Part shown: in pieces, positions 1-41,285 of the stretch
How positions within the stretch are numbered: position 1 is the first letter of the stretch
How the letters are laid out: the number at the start of each line of letters is the position of its first letter
From: Anaerolineales bacterium
GTDB lineage: Bacteria; Chloroflexota; Anaerolineae; Anaerolineales; Villigracilaceae
NCBI GenBank assembly: GCA_020060235.1
Contig: JAGVAO010000171.1
Location: 1 to 41,285 of the forward strand
Reading direction: 5' to 3'
Length of the DNA stretch: 41,285 bases
Translations under genes and position numbers: made by a program
The notes under the pieces: model-generated
Seen by the model: the letters and a program-made list of their open reading frames with translations, nothing else
The model's database searches: none
What the model was told of the DNA's origin: nothing

Positions 1-1
1 A

Positions 2-430
2 CGCGCTGAACTGCGCGAAGTCTACCTGCAACGCGGCTACACGGAAGAGGAAGCCACCCAACTGGTTGAAATTCAAAGCCGCGACCCGAAGCGCTGGGTA
101 GACGCGATGATGGTGGACGAACTGGGAATGTTGAAGGATGACAGCAATCCGCTGGTCAGCGGCGGCGTGACCCTGGTGGCGTTTGTTGTGGCAGGCGCGA
201 TTCCGTTGCTGGTGTACCTGCTTGGGCTGGTCATTGCTATCCCGCAGCAGGCCAATTTTCCGCTGGCAATTGCGCTCTCTGGCCTGGCACTTTTTGGACT
301 GGGTGCGGCCAAAGTGATGGTCACCAAACTCAATCCCTGGCGCAGTGGCCTGGAAATGTTGGTCGTTGGCGGCCTGGCGGCGAGCGTGGCTTATATTGTG
401 GGCGCTTTGCTCAAGGGAATTGGCGGCTAA
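2..430 (+). CDS. VIT1/CCC1-family membrane transporter, 3' part
   Basis: The reading frame is open from the window edge, so the N-terminus is missing. The visible part, about 142 residues, begins with a soluble helical stretch (ELREVYLQRGYTEEEA, then a segment ending WVDAMMVDELG) followed by at least three hydrophobic segments and a C-terminal KGIGG. The family is known for moving Fe2+ or Mn2+ out of the cytoplasm, and a cytosolic metal-binding helical domain before the last membrane helices is typical of it. The internal ATG at 107 is not the start, because the conserved helical domain lies upstream. The gene ends at a shared bidirectional terminator and faces the long minus-strand train, with which it has no evident functional link. 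Family assignment rests on domain layout and sequence flavour; the substrate is inferred. Confidence 0.75.
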   Translation, partial: RAELREVYLQRGYTEEEATQLVEIQSRDPKRWVDAMMVDELGMLKDDSNPLVSGGVTLVAFVVAGAIPLLVYLLGLVIAIPQQANFPLAIALSGLALFGLGAAKVMVTKLNPWRSGLEMLVVGGLAASVAYIVGALLKGIGG

Positions 431-456
431 CGAGAAAGTGGTCGCGAAAAACAAAA

Positions 457-491
457 AAACGGGAGAGCCTGATGGATAGGTTCTCCCGTTT
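457..491. terminator. Bidirectional intrinsic terminator
   Basis: A 13-bp stem (457-469 with 479-491, one G-U pair) has a 9-nt loop and is flanked by A-runs on the left (453-459) and T-rich sequence on the right. It lies between two convergent genes, so it can stop both the VIT-like transcript and the minus-strand train. Confidence 0.8.
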
Positions 492-500
492 CATATTAAA

Positions 501-1202
501 TCAGGCTGTTGGCAGGCTTTCCGGGATGGTTGGTGAGTAATCGATTTTCTTCGAAAATTGGGCGATGGTCATGGTGAGCGTGCCCAGCAGCAGAAGAACA
601 GCCCCGGCAAACGTCAGGGTGAAATTGAATGCATCGGCATAATTGACGCCGCCCCAGGTATGAGTCACGCCCATCGTGTATTGAATGGTCAGGGTGAACA
701 GACCGAGCATGATTGCCGCCGCTCCGCCTGCCATCTGGTTGTCTTTGCCCTTGCCGTGTGCAAAATCAACGCCTTGCCAGATGCCGGGGATACGGAAGAG
801 TAGAAAGATGACCAGTGTAAGGACTGTGGCGTAGACAACCATATCCACCGGCATCGATTTGCCGCGCAACATGCGCGAGGTGGCGATGTGAAGTACACCG
901 ATAACCACCCCCACCAACAGGGTGATGAGCGAGTCGCGGTAGGCTTTTGAATCACCCCGAACGAGTTGGATGACCGCCCGAACTCCGGCAATTCCGACCG
1001 CGACCCCGGCCACCACATAAAAGATGTAGAGCCATTGCATTTGCGCCAACGGCCCCATCGAATCTGCCCAGTCAGGATTGAGTGGGGCGAACGCGGCGCA
1101 GCCCGTTCCCACCCCGCCCAGGATGGTGAAGCCGGCGGTGAGCGCCATCAGGACGATGCCTATGAAGCGTAGAAATTTGGCAAAAAAACTGTTGTGAGAC
1201 AT
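501..1202 (-). CDS. Hypothetical multi-pass membrane protein, last gene of the train
   Basis: This 233-residue protein has about six hydrophobic segments. I chose the ATG at 1202, which gives MSHNSFF, because a strong GGAGGAAA ribosome site lies just before it; an upstream in-frame start at 1250 would overlap that site. Segments seen are TM1 near residues 10-30, a loop with the motif TGCAAFAPLNPDWAD, then paired helices with short charged loops, one containing the polar stretch FAHGKGKDNQ. The loop THTWGGVNYADAF is rich in aromatic and polar residues. I recognise no family. It is the final gene before the shared terminator and sits 22 bp after its neighbour, so it is probably co-transcribed with the heme farnesyltransferase and oxidase-like genes. 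It could be an accessory subunit of that complex, but this is only context. Confidence 0.7.
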   Translation of the reverse strand: MSHNSFFAKFLRFIGIVLMALTAGFTILGGVGTGCAAFAPLNPDWADSMGPLAQMQWLYIFYVVAGVAVGIAGVRAVIQLVRGDSKAYRDSLITLLVGVVIGVLHIATSRMLRGKSMPVDMVVYATVLTLVIFLLFRIPGIWQGVDFAHGKGKDNQMAGGAAAIMLGLFTLTIQYTMGVTHTWGGVNYADAFNFTLTFAGAVLLLLGTLTMTIAQFSKKIDYSPTIPESLPTA

Positions 1203-1224
1203 GGTGTTTCCTCCAGAAGAAACA

Positions 1225-1830
1225 TTATCCGAATAAGAATCCGGCCACAAAAGCGGTTGTCATGAACAGCAACAGCCCGGGCAGGATTTTGAAAATCGTC
1301 TCGCGTGACAAGATGGGTTTGCCCGCTTTTAGGAAAGAGAGCAATAAACCACCCAGGCCAATCAGCGCGCCGCCCAGCCCGACCAGAGCAAAGCCGGGAC
1401 GTGTCGTCCCGTTGGTGGTCAGGATGAGGGGAAGTAGGAAAATCGTCAGGCCGGCAACTCCATGCACAAAAGCCAGAGTGAAAACGGGCAATTTGCCGGG
1501 GGTGGGGATTAAACGGGTCAGGGTCACAGCCAGGAATCCGCCAAGGGTGAATATCAGGTATAGGGTGCGGTAGGCTTCGAGATACTGCCAGGCCAGGCCA
1601 AGCGCCAGGCTGAGTGGAATCAAGGTCGAGACGATGACCACGGTCGGGCTATCCAAAATCTCGAAACCCAGAATGATGAGCAGTAACCCGGCCACCAGCA
1701 GGACGCCAAACCCGAGGGTATAGGCAATTACCGGTAGGGTGTCAAGATGGTCAATGCCAATAGCCACCTGCCATGCGGCCAGCAACCCGGTCAGGAGCAA
1801 CAGAATTCGGTCAGAAATGGTCATTTTCAT
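1225..1830 (-). CDS. Hypothetical membrane protein (about 6 helices)
   Basis: The product has 201 residues and is almost entirely hydrophobic, with about six helices, starting MKMTISDRILLLLTGLL and ending in a helix at AGFLFG. The ATG at 1830 begins one base after the stop codon of the CtaB-like gene, so the two are likely translationally coupled. Polar residues are sparse: HLD near residue 28 and a histidine in the helix AFVHGVAGL. No catalytic motif is visible and I recognise no family. Position directly behind a heme farnesyltransferase and within a train holding an oxidase-like protein suggests a role in assembly or anchoring of the same membrane complex, but the sequence itself does not show it. 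Confidence 0.7.
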   Translation of the reverse strand: MKMTISDRILLLLTGLLAAWQVAIGIDHLDTLPVIAYTLGFGVLLVAGLLLIILGFEILDSPTVVIVSTLIPLSLALGLAWQYLEAYRTLYLIFTLGGFLAVTLTRLIPTPGKLPVFTLAFVHGVAGLTIFLLPLILTTNGTTRPGFALVGLGGALIGLGGLLLSFLKAGKPILSRETIFKILPGLLLFMTTAFVAGFLFG

Positions 1831-1831
1831 G

Positions 1832-2701
1832 TCAGACCATCAGGAGCAGCATGGCTGCCAGCATGTATAGCGAAGCATATTTGAACAGGCCGAAATTCAC
1901 CCGTTCTGTTGGTTGAAATACGCTCGCCAGGGCGAGTGCAAGCAATCCGCTCGAAAGTACGAACAGGACGCGTAGATAGCCGATTTCCATTCCAATTCCC
2001 CAGGCAGCCCAGCCCATTGCCAGGGCGGCAAAGATACTTGAAATGGCGATGGTGGCGCGAGTGACGGCAAAACCATAGGTGGAGGGGAAGGTCGGCACTC
2101 CGGCGGCTTTGTAGTCGTTGAAATAGCGCATCGAGAAGGTCAGGATGTGAGTCGGAATCCAAAACAGGATTCCAAGAGCGAGCAGGGCGCCTATCCAGTC
2201 GAGGCTGCCCAGGCCGAGGGCACGGCCAGCCAGGATGGGCATTCCGCCGGAAATACCGCCCCAGATAATGCCCCAGCAGGTGCGACGCTTGAGCCACATC
2301 GAGTAGATGACCACGTCGAAGAACAATCCGGCAAAGATAATCAGACCGTAGAGCGCGTCCATCGCGACTGCCAATGCCACGCCCAGTGTAGCAAGCGCCA
2401 GACCAACCCGCAGGGCTTCGGTTGGGTCGATTGCGCCGGAGGCCAGCGGACGTTTTTGGGTGCGGCACATTTTGGCATCGATGTCACGATCCCACCACAT
2501 ATTGAGGATAGTGCTGCCGCTGATGGCCGCCATCAGGCTGACAAAAAGCCCGACCATCGTCCCCAGGTTGAAAACAGGACAGCGCGCGCTCATGTAACCG
2601 GCCAGGCCTGTCGCAACCAGCAAGCCAGTTTGCAGGGACTTAATCAATGGCCAATACGAGCGGATTTTGGATTTGAGAATTTCGATTTTAGATTGGCTCA
2701 T
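1832..2701 (-). CDS. ctaB: UbiA-family heme O synthase-like prenyltransferase (CtaB/CyoE type)
   Basis: The enzyme family attaches a farnesyl group to protoheme IX, giving heme O, in the cytoplasmic membrane. The 289-residue length is normal. The first Asp-rich motif reads NMWWDRDIDAKM, followed by the CtaB-typical RTQKRPLASG. A second conserved block reads YSMWLKRRTCWG...GGISGGMPILAG, and the helix WIPTHILTFSMRYFNDYK contains the second Asp motif with FP-STYG after it. These features separate it from other UbiA enzymes. The start ATG at 2701 follows AAGGAG. It lies between the SUMF1 lipoprotein and a hypothetical membrane protein in the train. A dedicated heme-modifying enzyme here supports the idea that the oxidase-like gene at 3669-5204 makes a heme-bearing protein. 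The WIPTH variant differs from the usual bacterial WQxPHF. Confidence 0.88.
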   Translation of the reverse strand: MSQSKIEILKSKIRSYWPLIKSLQTGLLVATGLAGYMSARCPVFNLGTMVGLFVSLMAAISGSTILNMWWDRDIDAKMCRTQKRPLASGAIDPTEALRVGLALATLGVALAVAMDALYGLIIFAGLFFDVVIYSMWLKRRTCWGIIWGGISGGMPILAGRALGLGSLDWIGALLALGILFWIPTHILTFSMRYFNDYKAAGVPTFPSTYGFAVTRATIAISSIFAALAMGWAAWGIGMEIGYLRVLFVLSSGLLALALASVFQPTERVNFGLFKYASLYMLAAMLLLMV

Positions 2702-2721
2702 TTCAAAACTCCTTCGAACTG

Positions 2722-3672
2722 CTAACGCGCACAGCGAAATCCAACTTGCGGGCTGTAATGTTGCGGCCCGGCGCTGTTGAATTTCCAGACGCGCAAATCC
2801 ACTTCATATGAGTAAAAACTGCCGCCGCGCATGTGGCGGTAATGCTGTTTGGGATAGTCGTCCCCGGTCCACTGCCAGACGTTGCCGGCCATGTCGTACA
2901 GGCCATAAGGTGAGGCCGAGTCGAGGGTTTCGTAGTTCTCGTATGCCCGTCCATTGAAAAAACCAACCGGGGTGGTATTGCCCAGTTTGCCAAACATTTT
3001 CTCGAACAAGTCGAAGGATGAGTAAAAATTGGCGTTGTTACGCTCGATGTGCTTGCCCCATGGGAAGGGCAGGCCGTAGCCATCGGCCAGTTCGGTGCCG
3101 CGCGCGGCTTTTTCCCATTCGATTTCGGTTGGCAATCGCCAATCGTAAAACTGACAGTAGGCGTTCGCGCCAAACCAGGTCACCATCGTCACCGGGTGAT
3201 TGCTGTATTCGTGGATGGCCTGGAAGGTTTGGCCCTCGAAGATAATGCGCGCGCCTTCGGCCTCGGTCGGGAAGAAGAGTTTGTCGCCCGGCTTTATCTG
3301 CTCTTCGTGCTTGTAGCCGTCATACGGCTCACCGGGATAAAACCCATGCGCGCCAACCTCGACCCAAACCTGCTCGCCGGTTTCCACTTCCACCTCGCCA
3401 ACGCGGATATCGCCCGCCGCCAGGGCTTCGTTCAGGAAACGCGCGTACTGCTCATTGGTAACTGTTGTGACCATGATTTCGTAGTCGTAGTCTACTTCGG
3501 TCATGTGGTCATGCTGACCGTAGGGAAAGGCCCCCGCCGGGACTTTTGCCCAAGATTCAGGGTCAACACCGGTATCCACATAAGGCGGTGTAATTGCGCC
3601 CACATTCGGCGCTTCTGCACAGGCTGTCAGCAAGATGGTTAAAAGTGCCAGCAAGATAAGTGTGCGTTTCAT
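2722..3672 (-). CDS. SUMF1/FGE-sulfatase-domain lipoprotein without FGE active-site cysteines
   Basis: The 316-residue protein starts with a lipoprotein signal (MKRTLILLALLTILLTAC, modified Cys at residue 18). The rest is a formylglycine-generating-enzyme fold: WAKVPAGAFPYGQ, TTVTNEQYARFLN, HPVTMVTWFGANAYCQFYDWRLPTEIEWEKAARG, YGLYDMAGNVWQWTGDDY, the MRGGSF block and the closing GFRCAR. Genuine FGE has a cysteine pair in the segment between RGGSF and GFRCA; here that segment (YSYEVDLRVWKFNSAGPQHYSP) holds none, so it is probably a structural or ligand-binding relative and not an oxidase of cysteines. The start overlaps the oxidase-like gene stop (ATGA) after GAGGAGG, showing tight coupling. 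Extracytoplasmic lipid anchoring beside that membrane protein suggests an external subunit; this is inference. Confidence 0.85.
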   Translation of the reverse strand: MKRTLILLALLTILLTACAEAPNVGAITPPYVDTGVDPESWAKVPAGAFPYGQHDHMTEVDYDYEIMVTTVTNEQYARFLNEALAAGDIRVGEVEVETGEQVWVEVGAHGFYPGEPYDGYKHEEQIKPGDKLFFPTEAEGARIIFEGQTFQAIHEYSNHPVTMVTWFGANAYCQFYDWRLPTEIEWEKAARGTELADGYGLPFPWGKHIERNNANFYSSFDLFEKMFGKLGNTTPVGFFNGRAYENYETLDSASPYGLYDMAGNVWQWTGDDYPKQHYRHMRGGSFYSYEVDLRVWKFNSAGPQHYSPQVGFRCAR

Positions 3673-5204
3673 TTGGACACCTCCTCGATGGTTTTTTGCA
3701 GTTCCTCCATTTTTTGTTTCTGCTCCCGTAATTCATCCTCGGCGGCTTTCTTGATTTCGGCTCTATGTTCTGTTTGCCAGTTGCCTTTTGCCTTCAGAAG
3801 GTCAATTAACCGCCAGACCATGAATATCGCCAGCACGAACAGCACGGTTGCCAGGCCGATGTCTGTCAGCAGCATGGTCCAGTTGACGATATTCTGCTGC
3901 TCTATTTCGCTTACAAAGAGACGTTTCATCGAAAAAACTGTTACCGACCCAAAGGCCAGGTTCGACATGATGATAACCAGCCATCCAAACCACTGGCGCG
4001 CCTTGCCCTTCAACCCGGAACGGTCGGCAAAGTAGAACAGGATGATGGTGGCAATCAGGCTGGCGAGGATGTGCCAATGCCCGGTCAGGGTGATGCGCTC
4101 TTCGCGGTGCGGCCAGACGCGGAAAATCTCGGTCAGCTTAACGGCCATAAAGATGCCCACGCCGCTGACGGTGAAATTCATGAAGACCATCTGCCAGCCG
4201 GGGCCAAACTTGAGCGGGTCACGTAACAGGGCTTGGATTTTCTGCCAGAAAGTGGGTTTTTCGATTCCGACAGTGCCTTCCTTGATAAGCATATCCCAGG
4301 AGTAGATGACAAACAGGAGCGCGGCCAGCATGACACCCACCGAGCCGACATAAATGGTCGTATGCGCCCACTCAACCCAGACGACTGAAAGCGCGCCAAA
4401 CGTGATGACGATTGTGCCGACGATCATCAACGGCATGGCGATTTTGTGCAAGATTCCCTTGAATTTGAGCCAGCGTCCAACAACCAGCGTGATGGCAACC
4501 GCCACCAGGGTCAGCATGATGTGCAGGTGGCCAATAATGGCCTTTTCAAGGTAGGTTTTGAACGGGTTGCGAATCAGGTCTTCAGCCAGGAAGGTTTCGT
4601 GTCCGTTGCCCCAGTAGGAGCCGGTAACCGCCCCAAAGGAGGCCGAGAGCAGGGTTGCAACGGCCATCACGAAAAAGGCGGCGCGTTCCAGATCCACACC
4701 GCCTTTGGTGTGAGCATAGGGCGAATCACCGGGAAGCAGATACTCTTTTTTCCAGGGCCAGAGCGCCGCAGAGAGCAAAATCCCTGCAAAAAAGACCAGC
4801 GATTGCCCCAGCAGGAACAAGCCGTGAAAAATGAAGTTTTGTCCCCAGTAGGCAAAAGCCATGCCAAAGATGACTGCTGTCAGGTAGCCAGCGGTGATGG
4901 TGGCATTAATGATGGTTTGCTCGTGGCGCTTCATCGGGATGATTTCGGTAATGATATACACCTCGACGGCAACAATGGTCATGGCGATGGTATGGTAGAG
5001 CATGATGATGCGGCCTTCACGCTCGGCCTGCACCAACTGCATGCCAAACAACCGCACGACAACATCCCGAATTCCCCATTCCACCATTGGGCCGGAAAGC
5101 ATGCCCCACAGCGCGGTCATGACCGAGACCACTGCAATGGCGACCAGGGTCAATCCGCGTGTGGAGCGGAATAGATAGTCGAAACGTTCTCTGATGAATT
5201 GCAT
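3669..5204 (-). CDS. Heme-copper-oxidase-like multi-histidine membrane protein (divergent)
   Basis: This 511-residue protein has about 12 hydrophobic helices and a charged coiled-coil C-terminus (about residues 470-511, rich in E, K and Q). Histidines lie inside or at ends of helices in patterns reminiscent of heme-copper oxidase/NorB subunit I: YHT at H71, FHG at H127, GHLH at H226/H228, EWAH at H281 and GHWH at H376/H378. The canonical HPEVY and HH copper motifs are absent, so electron-acceptor chemistry cannot be assigned. Start ATG 5204 follows AAGGAG. Neighbours are a CtaB-like enzyme, a polyferredoxin of the NapH/NosR kind and a coupled SUMF1 lipoprotein, all consistent with a respiratory membrane complex. 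Alternatives are a b-type cytochrome or a transporter. Similarity to subunit I is a judgement from His spacing and topology and needs a profile search. Confidence 0.6.
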   Translation of the reverse strand: MQFIRERFDYLFRSTRGLTLVAIAVVSVMTALWGMLSGPMVEWGIRDVVVRLFGMQLVQAEREGRIIMLYHTIAMTIVAVEVYIITEIIPMKRHEQTIINATITAGYLTAVIFGMAFAYWGQNFIFHGLFLLGQSLVFFAGILLSAALWPWKKEYLLPGDSPYAHTKGGVDLERAAFFVMAVATLLSASFGAVTGSYWGNGHETFLAEDLIRNPFKTYLEKAIIGHLHIMLTLVAVAITLVVGRWLKFKGILHKIAMPLMIVGTIVITFGALSVVWVEWAHTTIYVGSVGVMLAALLFVIYSWDMLIKEGTVGIEKPTFWQKIQALLRDPLKFGPGWQMVFMNFTVSGVGIFMAVKLTEIFRVWPHREERITLTGHWHILASLIATIILFYFADRSGLKGKARQWFGWLVIIMSNLAFGSVTVFSMKRLFVSEIEQQNIVNWTMLLTDIGLATVLFVLAIFMVWRLIDLLKAKGNWQTEHRAEIKKAAEDELREQKQKMEELQKTIEEVSK

Positions 5205-5249
5205 GGGCGAAGCTCCTTATCAAAAAGGTGAAAATCTTCTGGTTATGTG

Positions 5250-6056
5250 TTAACTTGTCATCCACTTGCGGGTCGAGGGAAGCAGCAGGTAAATAAACAA
5301 ACCTGTGCTTATCAACGGGGCAGGCAGGAACATTGAAAAACGCCCAACTTCAGTGACATTATGAATTCCCAGTGGATAACCGCCAATCATCGACATGGAA
5401 GCTGCAAACAGTCCAACCGGGATGGTCCAGGATGCTCGCTTAAAGGCGGCAAAAATAAAGACTGCCCAGGCCGCCGCCCCCCACCAGTTGACTTGTTGCA
5501 GAATTACATAAGCGCCATTCCAAAAAGTATTAGGGCTTTGCGCAAAGACTTCCGGCATTTGAAAAGTGGTCTGGAATTTGGAAATCGGAGCCACCCCGTC
5601 AATGAATGTCAGGACATAAGCCAGCCCGGCGACGAAAGTTAGTGTGATGATTTTCTTCTCGACACCGCCGACAAAAAGCATCCCGAACCAGACAACAGCG
5701 CCGAGCAGGAAAACCCAAAGTGTCGGGGTCGGCAGGCCGCTATCGGCGGCAGGAATCATCGGGAAAAATCCGGCCAGAAGCAGGATCGTACCTGCCACTG
5801 CGCCCCAGAACCAGGCCCAATTCTGCTTGTTCAGGAAACCCCACAGTACAGGTACGCACAGCGCCCCGGCTGCTGTTCCCATCCAGCCGAGAACGGCGTA
5901 GACAATGCGTACTGTATTGCTCTCTTCCCACTCGCCAGCCGCGAAATGGGTATGAATAACCGTGTTATAGGTCTGGGCCAGGAAATACAGGCATAGTAAA
6001 CCTGCAAGAATGCCGAGTACTGCCAGAGTAGCCCCAAGAGTGGTGTTGTTTTTCAT
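5250..6056 (-). CDS. Hypothetical multi-pass membrane protein, paralogue family member 3
   Basis: The 268-residue protein has seven or eight hydrophobic helices. The ATG at 6056 follows GAAAGGAGTT. It shows the same order of landmarks as the proteins at 7155-8006 and 9693-10559: a first helix and extracellular loop, a helix pair around a W-rich turn, a PMIPAADSGLP-like loop after a helix, a helix with VEKKIITLTFVAGL, and a long loop before the last three helices. Identity by eye is low, so paralogy is weaker than for the other two. No cofactor motif is evident beyond scattered histidines (IHTHF near residue 33, GIHN near residue 232). It lies between the polyferredoxin and the oxidase-like gene, suggesting it is a membrane subunit of the same machinery. 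I do not recognise a named family. Confidence 0.7.
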   Translation of the reverse strand: MKNNTTLGATLAVLGILAGLLCLYFLAQTYNTVIHTHFAAGEWEESNTVRIVYAVLGWMGTAAGALCVPVLWGFLNKQNWAWFWGAVAGTILLLAGFFPMIPAADSGLPTPTLWVFLLGAVVWFGMLFVGGVEKKIITLTFVAGLAYVLTFIDGVAPISKFQTTFQMPEVFAQSPNTFWNGAYVILQQVNWWGAAAWAVFIFAAFKRASWTIPVGLFAASMSMIGGYPLGIHNVTEVGRFSMFLPAPLISTGLFIYLLLPSTRKWMTS

Positions 6057-6074
6057 TTTGAACTCCTTTCTAAT

Positions 6075-6911
6075 TTATAGAACTCTTAATTCAAGCGATT
6101 CGTCCCGTGCGCAGGTTTCAAGGCATTCCAAACAGCGAATGCACTCCGCATCGCGCAGGTTTTCGGGCACAGATTGAATGCCCATCGAGCATTCGACATC
6201 ACAGCGTCCGCAGTTGTTACAGTGGCTGGTGTTGTTCACAATCCGTACTGGCGAAATCTTGTTGAAAATTGCCAGTGTTGCTCCCAGCGGACAAAGGTAC
6301 TTGCACCAGGAGCGCTCCACCAGGAAGGATGTGACCAGGAAAACCCCAAGCACGCTCCATAACAGGCCAGTTTCCAGTCTGAAACTGAACACCGCTCGCA
6401 CGGGGCAAATATCGTGCAAAGGCGGGTAAACCGCAAAGGCGGACGCGGCCAGAACCAGGCTTAGAATGAGATACTTTGCCCATCGTAAAGGGCGGTCAGC
6501 CCAAAGGGGGATGGCGATGGGCAAACGCCCCGCAGCCGGTTTGCCTCGAATATGGCGTTTTTCTCCGCCCAGGCGGCGCGCCAGTTTCGCCAGCCCCTCC
6601 TGCACCGCCCCCAGTGGACACATCCACCCGCAGAAGGCACGGCCCGCTACGATGGAAACGCCCAGCACGCCGCTCATCACAGCAAAATTAAGCAGGTTGG
6701 TGGTCTTAAGCGTCTGCCCACGCGCCAGGTAGACCCAGAGCGTCTCAATGGCACCAAATGGACAAAAGGCGTCAAAGGAACCACCGCTACCTGCCTCGCC
6801 TGGAAGCAGGTGGCGAATACCGATAAGAAAGGTTCCAATGACAGAAAACCATAGCATCCCATGGCGGATTCCTGTTAATTTTTTTAAGCCCTGGCGGTCC
6901 ATGCTGCTCAT
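6075..6911 (-). CDS. NapH/NosR/CcoG-type 4Fe-4S membrane polyferredoxin
   Basis: The 278-residue protein combines about five membrane helices with cysteine motifs. Two CxxxCP sites, AFCGWMCPLG and WCKYLCPLG, sit at helix ends as in NapH and NosR, and a further FCPFGAIETLW is near the N-terminus. The C-terminus holds two ferredoxin clusters, CNNCGRCDVECSMGI and CIRCLECLETC. This family passes electrons from the quinol pool or cytoplasm toward periplasmic or membrane reductases. I chose the ATG at 6911 because it overlaps the stop of the upstream 58-residue gene (ATGA); a TTG at 6929 is the alternative. The DICPVRAVFSF segment after helix 3 offers one more cysteine. It is the clearest electron-transfer component of the train. 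Partner protein and direction of flow are not shown by the sequence. Confidence 0.88.
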   Translation of the reverse strand: MSSMDRQGLKKLTGIRHGMLWFSVIGTFLIGIRHLLPGEAGSGGSFDAFCPFGAIETLWVYLARGQTLKTTNLLNFAVMSGVLGVSIVAGRAFCGWMCPLGAVQEGLAKLARRLGGEKRHIRGKPAAGRLPIAIPLWADRPLRWAKYLILSLVLAASAFAVYPPLHDICPVRAVFSFRLETGLLWSVLGVFLVTSFLVERSWCKYLCPLGATLAIFNKISPVRIVNNTSHCNNCGRCDVECSMGIQSVPENLRDAECIRCLECLETCARDESLELRVL

Positions 6912-7084
6912 AAACTTTTTGCTCTCCAAATCACATTGACTAATTCCAGATTTGAAGGAACCAACTCCAGCGCTTCTTTGGTCGAGCCATGTTCAGGTCG
7001 GAAACCGAGCGCCAGCGCAACCAACATGCCAATGGCAAATGCAGCGATGATGATGACAGGATAGTAATACGGGTCAATTTTCAT
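6908..7084 (-). CDS. Small single-pass membrane protein (58 residues)
   Basis: Starting at the ATG at 7084, the product reads MKIDPYYYPVIIIAAFAIG and continues as a single helix, then a soluble tail ending VIWRAKSL. Longer upstream starts would run through the intercistronic hairpin at 7100-7137 and are unlikely. The stop overlaps the polyferredoxin start by four bases, so the two are translationally coupled, as expected for a small subunit or assembly peptide of an iron-sulfur membrane protein. I know no family for it. Its size and coupling are the main evidence that it is real. Confidence 0.6.
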   Translation of the reverse strand: MKIDPYYYPVIIIAAFAIGMLVALALGFRPEHGSTKEALELVPSNLELVNVIWRAKSL

Positions 7085-7099
7085 GAAATTCAGGCTTGG

Positions 7100-7137
7100 G
7101 CAGGCGCAGCATACCAATCCTGGCATACTGCGCCTGC
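7100..7137 (-). promoter_or_regulatory. Intercistronic hairpin
   Basis: Perfect 10-bp inverted arms (7100-7109 and 7128-7137) can form a GC-rich hairpin in the mRNA between the 283-residue membrane protein and the small membrane protein. No U-run follows on the minus strand, so it fits RNA processing or stabilisation better than termination. Confidence 0.6.
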
Positions 7138-7154
7138 AAGCAAGGAGAATGCGC

Positions 7155-8006
7155 TTATTCCGGCTCTTTACCCAAATCAACGAGTTTGAACTTTGGGAAA
7201 AAGAGTGCAAACATCAAGCCGCCTGAAAGCAGGGAGCCGTATAGATAATCCAGAGAGTCAGACTGGGCGATAAATGTACGGATGAACTGGGTTGGAACAT
7301 CAATTGCAAAGATGGATGCGGCGGCAATCAGTGCCAGCCACCAGCCAATCCGCGCACCCGCCGCCAGTTTGTAGATGGCAATGAACAGCAGGATGACACA
7401 AATCCACTGCACCGGCGCAGACCAGGCCAGTACCCACCAATCGAAACCGGCGTACAGTGGTTTTTCCGGGCGGGTGAGCAGCATACGCAGGTTGCCGGTG
7501 CCAATAGTGAAAGCATGGGTGGTCAACATCCCCGCGAAGGTTAGGGCAACGAAATGTGCCCATTTCTGCATTTTGTCCACGTTGCGTAGGAAAATGATGC
7601 TCCAGAAAAAGGTTAGTCCGACCATTGAGATTGCCATTGGGATTGGAAAACCATCCACAAACGAGACATACGGCAGGAACATGAACATGCCGCCAGCGGA
7701 AGGAAATGCGGCAGCCAGCAGGCTGGCCGGGTATGCCCATTCGCGGCCTTCATAGATGGGTTTCGCGAACAACAACAGCATCACGCCGCCAATAAAAATC
7801 AGGGCGCGGTAGAAGGGATAGGCAAACGAAAATATCAGGATGCCGCTGGCGTAAGCCGGCTTCTCTGCTGAAACAACCAGCAGCGCGCTGATGACCCGTT
7901 CCAGCGAGGTTTGAATCAGCAGCGGGGCCACGATGGTCATGAACAGACCGACGACGACAGCCAGGATTGCCAAGATAAGCCGATTGGTTTGAGATGTGTT
8001 TTTCAT
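7155..8006 (-). CDS. Hypothetical 7-8 helix membrane protein, paralogue of the 9693-10559 protein
   Basis: The ATG at 8006 (MKNTSQTN) follows AAAGGAGAAGG, giving 283 residues; a longer start at 8042 would bury that ribosome site. The protein has seven or eight helices. It aligns by eye with the product of 9693-10559 along most of its length: both have a loop ending in a Px-Y-x-G-R/E-W motif, a GGM/Y-FM/MI-helix, a central FTIGTGNLRML versus FANGHAAFRIL block, LTRPEKPLY versus FGHPARPLF, and near the end FIRTFIAQSDSLDYLYG versus HYVRHATNDYLYG. Such conserved polar blocks in membrane helices suggest a shared ligand or partner site. It lies between two mRNA hairpins, which may set its level apart from its neighbours. 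The family is unknown to me. Confidence 0.72.
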   Translation of the reverse strand: MKNTSQTNRLILAILAVVVGLFMTIVAPLLIQTSLERVISALLVVSAEKPAYASGILIFSFAYPFYRALIFIGGVMLLLFAKPIYEGREWAYPASLLAAAFPSAGGMFMFLPYVSFVDGFPIPMAISMVGLTFFWSIIFLRNVDKMQKWAHFVALTFAGMLTTHAFTIGTGNLRMLLTRPEKPLYAGFDWWVLAWSAPVQWICVILLFIAIYKLAAGARIGWWLALIAAASIFAIDVPTQFIRTFIAQSDSLDYLYGSLLSGGLMFALFFPKFKLVDLGKEPE

Positions 8007-8040
8007 AACCTTCTCCTTTGTGGGTCTGTTATCCTGCTGC

Positions 8041-8086
8041 ACCAGCGGGGCGAGTGGCTTGCTTGCGGGTCACCCGCCCCGCTGGT
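8041..8086 (-). promoter_or_regulatory. Intercistronic hairpin with alternative inner stem
   Basis: A perfect 12-bp GC-rich stem (8041-8052 with 8075-8086) spans a 22-nt loop. A second stem (8065-8070 with 8072-8077) overlaps its right arm, so the two compete. There is no U-run. It lies directly behind the FmdE-like lipoprotein gene and could protect its mRNA end, giving more of it than of downstream genes. Confidence 0.65.
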
Positions 8087-8103
8087 ACAAACCGTTGCGG
8101 CGT

Positions 8104-9663
8104 TTACTTCTCGTACACGGTCACAGTGAAGAAACCGTCCAGGTCGGCTTTCTCCAGGACGAATATGGCCCTGTCGTTCCAGTACTTCTGGTAATCAGCC
8201 GCCTCTTCGGGGGTGGCTGTGCCTGCTGCCATTTTCTTGCCCATCTCGACACGTCCGGGGGTAGGAATTGGCAGGATGATGACCAGGTTGAACTTGACGC
8301 CCACTTTCTGGCCGGTATCCAGGCGGGTGAATATCCATTCCCGCATTGGAGGCAGTTGTCCCGTCGGCTCTGCTGCGTAGACCATCTTGTTTTGCCGCAC
8401 GAAGAGGTTGTCCACTGTCCCGAACTCGGAGCCGATGAAGCCTGTGTGCGGGGATGCGCCGGTGATATAGGTAATAATCTCGCCGAACACACCGACAAAC
8501 CATTCATCCTCTGCGCCAGGGGCTTCCACTGCAATCTGACCACGCACCGGGATTTCTCCGTCAGGATACAGCACTTCGAGTGCCTTCCTGGTTATGGTCC
8601 ATGCGCCGGTGGTCGCGCCACAGGAATGTCCAGCCAATTTGACGGCTTCCTCATAGTAGTAAGGGACAGGTCCAGCAGTCTGCCCGAATATACCGAAGTA
8701 CGGTTCCATCATCATGATTGGCGGCACCTCCGCGATATATGACTGCTCCCAGGCAAAGTCTTCAGGGGATGCGGGTACAGTATTTTCTACGATTGCATCG
8801 GCAGTTGTGGGCGTGCCTTGCTGGTAAACATTTACATTGAAAAAGCCATCCAGGGTATCGGCATTTTCGAATACGAATTTTGCCCTGGCATTCCAGTATT
8901 CGTAGTAATCAGCCGCCTCTTCAGGGGTGGCTGTGCCAGCCGCCATTTTCTTGCCCATTTCCTGACGTTCGGGGGTTGCAATCGGGGTGATAACTGCCAG
9001 GTTGAAATTGACACCAACTTTTGCACCGGTATCCAGGCGGGTAAAGACCCATTCCATCTGTGGGGGAGGGGTCCCGGATGGTTCATCTTTGTAGACCATC
9101 TTGTTCTGACGCACAAAGATGCTGTCTGTCTGTCCGAATTCCGCGCCGATGAAACCTGTCTTGGGGGATGCGCCAGTGACAAAGGTAATCACCTCGCCAA
9201 ACACGCCGACAAACCACTCGTCCTCAGCGCCAGGGGCCTCCACGGCGATCTGTCCACGAACGGGAACTTCTCCATCGGGGTAAAGCACTTCGAGCGCCTT
9301 GCGGGCAATCGTCCAGGCACCTGCGGTTGCGCCACAGGAATGTCCTGCCAATTTGACAGCGTTTTCATAGGTGTAGGGAACTGCCACCTGCGACTGCCCA
9401 AATATCTGAAAATATGGGTCGCTCATCAGGATGGGCGGGACTTGCGTGATGTAATCCTGTGTCCACAGCCCGGCAGGCTTCTCCTCAACCTCGGGGATGG
9501 GTGACGCCTCTTGCTCGACTTCAACCGGTGCCACCGTTGGAACCTCGACAGGCTCCACGGGCTTCGGCTCCGGTGCGCTGGTCGGCGTGGATGCGGGTGC
9601 GCACGCCCCCAATATCAAAGCGGCAATAATCAACATCGCAAGAACAGGGAAAAACCGTTTCAT
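8104..9663 (-). CDS. Exported lipoprotein with two tandem FmdE-like domains
   Basis: The 519-residue protein starts MKRFFPVLAMLIIAALILGAC, a lipoprotein signal with the modified Cys at residue 21, then a Pro/Thr/Glu-rich linker to about residue 65. Two near-identical halves follow (about 69-265 and 310-519). Each carries AVKLAGHSCGAT (Cys at about 110 and 348), ALEVLYPDGE, PVRGQIAVEAPGAEDEW, a VITGAS-type turn with a GFIG segment, and a tail with EEAADYYEYWN or its twin. The GHxCG motif followed by a small-residue helix resembles FmdE, a domain associated with formylmethanofuran dehydrogenase that usually binds zinc in the cytoplasm. Here it is duplicated and lipid-anchored outside the membrane, so the usual role does not fit. 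ATG 9663 follows AAAAGGAGAAAA. Assignment to FmdE is from motif memory. Confidence 0.75.
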   Translation of the reverse strand: MKRFFPVLAMLIIAALILGACAPASTPTSAPEPKPVEPVEVPTVAPVEVEQEASPIPEVEEKPAGLWTQDYITQVPPILMSDPYFQIFGQSQVAVPYTYENAVKLAGHSCGATAGAWTIARKALEVLYPDGEVPVRGQIAVEAPGAEDEWFVGVFGEVITFVTGASPKTGFIGAEFGQTDSIFVRQNKMVYKDEPSGTPPPQMEWVFTRLDTGAKVGVNFNLAVITPIATPERQEMGKKMAAGTATPEEAADYYEYWNARAKFVFENADTLDGFFNVNVYQQGTPTTADAIVENTVPASPEDFAWEQSYIAEVPPIMMMEPYFGIFGQTAGPVPYYYEEAVKLAGHSCGATTGAWTITRKALEVLYPDGEIPVRGQIAVEAPGAEDEWFVGVFGEIITYITGASPHTGFIGSEFGTVDNLFVRQNKMVYAAEPTGQLPPMREWIFTRLDTGQKVGVKFNLVIILPIPTPGRVEMGKKMAAGTATPEEAADYQKYWNDRAIFVLEKADLDGFFTVTVYEK

Positions 9664-9692
9664 ATTCTTTTCTCCTTTTGTGCGCTTGCTCT

Positions 9693-10559
9693 TTATTTTG
9701 TTTCAATCAATCGCTGTTTGAAGAAGGGGATAACCAGCATAACCACGATGCTCAAGCCCATCAGTGCGCCATACAAGTAGTCATTGGTCGCATGGCGAAC
9801 ATAGTGCGTTGCTCCGCTGGCAACCAGCGTCACCAGGCCGCCAATCATGCCGGCATACCATCCCGACATTTTCTTCTCGCCAAGCAGATAGATGGCGGCA
9901 ATGCACAAACCCATACCTACCCAGAGCGCCAGCCATCCAAAGTAAGTAATGGCGATACCTTCGGCAAACAACGGGCGGGCCGGGTGACCAAACAGGATGC
10001 GGAATGCGGCGTGTCCATTGGCAAAATTCTCCGCCGCGGTGACGCCCAGCATCAAGAACACGAGGAAATCGACAATTTTCTGGTTGCGTTCCACGTTTTC
10101 AGCCAGGAGCAATGCGAAGTAGGGAATCAGGCCAATGGTCATGATGATGACTGCTGGCGGGAAACCGCCCTGGGTGCTGCCGACGAAGTTCATCCAAGGA
10201 ACAATCATGTATGCGCCGCCGATGGAGGGCACAGCCAAGCATAGGAGCGCCAGACCGCGCGTCCAGCGTTCGCCGCGATATAGCGGCAGGGCAATCACCA
10301 GCAAGGCAAGTCCGGCAACCACCGACATTGTGCCCCAAAACGGGAAGAAGAAACTGACCAGCCAAACCGTATAAGCCAGCAAGGGTGCCTGGGGATTTCC
10401 CTCGGTGGTGAACTTTTCAATCCGCACCTGCTGGGCTTTGACAATTGGATTGCTCATGTCGAAGCTGATAAAGGGCACTAGTACAATCATCAAAATTGCG
10501 GCTAGCACTATCAGGGAAACAACTGCGAGGCGGACCTGGCGTGAAGTGGAAAGCAACAT
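9693..10559 (-). CDS. Hypothetical 7-8 helix membrane protein, first gene of the train
   Basis: I chose the ATG at 10559 (MLLSTSRQVR), which follows AAGGAGG; the longer start at 10595 would enclose that site. The 288-residue product has seven or eight helices with an N-terminal extracytoplasmic region of about 50 residues (FISFDMSNPIVKAQQ...). Its loops LYRGERWTRG, PSIGGAYMIVPWMNFVG, AENVERNQKIVDF, HPARPLFAEG and THYVRHATNDYLYG have counterparts in the protein at 7155-8006. It is the promoter-proximal gene and reads away from the Crp/Fnr gene. Upstream of it is 232 bp of shared regulatory DNA. Function is unknown; as the first gene with paralogues further down, it may form a hetero-oligomeric membrane core with them. 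Confidence 0.72.
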   Translation of the reverse strand: MLLSTSRQVRLAVVSLIVLAAILMIVLVPFISFDMSNPIVKAQQVRIEKFTTEGNPQAPLLAYTVWLVSFFFPFWGTMSVVAGLALLVIALPLYRGERWTRGLALLCLAVPSIGGAYMIVPWMNFVGSTQGGFPPAVIIMTIGLIPYFALLLAENVERNQKIVDFLVFLMLGVTAAENFANGHAAFRILFGHPARPLFAEGIAITYFGWLALWVGMGLCIAAIYLLGEKKMSGWYAGMIGGLVTLVASGATHYVRHATNDYLYGALMGLSIVVMLVIPFFKQRLIETK

Positions 10560-10687
10560 AAAAAACCTCCTTGAAGATTGTGACAGAACGAACAATGGGA
10601 TATGGTTTCCTGACGCGCAATACTTTTATAAGCTTGTGTACTAATTACTATTTCTCTTTGCGCAGAATATCACAAATAAATGACAAA

Positions 10688-10709
10688 GTCTTTGCCTTAA
10701 GGCAAAGAC
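10688..10709. promoter_or_regulatory. Perfect 22-bp palindrome, FNR-like operator
   Basis: Two 9-bp arms (GTCTTTGCC and its complement) flank TTAA. The core TTGCC-N4-GGCAA has the exact spacing of an FNR box (TTGAT-N4-ATCAA). Its centre is about 42 bp upstream of the predicted start of the Crp/Fnr transcript, the class II activator position, and about 140 bp from the start codon of the divergent train. Confidence 0.82.
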
Positions 10710-10729
10710 CCGCAGGAAAACCTTCTTGA

Positions 10730-10735
10730 TATAAT
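10730..10735 (+). promoter_or_regulatory. -10 box of the crp/fnr-like gene
   Basis: A perfect TATAAT lies 57 bp before the chosen start codon. No good -35 is present; the palindrome at 10688-10709 covers that position, as expected for an activator-dependent promoter. Confidence 0.6.
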
Positions 10736-10791
10736 TCGGCAGAGAGGAAATTTTGCTGTTCGATGTGCGAACTGGCAAATCAATCATAACC

Positions 10792-11475
10792 ATGTACACA
10801 CTCGAATCATTACTTGCCCGTCACCCGGCTTTTGCTTTGTTGGAAGAATCTGAACAGGCGTCTTTATGTTCGATTGCCAATACCAAGCATTATCGAAAAG
10901 GGGAATCTATTGTCGAACAAGGGGATAATTGGCCCTATTTGTTTTTAATCGGGGATGGCAAAATTAATGCGACCAAAATGTCCATAGAGGGGCGAAATCT
11001 GATTGTTACCGGGCTGGAGAGTGGAGATGTGTTCTGGGGACTGGCTTTTTTTCTGGATGACATGCCCATGCCCGTCTCCTTGGAGGCTGTCAGCGCGTCA
11101 CACATTTATCTCTGGGAACGAAGCGAGATTTTGCCTTTCCTGCTGAAACACGGTCAGCTTACCTGGGAATTATCCCGTTTAATGGTGCGGCGCATGGCCC
11201 AGGCGAGCGAAATTATCGAAACTCTCGCTTTCCAGCCGGTTGCCGGACGACTGGCTCGTTTCCTTGTGGAACTTTCCCCCGATGATAATGAACCGATTGC
11301 CCGCAGCCTCACCTTAGATGAAATGGCTGCGCGCGTTGGCTCAACGCGTGAAGTTGTCTGCCGCTTTTTGCAGCGTTTTGCGAACAACGGATTGATTGAT
11401 ATTACCCGTACTGAGTTTGTTATCAATAATCCTGAAGCATTAAAGGCCCTGGCCCAGCAAAGCAAAGGCGGATAA
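10792..11475 (+). CDS. Crp/Fnr-family transcriptional regulator
   Basis: The 227-residue protein has an N-terminal cyclic-nucleotide-binding-type beta barrel (YRKGESIVEQGDNWPYLFLIGDGKINATKM..., then SGDVFWGLAFFLDDMPMPVSLEAVS), a long dimer helix (LTWELSRLMVRRMAQASEIIETLA) and a winged-helix domain with the recognition region TLDEMAARVGSTREVVCRFLQRF. The four-cysteine N-terminal set of oxygen-sensing FNR is missing; cysteines occur only near residue 35 and in the recognition helix, so it may sense a small molecule or redox state differently. ATG 10792 fits the family start; a TTG at 10753 behind GAGGAAA would add 13 residues. It is divergent from the membrane train and likely controls it and itself through the 22-bp palindrome. 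Effector is unknown. Confidence 0.9.
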   Translation: MYTLESLLARHPAFALLEESEQASLCSIANTKHYRKGESIVEQGDNWPYLFLIGDGKINATKMSIEGRNLIVTGLESGDVFWGLAFFLDDMPMPVSLEAVSASHIYLWERSEILPFLLKHGQLTWELSRLMVRRMAQASEIIETLAFQPVAGRLARFLVELSPDDNEPIARSLTLDEMAARVGSTREVVCRFLQRFANNGLIDITRTEFVINNPEALKALAQQSKGG

Positions 11476-11688
11476 TACGCTCCCACTGCTATGCCGCTCT
11501 TTCTATATAGCAAGGCATCGCGCACACCCACTACAATTCAACCCATCGTACGTGTTTTTTGCAAACGATTTTACAACCCCTCTTGTACGGCAGTATTTCC
11601 TGGAAAGCGTCCGATAACACCTATGAAAAGTTAGTTTAGCGATAAAAATTGATGTCGTACAACGTTTGCCTTCTCATTTTTCTGCCTG

Positions 11689-11720
11689 TATAATGAAATG
11701 GTGTAACGCCCTTTCGGCGT
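11689..11720 (+). promoter_or_regulatory. Putative promoter and leader hairpin of the restriction-modification pair
   Basis: A TATAAT at 11689-11694 is followed by a small hairpin (11706-11710 with 11716-11720) in the predicted leader. No convincing -35 is seen. The remainder of the 285-bp gap from 11476 shows no gene; only weak inverted repeats were noted. Confidence 0.45.
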
Positions 11721-11760
11721 AGATAGGGGCGTGGAAATCATTGGAGCATCAGGGCAAACC

Positions 11761-14700
11761 ATGACAACAGGCAAACTTTCGGCAGAGAAAAAACTGCGCA
11801 GTGCGGATTTGTTTATCGTCGATAACAGCGATGAAGAGTGGAAGGCAGCGCGATACCTACATGATTGGTGCGATATTGCGCGCGCGTTTGACATCGCCAC
11901 CGGTTATTTCGAAATTGGAGCGCTGCTCAAGCTGGATGGGCAGTGGCAAAAACTGGATAAGATTCGTATTCTGATGGGGGATGAAGTCAGCCTGAGAACC
12001 AGGCAGGCATTTGAAAAAGCCCTGGGTGGGCTGGCCCAAAAGCTAGATAACAGCATTGAAGTTGAAAAAGAGAAAAATGATTTCCTGAGCGGCGTTCCGG
12101 CGATTGTCGAAGCGTTGCACTCTCGGAAAATTGAGTGCAAGGTCTACAAAGAACGCAAGTTCCACGCCAAAGCTTATATCACCCACGCCAAAATGGACGT
12201 GATTGGCCCGACAGCCCTGGTCGGCTCGAGCAATTTCACCTACCCCGGCCTGACAGATAATGTCGAGTTGAACGTCCGTATTCGTCATGATGTCGACGAA
12301 CTCCAGGACTGGTATGAGCGCTACTGGCAGGTGGCCGAAGATGTTACCCCGGACATCCTGAAAACCATCGAAAGGCACACGCAGGAATACACTCCGTTCG
12401 AAGTGTACACACGAGCAATGGCGGCTTATTTTGAAAGCCATGAAATTTCGGTTGGGGAGTGGGAACGTGGCGAATCTGTCATCTACCCAATCTTGAGCCA
12501 ATACCAGAAGGAAGGGTATCACCGCCTGATGGAGATTGCGCGGCGGTATCGCGGAGCTCTGCTGTGCGATGGCGTGGGATTGGGGAAAACCTTCATTGGG
12601 TTGATGGTGATTGACCGCCTGTTGCATGAACGCAAGAAAATCGCCTTGTTCGTGCCAAAGGCAGCGCGCGAAGATGTGTGGGAAAAGAAATTGCAAACCT
12701 ACCTGCCTAGGGCAACGGGCGAATACAGCAATTTGCGCATTTACAACCACACAGATATCCTGCGCGGCGGGAATTTCGAACGGGTGATGGACGAAATCAA
12801 GGATGAAGCAGACGCAATCGTTGTGGATGAGGCCCATCATTTTCGAAACATCAGTTCGCGGCGGGCACGCAAGTTCTACGAGATTACAGAAGGTAAGGAA
12901 CTCTTCCTGCTTACCGCCACACCCATCAACAACAGCCTGTACGACCTGATGCATCTGATGGAGTATTTTGCCCGACGAGACCAGCCTGATTATTTCAGCG
13001 AAGCGCCGCTGGGTATTCATTCATTGCGAGGACATTTTCGAAAGATGGAGGACGCGCTCGATTCGCTTTCGGGTAGAAAATCGGGCAGTGACGTTCTGCT
13101 TGATCCGGGCGAAGCAGAGGAAGTCCTTTCCAAAGATGACCTTTTCCAGGCGCTCGTTGTTCAGCGTAGTCGCTCTTATGTAAAGACCAGCCTGAAGCGG
13201 GAAGGAAACGGCAATGCAGTCTTGTTCCCAACGCGCAAAGACCCGCAGGTGGCGCCCTACTCGCTCAAGAGAACCTATGGTGACTTGCTGGATAAGTTAA
13301 GGGAAGGCTTCAACAAGGAGAACCCGCTGGTCAAACTGGCGATCTATTTTCCCTTGAACTACCCCGCCAGCGTAAATAAAGAGGAAGATACGTTCGAATT
13401 TGGGCGACAGAAACAGGTTGTGGGCTTGATTCGCACACTGCTGTTAAAAAGGTTCGAGAGTTCGGCGGTATCGTTCCGCGCATCGTGTGAAGACTTGTTG
13501 CTGAAACTGCTTGCCTTCGTTCAGATCCACAATCCCAAAACTGCCGAGCGTTGGCAGGCACAACATGCCGAATTGATGCAAAGCATCGGCGAGAGTGTCC
13601 GCAGCCGTGGCATGACCGAAATGGACGAAGAGGACTTTGACGAAGATGTGCTGACCGAAGAGCTCAAAACGCGAATTAAAAAACTGGACGAACGCGAATA
13701 TGATGTCACATCCATTGTGCTGGATACCCTGCTGGACATGGACCAACTGGCAAGTTTTCTGGAGGAGTTGAAGAACTTTGACCCAGCACAGGATGACAAA
13801 CTAAAGAAACTCATCCACCTGCTGAAAACAGATGAGACGCTTAGCCAGCACAAGGTTTTGATATTTACAGAATACCAGACCACCGCCCGTTATCTGGCAA
13901 GGCAATTGCAGGCAGCGGGTATTGGCCCACTGATACAGGTGGATAGCCAGCGCGCAAATGCCAGCCATGCGATATTGGCGTTTGCGCCGTATTACAACGA
14001 TTCGAACAGTGCTGAATTGAAAGCGCGGGGTATCGCCGAGGCGCGGATTTTGGTATCGACCGATGTGCTGGCAGAAGGATTAAACCTGCAAGACGCCACC
14101 TGCATCATCAATTACGACCTTCATTGGAATCCCGTGCGGCTTATGCAGAGGATCGGTCGTGTGGACCGCCGTCTCGATCCGAGGGTTGAAGCGCAAATTG
14201 TCGCCGACCATCCAGAAACGAGGGAGATTCGCGGGGTTGCCCACTTGTGGAACTTCCTGCCGCCCGATGAACTGAACGACATCCTCAGCCTGTATGAACG
14301 TGTGACCAACAAGGCCCTGCGTATCTCGAAGACCTTCGGTATCGAGGGCAGAAAATTCTTGACGCCCAATGACGATTATGATGCCCTGAAGGAATTTAAC
14401 CGCCAGTACGAAGGCACCACCACCTCCAGCGAGGAGATGTATCTGGCGTATCAAAAACTGGCGCAGGAGTATCCTGCCATGATGGAGCGTGCCCACACCC
14501 TGCCGCGCCGACTGTTCAGTGGCAAGGCAAACCTGACGCCCGAAGCCAAAGCTGTGTTTTTCTGTTACCGCCTGCCCGCTAAGAACGCTGAAGGCATATG
14601 GGACGAGGAAGCCGCGTTCACTCGCTGGTACTTGTATGAGGTCGGAACGGAGACCATCTTTGAAGACGCGACCCGCATCATGGCGTTCGTGGAATGCACC

Positions 14701-14853
14701 CCCCAAACGCCACGCAGGATGAGTATTGAACGCAAATCATTGAGCGAGATCCGCCGCCGCATGGATAAGCACATCGCCAATACCTACATGAAGAAGGTGC
14801 AGGCTGTGCAAGGCGTGGAACCGGTTTTACTGGCATGGATGGAGTTAAACTGA
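11761..14853 (+). CDS. PLD-nuclease/SNF2-helicase subunit of a restriction-modification system
   Basis: From ATG 11761 the product has 1030 residues; a GTG at 11731 would add ten. An N-terminal phospholipase-D-like domain (about 20-215) carries KFHAKAYI (H135, K137) and GSSNFT (G155-N158), although the Asp expected after the HxK is a His. The SNF2/DEAD-like motor follows: Walker A DGVGLGKT (K276), VVDEAHH (D356), LLTATPINN, then VLIFTEYQTTARYL, LVSTDVLAEGLNL and QRIGRVDRR. The family translocates on duplex DNA with ATP and the PLD domain would cut it. The stop is one base from the start of the methyltransferase gene, so they form an operon. The pair resembles type ISP enzymes split in two, or DrmD/DrmMI of DISARM without the other genes. 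The motor is intact, so activity is plausible. Confidence 0.88.
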   Translation: MTTGKLSAEKKLRSADLFIVDNSDEEWKAARYLHDWCDIARAFDIATGYFEIGALLKLDGQWQKLDKIRILMGDEVSLRTRQAFEKALGGLAQKLDNSIEVEKEKNDFLSGVPAIVEALHSRKIECKVYKERKFHAKAYITHAKMDVIGPTALVGSSNFTYPGLTDNVELNVRIRHDVDELQDWYERYWQVAEDVTPDILKTIERHTQEYTPFEVYTRAMAAYFESHEISVGEWERGESVIYPILSQYQKEGYHRLMEIARRYRGALLCDGVGLGKTFIGLMVIDRLLHERKKIALFVPKAAREDVWEKKLQTYLPRATGEYSNLRIYNHTDILRGGNFERVMDEIKDEADAIVVDEAHHFRNISSRRARKFYEITEGKELFLLTATPINNSLYDLMHLMEYFARRDQPDYFSEAPLGIHSLRGHFRKMEDALDSLSGRKSGSDVLLDPGEAEEVLSKDDLFQALVVQRSRSYVKTSLKREGNGNAVLFPTRKDPQVAPYSLKRTYGDLLDKLREGFNKENPLVKLAIYFPLNYPASVNKEEDTFEFGRQKQVVGLIRTLLLKRFESSAVSFRASCEDLLLKLLAFVQIHNPKTAERWQAQHAELMQSIGESVRSRGMTEMDEEDFDEDVLTEELKTRIKKLDEREYDVTSIVLDTLLDMDQLASFLEELKNFDPAQDDKLKKLIHLLKTDETLSQHKVLIFTEYQTTARYLARQLQAAGIGPLIQVDSQRANASHAILAFAPYYNDSNSAELKARGIAEARILVSTDVLAEGLNLQDATCIINYDLHWNPVRLMQRIGRVDRRLDPRVEAQIVADHPETREIRGVAHLWNFLPPDELNDILSLYERVTNKALRISKTFGIEGRKFLTPNDDYDALKEFNRQYEGTTTSSEEMYLAYQKLAQEYPAMMERAHTLPRRLFSGKANLTPEAKAVFFCYRLPAKNAEGIWDEEAAFTRWYLYEVGTETIFEDATRIMAFVECTPQTPRRMSIERKSLSEIRRRMDKHIANTYMKKVQAVQGVEPVLLAWMELN

Positions 14854-14854
14854 T

Positions 14855-17800
14855 ATGGATCACAGTGAGATTCGAAAACTGCAAAAACTGACATCCTTTG
14901 AGGCGCTGGTGGATTACTTGCGCGACGAGCTGGACTGGCCCATCGAGGACACTGACCAGACCGATAGACTTGCCTTCGAATACAGCCCTGCCGAGCTAGG
15001 CTTGGACGAGAAATCAGCAGTGAAGATCCACGAGATTCGCCAGTTGCGACCACTTGTGGATGGACAACCCTGGGGCATCTTTTGGGTTGACTTTGAACCC
15101 AAAAAACTGCCCATCAGCGTCATGCGTCGCATTTTGAACGGATTGGTCACTAAACAACGCAATCGTAACGCCAGCCAGGCCACCTGGCACATGGATGACC
15201 TGTTGTTCATCTCGGCGGTGGGGGATGAAAAGACCGAAAAACGCGAAATCAATTTTGCGCATTTCCATCAAGATGCGGGGGATCTGCCGACGCTGCGGGT
15301 GCTCGGTTGGGATGGGGCGGATACGGTCTTGAAGATCGATTATGTGGCGAAGACGTTGAAGGAGAAACTGCTCTGGCCGCAGAACCCGAAGGATGTGCAG
15401 GGGTGGCGCGAGACTTGGGCGGAGGCGTTCAAGCATAAGCCTGGGCATGTGATTCGCACGGCGGATGCGTTGGCGGCGCGGCTGGCGGAGTTGGCGGGCA
15501 AGATCCGCGCGGCGGCGGTGACCATCATGGAGCACGAGTCGGAACGCGGTCGCCTGCGGAAACTGCATAAGGCGTTTCAGACGGCGCTCATCCATGACCT
15601 GACCCAGGCGGATTTTGCGGATACGTACGCGCAGACCATCACCTACGGGCTGTTGACCGCTGCCATCTCGCGCACGGATATGTTGGGCGGAGAGGGCGGC
15701 ACCGCGCTGGTGGCGGAGAATATCACCGATATGGTGCCCGTCACCAATCCATTTTTGAAGGAAATGCTGGGGACGTTTTTACACGCGGGCGGACGGAGCG
15801 GGAACGGGCGCAACGGGATCGACTTCGATGAATTGGGCATTCAGGATGTGGTGGAGTTGCTGCGCAGTAATGAGACCGACCTGCCTGCCATCCTGCGCGA
15901 CTTCAATAACCGCGCTGAGGGCGAAGACCCCGTCATCCGTTTTTATGAAGATTTTCTGGAAGCCTACGATAAAGAATTGAAGGTACAGCGCGGGGTATTT
16001 TATACGCCCAAGCCTGTAGTGTCTTATATTGTGCGCGGCGTGCATGAACTGCTGCAATCGGAATTCGGTTTGGAGGATGGGCTGGCGGCGACGGTTACAT
16101 GGGGCGAGATGCACGCTCGTAACGCCGAAGTGAAAATCCCCAAGGGTGTGGCGGCGAGCTCGTTCTTTGTGATGATTCTCGACCCTGCCACGGGGACGGC
16201 GACCTTCCTGGTGGAAGTGATTGATGTGATTTACAAGACGATGGTCGCCAAGTGGAAGACGAAGGGGCTGAGCGCGGCGCAGATCCAGGCGGCATGGAAC
16301 GAGTATGTGCCGACGTCGCTTTTGCCGCGCCTGTATGGCTACGAGTTGATGATGGCTCCGTATGCGATTGCCCACATGAAAATCGGGTTGAAGTTGTTTG
16401 AAACGGGCTACCGCTTTGCCAGCGACCAACGCGCCAATATTTACCTGACGAACGCGCTGGATGAACCTTCGCAACTGGCACAGGGCAGCGCCGCCAGTTT
16501 GTTTGAGGCGCTTGGGCATGAGTCGCAGGCGGTGAATGATGTGAAGCGCGGGGCGCATTTTACAGTGGTGATTGGAAATCCGCCGTATGCGAACTTTGGC
16601 ATGATGAATAAAGGTGAATGGATATTAGGCTTGCTGGGAGAATATAAGCAAGGGCTTGATGAAAAGAAAATAAATCTCGATGATGATTTCATAAAATTTG
16701 TTCGTCTTGCACAATGGACGATTGATAAATCCAATACAGGAATTATTGGGTTTATCACCAACAACTCCTACATAGATGGTTTAACACATCGAGCGATGCG
16801 AGGAAGTTTACTTAATTCTTTCGGTGAAATTCATGTACTCGACCTGCATGGAAGCACGAAGCGGCAGTCAGCACAACTGAAAGATGAAAATGTATTTGAT
16901 ATTCAACAAGGTGTGGCAATTTGCTTTATGGCAAAAAGCAAAGACAAGAAAAATGAAGGCAAGGTGTTTCATGCTGAATTATTTGACACCAGAGAGAGAA
17001 AATACGAAACACTTCTTGCAAACAGCCTTGCGTCATTCCACTGGATAGAAGTACAGGATGTATTTCACGAATCCTGTCTTGGAAAGTTTCTGTTTTTTGC
17101 CCCAAAGGCAATGGACAATATTGATGAATATTGCATGAACTGGTCTTTGAAGGATATTTTTTCGACTTATCAAAATGGAATCAAAACCGACAGAGATGAA
17201 CTTTTCTTTGACATGGACGCTTCTGAGTTAGAAAAGAGAATGAAAACTTTCTACTCAAAGAAAGGTCTTGAAAAATCATTCGCAGAAAAGTATCGAGTTG
17301 AAAACTCTTCAAGTTATGATTTAATTTCAAGAAGGTCTAAAACTGAATTTGAGAAAGAAAATATTAGAAAATGCCTTTACAGACCCTTTGATGAGCAGTA
17401 TTTATATTATGCGGCTGGACTTACCAGTAGACCCGCTTGGGATGTTATGCAACATATGCTGGCGGGTAAAAATCTTTCTCTATTAAGTTGTAGACAACAA
17501 GCTGAAACTGGCTTTCAACATGTCTTTTGTACAGACTCAATTAATGAGTGCTGTGCAGTATCGCTTAGAACACGAGAGATAACATCGGCTTTCCCTTTAT
17601 ATATTTATCCATCGGGGATGAGTAAACAACAATCTTTGTTTACCATGAGCGAAGGTGACCGCAGACCCAATTTTACGGATAAATTTTCAAAGGCACTTTC
17701 AAAAACGATTAAGTTATCAATGCTTGCAGATGGCACAGGTGATTTGCACAAGACCTTTGGTCCCGAAGATGTTTTCCATTACATGTATGCGGTCTTTCAC

Positions 17801-18262
17801 AATCCCACCTACCGCAGTCGCTACGCCGAATTCCTGAAAATAGATTTCCCCCGTCTGCCGCTCACCAGCAACGTGGCGTTGTTCCGTCAACTGTGCGTTC
17901 TGGGGAAGGAGTTGGTTGCTTTACATCTTTTGGAAGCCGAAGGTCAAAAGCCGAAGGTCAAGTTCTCTGCTGTCCGTGGTCAATCGTCTGTTGTCGCCAA
18001 AGGCTATCCCAAGTATGACGATGGCAAAGTGTATATCAACACTGAGGCGCACTTTGCAGGCGTCCCTGCGGAAGTGTGGGAATTCCACATCGGCGGGTAT
18101 CAAGTCTGCGAGAAATGGCTGAAAGACCGTCGCGGGCGCGAACTCTCGGCGGAGGATATTGTTCATTATCAAAAGATTGTCGTCTCCTTGGGAGAAACCA
18201 TCCGCTTGATGGGGCTGGTGGATGAGGCGATCGAGTCCGCTGGCGGGTGGCCGGTGAGATGA
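14855..18262 (+). CDS. N6-adenine DNA methyltransferase with C-terminal target-recognition region
   Basis: The 1135-residue protein has a long N-terminal region, then a catalytic domain with motif I DPATGTATFL (D443) and motif IV NPPY (575-578), as in Eco57I/type ISP/DrmMI enzymes that methylate adenine with S-adenosylmethionine. The stretch VQRGVFYTPKPVVSYIVRGV ahead of motif I is typical. Beyond about residue 585 lies the likely target-recognition region and a conserved GC-rich end with GPEDVFHYMYAVFHNPTYR and FHIGGYQVCEKWLKDR. Base composition drops sharply between about 16600 and 17760 and rises again afterwards, consistent with exchange of the recognition segment. It pairs with the upstream PLD-helicase. 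Its last 42 bases recur downstream (22634-22675) and in part at 18786-18812. Its stop overlaps the next start (ATGA). Confidence 0.9.
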   Translation: MDHSEIRKLQKLTSFEALVDYLRDELDWPIEDTDQTDRLAFEYSPAELGLDEKSAVKIHEIRQLRPLVDGQPWGIFWVDFEPKKLPISVMRRILNGLVTKQRNRNASQATWHMDDLLFISAVGDEKTEKREINFAHFHQDAGDLPTLRVLGWDGADTVLKIDYVAKTLKEKLLWPQNPKDVQGWRETWAEAFKHKPGHVIRTADALAARLAELAGKIRAAAVTIMEHESERGRLRKLHKAFQTALIHDLTQADFADTYAQTITYGLLTAAISRTDMLGGEGGTALVAENITDMVPVTNPFLKEMLGTFLHAGGRSGNGRNGIDFDELGIQDVVELLRSNETDLPAILRDFNNRAEGEDPVIRFYEDFLEAYDKELKVQRGVFYTPKPVVSYIVRGVHELLQSEFGLEDGLAATVTWGEMHARNAEVKIPKGVAASSFFVMILDPATGTATFLVEVIDVIYKTMVAKWKTKGLSAAQIQAAWNEYVPTSLLPRLYGYELMMAPYAIAHMKIGLKLFETGYRFASDQRANIYLTNALDEPSQLAQGSAASLFEALGHESQAVNDVKRGAHFTVVIGNPPYANFGMMNKGEWILGLLGEYKQGLDEKKINLDDDFIKFVRLAQWTIDKSNTGIIGFITNNSYIDGLTHRAMRGSLLNSFGEIHVLDLHGSTKRQSAQLKDENVFDIQQGVAICFMAKSKDKKNEGKVFHAELFDTRERKYETLLANSLASFHWIEVQDVFHESCLGKFLFFAPKAMDNIDEYCMNWSLKDIFSTYQNGIKTDRDELFFDMDASELEKRMKTFYSKKGLEKSFAEKYRVENSSSYDLISRRSKTEFEKENIRKCLYRPFDEQYLYYAAGLTSRPAWDVMQHMLAGKNLSLLSCRQQAETGFQHVFCTDSINECCAVSLRTREITSAFPLYIYPSGMSKQQSLFTMSEGDRRPNFTDKFSKALSKTIKLSMLADGTGDLHKTFGPEDVFHYMYAVFHNPTYRSRYAEFLKIDFPRLPLTSNVALFRQLCVLGKELVALHLLEAEGQKPKVKFSAVRGQSSVVAKGYPKYDDGKVYINTEAHFAGVPAEVWEFHIGGYQVCEKWLKDRRGRELSAEDIVHYQKIVVSLGETIRLMGLVDEAIESAGGWPVR
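18221..18262 (+). repeat. Methyltransferase 3' tail, copy A of a scattered repeat
   Basis: These last 42 bases of the methyltransferase gene encode DEAIESAGGWPVR and the stop. The same tail recurs as copy B (part of 18735-18812) and copy C (22634-22675). Copy A is the intact, in-gene version. Confidence 0.8.
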
Positions 18263-18711
18263 AAAAACCGAATGTGAAAAGCGGAGGCGAAATGGAAAAA
18301 GATAAGAATTTGATGGCACCAAAAGATTTCTACACAAGCATAGGCGAGAACTATCGTTTTTTCCTGAATTGGCGTCATGCCTTGCTGGCTGGATATTTCG
18401 CCAGTTTGTTTGCTTTATTCAATGCCTACACATGGATGATAGAAAATGATACAGCAAAACAAGTGGTCATACTCTATGTATGCGGCATCTTAATTTCTAT
18501 TTTCTTTTGGGGCTTTGAATATCGTATCCGTGATTTATATAGAGCCTGCATCGCGGCAGGTAAAGAAATTGAAGAGCAAGCCGAACAGCCCGGTCTATAC
18601 GCGAAACTTAGCGAGAAAAAACGTCCTTCGCATTCCACGCTAATTGATGCACTTTTCAGCATTGTAATAATTTTCAATCTGGGCATGATTGTTTGTTTCG
18701 CTTATCAATAA
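18259..18711 (+). CDS. Hypothetical membrane protein, cargo gene 1
   Basis: The product has 150 residues and starts at the ATG overlapping the methyltransferase stop (ATGA), so it is coupled to it. The N-terminal 40 residues are charged and soluble. Two helices follow (about 45-65, FASLFALFNAYTWM, and 72-95, YVCGILISIFFWGFEY), then a charged helix with IRDLYRACIAAGKEIEEQ, and a third hydrophobic segment at the C-terminus (DALFSIVIIFNLGMIVCFAYQ). The gene is AT-rich compared with the methyltransferase ends. I recognise no family. In defence loci, small membrane proteins beside nucleases often act as effectors that damage the membrane, but nothing here shows that. Confidence 0.72.
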   Translation: MKKPNVKSGGEMEKDKNLMAPKDFYTSIGENYRFFLNWRHALLAGYFASLFALFNAYTWMIENDTAKQVVILYVCGILISIFFWGFEYRIRDLYRACIAAGKEIEEQAEQPGLYAKLSEKKRPSHSTLIDALFSIVIIFNLGMIVCFAYQ

Positions 18712-18734
18712 AATAACTCGGAAAAAGAAGATTC

Positions 18735-18812
18735 ATTGCAGACATCAAATACGAAATCGTACAAAAAATCGGCGTGCTGTCCATGTCCGCCGATGGGTGG
18801 CCGGTGAAATGA
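18735..18812 (+). pseudogene. Fusion scar: start of ydbC-like gene joined to methyltransferase tail (copy B)
   Basis: Bases 18738-18791 match the start of the gene at 22688 in 50 of 54 positions, including its reading frame (ADIKYEIVQKIGVLS), but the start codon is ATT in place of ATG. The frame then runs straight into a methyltransferase-like tail, SADGWPVK and a stop, at 18786-18812 (23 of 27 bases equal to copy A). The junction lies at shared TCCGC. It is a non-functional relic of two genes fused by short homology. Confidence 0.85.
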
Positions 18813-19462
18813 CAGAACCTATCGCGATAGCCAAGAAGCCTGAGTTTAAGAGTGAAAAAATTGCCTATTGGTTTTTTCGACTTAACGGCTGCTTATTGCT
18901 TGAAAACTTTCTGGTTCATCATGAAAGAAGAGGGCGGGAAGGAACAGAAATCGACATACTCGCTGTACGCTTTCCGCACCGAAATGAATTGCTATTGACT
19001 GGCGAAGCGATGCCTGATTTTCCAGCTTTTGATTCGCCTGGCAAGATTGATATTATTCTGGGCGAGGCTAAAACTAGACAGAAATGCGACATTAATGAAT
19101 CTTGGCTAAATCCAGAACGAAAGAACGTAGAGCGAATTTTGTATATCGTCGGCGCATTACCACCAGGCCAGGTGAACGAGGTAGCTGCAAAGATTTATTC
19201 AAATTTACATTATGAAAACTCGTTTTATCGTTTCAGGCTGTTTGCAATCGGGGCAGAAACCAACTCTGATTTGAGCAAAGCCATTACACAAATTACTTGG
19301 GCTGATGCTCTTTCATTCATTCATGAACGATTTTCTGTTTTTCGAAAATATAAAACACAACACCGTCAATGGGATCTAACTGGCAAAAAGCTGTTTGCAT
19401 TGACCCGAAAATTAGGGGCAGACAAATTCATAAATTATGTAACGACCAACATGCAGGATTAA
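18809..19462 (+). CDS. PD-(D/E)xK-like protein, cargo gene 2
   Basis: From ATG 18809 the product has 217 residues. I chose this start because it overlaps the stop of scar B (ATGA), exactly as cargo gene 1 overlaps the real methyltransferase stop; longer frames run back through the scar. Around residues 44-90 the order GTEIDILAVRF, then IDIILGEAKTRQKC gives D49 and E86-x-K88, the core of a PD-(D/E)xK nuclease fold, with an N-terminal helix carrying a candidate acidic residue (E32 or E39). The C-terminal half is alpha-helical and basic. Such nucleases are common in restriction and abortive-infection systems. The AT-rich composition matches the other cargo genes. Nuclease function is inferred from motifs; it could instead be an inactive DNA-binding relative. 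Confidence 0.7.
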   Translation: MTEPIAIAKKPEFKSEKIAYWFFRLNGCLLLENFLVHHERRGREGTEIDILAVRFPHRNELLLTGEAMPDFPAFDSPGKIDIILGEAKTRQKCDINESWLNPERKNVERILYIVGALPPGQVNEVAAKIYSNLHYENSFYRFRLFAIGAETNSDLSKAITQITWADALSFIHERFSVFRKYKTQHRQWDLTGKKLFALTRKLGADKFINYVTTNMQD

Positions 19463-19463
19463 T

Positions 19464-20477
19464 ATGACATGGATTGATGAAAATTTTGGCGAACGCTATT
19501 TGGATGCTGCAAACGATTATGAAAAAGTTACAGCATTTTGGAATACCTATAATCCCAATCCAATCGATTTGCTAAATAGCAGGCAATACTGGGCTCTAAG
19601 GACCCAACTCTTTGATTTGCTAGATTCCTGCAAAAAATTAGATATTGATGCGTTTAACAAAATCCATAAGGGCGACCCGTATTACTTTATCGGCATATCA
19701 TCTTTTTTGATGGATGACTACCAAACTGCTGTTTACTTTTTTGATGCGGCAGTGACCGAAGATAGGAATGCTGGTGCTGAGCCGAAGAACAGCCCCACGC
19801 CATCGACAAAGTTTTTGATGTTAGAAGGAGAAATTGGGGGACAAACAGCAAAGCCTTTAACCGCAATAGCGAAAGCAAAAGTTGAGCGAGCGCTCGAATA
19901 TTATCAAAGCAATGTAAGTAAAACCACAGATACGCCAAGCCTTGATCTGGATAAAATACGAAACAATTTTATCTATTACGCTTTGACTGCAAACGAAAAA
20001 CCAGGGTTACGGACGCTTGCAACTGTATTTATTACTTACCTTATTGAGTGGGATTTTAGGAAAGACCATTTTGAGTATGGCGTAAAACAAGGCTCGTCTG
20101 AGCCATTTTTCTCTCACCTGTTTCGAGGATGTTTGTTATTTGAAAGTTTGCTAAAACAAAAACCAGGGGATTCACCAAAGGGCACAAATCTTGGCAATGT
20201 GTTGACAGAAAAAGAAATTCGGACAAGCCTGCGAATAGGACTAATCCGAATGGGTGCATTCACTCTTTCTGATGTTTATAGAGAACTGAACGAAGTAACC
20301 AGCCCAGTGGCAATAGATCAGGTAATTCAAGTTACCTACATGGCCCGAAATACTTTGGGGCATAACCTTGGATGGGATAGTTGCATTGCCCATGAACAGT
20401 ATCAAAAACTTTACTTCATTATTTCCGCTGCATGTTTGCATGTGATCGCATGCTTGTGGAAGCAGGATGAACTATAA
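19464..20477 (+). CDS. Hypothetical protein with HEPN-type R-x4-H motif
   Basis: The product has 337 residues and its ATG is one base after the previous stop. It is soluble and mainly helical. The N-terminal half (about residues 1-100) has the tetratricopeptide-like stretch YYFIGISSFLMDDYQTAVYFFDAAV. Near the C-terminus, QVTYMARNTLGHNLGW holds R295-N-T-L-G-H300, the R-x4-H pattern that forms the catalytic pair of HEPN ribonucleases, followed by the helix LYFIISAACLHVIACLW. HEPN proteins often act as toxins or antiviral RNases. The neighbouring gene 21457-22590 carries the same motif type, RNPFSH. The gene is AT-rich like its neighbours. HEPN is proposed from one motif and a helical context only, so it is tentative. 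Confidence 0.68.
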   Translation: MTWIDENFGERYLDAANDYEKVTAFWNTYNPNPIDLLNSRQYWALRTQLFDLLDSCKKLDIDAFNKIHKGDPYYFIGISSFLMDDYQTAVYFFDAAVTEDRNAGAEPKNSPTPSTKFLMLEGEIGGQTAKPLTAIAKAKVERALEYYQSNVSKTTDTPSLDLDKIRNNFIYYALTANEKPGLRTLATVFITYLIEWDFRKDHFEYGVKQGSSEPFFSHLFRGCLLFESLLKQKPGDSPKGTNLGNVLTEKEIRTSLRIGLIRMGAFTLSDVYRELNEVTSPVAIDQVIQVTYMARNTLGHNLGWDSCIAHEQYQKLYFIISAACLHVIACLWKQDEL

Positions 20478-20552
20478 AGCAAGACGGGGGACAGATGATG
20501 ATTTTTCTGGATGAGAGTACACAAATTTTTCAAATGAGCAAGGATTGATAAC

Positions 20553-21413
20553 ATGGAAATAAAACAGAATCCCTTTTCTCTTTATGATTTTCTAGGCTAC
20601 TTTGTGCCTGGCGCATTGTTTTTCATGGGACTCACAACCATTCCCTTATTATCAAATCCATCAACAAATTTAGCAAATGATATATTGAATTCCCTTGATC
20701 AAGTTAGTTTTTACCTGACATTTATTCTTATTGCATACCTGATAGGACATATCTTGAGTTTTGTTTCTTCGCTCACCATTGAAAATTATTCGAATTGGAA
20801 AGTAGGCTATCCATCCAGGTATTTATTGGGGGAACCATATCCCAAATACATGCAATCTAAAAGCACTGAACATAAGACAGAAAGAAAACTAATGCATGCT
20901 TTTGTGTGGGTATTATTATTTCCCATAACATTTTGGGATATTACTATTGGGAACGTATTTCATCTTGATAAATTACTCTACGCACGACCACTTGACCCGC
21001 TTCTCATTAAGATTATAAAAGGAAAGTTGAAGGTTTTTTCAGAGAAATATGCGGGGCTTTCTGCGGAAGATATCAATACAAATGAAACTGGCGATTTTCG
21101 CTTTTCATATCATTACGCGGTTGAACATGCTCCTGCTCATTTTCCCAAAATGCAAAATTATGTAGCGCTGTATGGTTTTACTCGCACAATTACAATGGTA
21201 ATTGTGCTTTTATTCTGGTGGATTTTAATATTATTTGTTTTGGAAAAAACATCATTTTGGGATAATTTGCCTATGTTAGCGTTTCTTTCTGCATTTTCCT
21301 TCATTTCCTTTCTAAATTTCATGAAATTTTATAGACGCTTTTCTTTGGAAGTGATGATGGCTGTCGCAGCTACTTTACCAGACGCTGAGAATAAAGATCG
21401 CGATTGTAGCTAG
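20553..21413 (+). CDS. Hypothetical four-helix membrane protein of the defence cargo
   Basis: The 286-residue protein begins MEIKQNPFSLYDFLGYFVPG, leading into helix 1 (about 14-32), then helix 2 (about 50-75), a long central soluble part of about 130 residues (SNWKVGYPSRYLLGEPYPKYMQ..., with FPITFWDITIGNVFHLDK as another hydrophobic stretch), and two C-terminal helices (about 207-232 and 236-256). The opening FSLYDFLGYFVPG reminds me of membrane proteins often found next to defence genes, but I cannot name the family. It lies 75 bp after the HEPN-motif gene and its AT-rich composition matches. Role as membrane effector, sensor or anchor for the soluble cargo is open. Confidence 0.7.
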   Translation: MEIKQNPFSLYDFLGYFVPGALFFMGLTTIPLLSNPSTNLANDILNSLDQVSFYLTFILIAYLIGHILSFVSSLTIENYSNWKVGYPSRYLLGEPYPKYMQSKSTEHKTERKLMHAFVWVLLFPITFWDITIGNVFHLDKLLYARPLDPLLIKIIKGKLKVFSEKYAGLSAEDINTNETGDFRFSYHYAVEHAPAHFPKMQNYVALYGFTRTITMVIVLLFWWILILFVLEKTSFWDNLPMLAFLSAFSFISFLNFMKFYRRFSLEVMMAVAATLPDAENKDRDCS

Positions 21414-21456
21414 GATTTTAACTTTACGCTTGGCGTCAAACACGGAATTGCCTACT

Positions 21457-22590
21457 ATGAAAAGAACAAATCCTTATTATGTGATCGCCCCTATTGATGG
21501 AATCCACATGGATTTCGATCGTCGGATGTATTCCGCAGAATTGTATGGCTGTCCGCCGGATTACAGGCCAAACCCAGCTGCCTGTCCTGAGTTTCGGCAA
21601 CCATACTCTGTTGTAAAAGATATTCCGTTGAGAGAATACTCCAGGCTGGTTCCCACGCTTATTTCGGATGCCTTAACCATCGATATCCTTGCCGATTTGC
21701 CAGACCGCACATTAGCCAATTTCACCTGCATTGGCTTTCAAATTGACCTGGATAAAGCCACAAACCTGCTTGAGAATGCTGAAATATTTCGTCAAGTTGT
21801 CGAGTGGGGTGAAAGTTTTCTCGACCCCTTGCGGCTTTGGTTGTTTACGCCAGGTAAAAACGAGAGCGCTGGGCGATTTGGCTCTGTCGGTAATGGAATT
21901 CAATGTTTTTGGATTGGTGAGAACGATGGCGATTTAAAATTTTTTGCCAGAAAGTCTCTGCATTACGCACTAACTCAAAAACCCATCGATGTTCTCGAAG
22001 AAACATTTGGCTTGGTTCAGGCTGATATAACCTTTCGCGGCCTATCTGGCGCAGTATTTCGTCATCCACTTGACCGGGATATGTTTCATGAAAGTATTCT
22101 GCGAGCTGTTCGTGCTTTTCGGGAAAGCCGCGACATCCCACTTCCCGAAGCCCGTTTTCGTCAGCTAACAGTCATCGCCGAAGACCTGGCAAAAATTGAA
22201 ATCGACAAAAGAATTGCTGGGAGAGAACTCAGGGAACGAATTGCGAAAATCTCATCAAGGGGCTGGATGCTTTACGAGCAATTTAATAATTCAACCCGAG
22301 GCCATTTGCTAAAAGGAAAAAATGCTCAGATCAGTTCTCAGCGGTATCGTGAAATTGGTTGGGATGATGAACAAACTGCCCAAAAAACAATCAAAGATTT
22401 ATGGGATAACGTTCGCAATCCGTTCTCGCACTCCTTGGAAACCTTTGAAACTTTAGAGCGGGATGCCAATCAAGATATCGCCAATGCCGAAAAAATTGTT
22501 GTCAGCATGATTAACGGCTGGTATGCCGCCTACGAAGCAGAAGATACGTTTGATAAACCCATCCATGCTATTTTGTTGGATGATGAGTGA
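21457..22590 (+). CDS. Hypothetical protein with second HEPN-type R-x4-H motif
   Basis: I chose ATG 21457 (MKRTNPYYVIAPIDG), 377 residues; a TTG at 21430 would add nine residues and has no better ribosome site. The N-terminal half is mixed alpha/beta with no motif I recognise (PIDGIHMDFDRRMYSAELYG, then DALTIDILADLPDRTLANFTC). The C-terminal third is helical and contains NVRNPFSHSLETF, with R320-N-P-F-S-H325 fitting the HEPN R-x4-H pair in the commonest RN-x3-H form. A following acidic helix (RDANQDIANAEKIV) resembles HEPN helix 4. The last gene of the AT-rich cargo, it ends 43 bp before tail copy C. It may be an RNase effector or a regulator of one. HEPN assignment is by motif and needs a structure prediction. 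Confidence 0.68.
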   Translation: MKRTNPYYVIAPIDGIHMDFDRRMYSAELYGCPPDYRPNPAACPEFRQPYSVVKDIPLREYSRLVPTLISDALTIDILADLPDRTLANFTCIGFQIDLDKATNLLENAEIFRQVVEWGESFLDPLRLWLFTPGKNESAGRFGSVGNGIQCFWIGENDGDLKFFARKSLHYALTQKPIDVLEETFGLVQADITFRGLSGAVFRHPLDRDMFHESILRAVRAFRESRDIPLPEARFRQLTVIAEDLAKIEIDKRIAGRELRERIAKISSRGWMLYEQFNNSTRGHLLKGKNAQISSQRYREIGWDDEQTAQKTIKDLWDNVRNPFSHSLETFETLERDANQDIANAEKIVVSMINGWYAAYEAEDTFDKPIHAILLDDE

Positions 22591-22633
22591 GCCTTACTGT
22601 GCATTTTTTTACGGCAGCCAATGCTCTCAGTAA

Positions 22634-22675
22634 GATGATGTTATTGAGTCCGCTGGTGGGTGGCCGGTGATGTAA
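22634..22675 (+). repeat. Methyltransferase 3' tail, copy C
   Basis: These 42 bases read DDVIESAGGWPVM and stop, against DEAIESAGGWPVR in the real methyltransferase end; lengths are equal and an in-frame stop lies just upstream, so it is a relic and not a gene. It stands 12 bp before the ydbC-like gene. Confidence 0.82.
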
Positions 22676-22687
22676 AAGGAGAAAATC

Positions 22688-22909
22688 ATGGCAGACATCA
22701 AATACGAAATCGTGCAAAAAATCGGCGTGCTGTCCACATCCGCAAGCGGCTGGGCCAAGGAACTGAATCTCATCAGTTGGAATGACCGTGACCCCAAATA
22801 CGACCTGCGCGACTGGGCGCCGGAGAACAAGCAAATGGGCAAAGGCATCACACTCTCGAAGGAAGAGTTGAAGGCCTTGCGCGATTTGCTGAATGTGATG
22901 GAACTGTAA
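22688..22909 (+). CDS. YdbC/PC4-like small nucleic-acid-binding protein
   Basis: The 73-residue product reads like YdbC, a bacterial relative of the PC4 transcriptional coactivator: KYEIVQKIGVLS, GWAKELNLISWNDRDPKYDLRDWAPENKQMGKGITLSKEEL. Family members are dimers that bind single-stranded DNA through a curved beta sheet, and the aromatic-basic strands NLISWN and YDLRDW are the likely binding face. The start ATG follows AAAAGGAGAAAA. A decayed copy of its first 54 coding bases lies at 18738-18791, showing that this gene was once directly downstream of another methyltransferase-cargo unit. It may be a housekeeping gene used as the edge of the defence island, or a component of it. Confidence 0.85.
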   Translation: MADIKYEIVQKIGVLSTSASGWAKELNLISWNDRDPKYDLRDWAPENKQMGKGITLSKEELKALRDLLNVMEL

Positions 22910-22912
22910 GCT

Positions 22913-23461
22913 GTGACCACCTGGACCGACCTGCGCAAAGCCATCAATGAACTACCGCCAGAAAAACTGGTGGAACTTCTCAAAGGCTTGCATAACCTTT
23001 CGCCGCAAAACAAAGCCTGGCTGCAAGCCCAGGTCTTACCAGTTGGGCAGGATACCGGCTATTTGGAAGATTGCCGCCAAAAAATTATCAAATTAGTCTA
23101 CAACCCGGCTCGCAAGTTTCCCGATATGCCCCGCTTCCGGGATGCCAAGAAGATCATCAGCGAATACAAGAAGGCCACCAAAGACCTGGCCGGTACGCTC
23201 GACCTGATGCTGACCTACGTCGAGCGCGGCCACGCCTTTACCAACGATTTCGGCGACATTGATGAACCCTTCTACGACAAACTGATCAATATGCTCGATC
23301 GCTTTGCCATCGAACTCAAGAAAAGCCCGGGCCGCCGCGAACTCTACGAACGCTTCCGCCCCCGCCTGCTAAAAATGAACCGCACCGCCGACATCGGCTG
23401 GGGTTACGGCGATTTTGTCCACGATACTTTCGATGAATTGGAAGAAATGCTGGGGGATTAG
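22913..23461 (+). CDS. Hypothetical helical protein (possibly DUF6155-like)
   Basis: The GTG at 22913, three bases after the ydbC-like stop, gives 182 residues (MTTWTDLRKAINELPPEKLVELLKGL). It is soluble and all-helical, with a region of basic and aromatic residues (PGRRELYERFRPRLLKM). The N-terminal LPPEKLVELLKGLHNLSPQNKAWLQ fits a repeat-like helical bundle recalled from DUF6155 proteins, but I am not sure. Composition is GC-rich as in the backbone, unlike the cargo. Tight spacing suggests co-transcription with the YdbC-like gene. Function is unknown. Confidence 0.7.
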   Translation: MTTWTDLRKAINELPPEKLVELLKGLHNLSPQNKAWLQAQVLPVGQDTGYLEDCRQKIIKLVYNPARKFPDMPRFRDAKKIISEYKKATKDLAGTLDLMLTYVERGHAFTNDFGDIDEPFYDKLINMLDRFAIELKKSPGRRELYERFRPRLLKMNRTADIGWGYGDFVHDTFDELEEMLGD

Positions 23462-23470
23462 CGAATCGAA

Positions 23471-23857
23471 TTATCCTGCCACCGCAGTATGCCCTTCAAA
23501 CCACTCTGCCAGCCAGTCCACCGGCCAATGCTCCAGCAGCGCGGCAAAGGTGAATTGCTCCACTTCGGCATTGCTGGCTGTCAGGCGGTAGCCATTCATG
23601 CGCAGAAACATCGCGGCGGATGTTATTGCCGTGCGCTTGTTGCCATCGACAAAGGGATGATTTTGCAGGAGCGATTCCATCAGCGCCCCGGCTCTGGCAA
23701 AAACATCGGGATACAAGTCTTGTCCGTCAAAGGTGGCCTGCGGCCTGGCAATCGCCGATTGCAGCAAACCCAGGTCACGGACGCCGTGTGAGCCGCCCGT
23801 TTCGGCAATCAGGCGGGCGTGGATGAAAAGCACCTGTTCAGATGTCAGGTATTTCAC
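23471..23857 (-). CDS. doc: Doc-type Fic-fold toxin
   Basis: The 128-residue protein carries HPFVDGNKRT (residues 67-76), the Fic/Doc core HxFx(D/N)GNKR, and a start typical of Doc (KYLTSEQVLFIHARLI). Doc toxins use the Fic fold to phosphorylate elongation factor Tu and stop translation. Length fits Doc (about 125 residues). Start is GTG at 23857, whose last bases form the antitoxin stop (GTGA), so the two genes are coupled and the antitoxin is made first. It flanks the defence island and the plasmid-like element. All catalytic residues of the core are present, so it is probably active. Confidence 0.92.
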   Translation of the reverse strand: MKYLTSEQVLFIHARLIAETGGSHGVRDLGLLQSAIARPQATFDGQDLYPDVFARAGALMESLLQNHPFVDGNKRTAITSAAMFLRMNGYRLTASNAEVEQFTFAALLEHWPVDWLAEWFEGHTAVAG

Positions 23858-24087
23858 TTCGCCAGGGACTCCAGGGCCGGGCGGTACTCGTCAATAAACT
23901 CAGCCAACTGGCGCGCGAATTCTTCGTCCACGCCTGGCACGGTCTGCTGCATGGGGCGAATAACGATTTTGCCGTCTTCCAACATCACCGAAACTTCGGA
24001 GCCGTCCGAAACGCCCAACGGCTCAAGGATTTCGCGGGGCAGGGAAACCACCATGCTGTTACCGGTCTTGAAGATTTTTCGTAACAT
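23854..24087 (-). CDS. AbrB/MazE-like antitoxin
   Basis: The 77-residue protein begins MLRKIFKTGNSMVVSLPREIL, the swapped-hairpin AbrB/SpoVT DNA-binding fold, with DGSEVSVMLEDGKIVIRP completing it. The C-terminal part (PGVDEEFARQLAEFIDEYRPAL) is an acidic helix that would embrace the Doc toxin. Pairing an AbrB-type antitoxin with Doc is known, though Phd is the classical partner. The ATG at 24087 follows GAGG and is 23 bp from a palindrome covering its own promoter, so it probably represses itself together with the toxin. Confidence 0.9.
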   Translation of the reverse strand: MLRKIFKTGNSMVVSLPREILEPLGVSDGSEVSVMLEDGKIVIRPMQQTVPGVDEEFARQLAEFIDEYRPALESLAK

Positions 24088-24109
24088 AGGAAACCTCGTC
24101 TATTGTGTG

Positions 24110-24126
24110 CTTACGCCGTAAGTATA
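24110..24126 (-). promoter_or_regulatory. Toxin-antitoxin promoter with overlapping palindromic operator
   Basis: On the minus strand, TATACT (24126-24121) serves as -10. It overlaps by two bases the perfect palindrome CTTACG-C-CGTAAG (24110-24122). Binding there by the AbrB-like antitoxin would block transcription start. Confidence 0.65.
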
Positions 24127-24136
24127 TCATTGGTTT

Positions 24137-25582
24137 TTATTCCCCATCCAACACCCTTCTCACCAATTTCAGACGCGCATCCATCCTATCCCAGCGAGCG
24201 TAATCGAGATTATCCGGGGCCACCAGGCAGTACCAGTTGCCATCCAGGTATTTTGCCAACGCAAACTGCTCCAGGGGTGAATTGAGCAATTCCACCAGCA
24301 CCACCGCCCACAGCCGCGGCAGATTCTCCGGAACGGGAACATCATCTGAAAGGACCAATACGCGAGACCCGGCAGGGTCACAAAAATCAGCCAGGAAGCG
24401 TTCGCGCGTGCCGGTGCTGGTCTTGCCATATATGGCAGGAATCCCCAAACCTTCAGACAACGCTTCAACCACCCGATTGTGATGGGCTACAACCACAACC
24501 TTGCCTTTTGCCGTTTTCAAGAAATCGCGCAGCCATTCCAGCGCGCCTCTATCCTTGGAGACCCCCAGCCGATGCAGCGGACTGGTGACATTGAGATTTT
24601 CTTCAACGGTCAAGGCCCGCACCGGGATGTGCTGAAAGACCGGTTCCAAGTACGGCAGTTCTGCGCGGCGCACCATGCAGGTTGCCCGCAGCAGGGTGGA
24701 GAGTTCAGACGGGTCACGGCCCAAATCTTCTGCTTGGCGTTTTTGGTCAAACCAATTGCCCAAGGCGGTAAACATCGGGGAAGTACCCAAAACATCCAGC
24801 AGGCCGCGCAGGTCTAGCGTGTGCAGGTTTACCGGCATCTCCGTCAGCAGAATCCGATCATACACGCGCAAGGCCAGTTTTCGCACCCAGTGCGAACGCC
24901 AAGATTCAGCCTGGGTGCCGTAGTCGGTTATGGTACTACCCACGCGTTTCAAGTATTCGGCGTGGTCCACAATCAACAAGGCCCTTTTATTCTCCATCTT
25001 CGGAAAATCCGGTCGCGCCCTGGTCTGCAAATCTTCATAAGCAACCATCCAGAAACCCGCCGTCGCCGATTTTGCTCCAATAAACTCCTGAATAACCGCC
25101 TTGGGGAACACACGCGTGATATCCCGTACCCAAACATCGCGTTCTGTCCGGCGACAGACAATCAAAATAGTCTCGTGCCGCATCCGGTAGGCTGCCCCCA
25201 GGGCTGCCATGCGCCGGTCTTCGGCTTCCGGGTCAGCGATGAGGCTCTGCCCGACCAGGGCGGCATACAGGGCGGCCACTTGCTGGAACGGGGTCAATAC
25301 CTTGGGCAGGATAGACGCTTGGAGTGCGGGTTCCCTGCTGAGCGCAATCCGCTGCTGGTAAAAGCGGTTTACCACCTGCTCACGTTCTTGTTCTTCGAAA
25401 GGCAAGACCAGATTGTGCGCTTTGGCAAACTCCACAACCTGCCGCACTTGAGCAAGATTGTAAGGCGATGTAATCCAGGACCGATAAAACCGTGAATAGT
25501 GGGCTATTTTGGACGCTTTCAGGGCTTCAGATGCGGGCGCACCCCAGAGAATGTCGCCGTATTTTGAGATGGTTATTGCCAT
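24137..25582 (-). CDS. SNF2-fold pseudo-helicase
   Basis: From ATG 25582 the product has 481 residues. The order of SNF2 motifs is clear but the catalytic ones are degraded. The Walker A region reads LIADPEAEDRRMAALG in place of ADxxGxGKT; DEAH is VDHAEYLK; motif III is LLTEMPVNLHTLDLRGLLDVL. The second lobe has VVVVAHHNRVVEAL and PAIYGKTSTGTRERFLADFCDP, but the arginine finger QxxGRxxR is SPLEQFALAKYLDG. So the fold remains but ATP hydrolysis is unlikely. It overlaps the upstream primase gene by ten bases and follows AAAGGAA, so it is translated with the primase. It may be a DNA-binding scaffold or loader at the element's origin. The long version starting at 25678 lies within the primase gene and is rejected. 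Confidence 0.75.
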   Translation of the reverse strand: MAITISKYGDILWGAPASEALKASKIAHYSRFYRSWITSPYNLAQVRQVVEFAKAHNLVLPFEEQEREQVVNRFYQQRIALSREPALQASILPKVLTPFQQVAALYAALVGQSLIADPEAEDRRMAALGAAYRMRHETILIVCRRTERDVWVRDITRVFPKAVIQEFIGAKSATAGFWMVAYEDLQTRARPDFPKMENKRALLIVDHAEYLKRVGSTITDYGTQAESWRSHWVRKLALRVYDRILLTEMPVNLHTLDLRGLLDVLGTSPMFTALGNWFDQKRQAEDLGRDPSELSTLLRATCMVRRAELPYLEPVFQHIPVRALTVEENLNVTSPLHRLGVSKDRGALEWLRDFLKTAKGKVVVVAHHNRVVEALSEGLGIPAIYGKTSTGTRERFLADFCDPAGSRVLVLSDDVPVPENLPRLWAVVLVELLNSPLEQFALAKYLDGNWYCLVAPDNLDYARWDRMDARLKLVRRVLDGE

Positions 25583-26712
25583 CCGATCATTTCCTTTCGT
25601 GCAAGTTGTTGAATTTTGTGCCAATCTGCCGGGGCATGGGCAGGGAATTGTTCCCCGGCTACCAACCCGGTAATCCATTTACGCAGGTCACCACCGGATT
25701 TCCAATAATCGGTCAGGTCATGGGCGGGCGGCAAGACAGCCTTCAGGCGCGGGATGCGTTTTTGCAGGTCAGCGATGTAGGCCCGGCCCTTGTCGCCAGC
25801 GGCGTCATCGTCGTAGACGGCGATGATGGCGGCGTAGCGGGTTAGCAGGGATAAATCAAGCAGGTCGAGCTTGGCTCCCGCTCCGCCCAGGGTGGCGGCG
25901 TCGCACAGGTCGGGAGCGTATTCCCAGACCAGCATGGCATCCCACTCGCCTTCGGTCAGCAGGAGAACCGGCATGTGTCCGCGCAATTCCAGGCGGAACA
26001 GGCAGGACACGCCGCCCCTCGGCCCGCCGAACTTGACATCCCCCAACCCATCCTTCGGCGTCCACGCGCCGATGTACTCACCGAGTACATCCCCGGCCAG
26101 CGGGCGGCGGACCTTGATGTAACTCGGCTCCTTCTGCCAGAAACCAGGGATGAAGATGCCGCGTGGCAGCCAGATTTTCTTGCCATCCAAACCCCAGCGG
26201 GCCGGGTCATCGTACAGGTCGGTTGGGTTGTAGCCCAGGCGAAAAGCGCGGATGGTTTCGGGAGAGAGTCCGCGCTCGTTTTCGAGATAGGCCAGCGCGC
26301 CGGGGTGCTGTTCGAGATTGCCCTGCGCCCAGACGATGAACTTCTCGGCGCGTTCACGCCAGGTTGGAGCGGGCGGCTGGGGCACAGGAATGGATGTCGA
26401 AACGGGATCAGGCGTGGGCATGGCGCGTTCCAGGACATCCCCGCCCAATTCCTGGATGGCGGTCTTGAAATCGACTTCTTTCCAGGCCATGTAAAAGGCA
26501 ATCACATCCCCGCCATTGGCATCCGGCGGGCAGGAGGAGTGACATTTCCAGCGGCGGCCCTTGTCGTAGACTGAAAAGGCGCGGTTGCTGCGGTCGCCCT
26601 GGTGTCCGGGCAGCGGGCAGATACTGCGCAGGCGGCTGTCGAACTCGGCCCCGGCGGCTTCGGCCAGGGCGATGAGCGATACAGTTTGGCGGATGGATTC
26701 AAGGTCGGTCAT
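25573..26712 (-). CDS. CHC2 zinc-finger/Toprim primase
   Basis: The 379-residue protein shows a CHC2 zinc site near the N-terminus (C32-P-L-P-G-H37 and C57-H-S-S-C61), an intermediate segment with WLPRGIFIPGFWQKEPSYIKVRRP typical of phage and plasmid DnaG relatives, and a Toprim domain with LLLTEGEWDAMLVWE and AVYDDDAAGDKG. These enzymes make RNA primers at replication forks. The helicase-binding domain of chromosomal DnaG is lacking, which suits a plasmid primase. The start follows a weak GGAAA. The cluster of GTCTCA repeats lies directly upstream, before the RepA-like ATPase gene, and the next gene overlaps its end. Together these look like the element's replication operon. Confidence 0.88.
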   Translation of the reverse strand: MTDLESIRQTVSLIALAEAAGAEFDSRLRSICPLPGHQGDRSNRAFSVYDKGRRWKCHSSCPPDANGGDVIAFYMAWKEVDFKTAIQELGGDVLERAMPTPDPVSTSIPVPQPPAPTWRERAEKFIVWAQGNLEQHPGALAYLENERGLSPETIRAFRLGYNPTDLYDDPARWGLDGKKIWLPRGIFIPGFWQKEPSYIKVRRPLAGDVLGEYIGAWTPKDGLGDVKFGGPRGGVSCLFRLELRGHMPVLLLTEGEWDAMLVWEYAPDLCDAATLGGAGAKLDLLDLSLLTRYAAIIAVYDDDAAGDKGRAYIADLQKRIPRLKAVLPPAHDLTDYWKSGGDLRKWITGLVAGEQFPAHAPADWHKIQQLARKEMIGWQ

Positions 26713-26737
26713 CGTTTTTCCAAATCTTGTGCGAACT

Positions 26738-26823
26738 GTCTCAAGAGTCTCAAGAGTCTCACGGTCTCAAGCCTGTACCGTCAATACGGCCTGATACAGT
26801 TGAGACTCTTGAGACTGTGAGAC
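26738..26823. repeat. Seven GTCTCA/TGAGAC repeats in two facing arrays (iteron-like)
   Basis: Four direct GTCTCA copies (26738, 26747, 26756, 26764) face three TGAGAC copies (26801, 26810, 26818), at 8-9 bp spacing. Between them, CTGTA and TACAG and an inner CCGT-CAAT-ACGG add symmetry. No T-run follows, so it is not a typical terminator. It lies between the ATPase and primase genes. Confidence 0.75.
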
Positions 26824-26825
26824 TC

Positions 26826-28064
26826 TTATCCGGCGTCCACCCATTTCCAGCGATTGCCCGGGGCTTTGTGGCCAACCGTGTTTTGGATGAATTCGTCCAA
26901 CTCTTTGCGCGCGCGGAAAATCATCGGGCGGCTGAAGCCCTCCTCCAGCCCGGCTTTTTCAACTTCTCTCGGCGCAACCCCTTCGGGATTGGCTTTCAGG
27001 AAATCTTCGAGCCACTCCTTGCACTCATCGCGTTGGGTCGGTTCGCGGTAGGCCTGCGGGGCCTGGGATTGCCAATCAAGCATGACGCCGGTCGGATGCA
27101 GGGGCTTGAAGGTAAAGCCGAGGGCATCGGGGTACGCGCCCAAGTTGTTCTTGAGCATCTTGAACTCGCGCGGCCCGTTGGGGTCGAACTGTTGCCCGGT
27201 TTGCACCACGCGCAAGCCCAGCACCACCCGCGCCTGCTGGGTGATGTAGCCCGCGCCGCTCAGGTCTTCCATGCCAAAATCGGCGTTCATCATGCGCGCG
27301 CCGCCGTTGGCCGGTTTGCGGATGTGGTGAATCAAGACCAGCCCACAATTGGCCCAGCCCGCCAGGCGGGTCAGGTAGCCGATCAGGGCACGCACGTCCT
27401 CGACCCCATTCTGGCCGTTGCTGTGGATGGTTGAGAGCGAATCAATCACAATCAGTTCCGGCTTGAGAATCTCGGTCATTTCAGAGAGGCGGTCCTGGTA
27501 GCGTGGCTGGCCCAGGTCGAGCATTTCGCCGAGTTCGGCCAGCAGCATGAACAACTTGCGCTTGTCCAGGCCGTACCACTCGACCCGCCGATTCAGGATT
27601 TGCGGCACCATCTCGCCATCGACGTAGATGACATTGCCGCCGGGCTTTTTGATGGGCGCGCCGTCCGGGTAGCCGCGATTCTCGATAATTCGCCAGGCCA
27701 GGTCGGTGGCTACAAAGCTTTTTCCACTACCCTGGCTGGCGCCCATCACTGTCAGCAAGCCGCGCGGAATCCAGCCGTCCCAAACCCATTCGATCGGCGG
27801 CAGGCCAGGTGCGATGTCCGCCAGGGATTGGATCTCGGGGCGATAGCCAGGACGGGTGGCCAGGATGGCTTGCAGGATGTCTTTGGCATTCGGCAAGGCC
27901 GAAACCACCTGCTCCAGGGCAACATGCTCGCTGCCGGGTTGGGCCTGCTCAAGGGCCTGCCAGCATGCCAGCCAGGGCTGCCGCAAATCACTGGAACGCG
28001 CCTGTACCGGAATCCCGGCCAGGCGGTCAGCAATGGCCTGGATTTGCATGCGCTGGGTCAGCAT
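26826..28064 (-). CDS. RepA/DnaB-like replicative AAA ATPase
   Basis: The 412-residue protein has an N-terminal region of about 95 residues, then a RecA-fold motor with Walker A GASQGSGKS (108-116), Walker B PELIVIDSLSTI, the motif LVLIHHIRKP and GAGYITQQARVVLGL, as in hexameric RepA of broad-host-range plasmids and DnaB-like helicases. The C-terminus (RDECKEWLEDFLKANPEGVAPREVEKAGLEEGFSRPMIFRARKEL) is a winged-helix module that could bind DNA or the primase. The ATG follows GGGGTGAAG. A downstream primase and repeats between them support a replication role. A small-RNA candidate lies opposite its leader. Alternatively it is an ATPase of the RadA kind, but the primase context favours replication. 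Confidence 0.82.
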   Translation of the reverse strand: MLTQRMQIQAIADRLAGIPVQARSSDLRQPWLACWQALEQAQPGSEHVALEQVVSALPNAKDILQAILATRPGYRPEIQSLADIAPGLPPIEWVWDGWIPRGLLTVMGASQGSGKSFVATDLAWRIIENRGYPDGAPIKKPGGNVIYVDGEMVPQILNRRVEWYGLDKRKLFMLLAELGEMLDLGQPRYQDRLSEMTEILKPELIVIDSLSTIHSNGQNGVEDVRALIGYLTRLAGWANCGLVLIHHIRKPANGGARMMNADFGMEDLSGAGYITQQARVVLGLRVVQTGQQFDPNGPREFKMLKNNLGAYPDALGFTFKPLHPTGVMLDWQSQAPQAYREPTQRDECKEWLEDFLKANPEGVAPREVEKAGLEEGFSRPMIFRARKELDEFIQNTVGHKAPGNRWKWVDAG

Positions 28065-28113
28065 ACTTCACCCCCTGAAAAACCTTCGCCACAATAAAAG
28101 CGGTCTAAAACAG

Positions 28114-28200
28114 TGCTATAATGGCGGCCAGAAACAGATGCCGCCACAGCATCGCTGCAGATTGCCGCCGGATTGCGCCCGGCGGCGATTGTTTTTATTT
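28114..28200 (+). ncRNA. Candidate small RNA opposite the leader of the RepA-like gene
   Basis: An extended -10 (TGC-TATAAT, 28114-28122) on the plus strand is followed, about 40 bases on, by a strong GC-rich terminator hairpin with a T-run. Predicted RNA is about 72 nt (from about 28129). It contains a small hairpin (28147-28150 with 28154-28157) before the terminator. No open frame fits. It lies opposite the messenger leading from the recombinase gene into the ATPase gene. Confidence 0.5.
28160..28200 (+). terminator. Plus-strand intrinsic terminator
   Basis: Perfect 8-bp GC stem (28164-28171 with 28179-28186), extended by three further pairs including a G-U, then TGTTTTTATTTT. On the minus strand no T-run follows, so it acts on plus-strand transcripts only. 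Confidence 0.75.
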
Positions 28201-28215
28201 TCATCAGTCTCTCCT

Positions 28216-29133
28216 TTAGTTCTCCAGTGTTTCCACGGCCAATTCCAGGTCGCGTTCATCGGGGGCAACATAGATGCGGGTGGTGTTCAGGCTGCTGTGA
28301 CCGAGCAGGCTGGCGACTTTCTCCAACCCAACCCCGCGGTTGACCAAATTTTTCGCAAATGTATGGCGCAGCACATGCGGCGTCAGGTCGTCCAGCCCGG
28401 CATCCTGGGCGTAGCGCTGCAACATGCGCTGGACCGAGCGGCCTGTCAGGCCGTCGCCGCCATCGCCTTCCACCCCAACCCACAGGTAATCGCTCCCAGA
28501 TTGCGGCCTTACAGCCAGCCAATCCTTGATTGCCTGGCGTGCTTCGGCGTTCAATGGGACTTGTCGCTGCTTGCCCCCTTTTCCATTTCGCACCAGTAGG
28601 CTGCCGCGCCGCTCGCTAATCTCGACATCGCTCAGCCGCAAGTCAACTGCTTCAGACAGGCGCAGGCCAGTATGCAACAGGAACAAGGTCAGCGATGCGT
28701 CCCGGCGGCGGGTAACGCTTCGTTTTGGGTAGCGCAGTTGGGCCAGTTGCAGGTCACGCTCGATGGCGCGCTGCAGGGCAAACTGCTCACGCTTGTCCAG
28801 CCATTTCGGGGCGGATGCAACCTGGCGCACCAGCCGGATTCCATCGGTGGGGTCGCTGGCAACCTGGCCGCTGGACCGGGCCCAGGCCATCAAGGCCTGG
28901 ATGGCAGCCAGTTTGCGGTTGATGGTGCTGGCCCGGCGCCGTTCAGTAACTTGCAGGAATTGGCGGTATTCGCGCACATCGCTTGGCGTCACTGCTTCCA
29001 GCGCAAACGGAGTGCCGTTGGTTTGCTCAAACCAGGCCGCGAACTGGCGTGCGTCCGCGCTGTAGCCGCGCACGGTCAGGGGCGAGCGGTCTGCGTTTTG
29101 CAGATATTGTTCAAATTGTGTCATCTGATTCAT
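28216..29133 (-). CDS. Tyrosine recombinase (XerC/D-like integrase)
   Basis: The 305-residue protein has a SAM-like core-binding domain (about 5-95) and a catalytic domain with TGLRLSEAVDL (R158), GKGGKQRQVPL (K185 or K188), HVLRHTFA (H253, R256), LLGHSSLNTTRIY (H279, Y288). All catalytic residues are present. It would integrate or resolve the element, or dimers of it. It is in the middle of the gene set, not at an end, so its att site is not obvious. Its ATG overlaps the stop of the relaxation-like gene (ATGA) and follows GAAAGG. Size fits Xer-like enzymes and not the larger phage integrases with N-terminal arm-binding domain. Confidence 0.93.
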   Translation of the reverse strand: MNQMTQFEQYLQNADRSPLTVRGYSADARQFAAWFEQTNGTPFALEAVTPSDVREYRQFLQVTERRRASTINRKLAAIQALMAWARSSGQVASDPTDGIRLVRQVASAPKWLDKREQFALQRAIERDLQLAQLRYPKRSVTRRRDASLTLFLLHTGLRLSEAVDLRLSDVEISERRGSLLVRNGKGGKQRQVPLNAEARQAIKDWLAVRPQSGSDYLWVGVEGDGGDGLTGRSVQRMLQRYAQDAGLDDLTPHVLRHTFAKNLVNRGVGLEKVASLLGHSSLNTTRIYVAPDERDLELAVETLEN

Positions 29134-30617
29134 TTTTTTCCTTTCTTGCTTAACTGGGCTGTAGACGCCCGCCAGGGGCGTTTTCCCAGGCCTAATTCCT
29201 CGCAGTAGATAAACAGACTGGCGAGCACCCAGCCGAGTGCGTCTTCGGCTTTGTCCAGCATCCAGGCAATCGGTGAGTTGAGCGAAAAGCCATGAAACTG
29301 GACTGCGACGTAATAATCAGACCGCCGGTCGCCAAAATCAGGGATTTGGAAACTGACACCCAGAGAGCCGCCACGGCTAAAGCCATGATGGCGCAGGAAA
29401 ACGTCCCAAAGGATGCGGGTCACCGCATCGCGGAACATAATCAGGCCCATGCCGCCGCGCTGTTTTGCGAGCCAGGAGAAAGATTCCTGCAATTCCGCAT
29501 ACATGGCCTGGTTGGCCGGGTGGAAGATGTAATAGCGCAGCATCCAGAGCGACTCCCTGGGCTGGATTGAATACAACAGGGTGGGGCTGTCTCGATAATA
29601 GGAGGCCCCGTAGATACTGTTCATCAGGCCCAGAAAGGCCTGGAAGCGTTCAGCCGGGTCTTCAATCTGGTCATAGTCGCCAACCCTTTGCATGAACTCA
29701 AACGTATCCAGCGGATGCAGCCCACCCGGGGCAGGCTCCAGCTGGCTGAGCGGGTCACTGAGTGGTTGCAGTGGTTGTGATGGCTTTTGCGGTTCCATCT
29801 CAGGGGGCTTTTCAGGCATTCGCGGCTTCAACGCGGGCGCGCTGCGGATGACCGACAGCCAATCTCCTGAAAATATCTCTCCCATCAGCAGGTAGCGCGG
29901 ACTGAACCGCAGCTGGCCATACTCCTGTTTGCACAATCCCAGGGCGTCCTGCCACAGGCTCAGGGTTTTCGCCAGGCCCGCCTGGGACAGGTTGAACAGC
30001 AAGACCAGGTCGATTTTTTTATCGGTATGTGTTTTGGAGAATTCCTGCCAGTGACCGAATTTGGCCACCGCCCGGCTGAGATTGGTTCGCCCCAGTTCCT
30101 GCTCGATTTCGATGTAATGCGCGCGCTCCGGCGTTTCAAGCACGACGTCGCAGCGCACGGTTCGGTTGGTCCCATAGGCCAGGACCTGTTCGATGTGAAC
30201 ATCCAGTTCCGCCTGGCGGGCACGGGTCAGCAATTCCAACTGGCACCAGCGGTGCTGCATATCGCTCTGGTCACGGACATTGGGCGCTTGTACCGGCAAG
30301 CCCGGGTCGAGCAGGCTCACGATTTCGGCCCCAACGTCGGTCAGGACGTAACCGGTCGGGGGACGCCCTGGGCGGCTTTCCAGCCGCATCGGGATGGCGG
30401 ACAGCAAGGGCAGCAAGCCGTGACCGGGCGAGGCCAGCCAGGACAGGGCCGAGTAGACCGCGCGGTATTCCGCCCCGGCGGCTTTTTCAGCCAGGGCCTG
30501 GCAGGTCATGCCGGTCTCCTGGCAACTCAACAGAACCGCCCGCCGCACGGGGTTTTCCTGAATTAAGGCCAGGCTCTCCAATTTTTTTGCTTTTTGTTTG
30601 GCGTGAAAAATAGCCAT
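29130..30617 (-). CDS. Replication-relaxation-like protein (winged helix plus nuclease-like core)
   Basis: The 495-residue protein starts with a winged-helix part (VRRAVLLSCQETGMTCQALAEKAAG..., then GRPPTGYVLTDVGAEIVSLLD). A second part has RWCQLELLTRARQ, RCDVVLETPERAHYIEIEQELGRTNLSRAVAKFGHW, an arrangement of D, E-x-E and K resembling the restriction-nuclease-like core of the replication-relaxation family (PF13814-type). A Pro/Gln-rich linker (about 275-310) leads to a C-terminal domain of unknown kind, with many aromatic residues (FSLNSPIAWMLDKAEDALGW). Family members are thought to act on plasmid or ICE DNA as initiators or relaxases. The ATG at 30617 is preceded by a GTGAAAAC half-site of the iteron array, so it may control its own gene. 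The assignment is by architecture only. Confidence 0.62.
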   Translation of the reverse strand: MAIFHAKQKAKKLESLALIQENPVRRAVLLSCQETGMTCQALAEKAAGAEYRAVYSALSWLASPGHGLLPLLSAIPMRLESRPGRPPTGYVLTDVGAEIVSLLDPGLPVQAPNVRDQSDMQHRWCQLELLTRARQAELDVHIEQVLAYGTNRTVRCDVVLETPERAHYIEIEQELGRTNLSRAVAKFGHWQEFSKTHTDKKIDLVLLFNLSQAGLAKTLSLWQDALGLCKQEYGQLRFSPRYLLMGEIFSGDWLSVIRSAPALKPRMPEKPPEMEPQKPSQPLQPLSDPLSQLEPAPGGLHPLDTFEFMQRVGDYDQIEDPAERFQAFLGLMNSIYGASYYRDSPTLLYSIQPRESLWMLRYYIFHPANQAMYAELQESFSWLAKQRGGMGLIMFRDAVTRILWDVFLRHHGFSRGGSLGVSFQIPDFGDRRSDYYVAVQFHGFSLNSPIAWMLDKAEDALGWVLASLFIYCEELGLGKRPWRASTAQLSKKGKK

Positions 30618-30618
30618 T

Positions 30619-30710
30619 GTGAAAACTAACCTTTCTTAATGCCTTATTACTCGGTTTTCACGGGGGGTTCTCACCGGGGGTTTTCACGGTTGTGCCATGA
30701 GTTTTCACGG
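30619..30710. repeat. TTTTCAC iterons (candidate centromere or origin)
   Basis: Direct copies of TTTTCAC with G-rich flanks start at 30655, 30668 (TTCTCAC), 30681 and 30702, spaced 13, 13 and 21 bp; an inverted copy GTGAAAAC is at 30619-30626. They lie between the parR-like gene and the relaxation-like gene. ParR-like RHH protein or the relaxation-like protein are the candidate binders. Confidence 0.7.
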
Positions 30711-30728
30711 AAAACACCTCGTGATTTT

Positions 30729-30766
30729 CTGGTACCCAAAAAATAAGCAGATTTATTGGGTACCAG
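30729..30766. repeat. Perfect 11-bp inverted repeat behind parR-like gene
   Basis: Arms CTGGTACCCAA (30729-30739) and its complement (30756-30766) enclose an A/T-rich 16-nt loop. It touches the parR-like stop codon. A hairpin at the transcript end, or a protein site (KpnI-like core GGTACC in each arm), are both possible. No clear T-run. Confidence 0.65.
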
Positions 30767-31000
30767 TTATTTGAGAAAGTCATCCAGCGACGAAAACAAC
30801 TCATCGTCTGAAACGCTATCGGGGAGCGGCGTACTGCCCATCCCGCCGCTTCTCAAGGCGCTTTTGATGACAGATGTCCGCTTGCGGGCTGGGATTTGAC
30901 GAAAAAAGGCGATCAAATCGTCATCTTCTCCAGCCTGTAAACGCAGGTGAATCTGGAATTCCCATCGTTGGGCCTTGGAGACTGGCCGTCCGCGTGCCAT
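30767..31000 (-). CDS. ParR-like ribbon-helix-helix adaptor
   Basis: The 77-residue protein reads EFQIHLRLQAGEDDDLIAFFRQIP, then ARKRTSVIKSALRSGG, a beta-strand/helix/helix order as in ParR and StbB, which bind centromere repeats as dimers of RHH. The C-terminal acidic tail (SVSDDELFSSLDDFLK) would contact the actin filament, as in plasmid R1 ParR. The start overlaps the actin gene stop by one base (TAATG), the usual parMR order. Its length is short for ParR (about 95-120 residues). The likely binding sites are the TTTTCAC repeats just downstream. Confidence 0.7.
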   Translation of the reverse strand: MARGRPVSKAQRWEFQIHLRLQAGEDDDLIAFFRQIPARKRTSVIKSALRSGGMGSTPLPDSVSDDELFSSLDDFLK

Positions 31001-31992
31001 TACTTACTCTTACGTGTCTGCTCGAGCAGGGTCAGGCGATACAGCCCGCGCGCGATGGCCTGCACCGGCTCGTCCGGCAGGTAGGCTTTGCCGTTGAAGC
31101 GGTAGGGCAGGCTGTCTTTGAGCAGGATGGCCCCACCGCCCATAATCAGCACAGCGGCAAAGCGCTTCCAGGCTGTGCCCCACTGGCGCTCGATGACACC
31201 GGTGACTTCGCGCTCCCAGATGGGCAATGCCTCGCGGATGTGCAACTGCCCGGCCCGCAACTGGCTGTCCAGTTCGCCCAGCGAATACAGACGCTGGCCG
31301 TTGACAATCTCCAGTAGGCGGCGCACACCCGAGGCCGCCCCGGTAGTGAAGCGCTGGACGGGAGTGCGGTTGCGCACGACCATCAGTTCCACCGTGCCGA
31401 AGCCCACCGTGATAACCCCGACTTCGCCGCTGAACGCGCCTTTGCGTTCGGGAATAAAGTTGCCATCAGAATCGAGCAGGTAATCGAACAGGCCGCCCGT
31501 AACCTGGCTGGCGACCTTGACATCAGCGATTTCCAGGCTGTAGGTTTGGCCGTCTGCGGTCCATTCATGCGGGCCGCGAATCCAGCGTTTGACGTTCTCG
31601 ACATTCTGCTCGGCCAGGTCGCCAGTTAGGACTTCGTTGGGCAATCCCACCACCACTTTGAGCGGGGCGTTGAACTTGCCGTAGCGCTGCTGGTAGCGGG
31701 TCAGCGAGCCGTGCAGCAGGGCGCGCATTTCAGGCGTGCCGTTGAAGCGGTCTACATCCAGGTTCTCGACCGGGCGGCCGTAGTCATGGGCGTTCGGCCC
31801 GACATAGAACTGGCCGCTCTCGTTCTGAATGGCCAGCGGGGCCTTGGCCTTGCGCAGCCCCATCGTGTTGAGCACCTTCTGGCTGCCGTTGGTGGCGACC
31901 TGGGAGACGAGTTCCAGGCCGCCGTTTGCGCCGTACAGTTTGAAGGCGCCGTTCCCGGCGTCGATGCCGAGGGGAATAAAATTAGTTTGCAT
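31000..31992 (-). CDS. parM: ParM/Alp-type plasmid actin
   Basis: The 330-residue protein has actin-fold signatures: phosphate 1 loop PLGIDAGNGAFKLYG, phosphate 2 loop GVITVGFGTVELMVV, and an adenosine segment LIMGGGAILLKDSL. Other conserved pieces are VVVGLPNEVLTGD and PDEPVQAIARGLY. Such filaments push plasmid copies apart with the help of a small adaptor and centromere DNA. ATG 31992 follows AAGGAG. It is upstream of the RHH adaptor, one base overlapping. Its presence argues that the element was, or still can be, an independently replicating low-copy plasmid; chromosomal elements seldom need it. Confidence 0.85.
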   Translation of the reverse strand: MQTNFIPLGIDAGNGAFKLYGANGGLELVSQVATNGSQKVLNTMGLRKAKAPLAIQNESGQFYVGPNAHDYGRPVENLDVDRFNGTPEMRALLHGSLTRYQQRYGKFNAPLKVVVGLPNEVLTGDLAEQNVENVKRWIRGPHEWTADGQTYSLEIADVKVASQVTGGLFDYLLDSDGNFIPERKGAFSGEVGVITVGFGTVELMVVRNRTPVQRFTTGAASGVRRLLEIVNGQRLYSLGELDSQLRAGQLHIREALPIWEREVTGVIERQWGTAWKRFAAVLIMGGGAILLKDSLPYRFNGKAYLPDEPVQAIARGLYRLTLLEQTRKSK

Positions 31993-32021
31993 GGTGGTTG
32001 CTCCTTAATTCAGGATTGACG

Positions 32022-33368
32022 TTACCGGGCCGGGTTTGACGGGGCTTGACCGGCTTGACGGTATGACGCATCCCCGTGCAATGGGGACATGATTTCGGCC
32101 AGTTTGGACGTGATATAGCGGGCATTGTCGCGTTGCGGGTCGCGCAACACCCAGCCGCGCAACTCCCAATCTGCGAGCATCTGGCGCGCCGCCCGCTCGC
32201 GCTGGCCCCATCCCACCAGAATCGGGATGGAGAGCCTGCCACTGGTTTCGCGTTGTGCGCGGGTGAACAGGGTGAGTTCAAGGTCATTCAGTGAAGGTAG
32301 CAGCTTCTGACCCTGACCCAGGCTGGACGCTTCCACGAAGTAGGTCTGGATGGGGCCATGCCGGTTGCTGATCGCCAGGCCGGGCCGGTTCTCCGGGATG
32401 TGCTCGGCCCGTTTGCAGCCCATGCGCTCAGCCATTTGGGCGTTGCGCACCCGGAAGCAGAGCGTCAAGCCAACCTGGTCGCGGACGGGGCCGAGAATGT
32501 CCTTGGTGAATTCCTGGGCCGCAAAAACAAAGTGGATGCCGAACTTGCGTCCGCGCCAGCCTAGCGTGGCTAGAGCCTGGCCCATCGCGCCTTTCGCGCC
32601 ACCCAGGGCGGTTAGCACTGAACTGGCTTCATCCAGGACAACCAGTATTCTAGGCAGCGGCTCTTGTCCTTGCTTCACCATCAGCGCGTTGTACTCAGAG
32701 AGTTTCTGCGGACGCTCTGGAATGGCCTTGAACAATTCGGCGCGCCGGTCACACTCAGCAATGGCTTGCTCGATCAGCCCCAGGGCTTCCTGCGGAGTGC
32801 TGGCGATCGGTGCGGCCAGGTTGGGGTGACCTTCGAGCATTCCGAATGTTGTTTGGTCGATATCCGAGAGCAGAACCTGCATCTCGTCCCGGATGGCTTG
32901 CAGAACCAAGGATTGCAGGAAAATGGATTTGCCGGAGCCGGTAGCACCCAGGACGGCCAGGTGCAGCATTGTGTCCCAATCCAGCAAGACCGGCTGGCCG
33001 CTGAACCGGACACCGATGGCCAGCTTTCCGCGTGGCACGTCCAGGGGAAGGTCCACCCTGCGTGGCAGTTTGGGCAGCGGCGAGAGCAGGATGACATAAC
33101 GGATACCAGAGTGGTTCGAGAGATAGACCGGCAGGCCGCCCAGGTCGGTGCTCAACTGGTGCAGTAAGTCCTGGCTGGTGTAGGGGTTGTGGTCTCCAAG
33201 CCGGGCGGTGTCGAGTACGGCAATCAGCGGGGTCAGTCCGGCCAGGTGGGTGATGTAGAAGTCGCTGAAAGCCGGTTGTAGTTTGCGGCGGACGAGCGCG
33301 TTGGCAAGCTGTTTGGACACGCTTTCGGCCAATCTCATTTCACGGTGGGAGATGGTTATGCTGGTCAT
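32022..33368 (-). CDS. FtsK/TraB-type DNA translocase
   Basis: From ATG 33368 (MTSITISHREM, after AAAGGAGAA) the product has 448 residues. The motor has Walker A LGATGSGKS (141-148) and Walker B RILVVLDEASSV, followed by GRKFGIHFVFAAQEFTKD and the segment FRVRNAQMAERMGC, all typical of FtsK/SpoIIIE. The N-terminal 130 residues replace the membrane part of FtsK and no transmembrane helix is visible. The C-terminal part is helical with a winged-helix-like stretch (ARQMLADWELRGWVLRDPQRDNARYITSKLAEIM). The protein could move plasmid DNA between cells, as in Streptomyces TraB, or pump DNA during segregation. Two small membrane genes upstream could anchor it. Confidence 0.85.
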   Translation of the reverse strand: MTSITISHREMRLAESVSKQLANALVRRKLQPAFSDFYITHLAGLTPLIAVLDTARLGDHNPYTSQDLLHQLSTDLGGLPVYLSNHSGIRYVILLSPLPKLPRRVDLPLDVPRGKLAIGVRFSGQPVLLDWDTMLHLAVLGATGSGKSIFLQSLVLQAIRDEMQVLLSDIDQTTFGMLEGHPNLAAPIASTPQEALGLIEQAIAECDRRAELFKAIPERPQKLSEYNALMVKQGQEPLPRILVVLDEASSVLTALGGAKGAMGQALATLGWRGRKFGIHFVFAAQEFTKDILGPVRDQVGLTLCFRVRNAQMAERMGCKRAEHIPENRPGLAISNRHGPIQTYFVEASSLGQGQKLLPSLNDLELTLFTRAQRETSGRLSIPILVGWGQRERAARQMLADWELRGWVLRDPQRDNARYITSKLAEIMSPLHGDASYRQAGQAPSNPAR

Positions 33369-33393
33369 GGGTTCTCCTTTCTTCCTTCTGAAT

Positions 33394-34308
33394 TCATCCT
33401 TCATCCTTTTCATTCAGGTCTGTCTCGATGGCGTCGCGCACAATGCCGGGGATGACATCCCCCAGCAGTGGCCGTGCCTGGTCGGGCGGCAATACCCTGA
33501 TTTGAGCGAGTGGCGGCAGAATATTTTGTGTGGCCATCTTCTGTGCGAGTGCTTTGCGTTGTGGTGTTTGTCCGGGTTTTCCGCGCGTGGCCAGGTCGAT
33601 CATCTGGTCGCGGGCTGTGGTGGCGGACTGGATGTCTGGGGCAGTTAGGGCCGGGATTTGCGGCTTGGGGCCGGATAAGTCAACGAGCGGGTATGGATTG
33701 CGGTCTGCGTCGTAGACTTTGCCGTCGATGATGAGCAAGGGCGCGTCGCCGCGTTCGTCGCGCTGCACCGGGCGGACTTTGCTCCAGCGATAGCCCATGA
33801 ACAGGGCAAAGGCCAGTACCACGACCAGGGCCGCCCAGGGGGCGATTGCCTGGACTTCGTTCATCATCCGTTCCCGTTCAATCGCCAGTTCGACGCTGAC
33901 AGCCTGGCCGTGCAGGGCGGTGGCCTGGGCCGCAGCCTGGGCAGATTCGACGGTGGCGGTGAAGTTGGGTGTTGGTGTCCAGGCCTGTGCAGTTGCGGTT
34001 CCATTGGCTGCTGTGACGGTCTGCTCGGCGGCAGCGGTGGCTGTCCAGCCGGTGATTTGCCAGGCCCGTTCAGTGGAGGTCTCGATGGCCTGTTGGGTAG
34101 GGGCGTAGGCTGTAGCGGTGAGTTCTGCCGAGAGTGCCTGCGATGTCGCCTGCATGGATTCCAGGGTTGCCTGGGCCTGGATGTTGCCAAGGGCCAGGGT
34201 GTAGGTGTCTGGCGAAGGCGTGGCCAGGCGCGCTGGGACATCGTCCGCCGGTGTGGCACAGGCAGACAGCAACAGGGCGAGAAGGAGCAGGCAGCGCTTG
34301 GCGAACAT
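33394..34308 (-). CDS. Ala/Thr-rich lipoprotein with a single helix
   Basis: The 304-residue protein starts MFAKRCLLLLALLLSAC (modified Cys at 17), followed by about 130 residues rich in Ala, Thr and Gln that look like a coiled coil or flexible stalk (TATAAAEQTVTAANGTATAQAWTPTP). A membrane helix follows (about 155-172, PWAALVVVLAFALFMGY), then a cytoplasmic tail with DAPLLIIDGKVYDADRNPYPLV and PGQTPQRKALAQKM. It is inserted between a small membrane protein and the translocase, sharing a TAATG junction with the former. It may be a surface or coupling component for DNA transfer. No family is recognised. Confidence 0.72.
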   Translation of the reverse strand: MFAKRCLLLLALLLSACATPADDVPARLATPSPDTYTLALGNIQAQATLESMQATSQALSAELTATAYAPTQQAIETSTERAWQITGWTATAAAEQTVTAANGTATAQAWTPTPNFTATVESAQAAAQATALHGQAVSVELAIERERMMNEVQAIAPWAALVVVLAFALFMGYRWSKVRPVQRDERGDAPLLIIDGKVYDADRNPYPLVDLSGPKPQIPALTAPDIQSATTARDQMIDLATRGKPGQTPQRKALAQKMATQNILPPLAQIRVLPPDQARPLLGDVIPGIVRDAIETDLNEKDEG

Positions 34309-34766
34309 TACATCATCCAGAAATTGTCTGATGAATCAAAGGTACCTGCTGTTTCGTTCATTTCAATGCTATCCAGGTTGAGTTGGTGCAGCTGGTCTGC
34401 ATCCCGTTCGGCCTGCTCCTGTAATATTCGGTAAGTCAGCAAAGCCAGCGCGGTAGACAGCATGCTGTTGGCATCCGGTTGGATTTGCGCCGAATGCTGC
34501 ATATTCCGATCCAGCCCCAGGTGCCGCAGTGCGCGTTGGTATCTGCGTAGGAGCAGGAAGAGAATTACGAATGCCGTAACTGCAGCCAGAAAAATGGACA
34601 GCAAGAGCGCAACCAGCACGACCAGATTGCCAGCATTCGCTATTTGTGTCGCCCTACTGGCTTCGATGGCAGCCTGGGCTTGTTGGGAAGTGGCGTAAGA
34701 CTGGGAAATTGAGGCTAGACCGAAGAGCAGGGCGAGAACAATGATTGCTAGCAACATCATGCGCAT
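34308..34766 (-). CDS. Small two-helix membrane protein of the element
   Basis: I chose ATG 34766 (MRMMLLAIIVLALLFG), which follows GGAG. The 152-residue product has two hydrophobic stretches (residues 3-20 and about 45-73, LVVLVALLLSIFLAAVTAFVILFLLL), with a coiled loop between them (QAQAAIEASRATQIAN). The C-terminal half is soluble (LDRNMQHSAQIQPDANSMLS) with helical heptad character. The last codon overlaps the next start (TAATG). It is the first gene of the element's minus-strand operon. A role as anchor for the translocase is inference. Confidence 0.7.
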   Translation of the reverse strand: MRMMLLAIIVLALLFGLASISQSYATSQQAQAAIEASRATQIANAGNLVVLVALLLSIFLAAVTAFVILFLLLRRYQRALRHLGLDRNMQHSAQIQPDANSMLSTALALLTYRILQEQAERDADQLHQLNLDSIEMNETAGTFDSSDNFWMM

Positions 34767-34785
34767 AGTTGTCTCCGAATCAAAC

Positions 34786-34807
34786 AATCCCTGCTCGTGC
34801 AGGGATT
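34786..34807 (-). promoter_or_regulatory. 9-bp leader hairpin of the element's first operon
   Basis: Perfect arms AATCCCTGC (34786-34794) and GCAGGGATT (34799-34807) with a four-base loop lie 20 bp before the start codon at 34766. A GAACA-AAAAA-TGTTC palindrome (34851-34865) lies further upstream. Either could be an operator or an attenuator. Confidence 0.55.
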
Positions 34808-34911
34808 AAGAAAAATTGAAGCATAATGTTGGTTAGTGTGTATTTTTTGTGAACAAAAAATGTTCGCTTATTAGGCTTCCCCTTAGCTCCGCAAAAATGC
34901 GGCTTATAGAC

Positions 34912-35007
34912 CGGCCTGGGGCACAAACTTTATAAATCTGCACATTCACCCCTCTTGAGGGGGCTTTGCGGCCTGGGGTGCAAATTTAAAATCTGGACAT
35001 TCACCTC
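34912..35007. repeat. Imperfect direct repeats of about 40 bp, period 57
   Basis: Two copies (34912-34950 and 34969-35005) share CGGCCTGGGG, an A/T-rich stretch, AAATCTG and ACATTCACC. A 6-bp palindrome CCCCTC-TT-GAGGGG is between them. In the 466-bp stretch 34767-35232 no gene is seen. The repeats may be an att region or origin sites at the element's right edge. Confidence 0.6.
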
Positions 35008-35220
35008 GCTATTCGTAGTGACGGTAAACCGGTAGCATCTGCCCGTCAGAAAAAGTTACCGTTGTCTTAAAGTTCCTACTGTTGGCTGGCAGCAACCCTG
35101 CCGCCGGTTCTATTTACGCGCCTGTCGGCATATAACGCCCGCTATTCTGTCCGAGACATCCTGATGCTTCACAGCCAACTGGTCGGGGAAAAGTTCCACC
35201 CGGTGGTTTAAGGAAACTGA

Positions 35221-35226
35221 TAGAAT
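35221..35226 (+). promoter_or_regulatory. -10 box of the sensor-kinase gene, possibly leaderless
   Basis: TAGAAT ends seven bases before the ATG at 35233, so transcription could begin at or next to the start codon. No good -35 and no Shine-Dalgarno sequence are visible here. Confidence 0.4.
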
Positions 35227-35232
35227 ACCCCC

Positions 35233-37317
35233 ATGCGCGCAGAAAAAAACTTGCAGAAGCTGCAAACCCAACTGATACTGGCCTTCCTCATCGGCGCGTT
35301 GGGGATTGGGCTGACAATTGGCGTGCCTGCCATCCTGATTATTAACCGGCAGGCCTCGTTGCAAGCGCAATTGCTGCTGGAACAGGCGAGCCTGTCCACC
35401 CGCGCGTTCCTCGAAAACGAACAGGCCGATTTGCAAAACCTGGCGCTGCTGATTTCCCAGCGCCCCACCCTCATCCGCCTGCTGGATGATGCGGATGAGA
35501 CCGCATTCGCGGCCTACTTCGAAACCCTGGGGCAAGGCTCGAACCTGGACATCCTCCTGATTTGCGTTGGCGATGAAGAAATGGCCATGTTCAACCGCAG
35601 CGACCCGCCGCTGGGTTTGTGCGCCCAAACCTTACAGGAGGGCTATGCCGTTTCATCGTCCGGGGATATTTTTTACCTCTACACAAGCATCGACCTGGAA
35701 CTTTCGCAAGAGCCGCATGACAGGGTGATTGCCGGGAAAAGAACCTCGGCAACCTTGTCGATGCTGCAAAGCAAAACGGGCTTAACCTATTTCCTTATCC
35801 ATGAAGGTCGGGTTGTCAATGCCAGCGATTCATCCCTGCTATCAACGCCTGCCGACGAATTGTTGAGCCGCGCGCGCCAGCCGTTTGGCGCATCGGTCGG
35901 ACAGCAGGCGATTGAGATAAATTCCCACCGTTACCTTGTGGCGGAAATCATCCTCGACCCTGCGCTGGATATTCACCTGGTTAGCGCGCTGAACATCGAT
36001 GAGCAAATCGCCATTCAGCAAAACCTGACCGACTCGCTCATTTTGGGGGTTGTCTTTATTGTGTTGATTGCATCCGGGCTGGGGGCGTGGCAGTCGCAGC
36101 GCATCAGCGGCCCGATTGCCAGACTTGCCAGTTCGGCCCAGAAGTTCAGGCAGGGGAATCTCGATGCGCCGGTGAACGCCCAATCTCCCGTGCTTGAAAT
36201 CAGCCAGTTGGCAAACACTCTGGAGGATGCCCGCGTTGCGCTTCAGCACTCGGTCGGGCAGCTGCAAGCCGAAAAAGCCTGGATAGAGCAACTGCTCAAT
36301 GCCATCGTCGAAGGAACGCTGACCCTGGATGCCAGGAACAACATCACCTTCGCCAGCGCGGGCGTTGGCAAGATTCTGGAAACGGCTTCCGACCGGATTG
36401 TTGGGCAAAACGCAGATGACATTTTCATCACCGATAAGGACGATGTCTCCTTCTGCGGCCAACTTCCCCATGCAGGCCAGCAAGCCCGGATAACCGTCCG
36501 GCTGGCGGGTGGGAAGGAGCGACTGCTTTCGGTTTCGACGGCGACCTTCCTGCCGACCAACGCCAACCGCGCCCTTGTCATTCGGGATGTGACCAACGAA
36601 GAGTACGTCCACCGGCTATTGGGCGACTTTATGGCAAATATTACCCACGAGTTTCGCACGCCGCTTTCGGCCCTGGGTGCTTCTGCCGAGTTGTTGCTCG
36701 ATAACCTGCCTCACCTGACGCGCGATGAAATTAAGGAATTGTTGCTTTCGTTGAACCTGGGCATTCTCAACCTGCAAACCCTGATTGACAACCTGATTGA
36801 AGCCGCCAGCATCGAAGCCGGGAGATTTAAGGTATCCATCCAGCCTGCCCGGCTCGCATCCATTCTCGCGGATGCCGAGGCCATGACCCTGCCGCTGGCC
36901 GCCAAGTACAATTTACGGCTGGTGTTTTTGCCCGTCCCTGAATCCCTGTTGGTCCGCGCCGACCCGCGCCGAACGGTGCAGGTGCTGGTGAACCTGGTTT
37001 CCAACGCCATCAAACACAGCCCGGATGGCGGCAGGATTGAAGTCGCCCATGCCATCGAAGGCGGCCATTTGCTGGTCGAAGTTAGCGACGAGGGCCAGGG
37101 TATCCCGGAGGAGATACGCGGGAATCTTTTCCAGCGTTTTTCGCACCTGGATGCCAGGGCTGAACGCACCCGCCAGGGACTGGGGCTGGGCCTGTCGGTT
37201 GTCAAGGCAATCGTCGAGGCGCAGGGCGGGCAGGTCGGCGCAAAATCGCACCCATCGGGCGGAGCCGTTCTCTGGTTCACCATCCCGCTTGCCGAAGCAG
37301 ACGGAGAAGCGAATTAA
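35233..37317 (+). CDS. Membrane sensor histidine kinase (HAMP-PAS-HisKA-HATPase)
   Basis: The 694-residue protein has TM1 (about 16-37), an extracytoplasmic sensor of about 230 residues with a coiled start and CACHE-like fold (SDPPLGLCAQ, SSSGDIFYLYTSIDLE, LIHEGRVVNASDS), TM2 (about 272-292), HAMP (RISGPIARLASSAQKFRQG), a PAS domain (WIEQLLNAIVEGTLTLDARNNI), and the kinase core with phosphoacceptor H472 in ANITHEFRTPLSAL, N box NLVSNAIKHS, and G boxes EGQGIPEE and GLGLGLSVV. It passes phosphate to the response regulator encoded one base downstream. The sulfate-type transporter genes after them are plausible targets. The ligand is unknown; the periplasmic domain could sense sulfur oxyanions or another anion. 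Confidence 0.92.
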   Translation: MRAEKNLQKLQTQLILAFLIGALGIGLTIGVPAILIINRQASLQAQLLLEQASLSTRAFLENEQADLQNLALLISQRPTLIRLLDDADETAFAAYFETLGQGSNLDILLICVGDEEMAMFNRSDPPLGLCAQTLQEGYAVSSSGDIFYLYTSIDLELSQEPHDRVIAGKRTSATLSMLQSKTGLTYFLIHEGRVVNASDSSLLSTPADELLSRARQPFGASVGQQAIEINSHRYLVAEIILDPALDIHLVSALNIDEQIAIQQNLTDSLILGVVFIVLIASGLGAWQSQRISGPIARLASSAQKFRQGNLDAPVNAQSPVLEISQLANTLEDARVALQHSVGQLQAEKAWIEQLLNAIVEGTLTLDARNNITFASAGVGKILETASDRIVGQNADDIFITDKDDVSFCGQLPHAGQQARITVRLAGGKERLLSVSTATFLPTNANRALVIRDVTNEEYVHRLLGDFMANITHEFRTPLSALGASAELLLDNLPHLTRDEIKELLLSLNLGILNLQTLIDNLIEAASIEAGRFKVSIQPARLASILADAEAMTLPLAAKYNLRLVFLPVPESLLVRADPRRTVQVLVNLVSNAIKHSPDGGRIEVAHAIEGGHLLVEVSDEGQGIPEEIRGNLFQRFSHLDARAERTRQGLGLGLSVVKAIVEAQGGQVGAKSHPSGGAVLWFTIPLAEADGEAN

Positions 37318-37318
37318 G

Positions 37319-38011
37319 ATGAAAATACTGGTTGTGGAAGATGACCGCGTGGTCGCCGACCTGATTACCTTCACCGTGCGCCGCGCCGGATATGAAGCCG
37401 TGATGGCAAACGATGCCGTCAGCGCGTTGCGCCGCTGGCAGGAAGACCAACCCGACCTGATTTTGCTCGACATCAACCTGCCCGGCACGCCGGAGTTGAA
37501 GGATGGTTTTGCCATTTGCCGGTACATCCGCCGGGAGTCGGATTTGCCGATACTCCTGCTAACGGTGCGCGGCGAGGAAGACGATATTGTCAACGGGCTG
37601 GAAGCCGGGGCGGATGATTACGTTCTCAAACCGTTCAGCCCGCGCCAGTTGGTGGCGCGCATCCAGGCTGTGTTGCGGCGCGCCAATGCCAGGGGAAGCG
37701 CGCGCCAGGCCACTTTTTCAGTCAAAGGCTTGGATTTCAACCCCAAACTGCGCGAAGTGCGGCTGGCAAATGGGGATGTTGCCGCCCTGACCTCGCTCGA
37801 AAGCCGCCTGCTGGAAGCCCTGATGTTAAACGAAGGCCAGGTGCTGACCATCGACGACCTGATTAGCGACACCTGGGGCGCAGGCGGCGGCACCTCGGAG
37901 ATGCTGCGTCAACTGGTGCGCAGGCTGCGCGCCAAGGTCGAGCCTGACCCGGCCAACCCGCGCTATATTCACAACATTCCGGGGTTGGGGTATACCCTGA
38001 AAATTTCGTAA
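37319..38011 (+). CDS. OmpR/PhoB-family response regulator
   Basis: The 230-residue protein has a receiver domain with E7, D8, D9, phosphoacceptor D51 (LILLDINLP), T82-like TVRGEEDD and K104-like DYVLKPFSP, then a winged-helix output domain (FNPKLREVRLANGDVAALTSLESRLLEAL, and MLRQLVRRLRAKVEPDPANPRYIHNIPGLGYTL). It is read with the kinase upstream (two bases between stop and start). A tandem 11-bp TGTCA repeat covers its own stop and lies ahead of the ABC-importer genes, a natural binding site for this class. Confidence 0.93.
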   Translation: MKILVVEDDRVVADLITFTVRRAGYEAVMANDAVSALRRWQEDQPDLILLDINLPGTPELKDGFAICRYIRRESDLPILLLTVRGEEDDIVNGLEAGADDYVLKPFSPRQLVARIQAVLRRANARGSARQATFSVKGLDFNPKLREVRLANGDVAALTSLESRLLEALMLNEGQVLTIDDLISDTWGAGGGTSEMLRQLVRRLRAKVEPDPANPRYIHNIPGLGYTLKIS

Positions 38012-38032
38012 TTGTCACAGGATTGTCACACG
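38011..38032 (+). promoter_or_regulatory. Tandem 11-bp repeat, likely response-regulator site
   Basis: ATTGTCACAGG is followed immediately by ATTGTCACACG, so TGTCA recurs every 11 bp, one helical turn. PhoB and OmpR-type dimers bind such direct repeats; the half-site is close to the Pho-box TGTCA. Confidence 0.7.
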
Positions 38033-38038
38033 CTTATC

Positions 38039-38070
38039 ACCGCCCTGGTCACGCCGGGCGGTTATCTTTT
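38039..38070 (+). terminator. Terminator-like hairpin ahead of the importer genes
   Basis: Stem ACCGCCC (38039-38045) with GGGCGGT (38056-38062), ten-base loop, then TATCTTTT. It lies 26 bp before the ABC ATPase start, so it separates regulator and importer transcripts or acts as attenuator. Confidence 0.65.
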
Positions 38071-38095
38071 GGTTACATCAAACCAAGAGGTGAAC

Positions 38096-40024
38096 ATGTC
38101 AATCCTGCTCGAAAACGTAACCAAACGCTACGGCCAACTTATCGTTGTCAATGATGTCTCGCTGGAAGTCAAGGATGGCGAATTTTTTGTCCTGCTCGGC
38201 TCTAGCGGCAGCGGCAAAACCACCGTCCTGAACATAATCGCCGGGCTGGTGCAATCCGATTCAGGCCGCATCCTGCTGCACGGACGTGAAGTCTCAAACC
38301 TGCCGCCCCAAAAGCGCAACACCGGGTTTGTCTTCCAGAACTATGCCCTTTTTGAATACATGACCGTTGCCGAAAACATCGAATTCGGGCTTGAAGTTCG
38401 CAAAGTAGAGAAAAAGATTCGCCAGCGCAAGCGCGATGAATTGCTGGAACTGGTGGGGCTGGTTGGCCTGGGGAACAGGCTGCCGCGCCAACTCTCCGGC
38501 GGACAGCAGCAGCGCGTTGCCCTGGCACGCGCCCTGGCCCTGGAGCCGGATGTACTCCTGCTCGATGAACCCCTCGGCGCGTTGGACGCCAAAATCCGCA
38601 TCGAGTTGCGCCGTTCGCTCAAAAAAATCCAGCGTGAGTTGGGGGTGGCGGCCATCCTGGTGACGCATGACCAGGAAGAAGCCTTCGACCTGGCCGACCG
38701 GATTGGGGTCATGAGTTATGGCCGCCTGATTGAAGTCGGTACGCCGCAGGATTTATACCAGCGCCCACAGACCGAGTTCGTGGCATCGTTCCTCGGCACG
38801 GCCAACATTCTCCTGGGGCAAACAAAAGGCGAGCAAATTCAAATTGGCCCGCATGTTTTCAATCTTACCGACGAGGCTGCCGCCAGGTTTAGCCCGGATG
38901 GCCGCGCGCAGGTGGTTTTCAGGCCGGAGGATATTGCCCTGGCCGCCGAAAAAGACGACCTGGGTTGCACCCCGCTGGGGGAAGGCGTGGTCACCGGCCT
39001 GGGTTTTAACGGCCCGACAGAAAATATCCGGCTGGAACTGCCCGCCATCCCCGGTGCGCGCGCGATTGCGCCAGCGGTGCCGTTTGGCAATCCGAACATC
39101 CTCATCGACGCCAGCCGCCCGCCTGAACAGTCCACGGCCTTCCCGTTAACAGTTAATCAAAAAGCGTGGGTCGGTATTCGGCGTCTTCATGCCTTATCAC
39201 ATCCCGGCTTGCATTTCCTCGTGGCGACCGATGGCTCGCTACGCAGCCAGTCGGCCCTCAGCCTGGGCGGATACCTGGCGCGCATGGCGCATGCCCGCAT
39301 GACCCTGCTCGGCGTTGGCAAGGAACAAGCCCTGCTGGAGGCGTACTTGCAGGACGCCCGCAAGCAAATCGGGAGCGGTATGGCCTCCGTTGAAGTGCGA
39401 ACCGACCCGGCCCCGGCCCCCGTTTCGATTGCAAAATCTGTCCAGGCGAACCCGGTCGACCTGGTGATTCTCGGCTGGCGGCCAATAGAAGGATTGTCGC
39501 TTGCCGAGCAAATTCTCCAACTTGGAGACCACCACCTGTTGTTGGCGGCGCATCCCGGCGTGCGCATCGAGAAAGCCCTGGTCTGCGTCGCCAGTGGGGA
39601 ACCGGGCAAAGACGATGTCCTGTTTGCCGGGCGTTTCCTGCGTCATTTTGGCGCCAGCGCCACCCTGTTGACCGTACTTGCCAATGGGCCTGCCCGTGAA
39701 AGCCAGACCAGCCAGGTCGAGCGCTTCCTGGCCGGCGGTGTACACACCCTGGAAATGTTTGGCGTGGGCGCACAGTCCAAATTAAGGCGCGGGAATTCAC
39801 ACAAAGAAATCCTTCAGGAAATCAAGGAAGGCCAATTCGACCTGGTCATTATGGGCACGCCGCTGCCTGAGCAAGACGGGCGTATCTCGTTGAACGGCAT
39901 TGTTGAAGAGGTTGCCCGGGAAACAGAAAATTGCTCATTCCTGATTGTCCGCTCGAATCATCACAAAAGTATCACGTTTTTTGATAAGCCCGAATTCAAA
40001 TACAAAGTAAAAAAGGAAAATTAA
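38096..40024 (+). CDS. cysA: CysA-like ABC ATPase fused to two universal-stress-like domains
   Basis: From ATG 38096 (behind AAGAGG) the product has 642 residues. The first 240 form an ABC ATPase: Walker A GSSGSGKTT (35-43), Q-loop FQNYALF, signature LSGGQQQRVAL, Walker B DVLLLDEPLG, and VTHDQEEA. The next 120 residues are a TOBE-like regulatory part (VVFRPEDIALAAEKDD...). The C-terminal 270 residues contain two modules each resembling UspA (FLVATDGSLRSQSALSLGGYLARMAHARMTLLGV, DLVILGWRP; then KALVCVASGEPGKDDVLFAGRFLRHFGASATLLTVL, FDLVIMGTPLP, CSFLIVRSNH). CysA normally ends after TOBE, at about 350 residues. The fusion may link sulfate uptake to ATP or stress state. Product and permease genes follow. 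Confidence 0.88.
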   Translation: MSILLENVTKRYGQLIVVNDVSLEVKDGEFFVLLGSSGSGKTTVLNIIAGLVQSDSGRILLHGREVSNLPPQKRNTGFVFQNYALFEYMTVAENIEFGLEVRKVEKKIRQRKRDELLELVGLVGLGNRLPRQLSGGQQQRVALARALALEPDVLLLDEPLGALDAKIRIELRRSLKKIQRELGVAAILVTHDQEEAFDLADRIGVMSYGRLIEVGTPQDLYQRPQTEFVASFLGTANILLGQTKGEQIQIGPHVFNLTDEAAARFSPDGRAQVVFRPEDIALAAEKDDLGCTPLGEGVVTGLGFNGPTENIRLELPAIPGARAIAPAVPFGNPNILIDASRPPEQSTAFPLTVNQKAWVGIRRLHALSHPGLHFLVATDGSLRSQSALSLGGYLARMAHARMTLLGVGKEQALLEAYLQDARKQIGSGMASVEVRTDPAPAPVSIAKSVQANPVDLVILGWRPIEGLSLAEQILQLGDHHLLLAAHPGVRIEKALVCVASGEPGKDDVLFAGRFLRHFGASATLLTVLANGPARESQTSQVERFLAGGVHTLEMFGVGAQSKLRRGNSHKEILQEIKEGQFDLVIMGTPLPEQDGRISLNGIVEEVARETENCSFLIVRSNHHKSITFFDKPEFKYKVKKEN

Positions 40025-40025
40025 G

Positions 40026-41078
40026 ATGTTCACAAAACTCTATCCAAAAACATTGCTCTTGCTGACACTGGTTGCCTTACTGGTCGCTGCCTGCTCGCCG
40101 GGTGAGTCTGCGTCGGACGGCGGGGAAGTCAAACTGATTCTTGCCGCCTACACCACCCCGCGCGAGGCCTACTGCGAGTTGGTTCCCATCTTCCAGCAGC
40201 AGTGGAAGGAAAAGACCGGCCAAACCGTCATCTTCGAAGAATCTTACCAGGGTTCGGGCGCGCAATCGCGCGCAGTGGCAGAAGGGTTTGAAGCCGACAT
40301 CGTGGCGCTTTCGCTCGAAGCGGACGTGATTCGCCTGGAAAATGCCGGGCTGATTACCCACGATTGGCGCGCCAAACCGTTTGGCGGCATGGTCAGCACC
40401 TCGGTGGTCGCTTTTGCGGTGCGTGAAGGCAACCCGAAAAATATCCGTGATTGGGCCGACCTGGCCCAGCCCGGCCTGCAAATCCTGACTCCCAATCCCA
40501 AGACCAGCGGCGGCGCAATGTGGAACATCCTCGGCCTGTACGGCGCGGCGGAGCGCGGCTATGTCCCCGGTTATTCGGCAGATGACGCCGGCGCGCAGGC
40601 ATTCCTGCTGGATGTGCTCAACAAAGTCACCGTGATGGATAAATCTGCCCGCGATTCAATTGTCAATTTTGAAAAAGGCATCGGTGATGTCGCCATTACC
40701 TACGAGAATGAAGTCCTGGTTGGCCGCCAGGCCGGGCAGCGATACGAACTGGTGCTGCCCACCTCCACCCTGCAAATCGACAACCCCATCGCCATTGTCG
40801 ATACCTATGTGGACAAACACGGCACGCGCGAAGTGGCCGAGGCTTTCCTGGATTTTGTTTTCAGCCCCGAAGCCCAGCAAGTCTTCGCCAAATATGGCTT
40901 GCGCTCGCCTGACCCTGTCGTAGCGCAGGCAACCGCCGACACCTATCCGCTTATTCCCGACCTGTTCACCATTGCCCATTTTGGCGGCTGGCTGGAAGCC
41001 ACCCCCACCTACTTTGGTGAGAATGGCATCTTCTTCCAGATTCTTTCCCAGGCGCAGGGCATTCAAATCAGCGAATAA
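40026..41078 (+). CDS. Sulfate-type ABC substrate-binding lipoprotein
   Basis: The 350-residue protein begins with a lipoprotein signal (MFTKLYPKTLLLLTLVALLVAAC, Cys23) and shows sulfate/thiosulfate-binding features: AAYTTPREAYCELVPIFQQQWKEKTG, ESYQGSGAQSRAV, EADIVALSLEADVIRLENAGLI, ILTPNPKTSGGAMWNILGLYGAA and ENEVLVGRQAG. This is a classical CysP/Sbp pattern (YQGSGAQ, NPKTSGGAxWNxL). Being lipid-anchored suits a bacterium without a true periplasm. The gene starts one base after the ATPase gene. Several other oxyanions (molybdate, selenate) are close alternatives, but the PKTSG loop favours sulfate. Confidence 0.92.
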   Translation: MFTKLYPKTLLLLTLVALLVAACSPGESASDGGEVKLILAAYTTPREAYCELVPIFQQQWKEKTGQTVIFEESYQGSGAQSRAVAEGFEADIVALSLEADVIRLENAGLITHDWRAKPFGGMVSTSVVAFAVREGNPKNIRDWADLAQPGLQILTPNPKTSGGAMWNILGLYGAAERGYVPGYSADDAGAQAFLLDVLNKVTVMDKSARDSIVNFEKGIGDVAITYENEVLVGRQAGQRYELVLPTSTLQIDNPIAIVDTYVDKHGTREVAEAFLDFVFSPEAQQVFAKYGLRSPDPVVAQATADTYPLIPDLFTIAHFGGWLEATPTYFGENGIFFQILSQAQGIQISE

Positions 41079-41086
41079 TCCACTTT

Positions 41087-41132
41087 GGGTGGTGTGTCGC
41101 ACCAGACTGTGTAACATGGCGCGACGCACCCC
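41087..41132 (+). promoter_or_regulatory. Intercistronic hairpin after binding-protein gene
   Basis: Left arm 41087-41100 pairs with 41121-41132, with a two-base bulge. Such hairpins behind binding-protein genes often stabilise that messenger and raise its level over the permease. Confidence 0.5.
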
Positions 41133-41144
41133 TCTAAAAATTCG

Positions 41145-41285
41145 ATGAATACTCCTACAAATACTCCCGAAGAAACCAACCCGAAGAAAAGCCTGCCCTG
41201 GGGACGCTGGGGAATTCGCTCGGTGGCGATTTCGTACCTGTCTGTCATGCTGGTTATCCCCCTGCTGGTCATTTTGCAGGATGGC
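41145..41285 (+). CDS. cysT: Sulfate ABC transporter permease (CysT-like), 5' part
   Basis: Only the first 47 residues are in the window. After a polar N-terminus (MNTPTNTPEETNPKKSLPWG) comes the first membrane helix (VAISYLSVMLVIPLLVIL), typical of CysT/CysU. Position behind the sulfate-binding protein fits a permease. No Shine-Dalgarno sequence is evident before the ATG at 41145. The gene runs off the window edge. Confidence 0.75.
   Translation, partial: MNTPTNTPEETNPKKSLPWGRWGIRSVAISYLSVMLVIPLLVILQDG

Follow-up and report, generated by a model that had tools for sequence, protein, structure and literature searches.

A gene cluster carried by an Anaerolineales bacterium encodes a histidine-rich membrane protein, G, with a predicted heme-copper oxidoreductase (HCO) fold, and with moderate confidence we propose that it most likely reduces nitric oxide (NO) to N2O in the membrane as a divergent HCO-fold catalytic subunit. 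Together with the same partner genes, G occurs across about eight bacterial phyla (the binning of metagenome-assembled genomes may misplace some of them), and it probably represents an overlooked route for NO removal in anaerobes. The best reading of this protein is that of a divergent HCO lineage that departs from each of the named families tested in residues by which these are defined, and hence has been filed in none of them. We found no description of the lineage in the literature searched, which did not take in Murali 2024 on NOR diversity.

The window, i.e., the whole analyzed stretch of 41,285 nucleotides, contains eleven minus-strand frames at positions 501–10559, lettered A to K in transcription order. 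A sequence-only reading had described this region as a train of eleven genes, and the ORF listing agrees with it; since each frame is matched at high identity in other genomes by tblastn, we consider all of them to be real genes. Neighboring frames are closely packed, G and H overlapping by 4 bp, D and E also overlapping, and I and J being separated by 1 bp, while the start of K is an ATG inside a longer frame, 501–1250. The genes of the train and the adjacent regulatory features are as follows.

A, 9693–10559, minus strand: membrane protein that opens the train, paralog of C
B, 8104–9663, minus strand: duplicated FmdE-like lipoprotein, optional passenger
C, 7155–8009, minus strand: membrane protein, paralog of A
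D, 6908–7084, minus strand: single-span membrane protein of 58 aa that travels with E
E, 6075–6929, minus strand: NapH-like (NapH/NosR-like) membrane polyferredoxin, optional passenger
F, 5250–6056, minus strand: membrane protein without recognized family, frequent partner, 37 members
G, 3669–5204, minus strand: His-rich 12-TM protein of 511 aa with a predicted HCO fold, putative catalytic subunit
H, 2722–3672, minus strand: SUMF1/FGE-domain lipoprotein, core partner
I, 1832–2701, minus strand: CtaB-type heme O synthase paralog, core partner
J, 1225–1830, minus strand: 7-TM protein with one invariant histidine (H123)
K, 501–1205, minus strand: membrane protein with invariant C36 and H182, 43 members
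Crp/Fnr-family regulator, 10753–11475, plus strand: divergent from A (HTH_Crp_2, 1.7e-15; cNMP_binding, 5.2e-13)
Perfect palindrome TTTGCCTTAAGGCAAA, 10691–10706, no strand assigned: situated in the crp–A interval, putatively the site at which the neighboring Crp-family regulator acts as on its operator

In family searches, E matched the NCBIfam NapH model (TIGR02163, 1.5e-26) below its curated cut-off (93.4 vs 213 bits) and shares with NapH an architecture of two Fer4_5 domains. I scores above the cut-off for heme O synthase (TIGR01473, 211.8 vs 210.3 bits), H has an FGE/SUMF1 domain (PF03781, 2.2e-36) behind a lipobox, and B contains two repeats of about 210 aa each, its match to FmdE (PF02663, 0.0036) lying below the gathering score (17.8 vs 22.9 bits). 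No family matches were obtained in Pfam/NCBIfam searches for A, C, D, F, J and K; A and C belong to the same protein cluster, and tblastn matches of D in loci L003, L005, L006, L008, L013, L024 and L079 adjoin E or lie close to it. The fold of J (AlphaFold2 model, pLDDT 96.5) is uninformative as a clue to kinship, matching only generic 7-TM bundles at Z 13, and HCOs are not among its listed structural matches. As noted by the sequence-only reading, no NapA, NosZ, NirS or NrfA is encoded in the train according to Pfam/NCBIfam searches of its genes. A search of a plasmid collection returned no match.

The assignment of G to a known family by sequence was ruled out, searches of Pfam and NCBIfam as well as phmmer and hmmsearch searches of PDB sequences all being empty, and PF00115 was absent from the families listed for 76 members of the G family. 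The probable kinship of G emerges from its predicted structure. An AlphaFold2 model built from a 76-row alignment (pLDDT 87.3, pTM 0.89), the helix list of which was read as twelve membrane helices, was aligned by VIA-align with CcoN of the P. aeruginosa cbb3 oxidase (8smr_E) at Z 23.2 with an rmsd of 4.1 over 405 residues and with cNOR (4xyd_A) at Z 20.5, and the best 50 PDB chains listed for this model were all HCO subunits I. Foldseek likewise ranked oxidases first, at weak E-values (best 0.0095). On this predicted model G has the 12-TM fold of HCO subunit I, and a full-length HCO fold is well supported. Profile–profile comparisons by hhalign with alignments of A-type oxidases, NorB, COX1-neighbor proteins, other HCOs and NnrS-like proteins were not significant, one of the alignments being shifted by a repeat, and homology between G and the HCOs therefore rests on the predicted fold and the ligand pattern.

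This pattern is strictly conserved. Residues H71, H127, H226, H228, H281, H376, H378 and M230 are invariant in 76 diverse homologs of G, and the seven histidines persist even in homologs of 33% identity. The HCO-spaced series H71-H226-H281-H376-H378 corresponds to H61-H203-H254/255-H345-H347 of a NorB used for comparison, with H71, H378 and H376 at the spacing of the low-spin (TM2, TM10) and high-spin (TM10) heme histidines of HCOs. The GHxH motif is present in both TM6 and TM10 of G, the former helix carrying H226 and H228 within the motif HLHIM. At TM7-8, a single histidine (A280-H281-x282, with a variable position 282) is found and the canonical His-His pair is absent; AH281xxIxxG aligns by eye with AHHMFxxG of the A-type oxidases, the second histidine being replaced. 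The invariant H127 has no canonical HCO counterpart. From these residues we infer that G retains the sites of the low-spin heme, the high-spin heme and the second metal, the last of them in a rearranged form. On the basis of position and spacing, the proposed ligands are H71 in TM2 and H378 in TM10 for the low-spin heme and H376 in TM10 for the high-spin heme, and a second metal, iron or copper, may be bound by H226 and/or H228 (TM6) and H281 at the start of TM8; heme O for one of these hemes would be supplied by I.

CcoN of cbb3 and NorB of cNOR share with G the 12-TM fold (Z 20–23), histidines in TM2, TM6 and TM7-8 and an HxH in TM10 at matching spacing, whereas identity to G is 8–13%, G gives no PF00115 match, its one TM7-8 histidine replaces the His-His pair, and H228 and H127 are extra. 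G further differs from cNOR by the absence of the TM6 glutamate (HLHIM is found instead of HxxxE) and of a NorC gene, no NorC-like gene being recognized among the train genes by family searches, and from cbb3 by the absence of the TM7 tyrosine and of CcoO/P genes. Known O2-reducing HCOs have a His-Tyr cofactor. In the 76 homologs of G, the i+4 position of TM6 is the invariant Met230 and no conserved tyrosine occurs anywhere in TM6-7, which argues against O2 reduction. That G is a terminal oxidase for trace O2, i.e., an atypical oxygen reductase that uses heme O, is the least probable of the alternatives considered here: oxygen reductases are the usual clients of CtaB, cbb3 is the best structural match of G, and micro-oxic growth fits Crp/Fnr-type control, but besides the lacking tyrosine no CtaA, CuA or cytochrome c subunit was recognized in the cluster by family searches, and the genomic context is one of nitrogen-oxide metabolism. 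Altered active-site residues within an HCO fold are also known from the non-canonical NORs (eNOR, sNOR, gNOR, nNOR and bNOR; PMC8756737, PMC12569097). An eNOR-like protein from a related Chloroflexota genome (L182) is recovered by PF00115, whereas G is not, and G has HLHIM in TM6; among these NORs, the sequence comparison covered the eNOR-like L182.

The composition of the cluster was compared among 54 loci that extend 5 kb or more to either side of G, and gene order was counted in 109 loci. Within the former set, the partners of G are H (52 loci), I (47), J (39) and K (36), followed by Crp (31), F (23), A/C (18), E (8) and B (2). H is the next gene after G in 90 of the 109 loci, and H and then I follow in 77; J is often double, one copy preceding G and another following I. 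A CtaB gene is retained even beside G homologs of 33–36% identity (L119–L121). The conserved core of the cluster is G-H-I, usually plus J and K, and the polyferredoxin E and FmdE-like B, because of their presence in only 8 and 2 of the 54 loci, respectively, are optional passengers outside it. The sequence-only reading had taken all eleven genes for one complex and expected the polyferredoxin, the FmdE-like lipoprotein and the oxidase-like gene to be conserved together; synteny rules out a single eleven-gene complex (E 8/54, B 2/54, F 23/54, A/C 18/54) and does not support this association, but what did survive is its oxidase-like heme membrane protein with a CtaB of its own, kept as a cluster in the form of G-H-I. 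The G-H pair resembles nirK-nirV in that a conserved accessory gene stands beside the gene of an N-oxide reductase, a putative one in the case of G. NirV is SUMF1-like, and H differs from it in accompanying a protein of predicted HCO fold and in carrying a lipobox. No activity has been assigned to NirV (PMC10356946). H may serve as an accessory lipoprotein for assembly or in the periplasm, and J and K, as well as F and A/C in those loci that have them, as membrane partners engaged in quinol oxidation or in proton/NO traffic.

In locus L013 (420–5769), a reductive dehalogenase gene (TIGR02486, 5.9e-60) has F, D, E and one unduplicated FmdE-like B as its neighbors, suggesting that the E/B module is an electron-feeding unit for different reductases.

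A genome scan yielded 84 encoded G relatives, 80 of which were kept (54–85% identical). The titles of the respective metagenome-assembled genomes, some of which may be misplaced by binning, name Chloroflexota, Bacteroidota, Chlorobiota, Calditrichota, KSB1, Neomarinimicrobiota, Spirochaetales, Geobacteraceae/Desulfobulbaceae and 'Deltaproteobacteria'. Within its own class, G was found in 56 of 298 genomes, 40 of the 56 falling into the main clade. In the phylogenetic tree, most non-Chloroflexota rows group together, a Spirochaetota pair lies inside a Chloroflexota clade, and G homologs of 33–45% identity from the same class form a separate deep clade. A second and shorter cluster of the host genome, crp-G-H-I-K, lies on contig C5 (L124, G000:C5, 1817–6851); one in-frame TAA breaks its G frame, as a result either of decay of this paralog or of faulty assembly. 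NrfA (G000:C44) and NirK (G000:C60) are encoded elsewhere in the same genome, where a PF00115 search recovered one A-type oxidase and one weak fragment; this oxidase has its own CtaB at G000:C142, separate from I. Distant homologs of G (about 37% identical) in loci L115, L117 and L118 adjoin a canonical COX1, with the GVWSHHLL His pair in TM7-8 and HAH in TM10, and possibly form a two-HCO operon. In L176 and L177, loci from other Chloroflexota, large open frames of 724–749 aa contain several tandem PF00115-like stretches with HAH/HAQ motifs.

Control by a Crp/Fnr-family regulator, as suggested by the sequence-only reading, is consistent with the divergent gene beside the cluster, with the presence of a Crp-family gene near G in 31 of the 54 loci and with the operators, and the operon would be switched on by this regulator. 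The form of the TTTGCCTTAAGGCAAA palindrome recurs at the same place in relatives, and TTTGC-N6-GCAAA has 21 copies in all loci, including 14 beside cluster genes. An unbiased palindrome count over the upstream regions of J, G, A/C and F placed TGTGA-N6-TCACA first (35 of 263 regions), and TTGAC-N4-GTCAA was also prominent. Overall, the former motif occurs 47 times in 1.71 Mb, 39 of them beside cluster genes, and the latter has 16 exact copies in all loci, 11 of them beside cluster genes, some of the loci being near-duplicates in both counts; eight control palindromes have 0–4 occurrences each over the same loci. As TGTGA-N6-TCACA coincides with the CRP consensus of E. coli, it is no proof of NO sensing. 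Both motifs are published consensus forms of HcpR (PMC1274295). The operator of the window itself differs from both HcpR-type motifs, being a related palindrome only, and CRP-like TGTGA sites with at most 2 mismatches are not above chance in the window (11 found vs 15 expected).

Genes linked to NO adjoin a minority of the G loci. For example, the KSB1 locus L044 has the order nrfA-nrfH-crp-ferredoxin-ygbA-J-G-H-I; in E. coli, ygbA responds to NO as a target of NsrR (PMC5320621), a ferredoxin-like gene is a main HcpR target, and the predicted HcpR regulons of Geobacter and Desulfuromonas include nrfHA (PMC1274295). NrfA is also encoded near G in further Chloroflexota lineages (Promineifilum-type loci, L166 and L167), Rrf2 genes, related to NsrR and not identified as such, lie near the cluster in L034 and L061, and an NnrS-like gene stands beside it in L013, L016 and L007. 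Co-occurrence was assessed in the 298 genomes of the class, comparing 40 genomes with main-clade G and the other 258 by p values that ignore shared ancestry. On this basis NrfA is more frequent with G (23/40 vs 57/258, p 1e-5), as is NirK (12/40 vs 26/258, p 0.0014), and no link was found for NosZ (p 0.41). The genomic context and the operators of the cluster point to NO. The earlier description of the substrate as undescribed was accordingly too open, although the accompanying claim that no named family is matched by sequence stands. It should be noted that 16 of the 40 genomes with G have neither NrfA nor NirK. This subset, together with the interchangeable look of the feeding modules, as at the reductive dehalogenase gene of L013, would fit a G with a different substrate, a nitrogen or sulfur compound, as part of a quinone-linked complex of several uses that receives its electrons from polyferredoxin E; we regard this as rather improbable, given that E is present in only 8 of the 54 loci and that NO is favored by operators and neighbors.

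NnrS is a heme membrane protein of NO stress, but G has no NnrS match in Pfam. G could nevertheless be an NnrS-like HCO-fold heme protein conferring NO tolerance by binding or protection rather than by respiratory turnover to N2O. The NnrS-like genes beside the cluster, the stress-regulon neighbors YgbA and Rrf2 and a metal site without the second histidine of the pair speak for such a role, whereas the dedicated CtaB paralog and the several membrane proteins conserved with G are more suggestive of a redox enzyme with multiple subunits and both heme-type histidine sets are strictly retained, so we consider it unlikely, if somewhat less so than turnover of another substrate. Under the preferred assignment of G as an NO reductase, the NO removed would be a product of nitrite ammonification or denitrification. 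A bolder and distinctly more tentative proposal is that G represents a deep HCO lineage beyond sequence recognition, marked by an HxH in TM6, a single TM7-8 histidine and heme O, that is a major NO consumer among anaerobes of many phyla, both nitrite ammonifiers and fermenters, and possibly has new chemistry (e.g., NO dismutation) compared with the named NORs.

Genome surveys that address NO reduction and N2O emission use HMMs built on the known HCO families (e.g., PMC12569097), and they would probably miss the G family, found in 56 of the 298 genomes of its class and in other phyla, because it gives no PF00115 signal. Should G prove to reduce NO, the numbers of N2O producers and of NO detoxifiers among ammonifiers would have to be revised, and its natural variant of the binuclear site would help to ask what the His-His pair, the tyrosine and the glutamate do.

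Two further gene groups were observed in the window. At 11731–18262, on the plus strand, a gene for an HKD/PLD-plus-Snf2 helicase (PADLOC C3a139, 2.2e-53) is followed by one for a type IIG/ISP restriction-methyltransferase (PADLOC, 1.1e-188), and this pair, which adjoins the crp gene, is a probable anti-phage restriction system. On the minus strand, the block at 24137–34787 encodes primase/Toprim-like, AAA_25, phage integrase, actin-like ALP and FtsK-type ATPase proteins and has the appearance of a plasmid or conjugative element that has become integrated.
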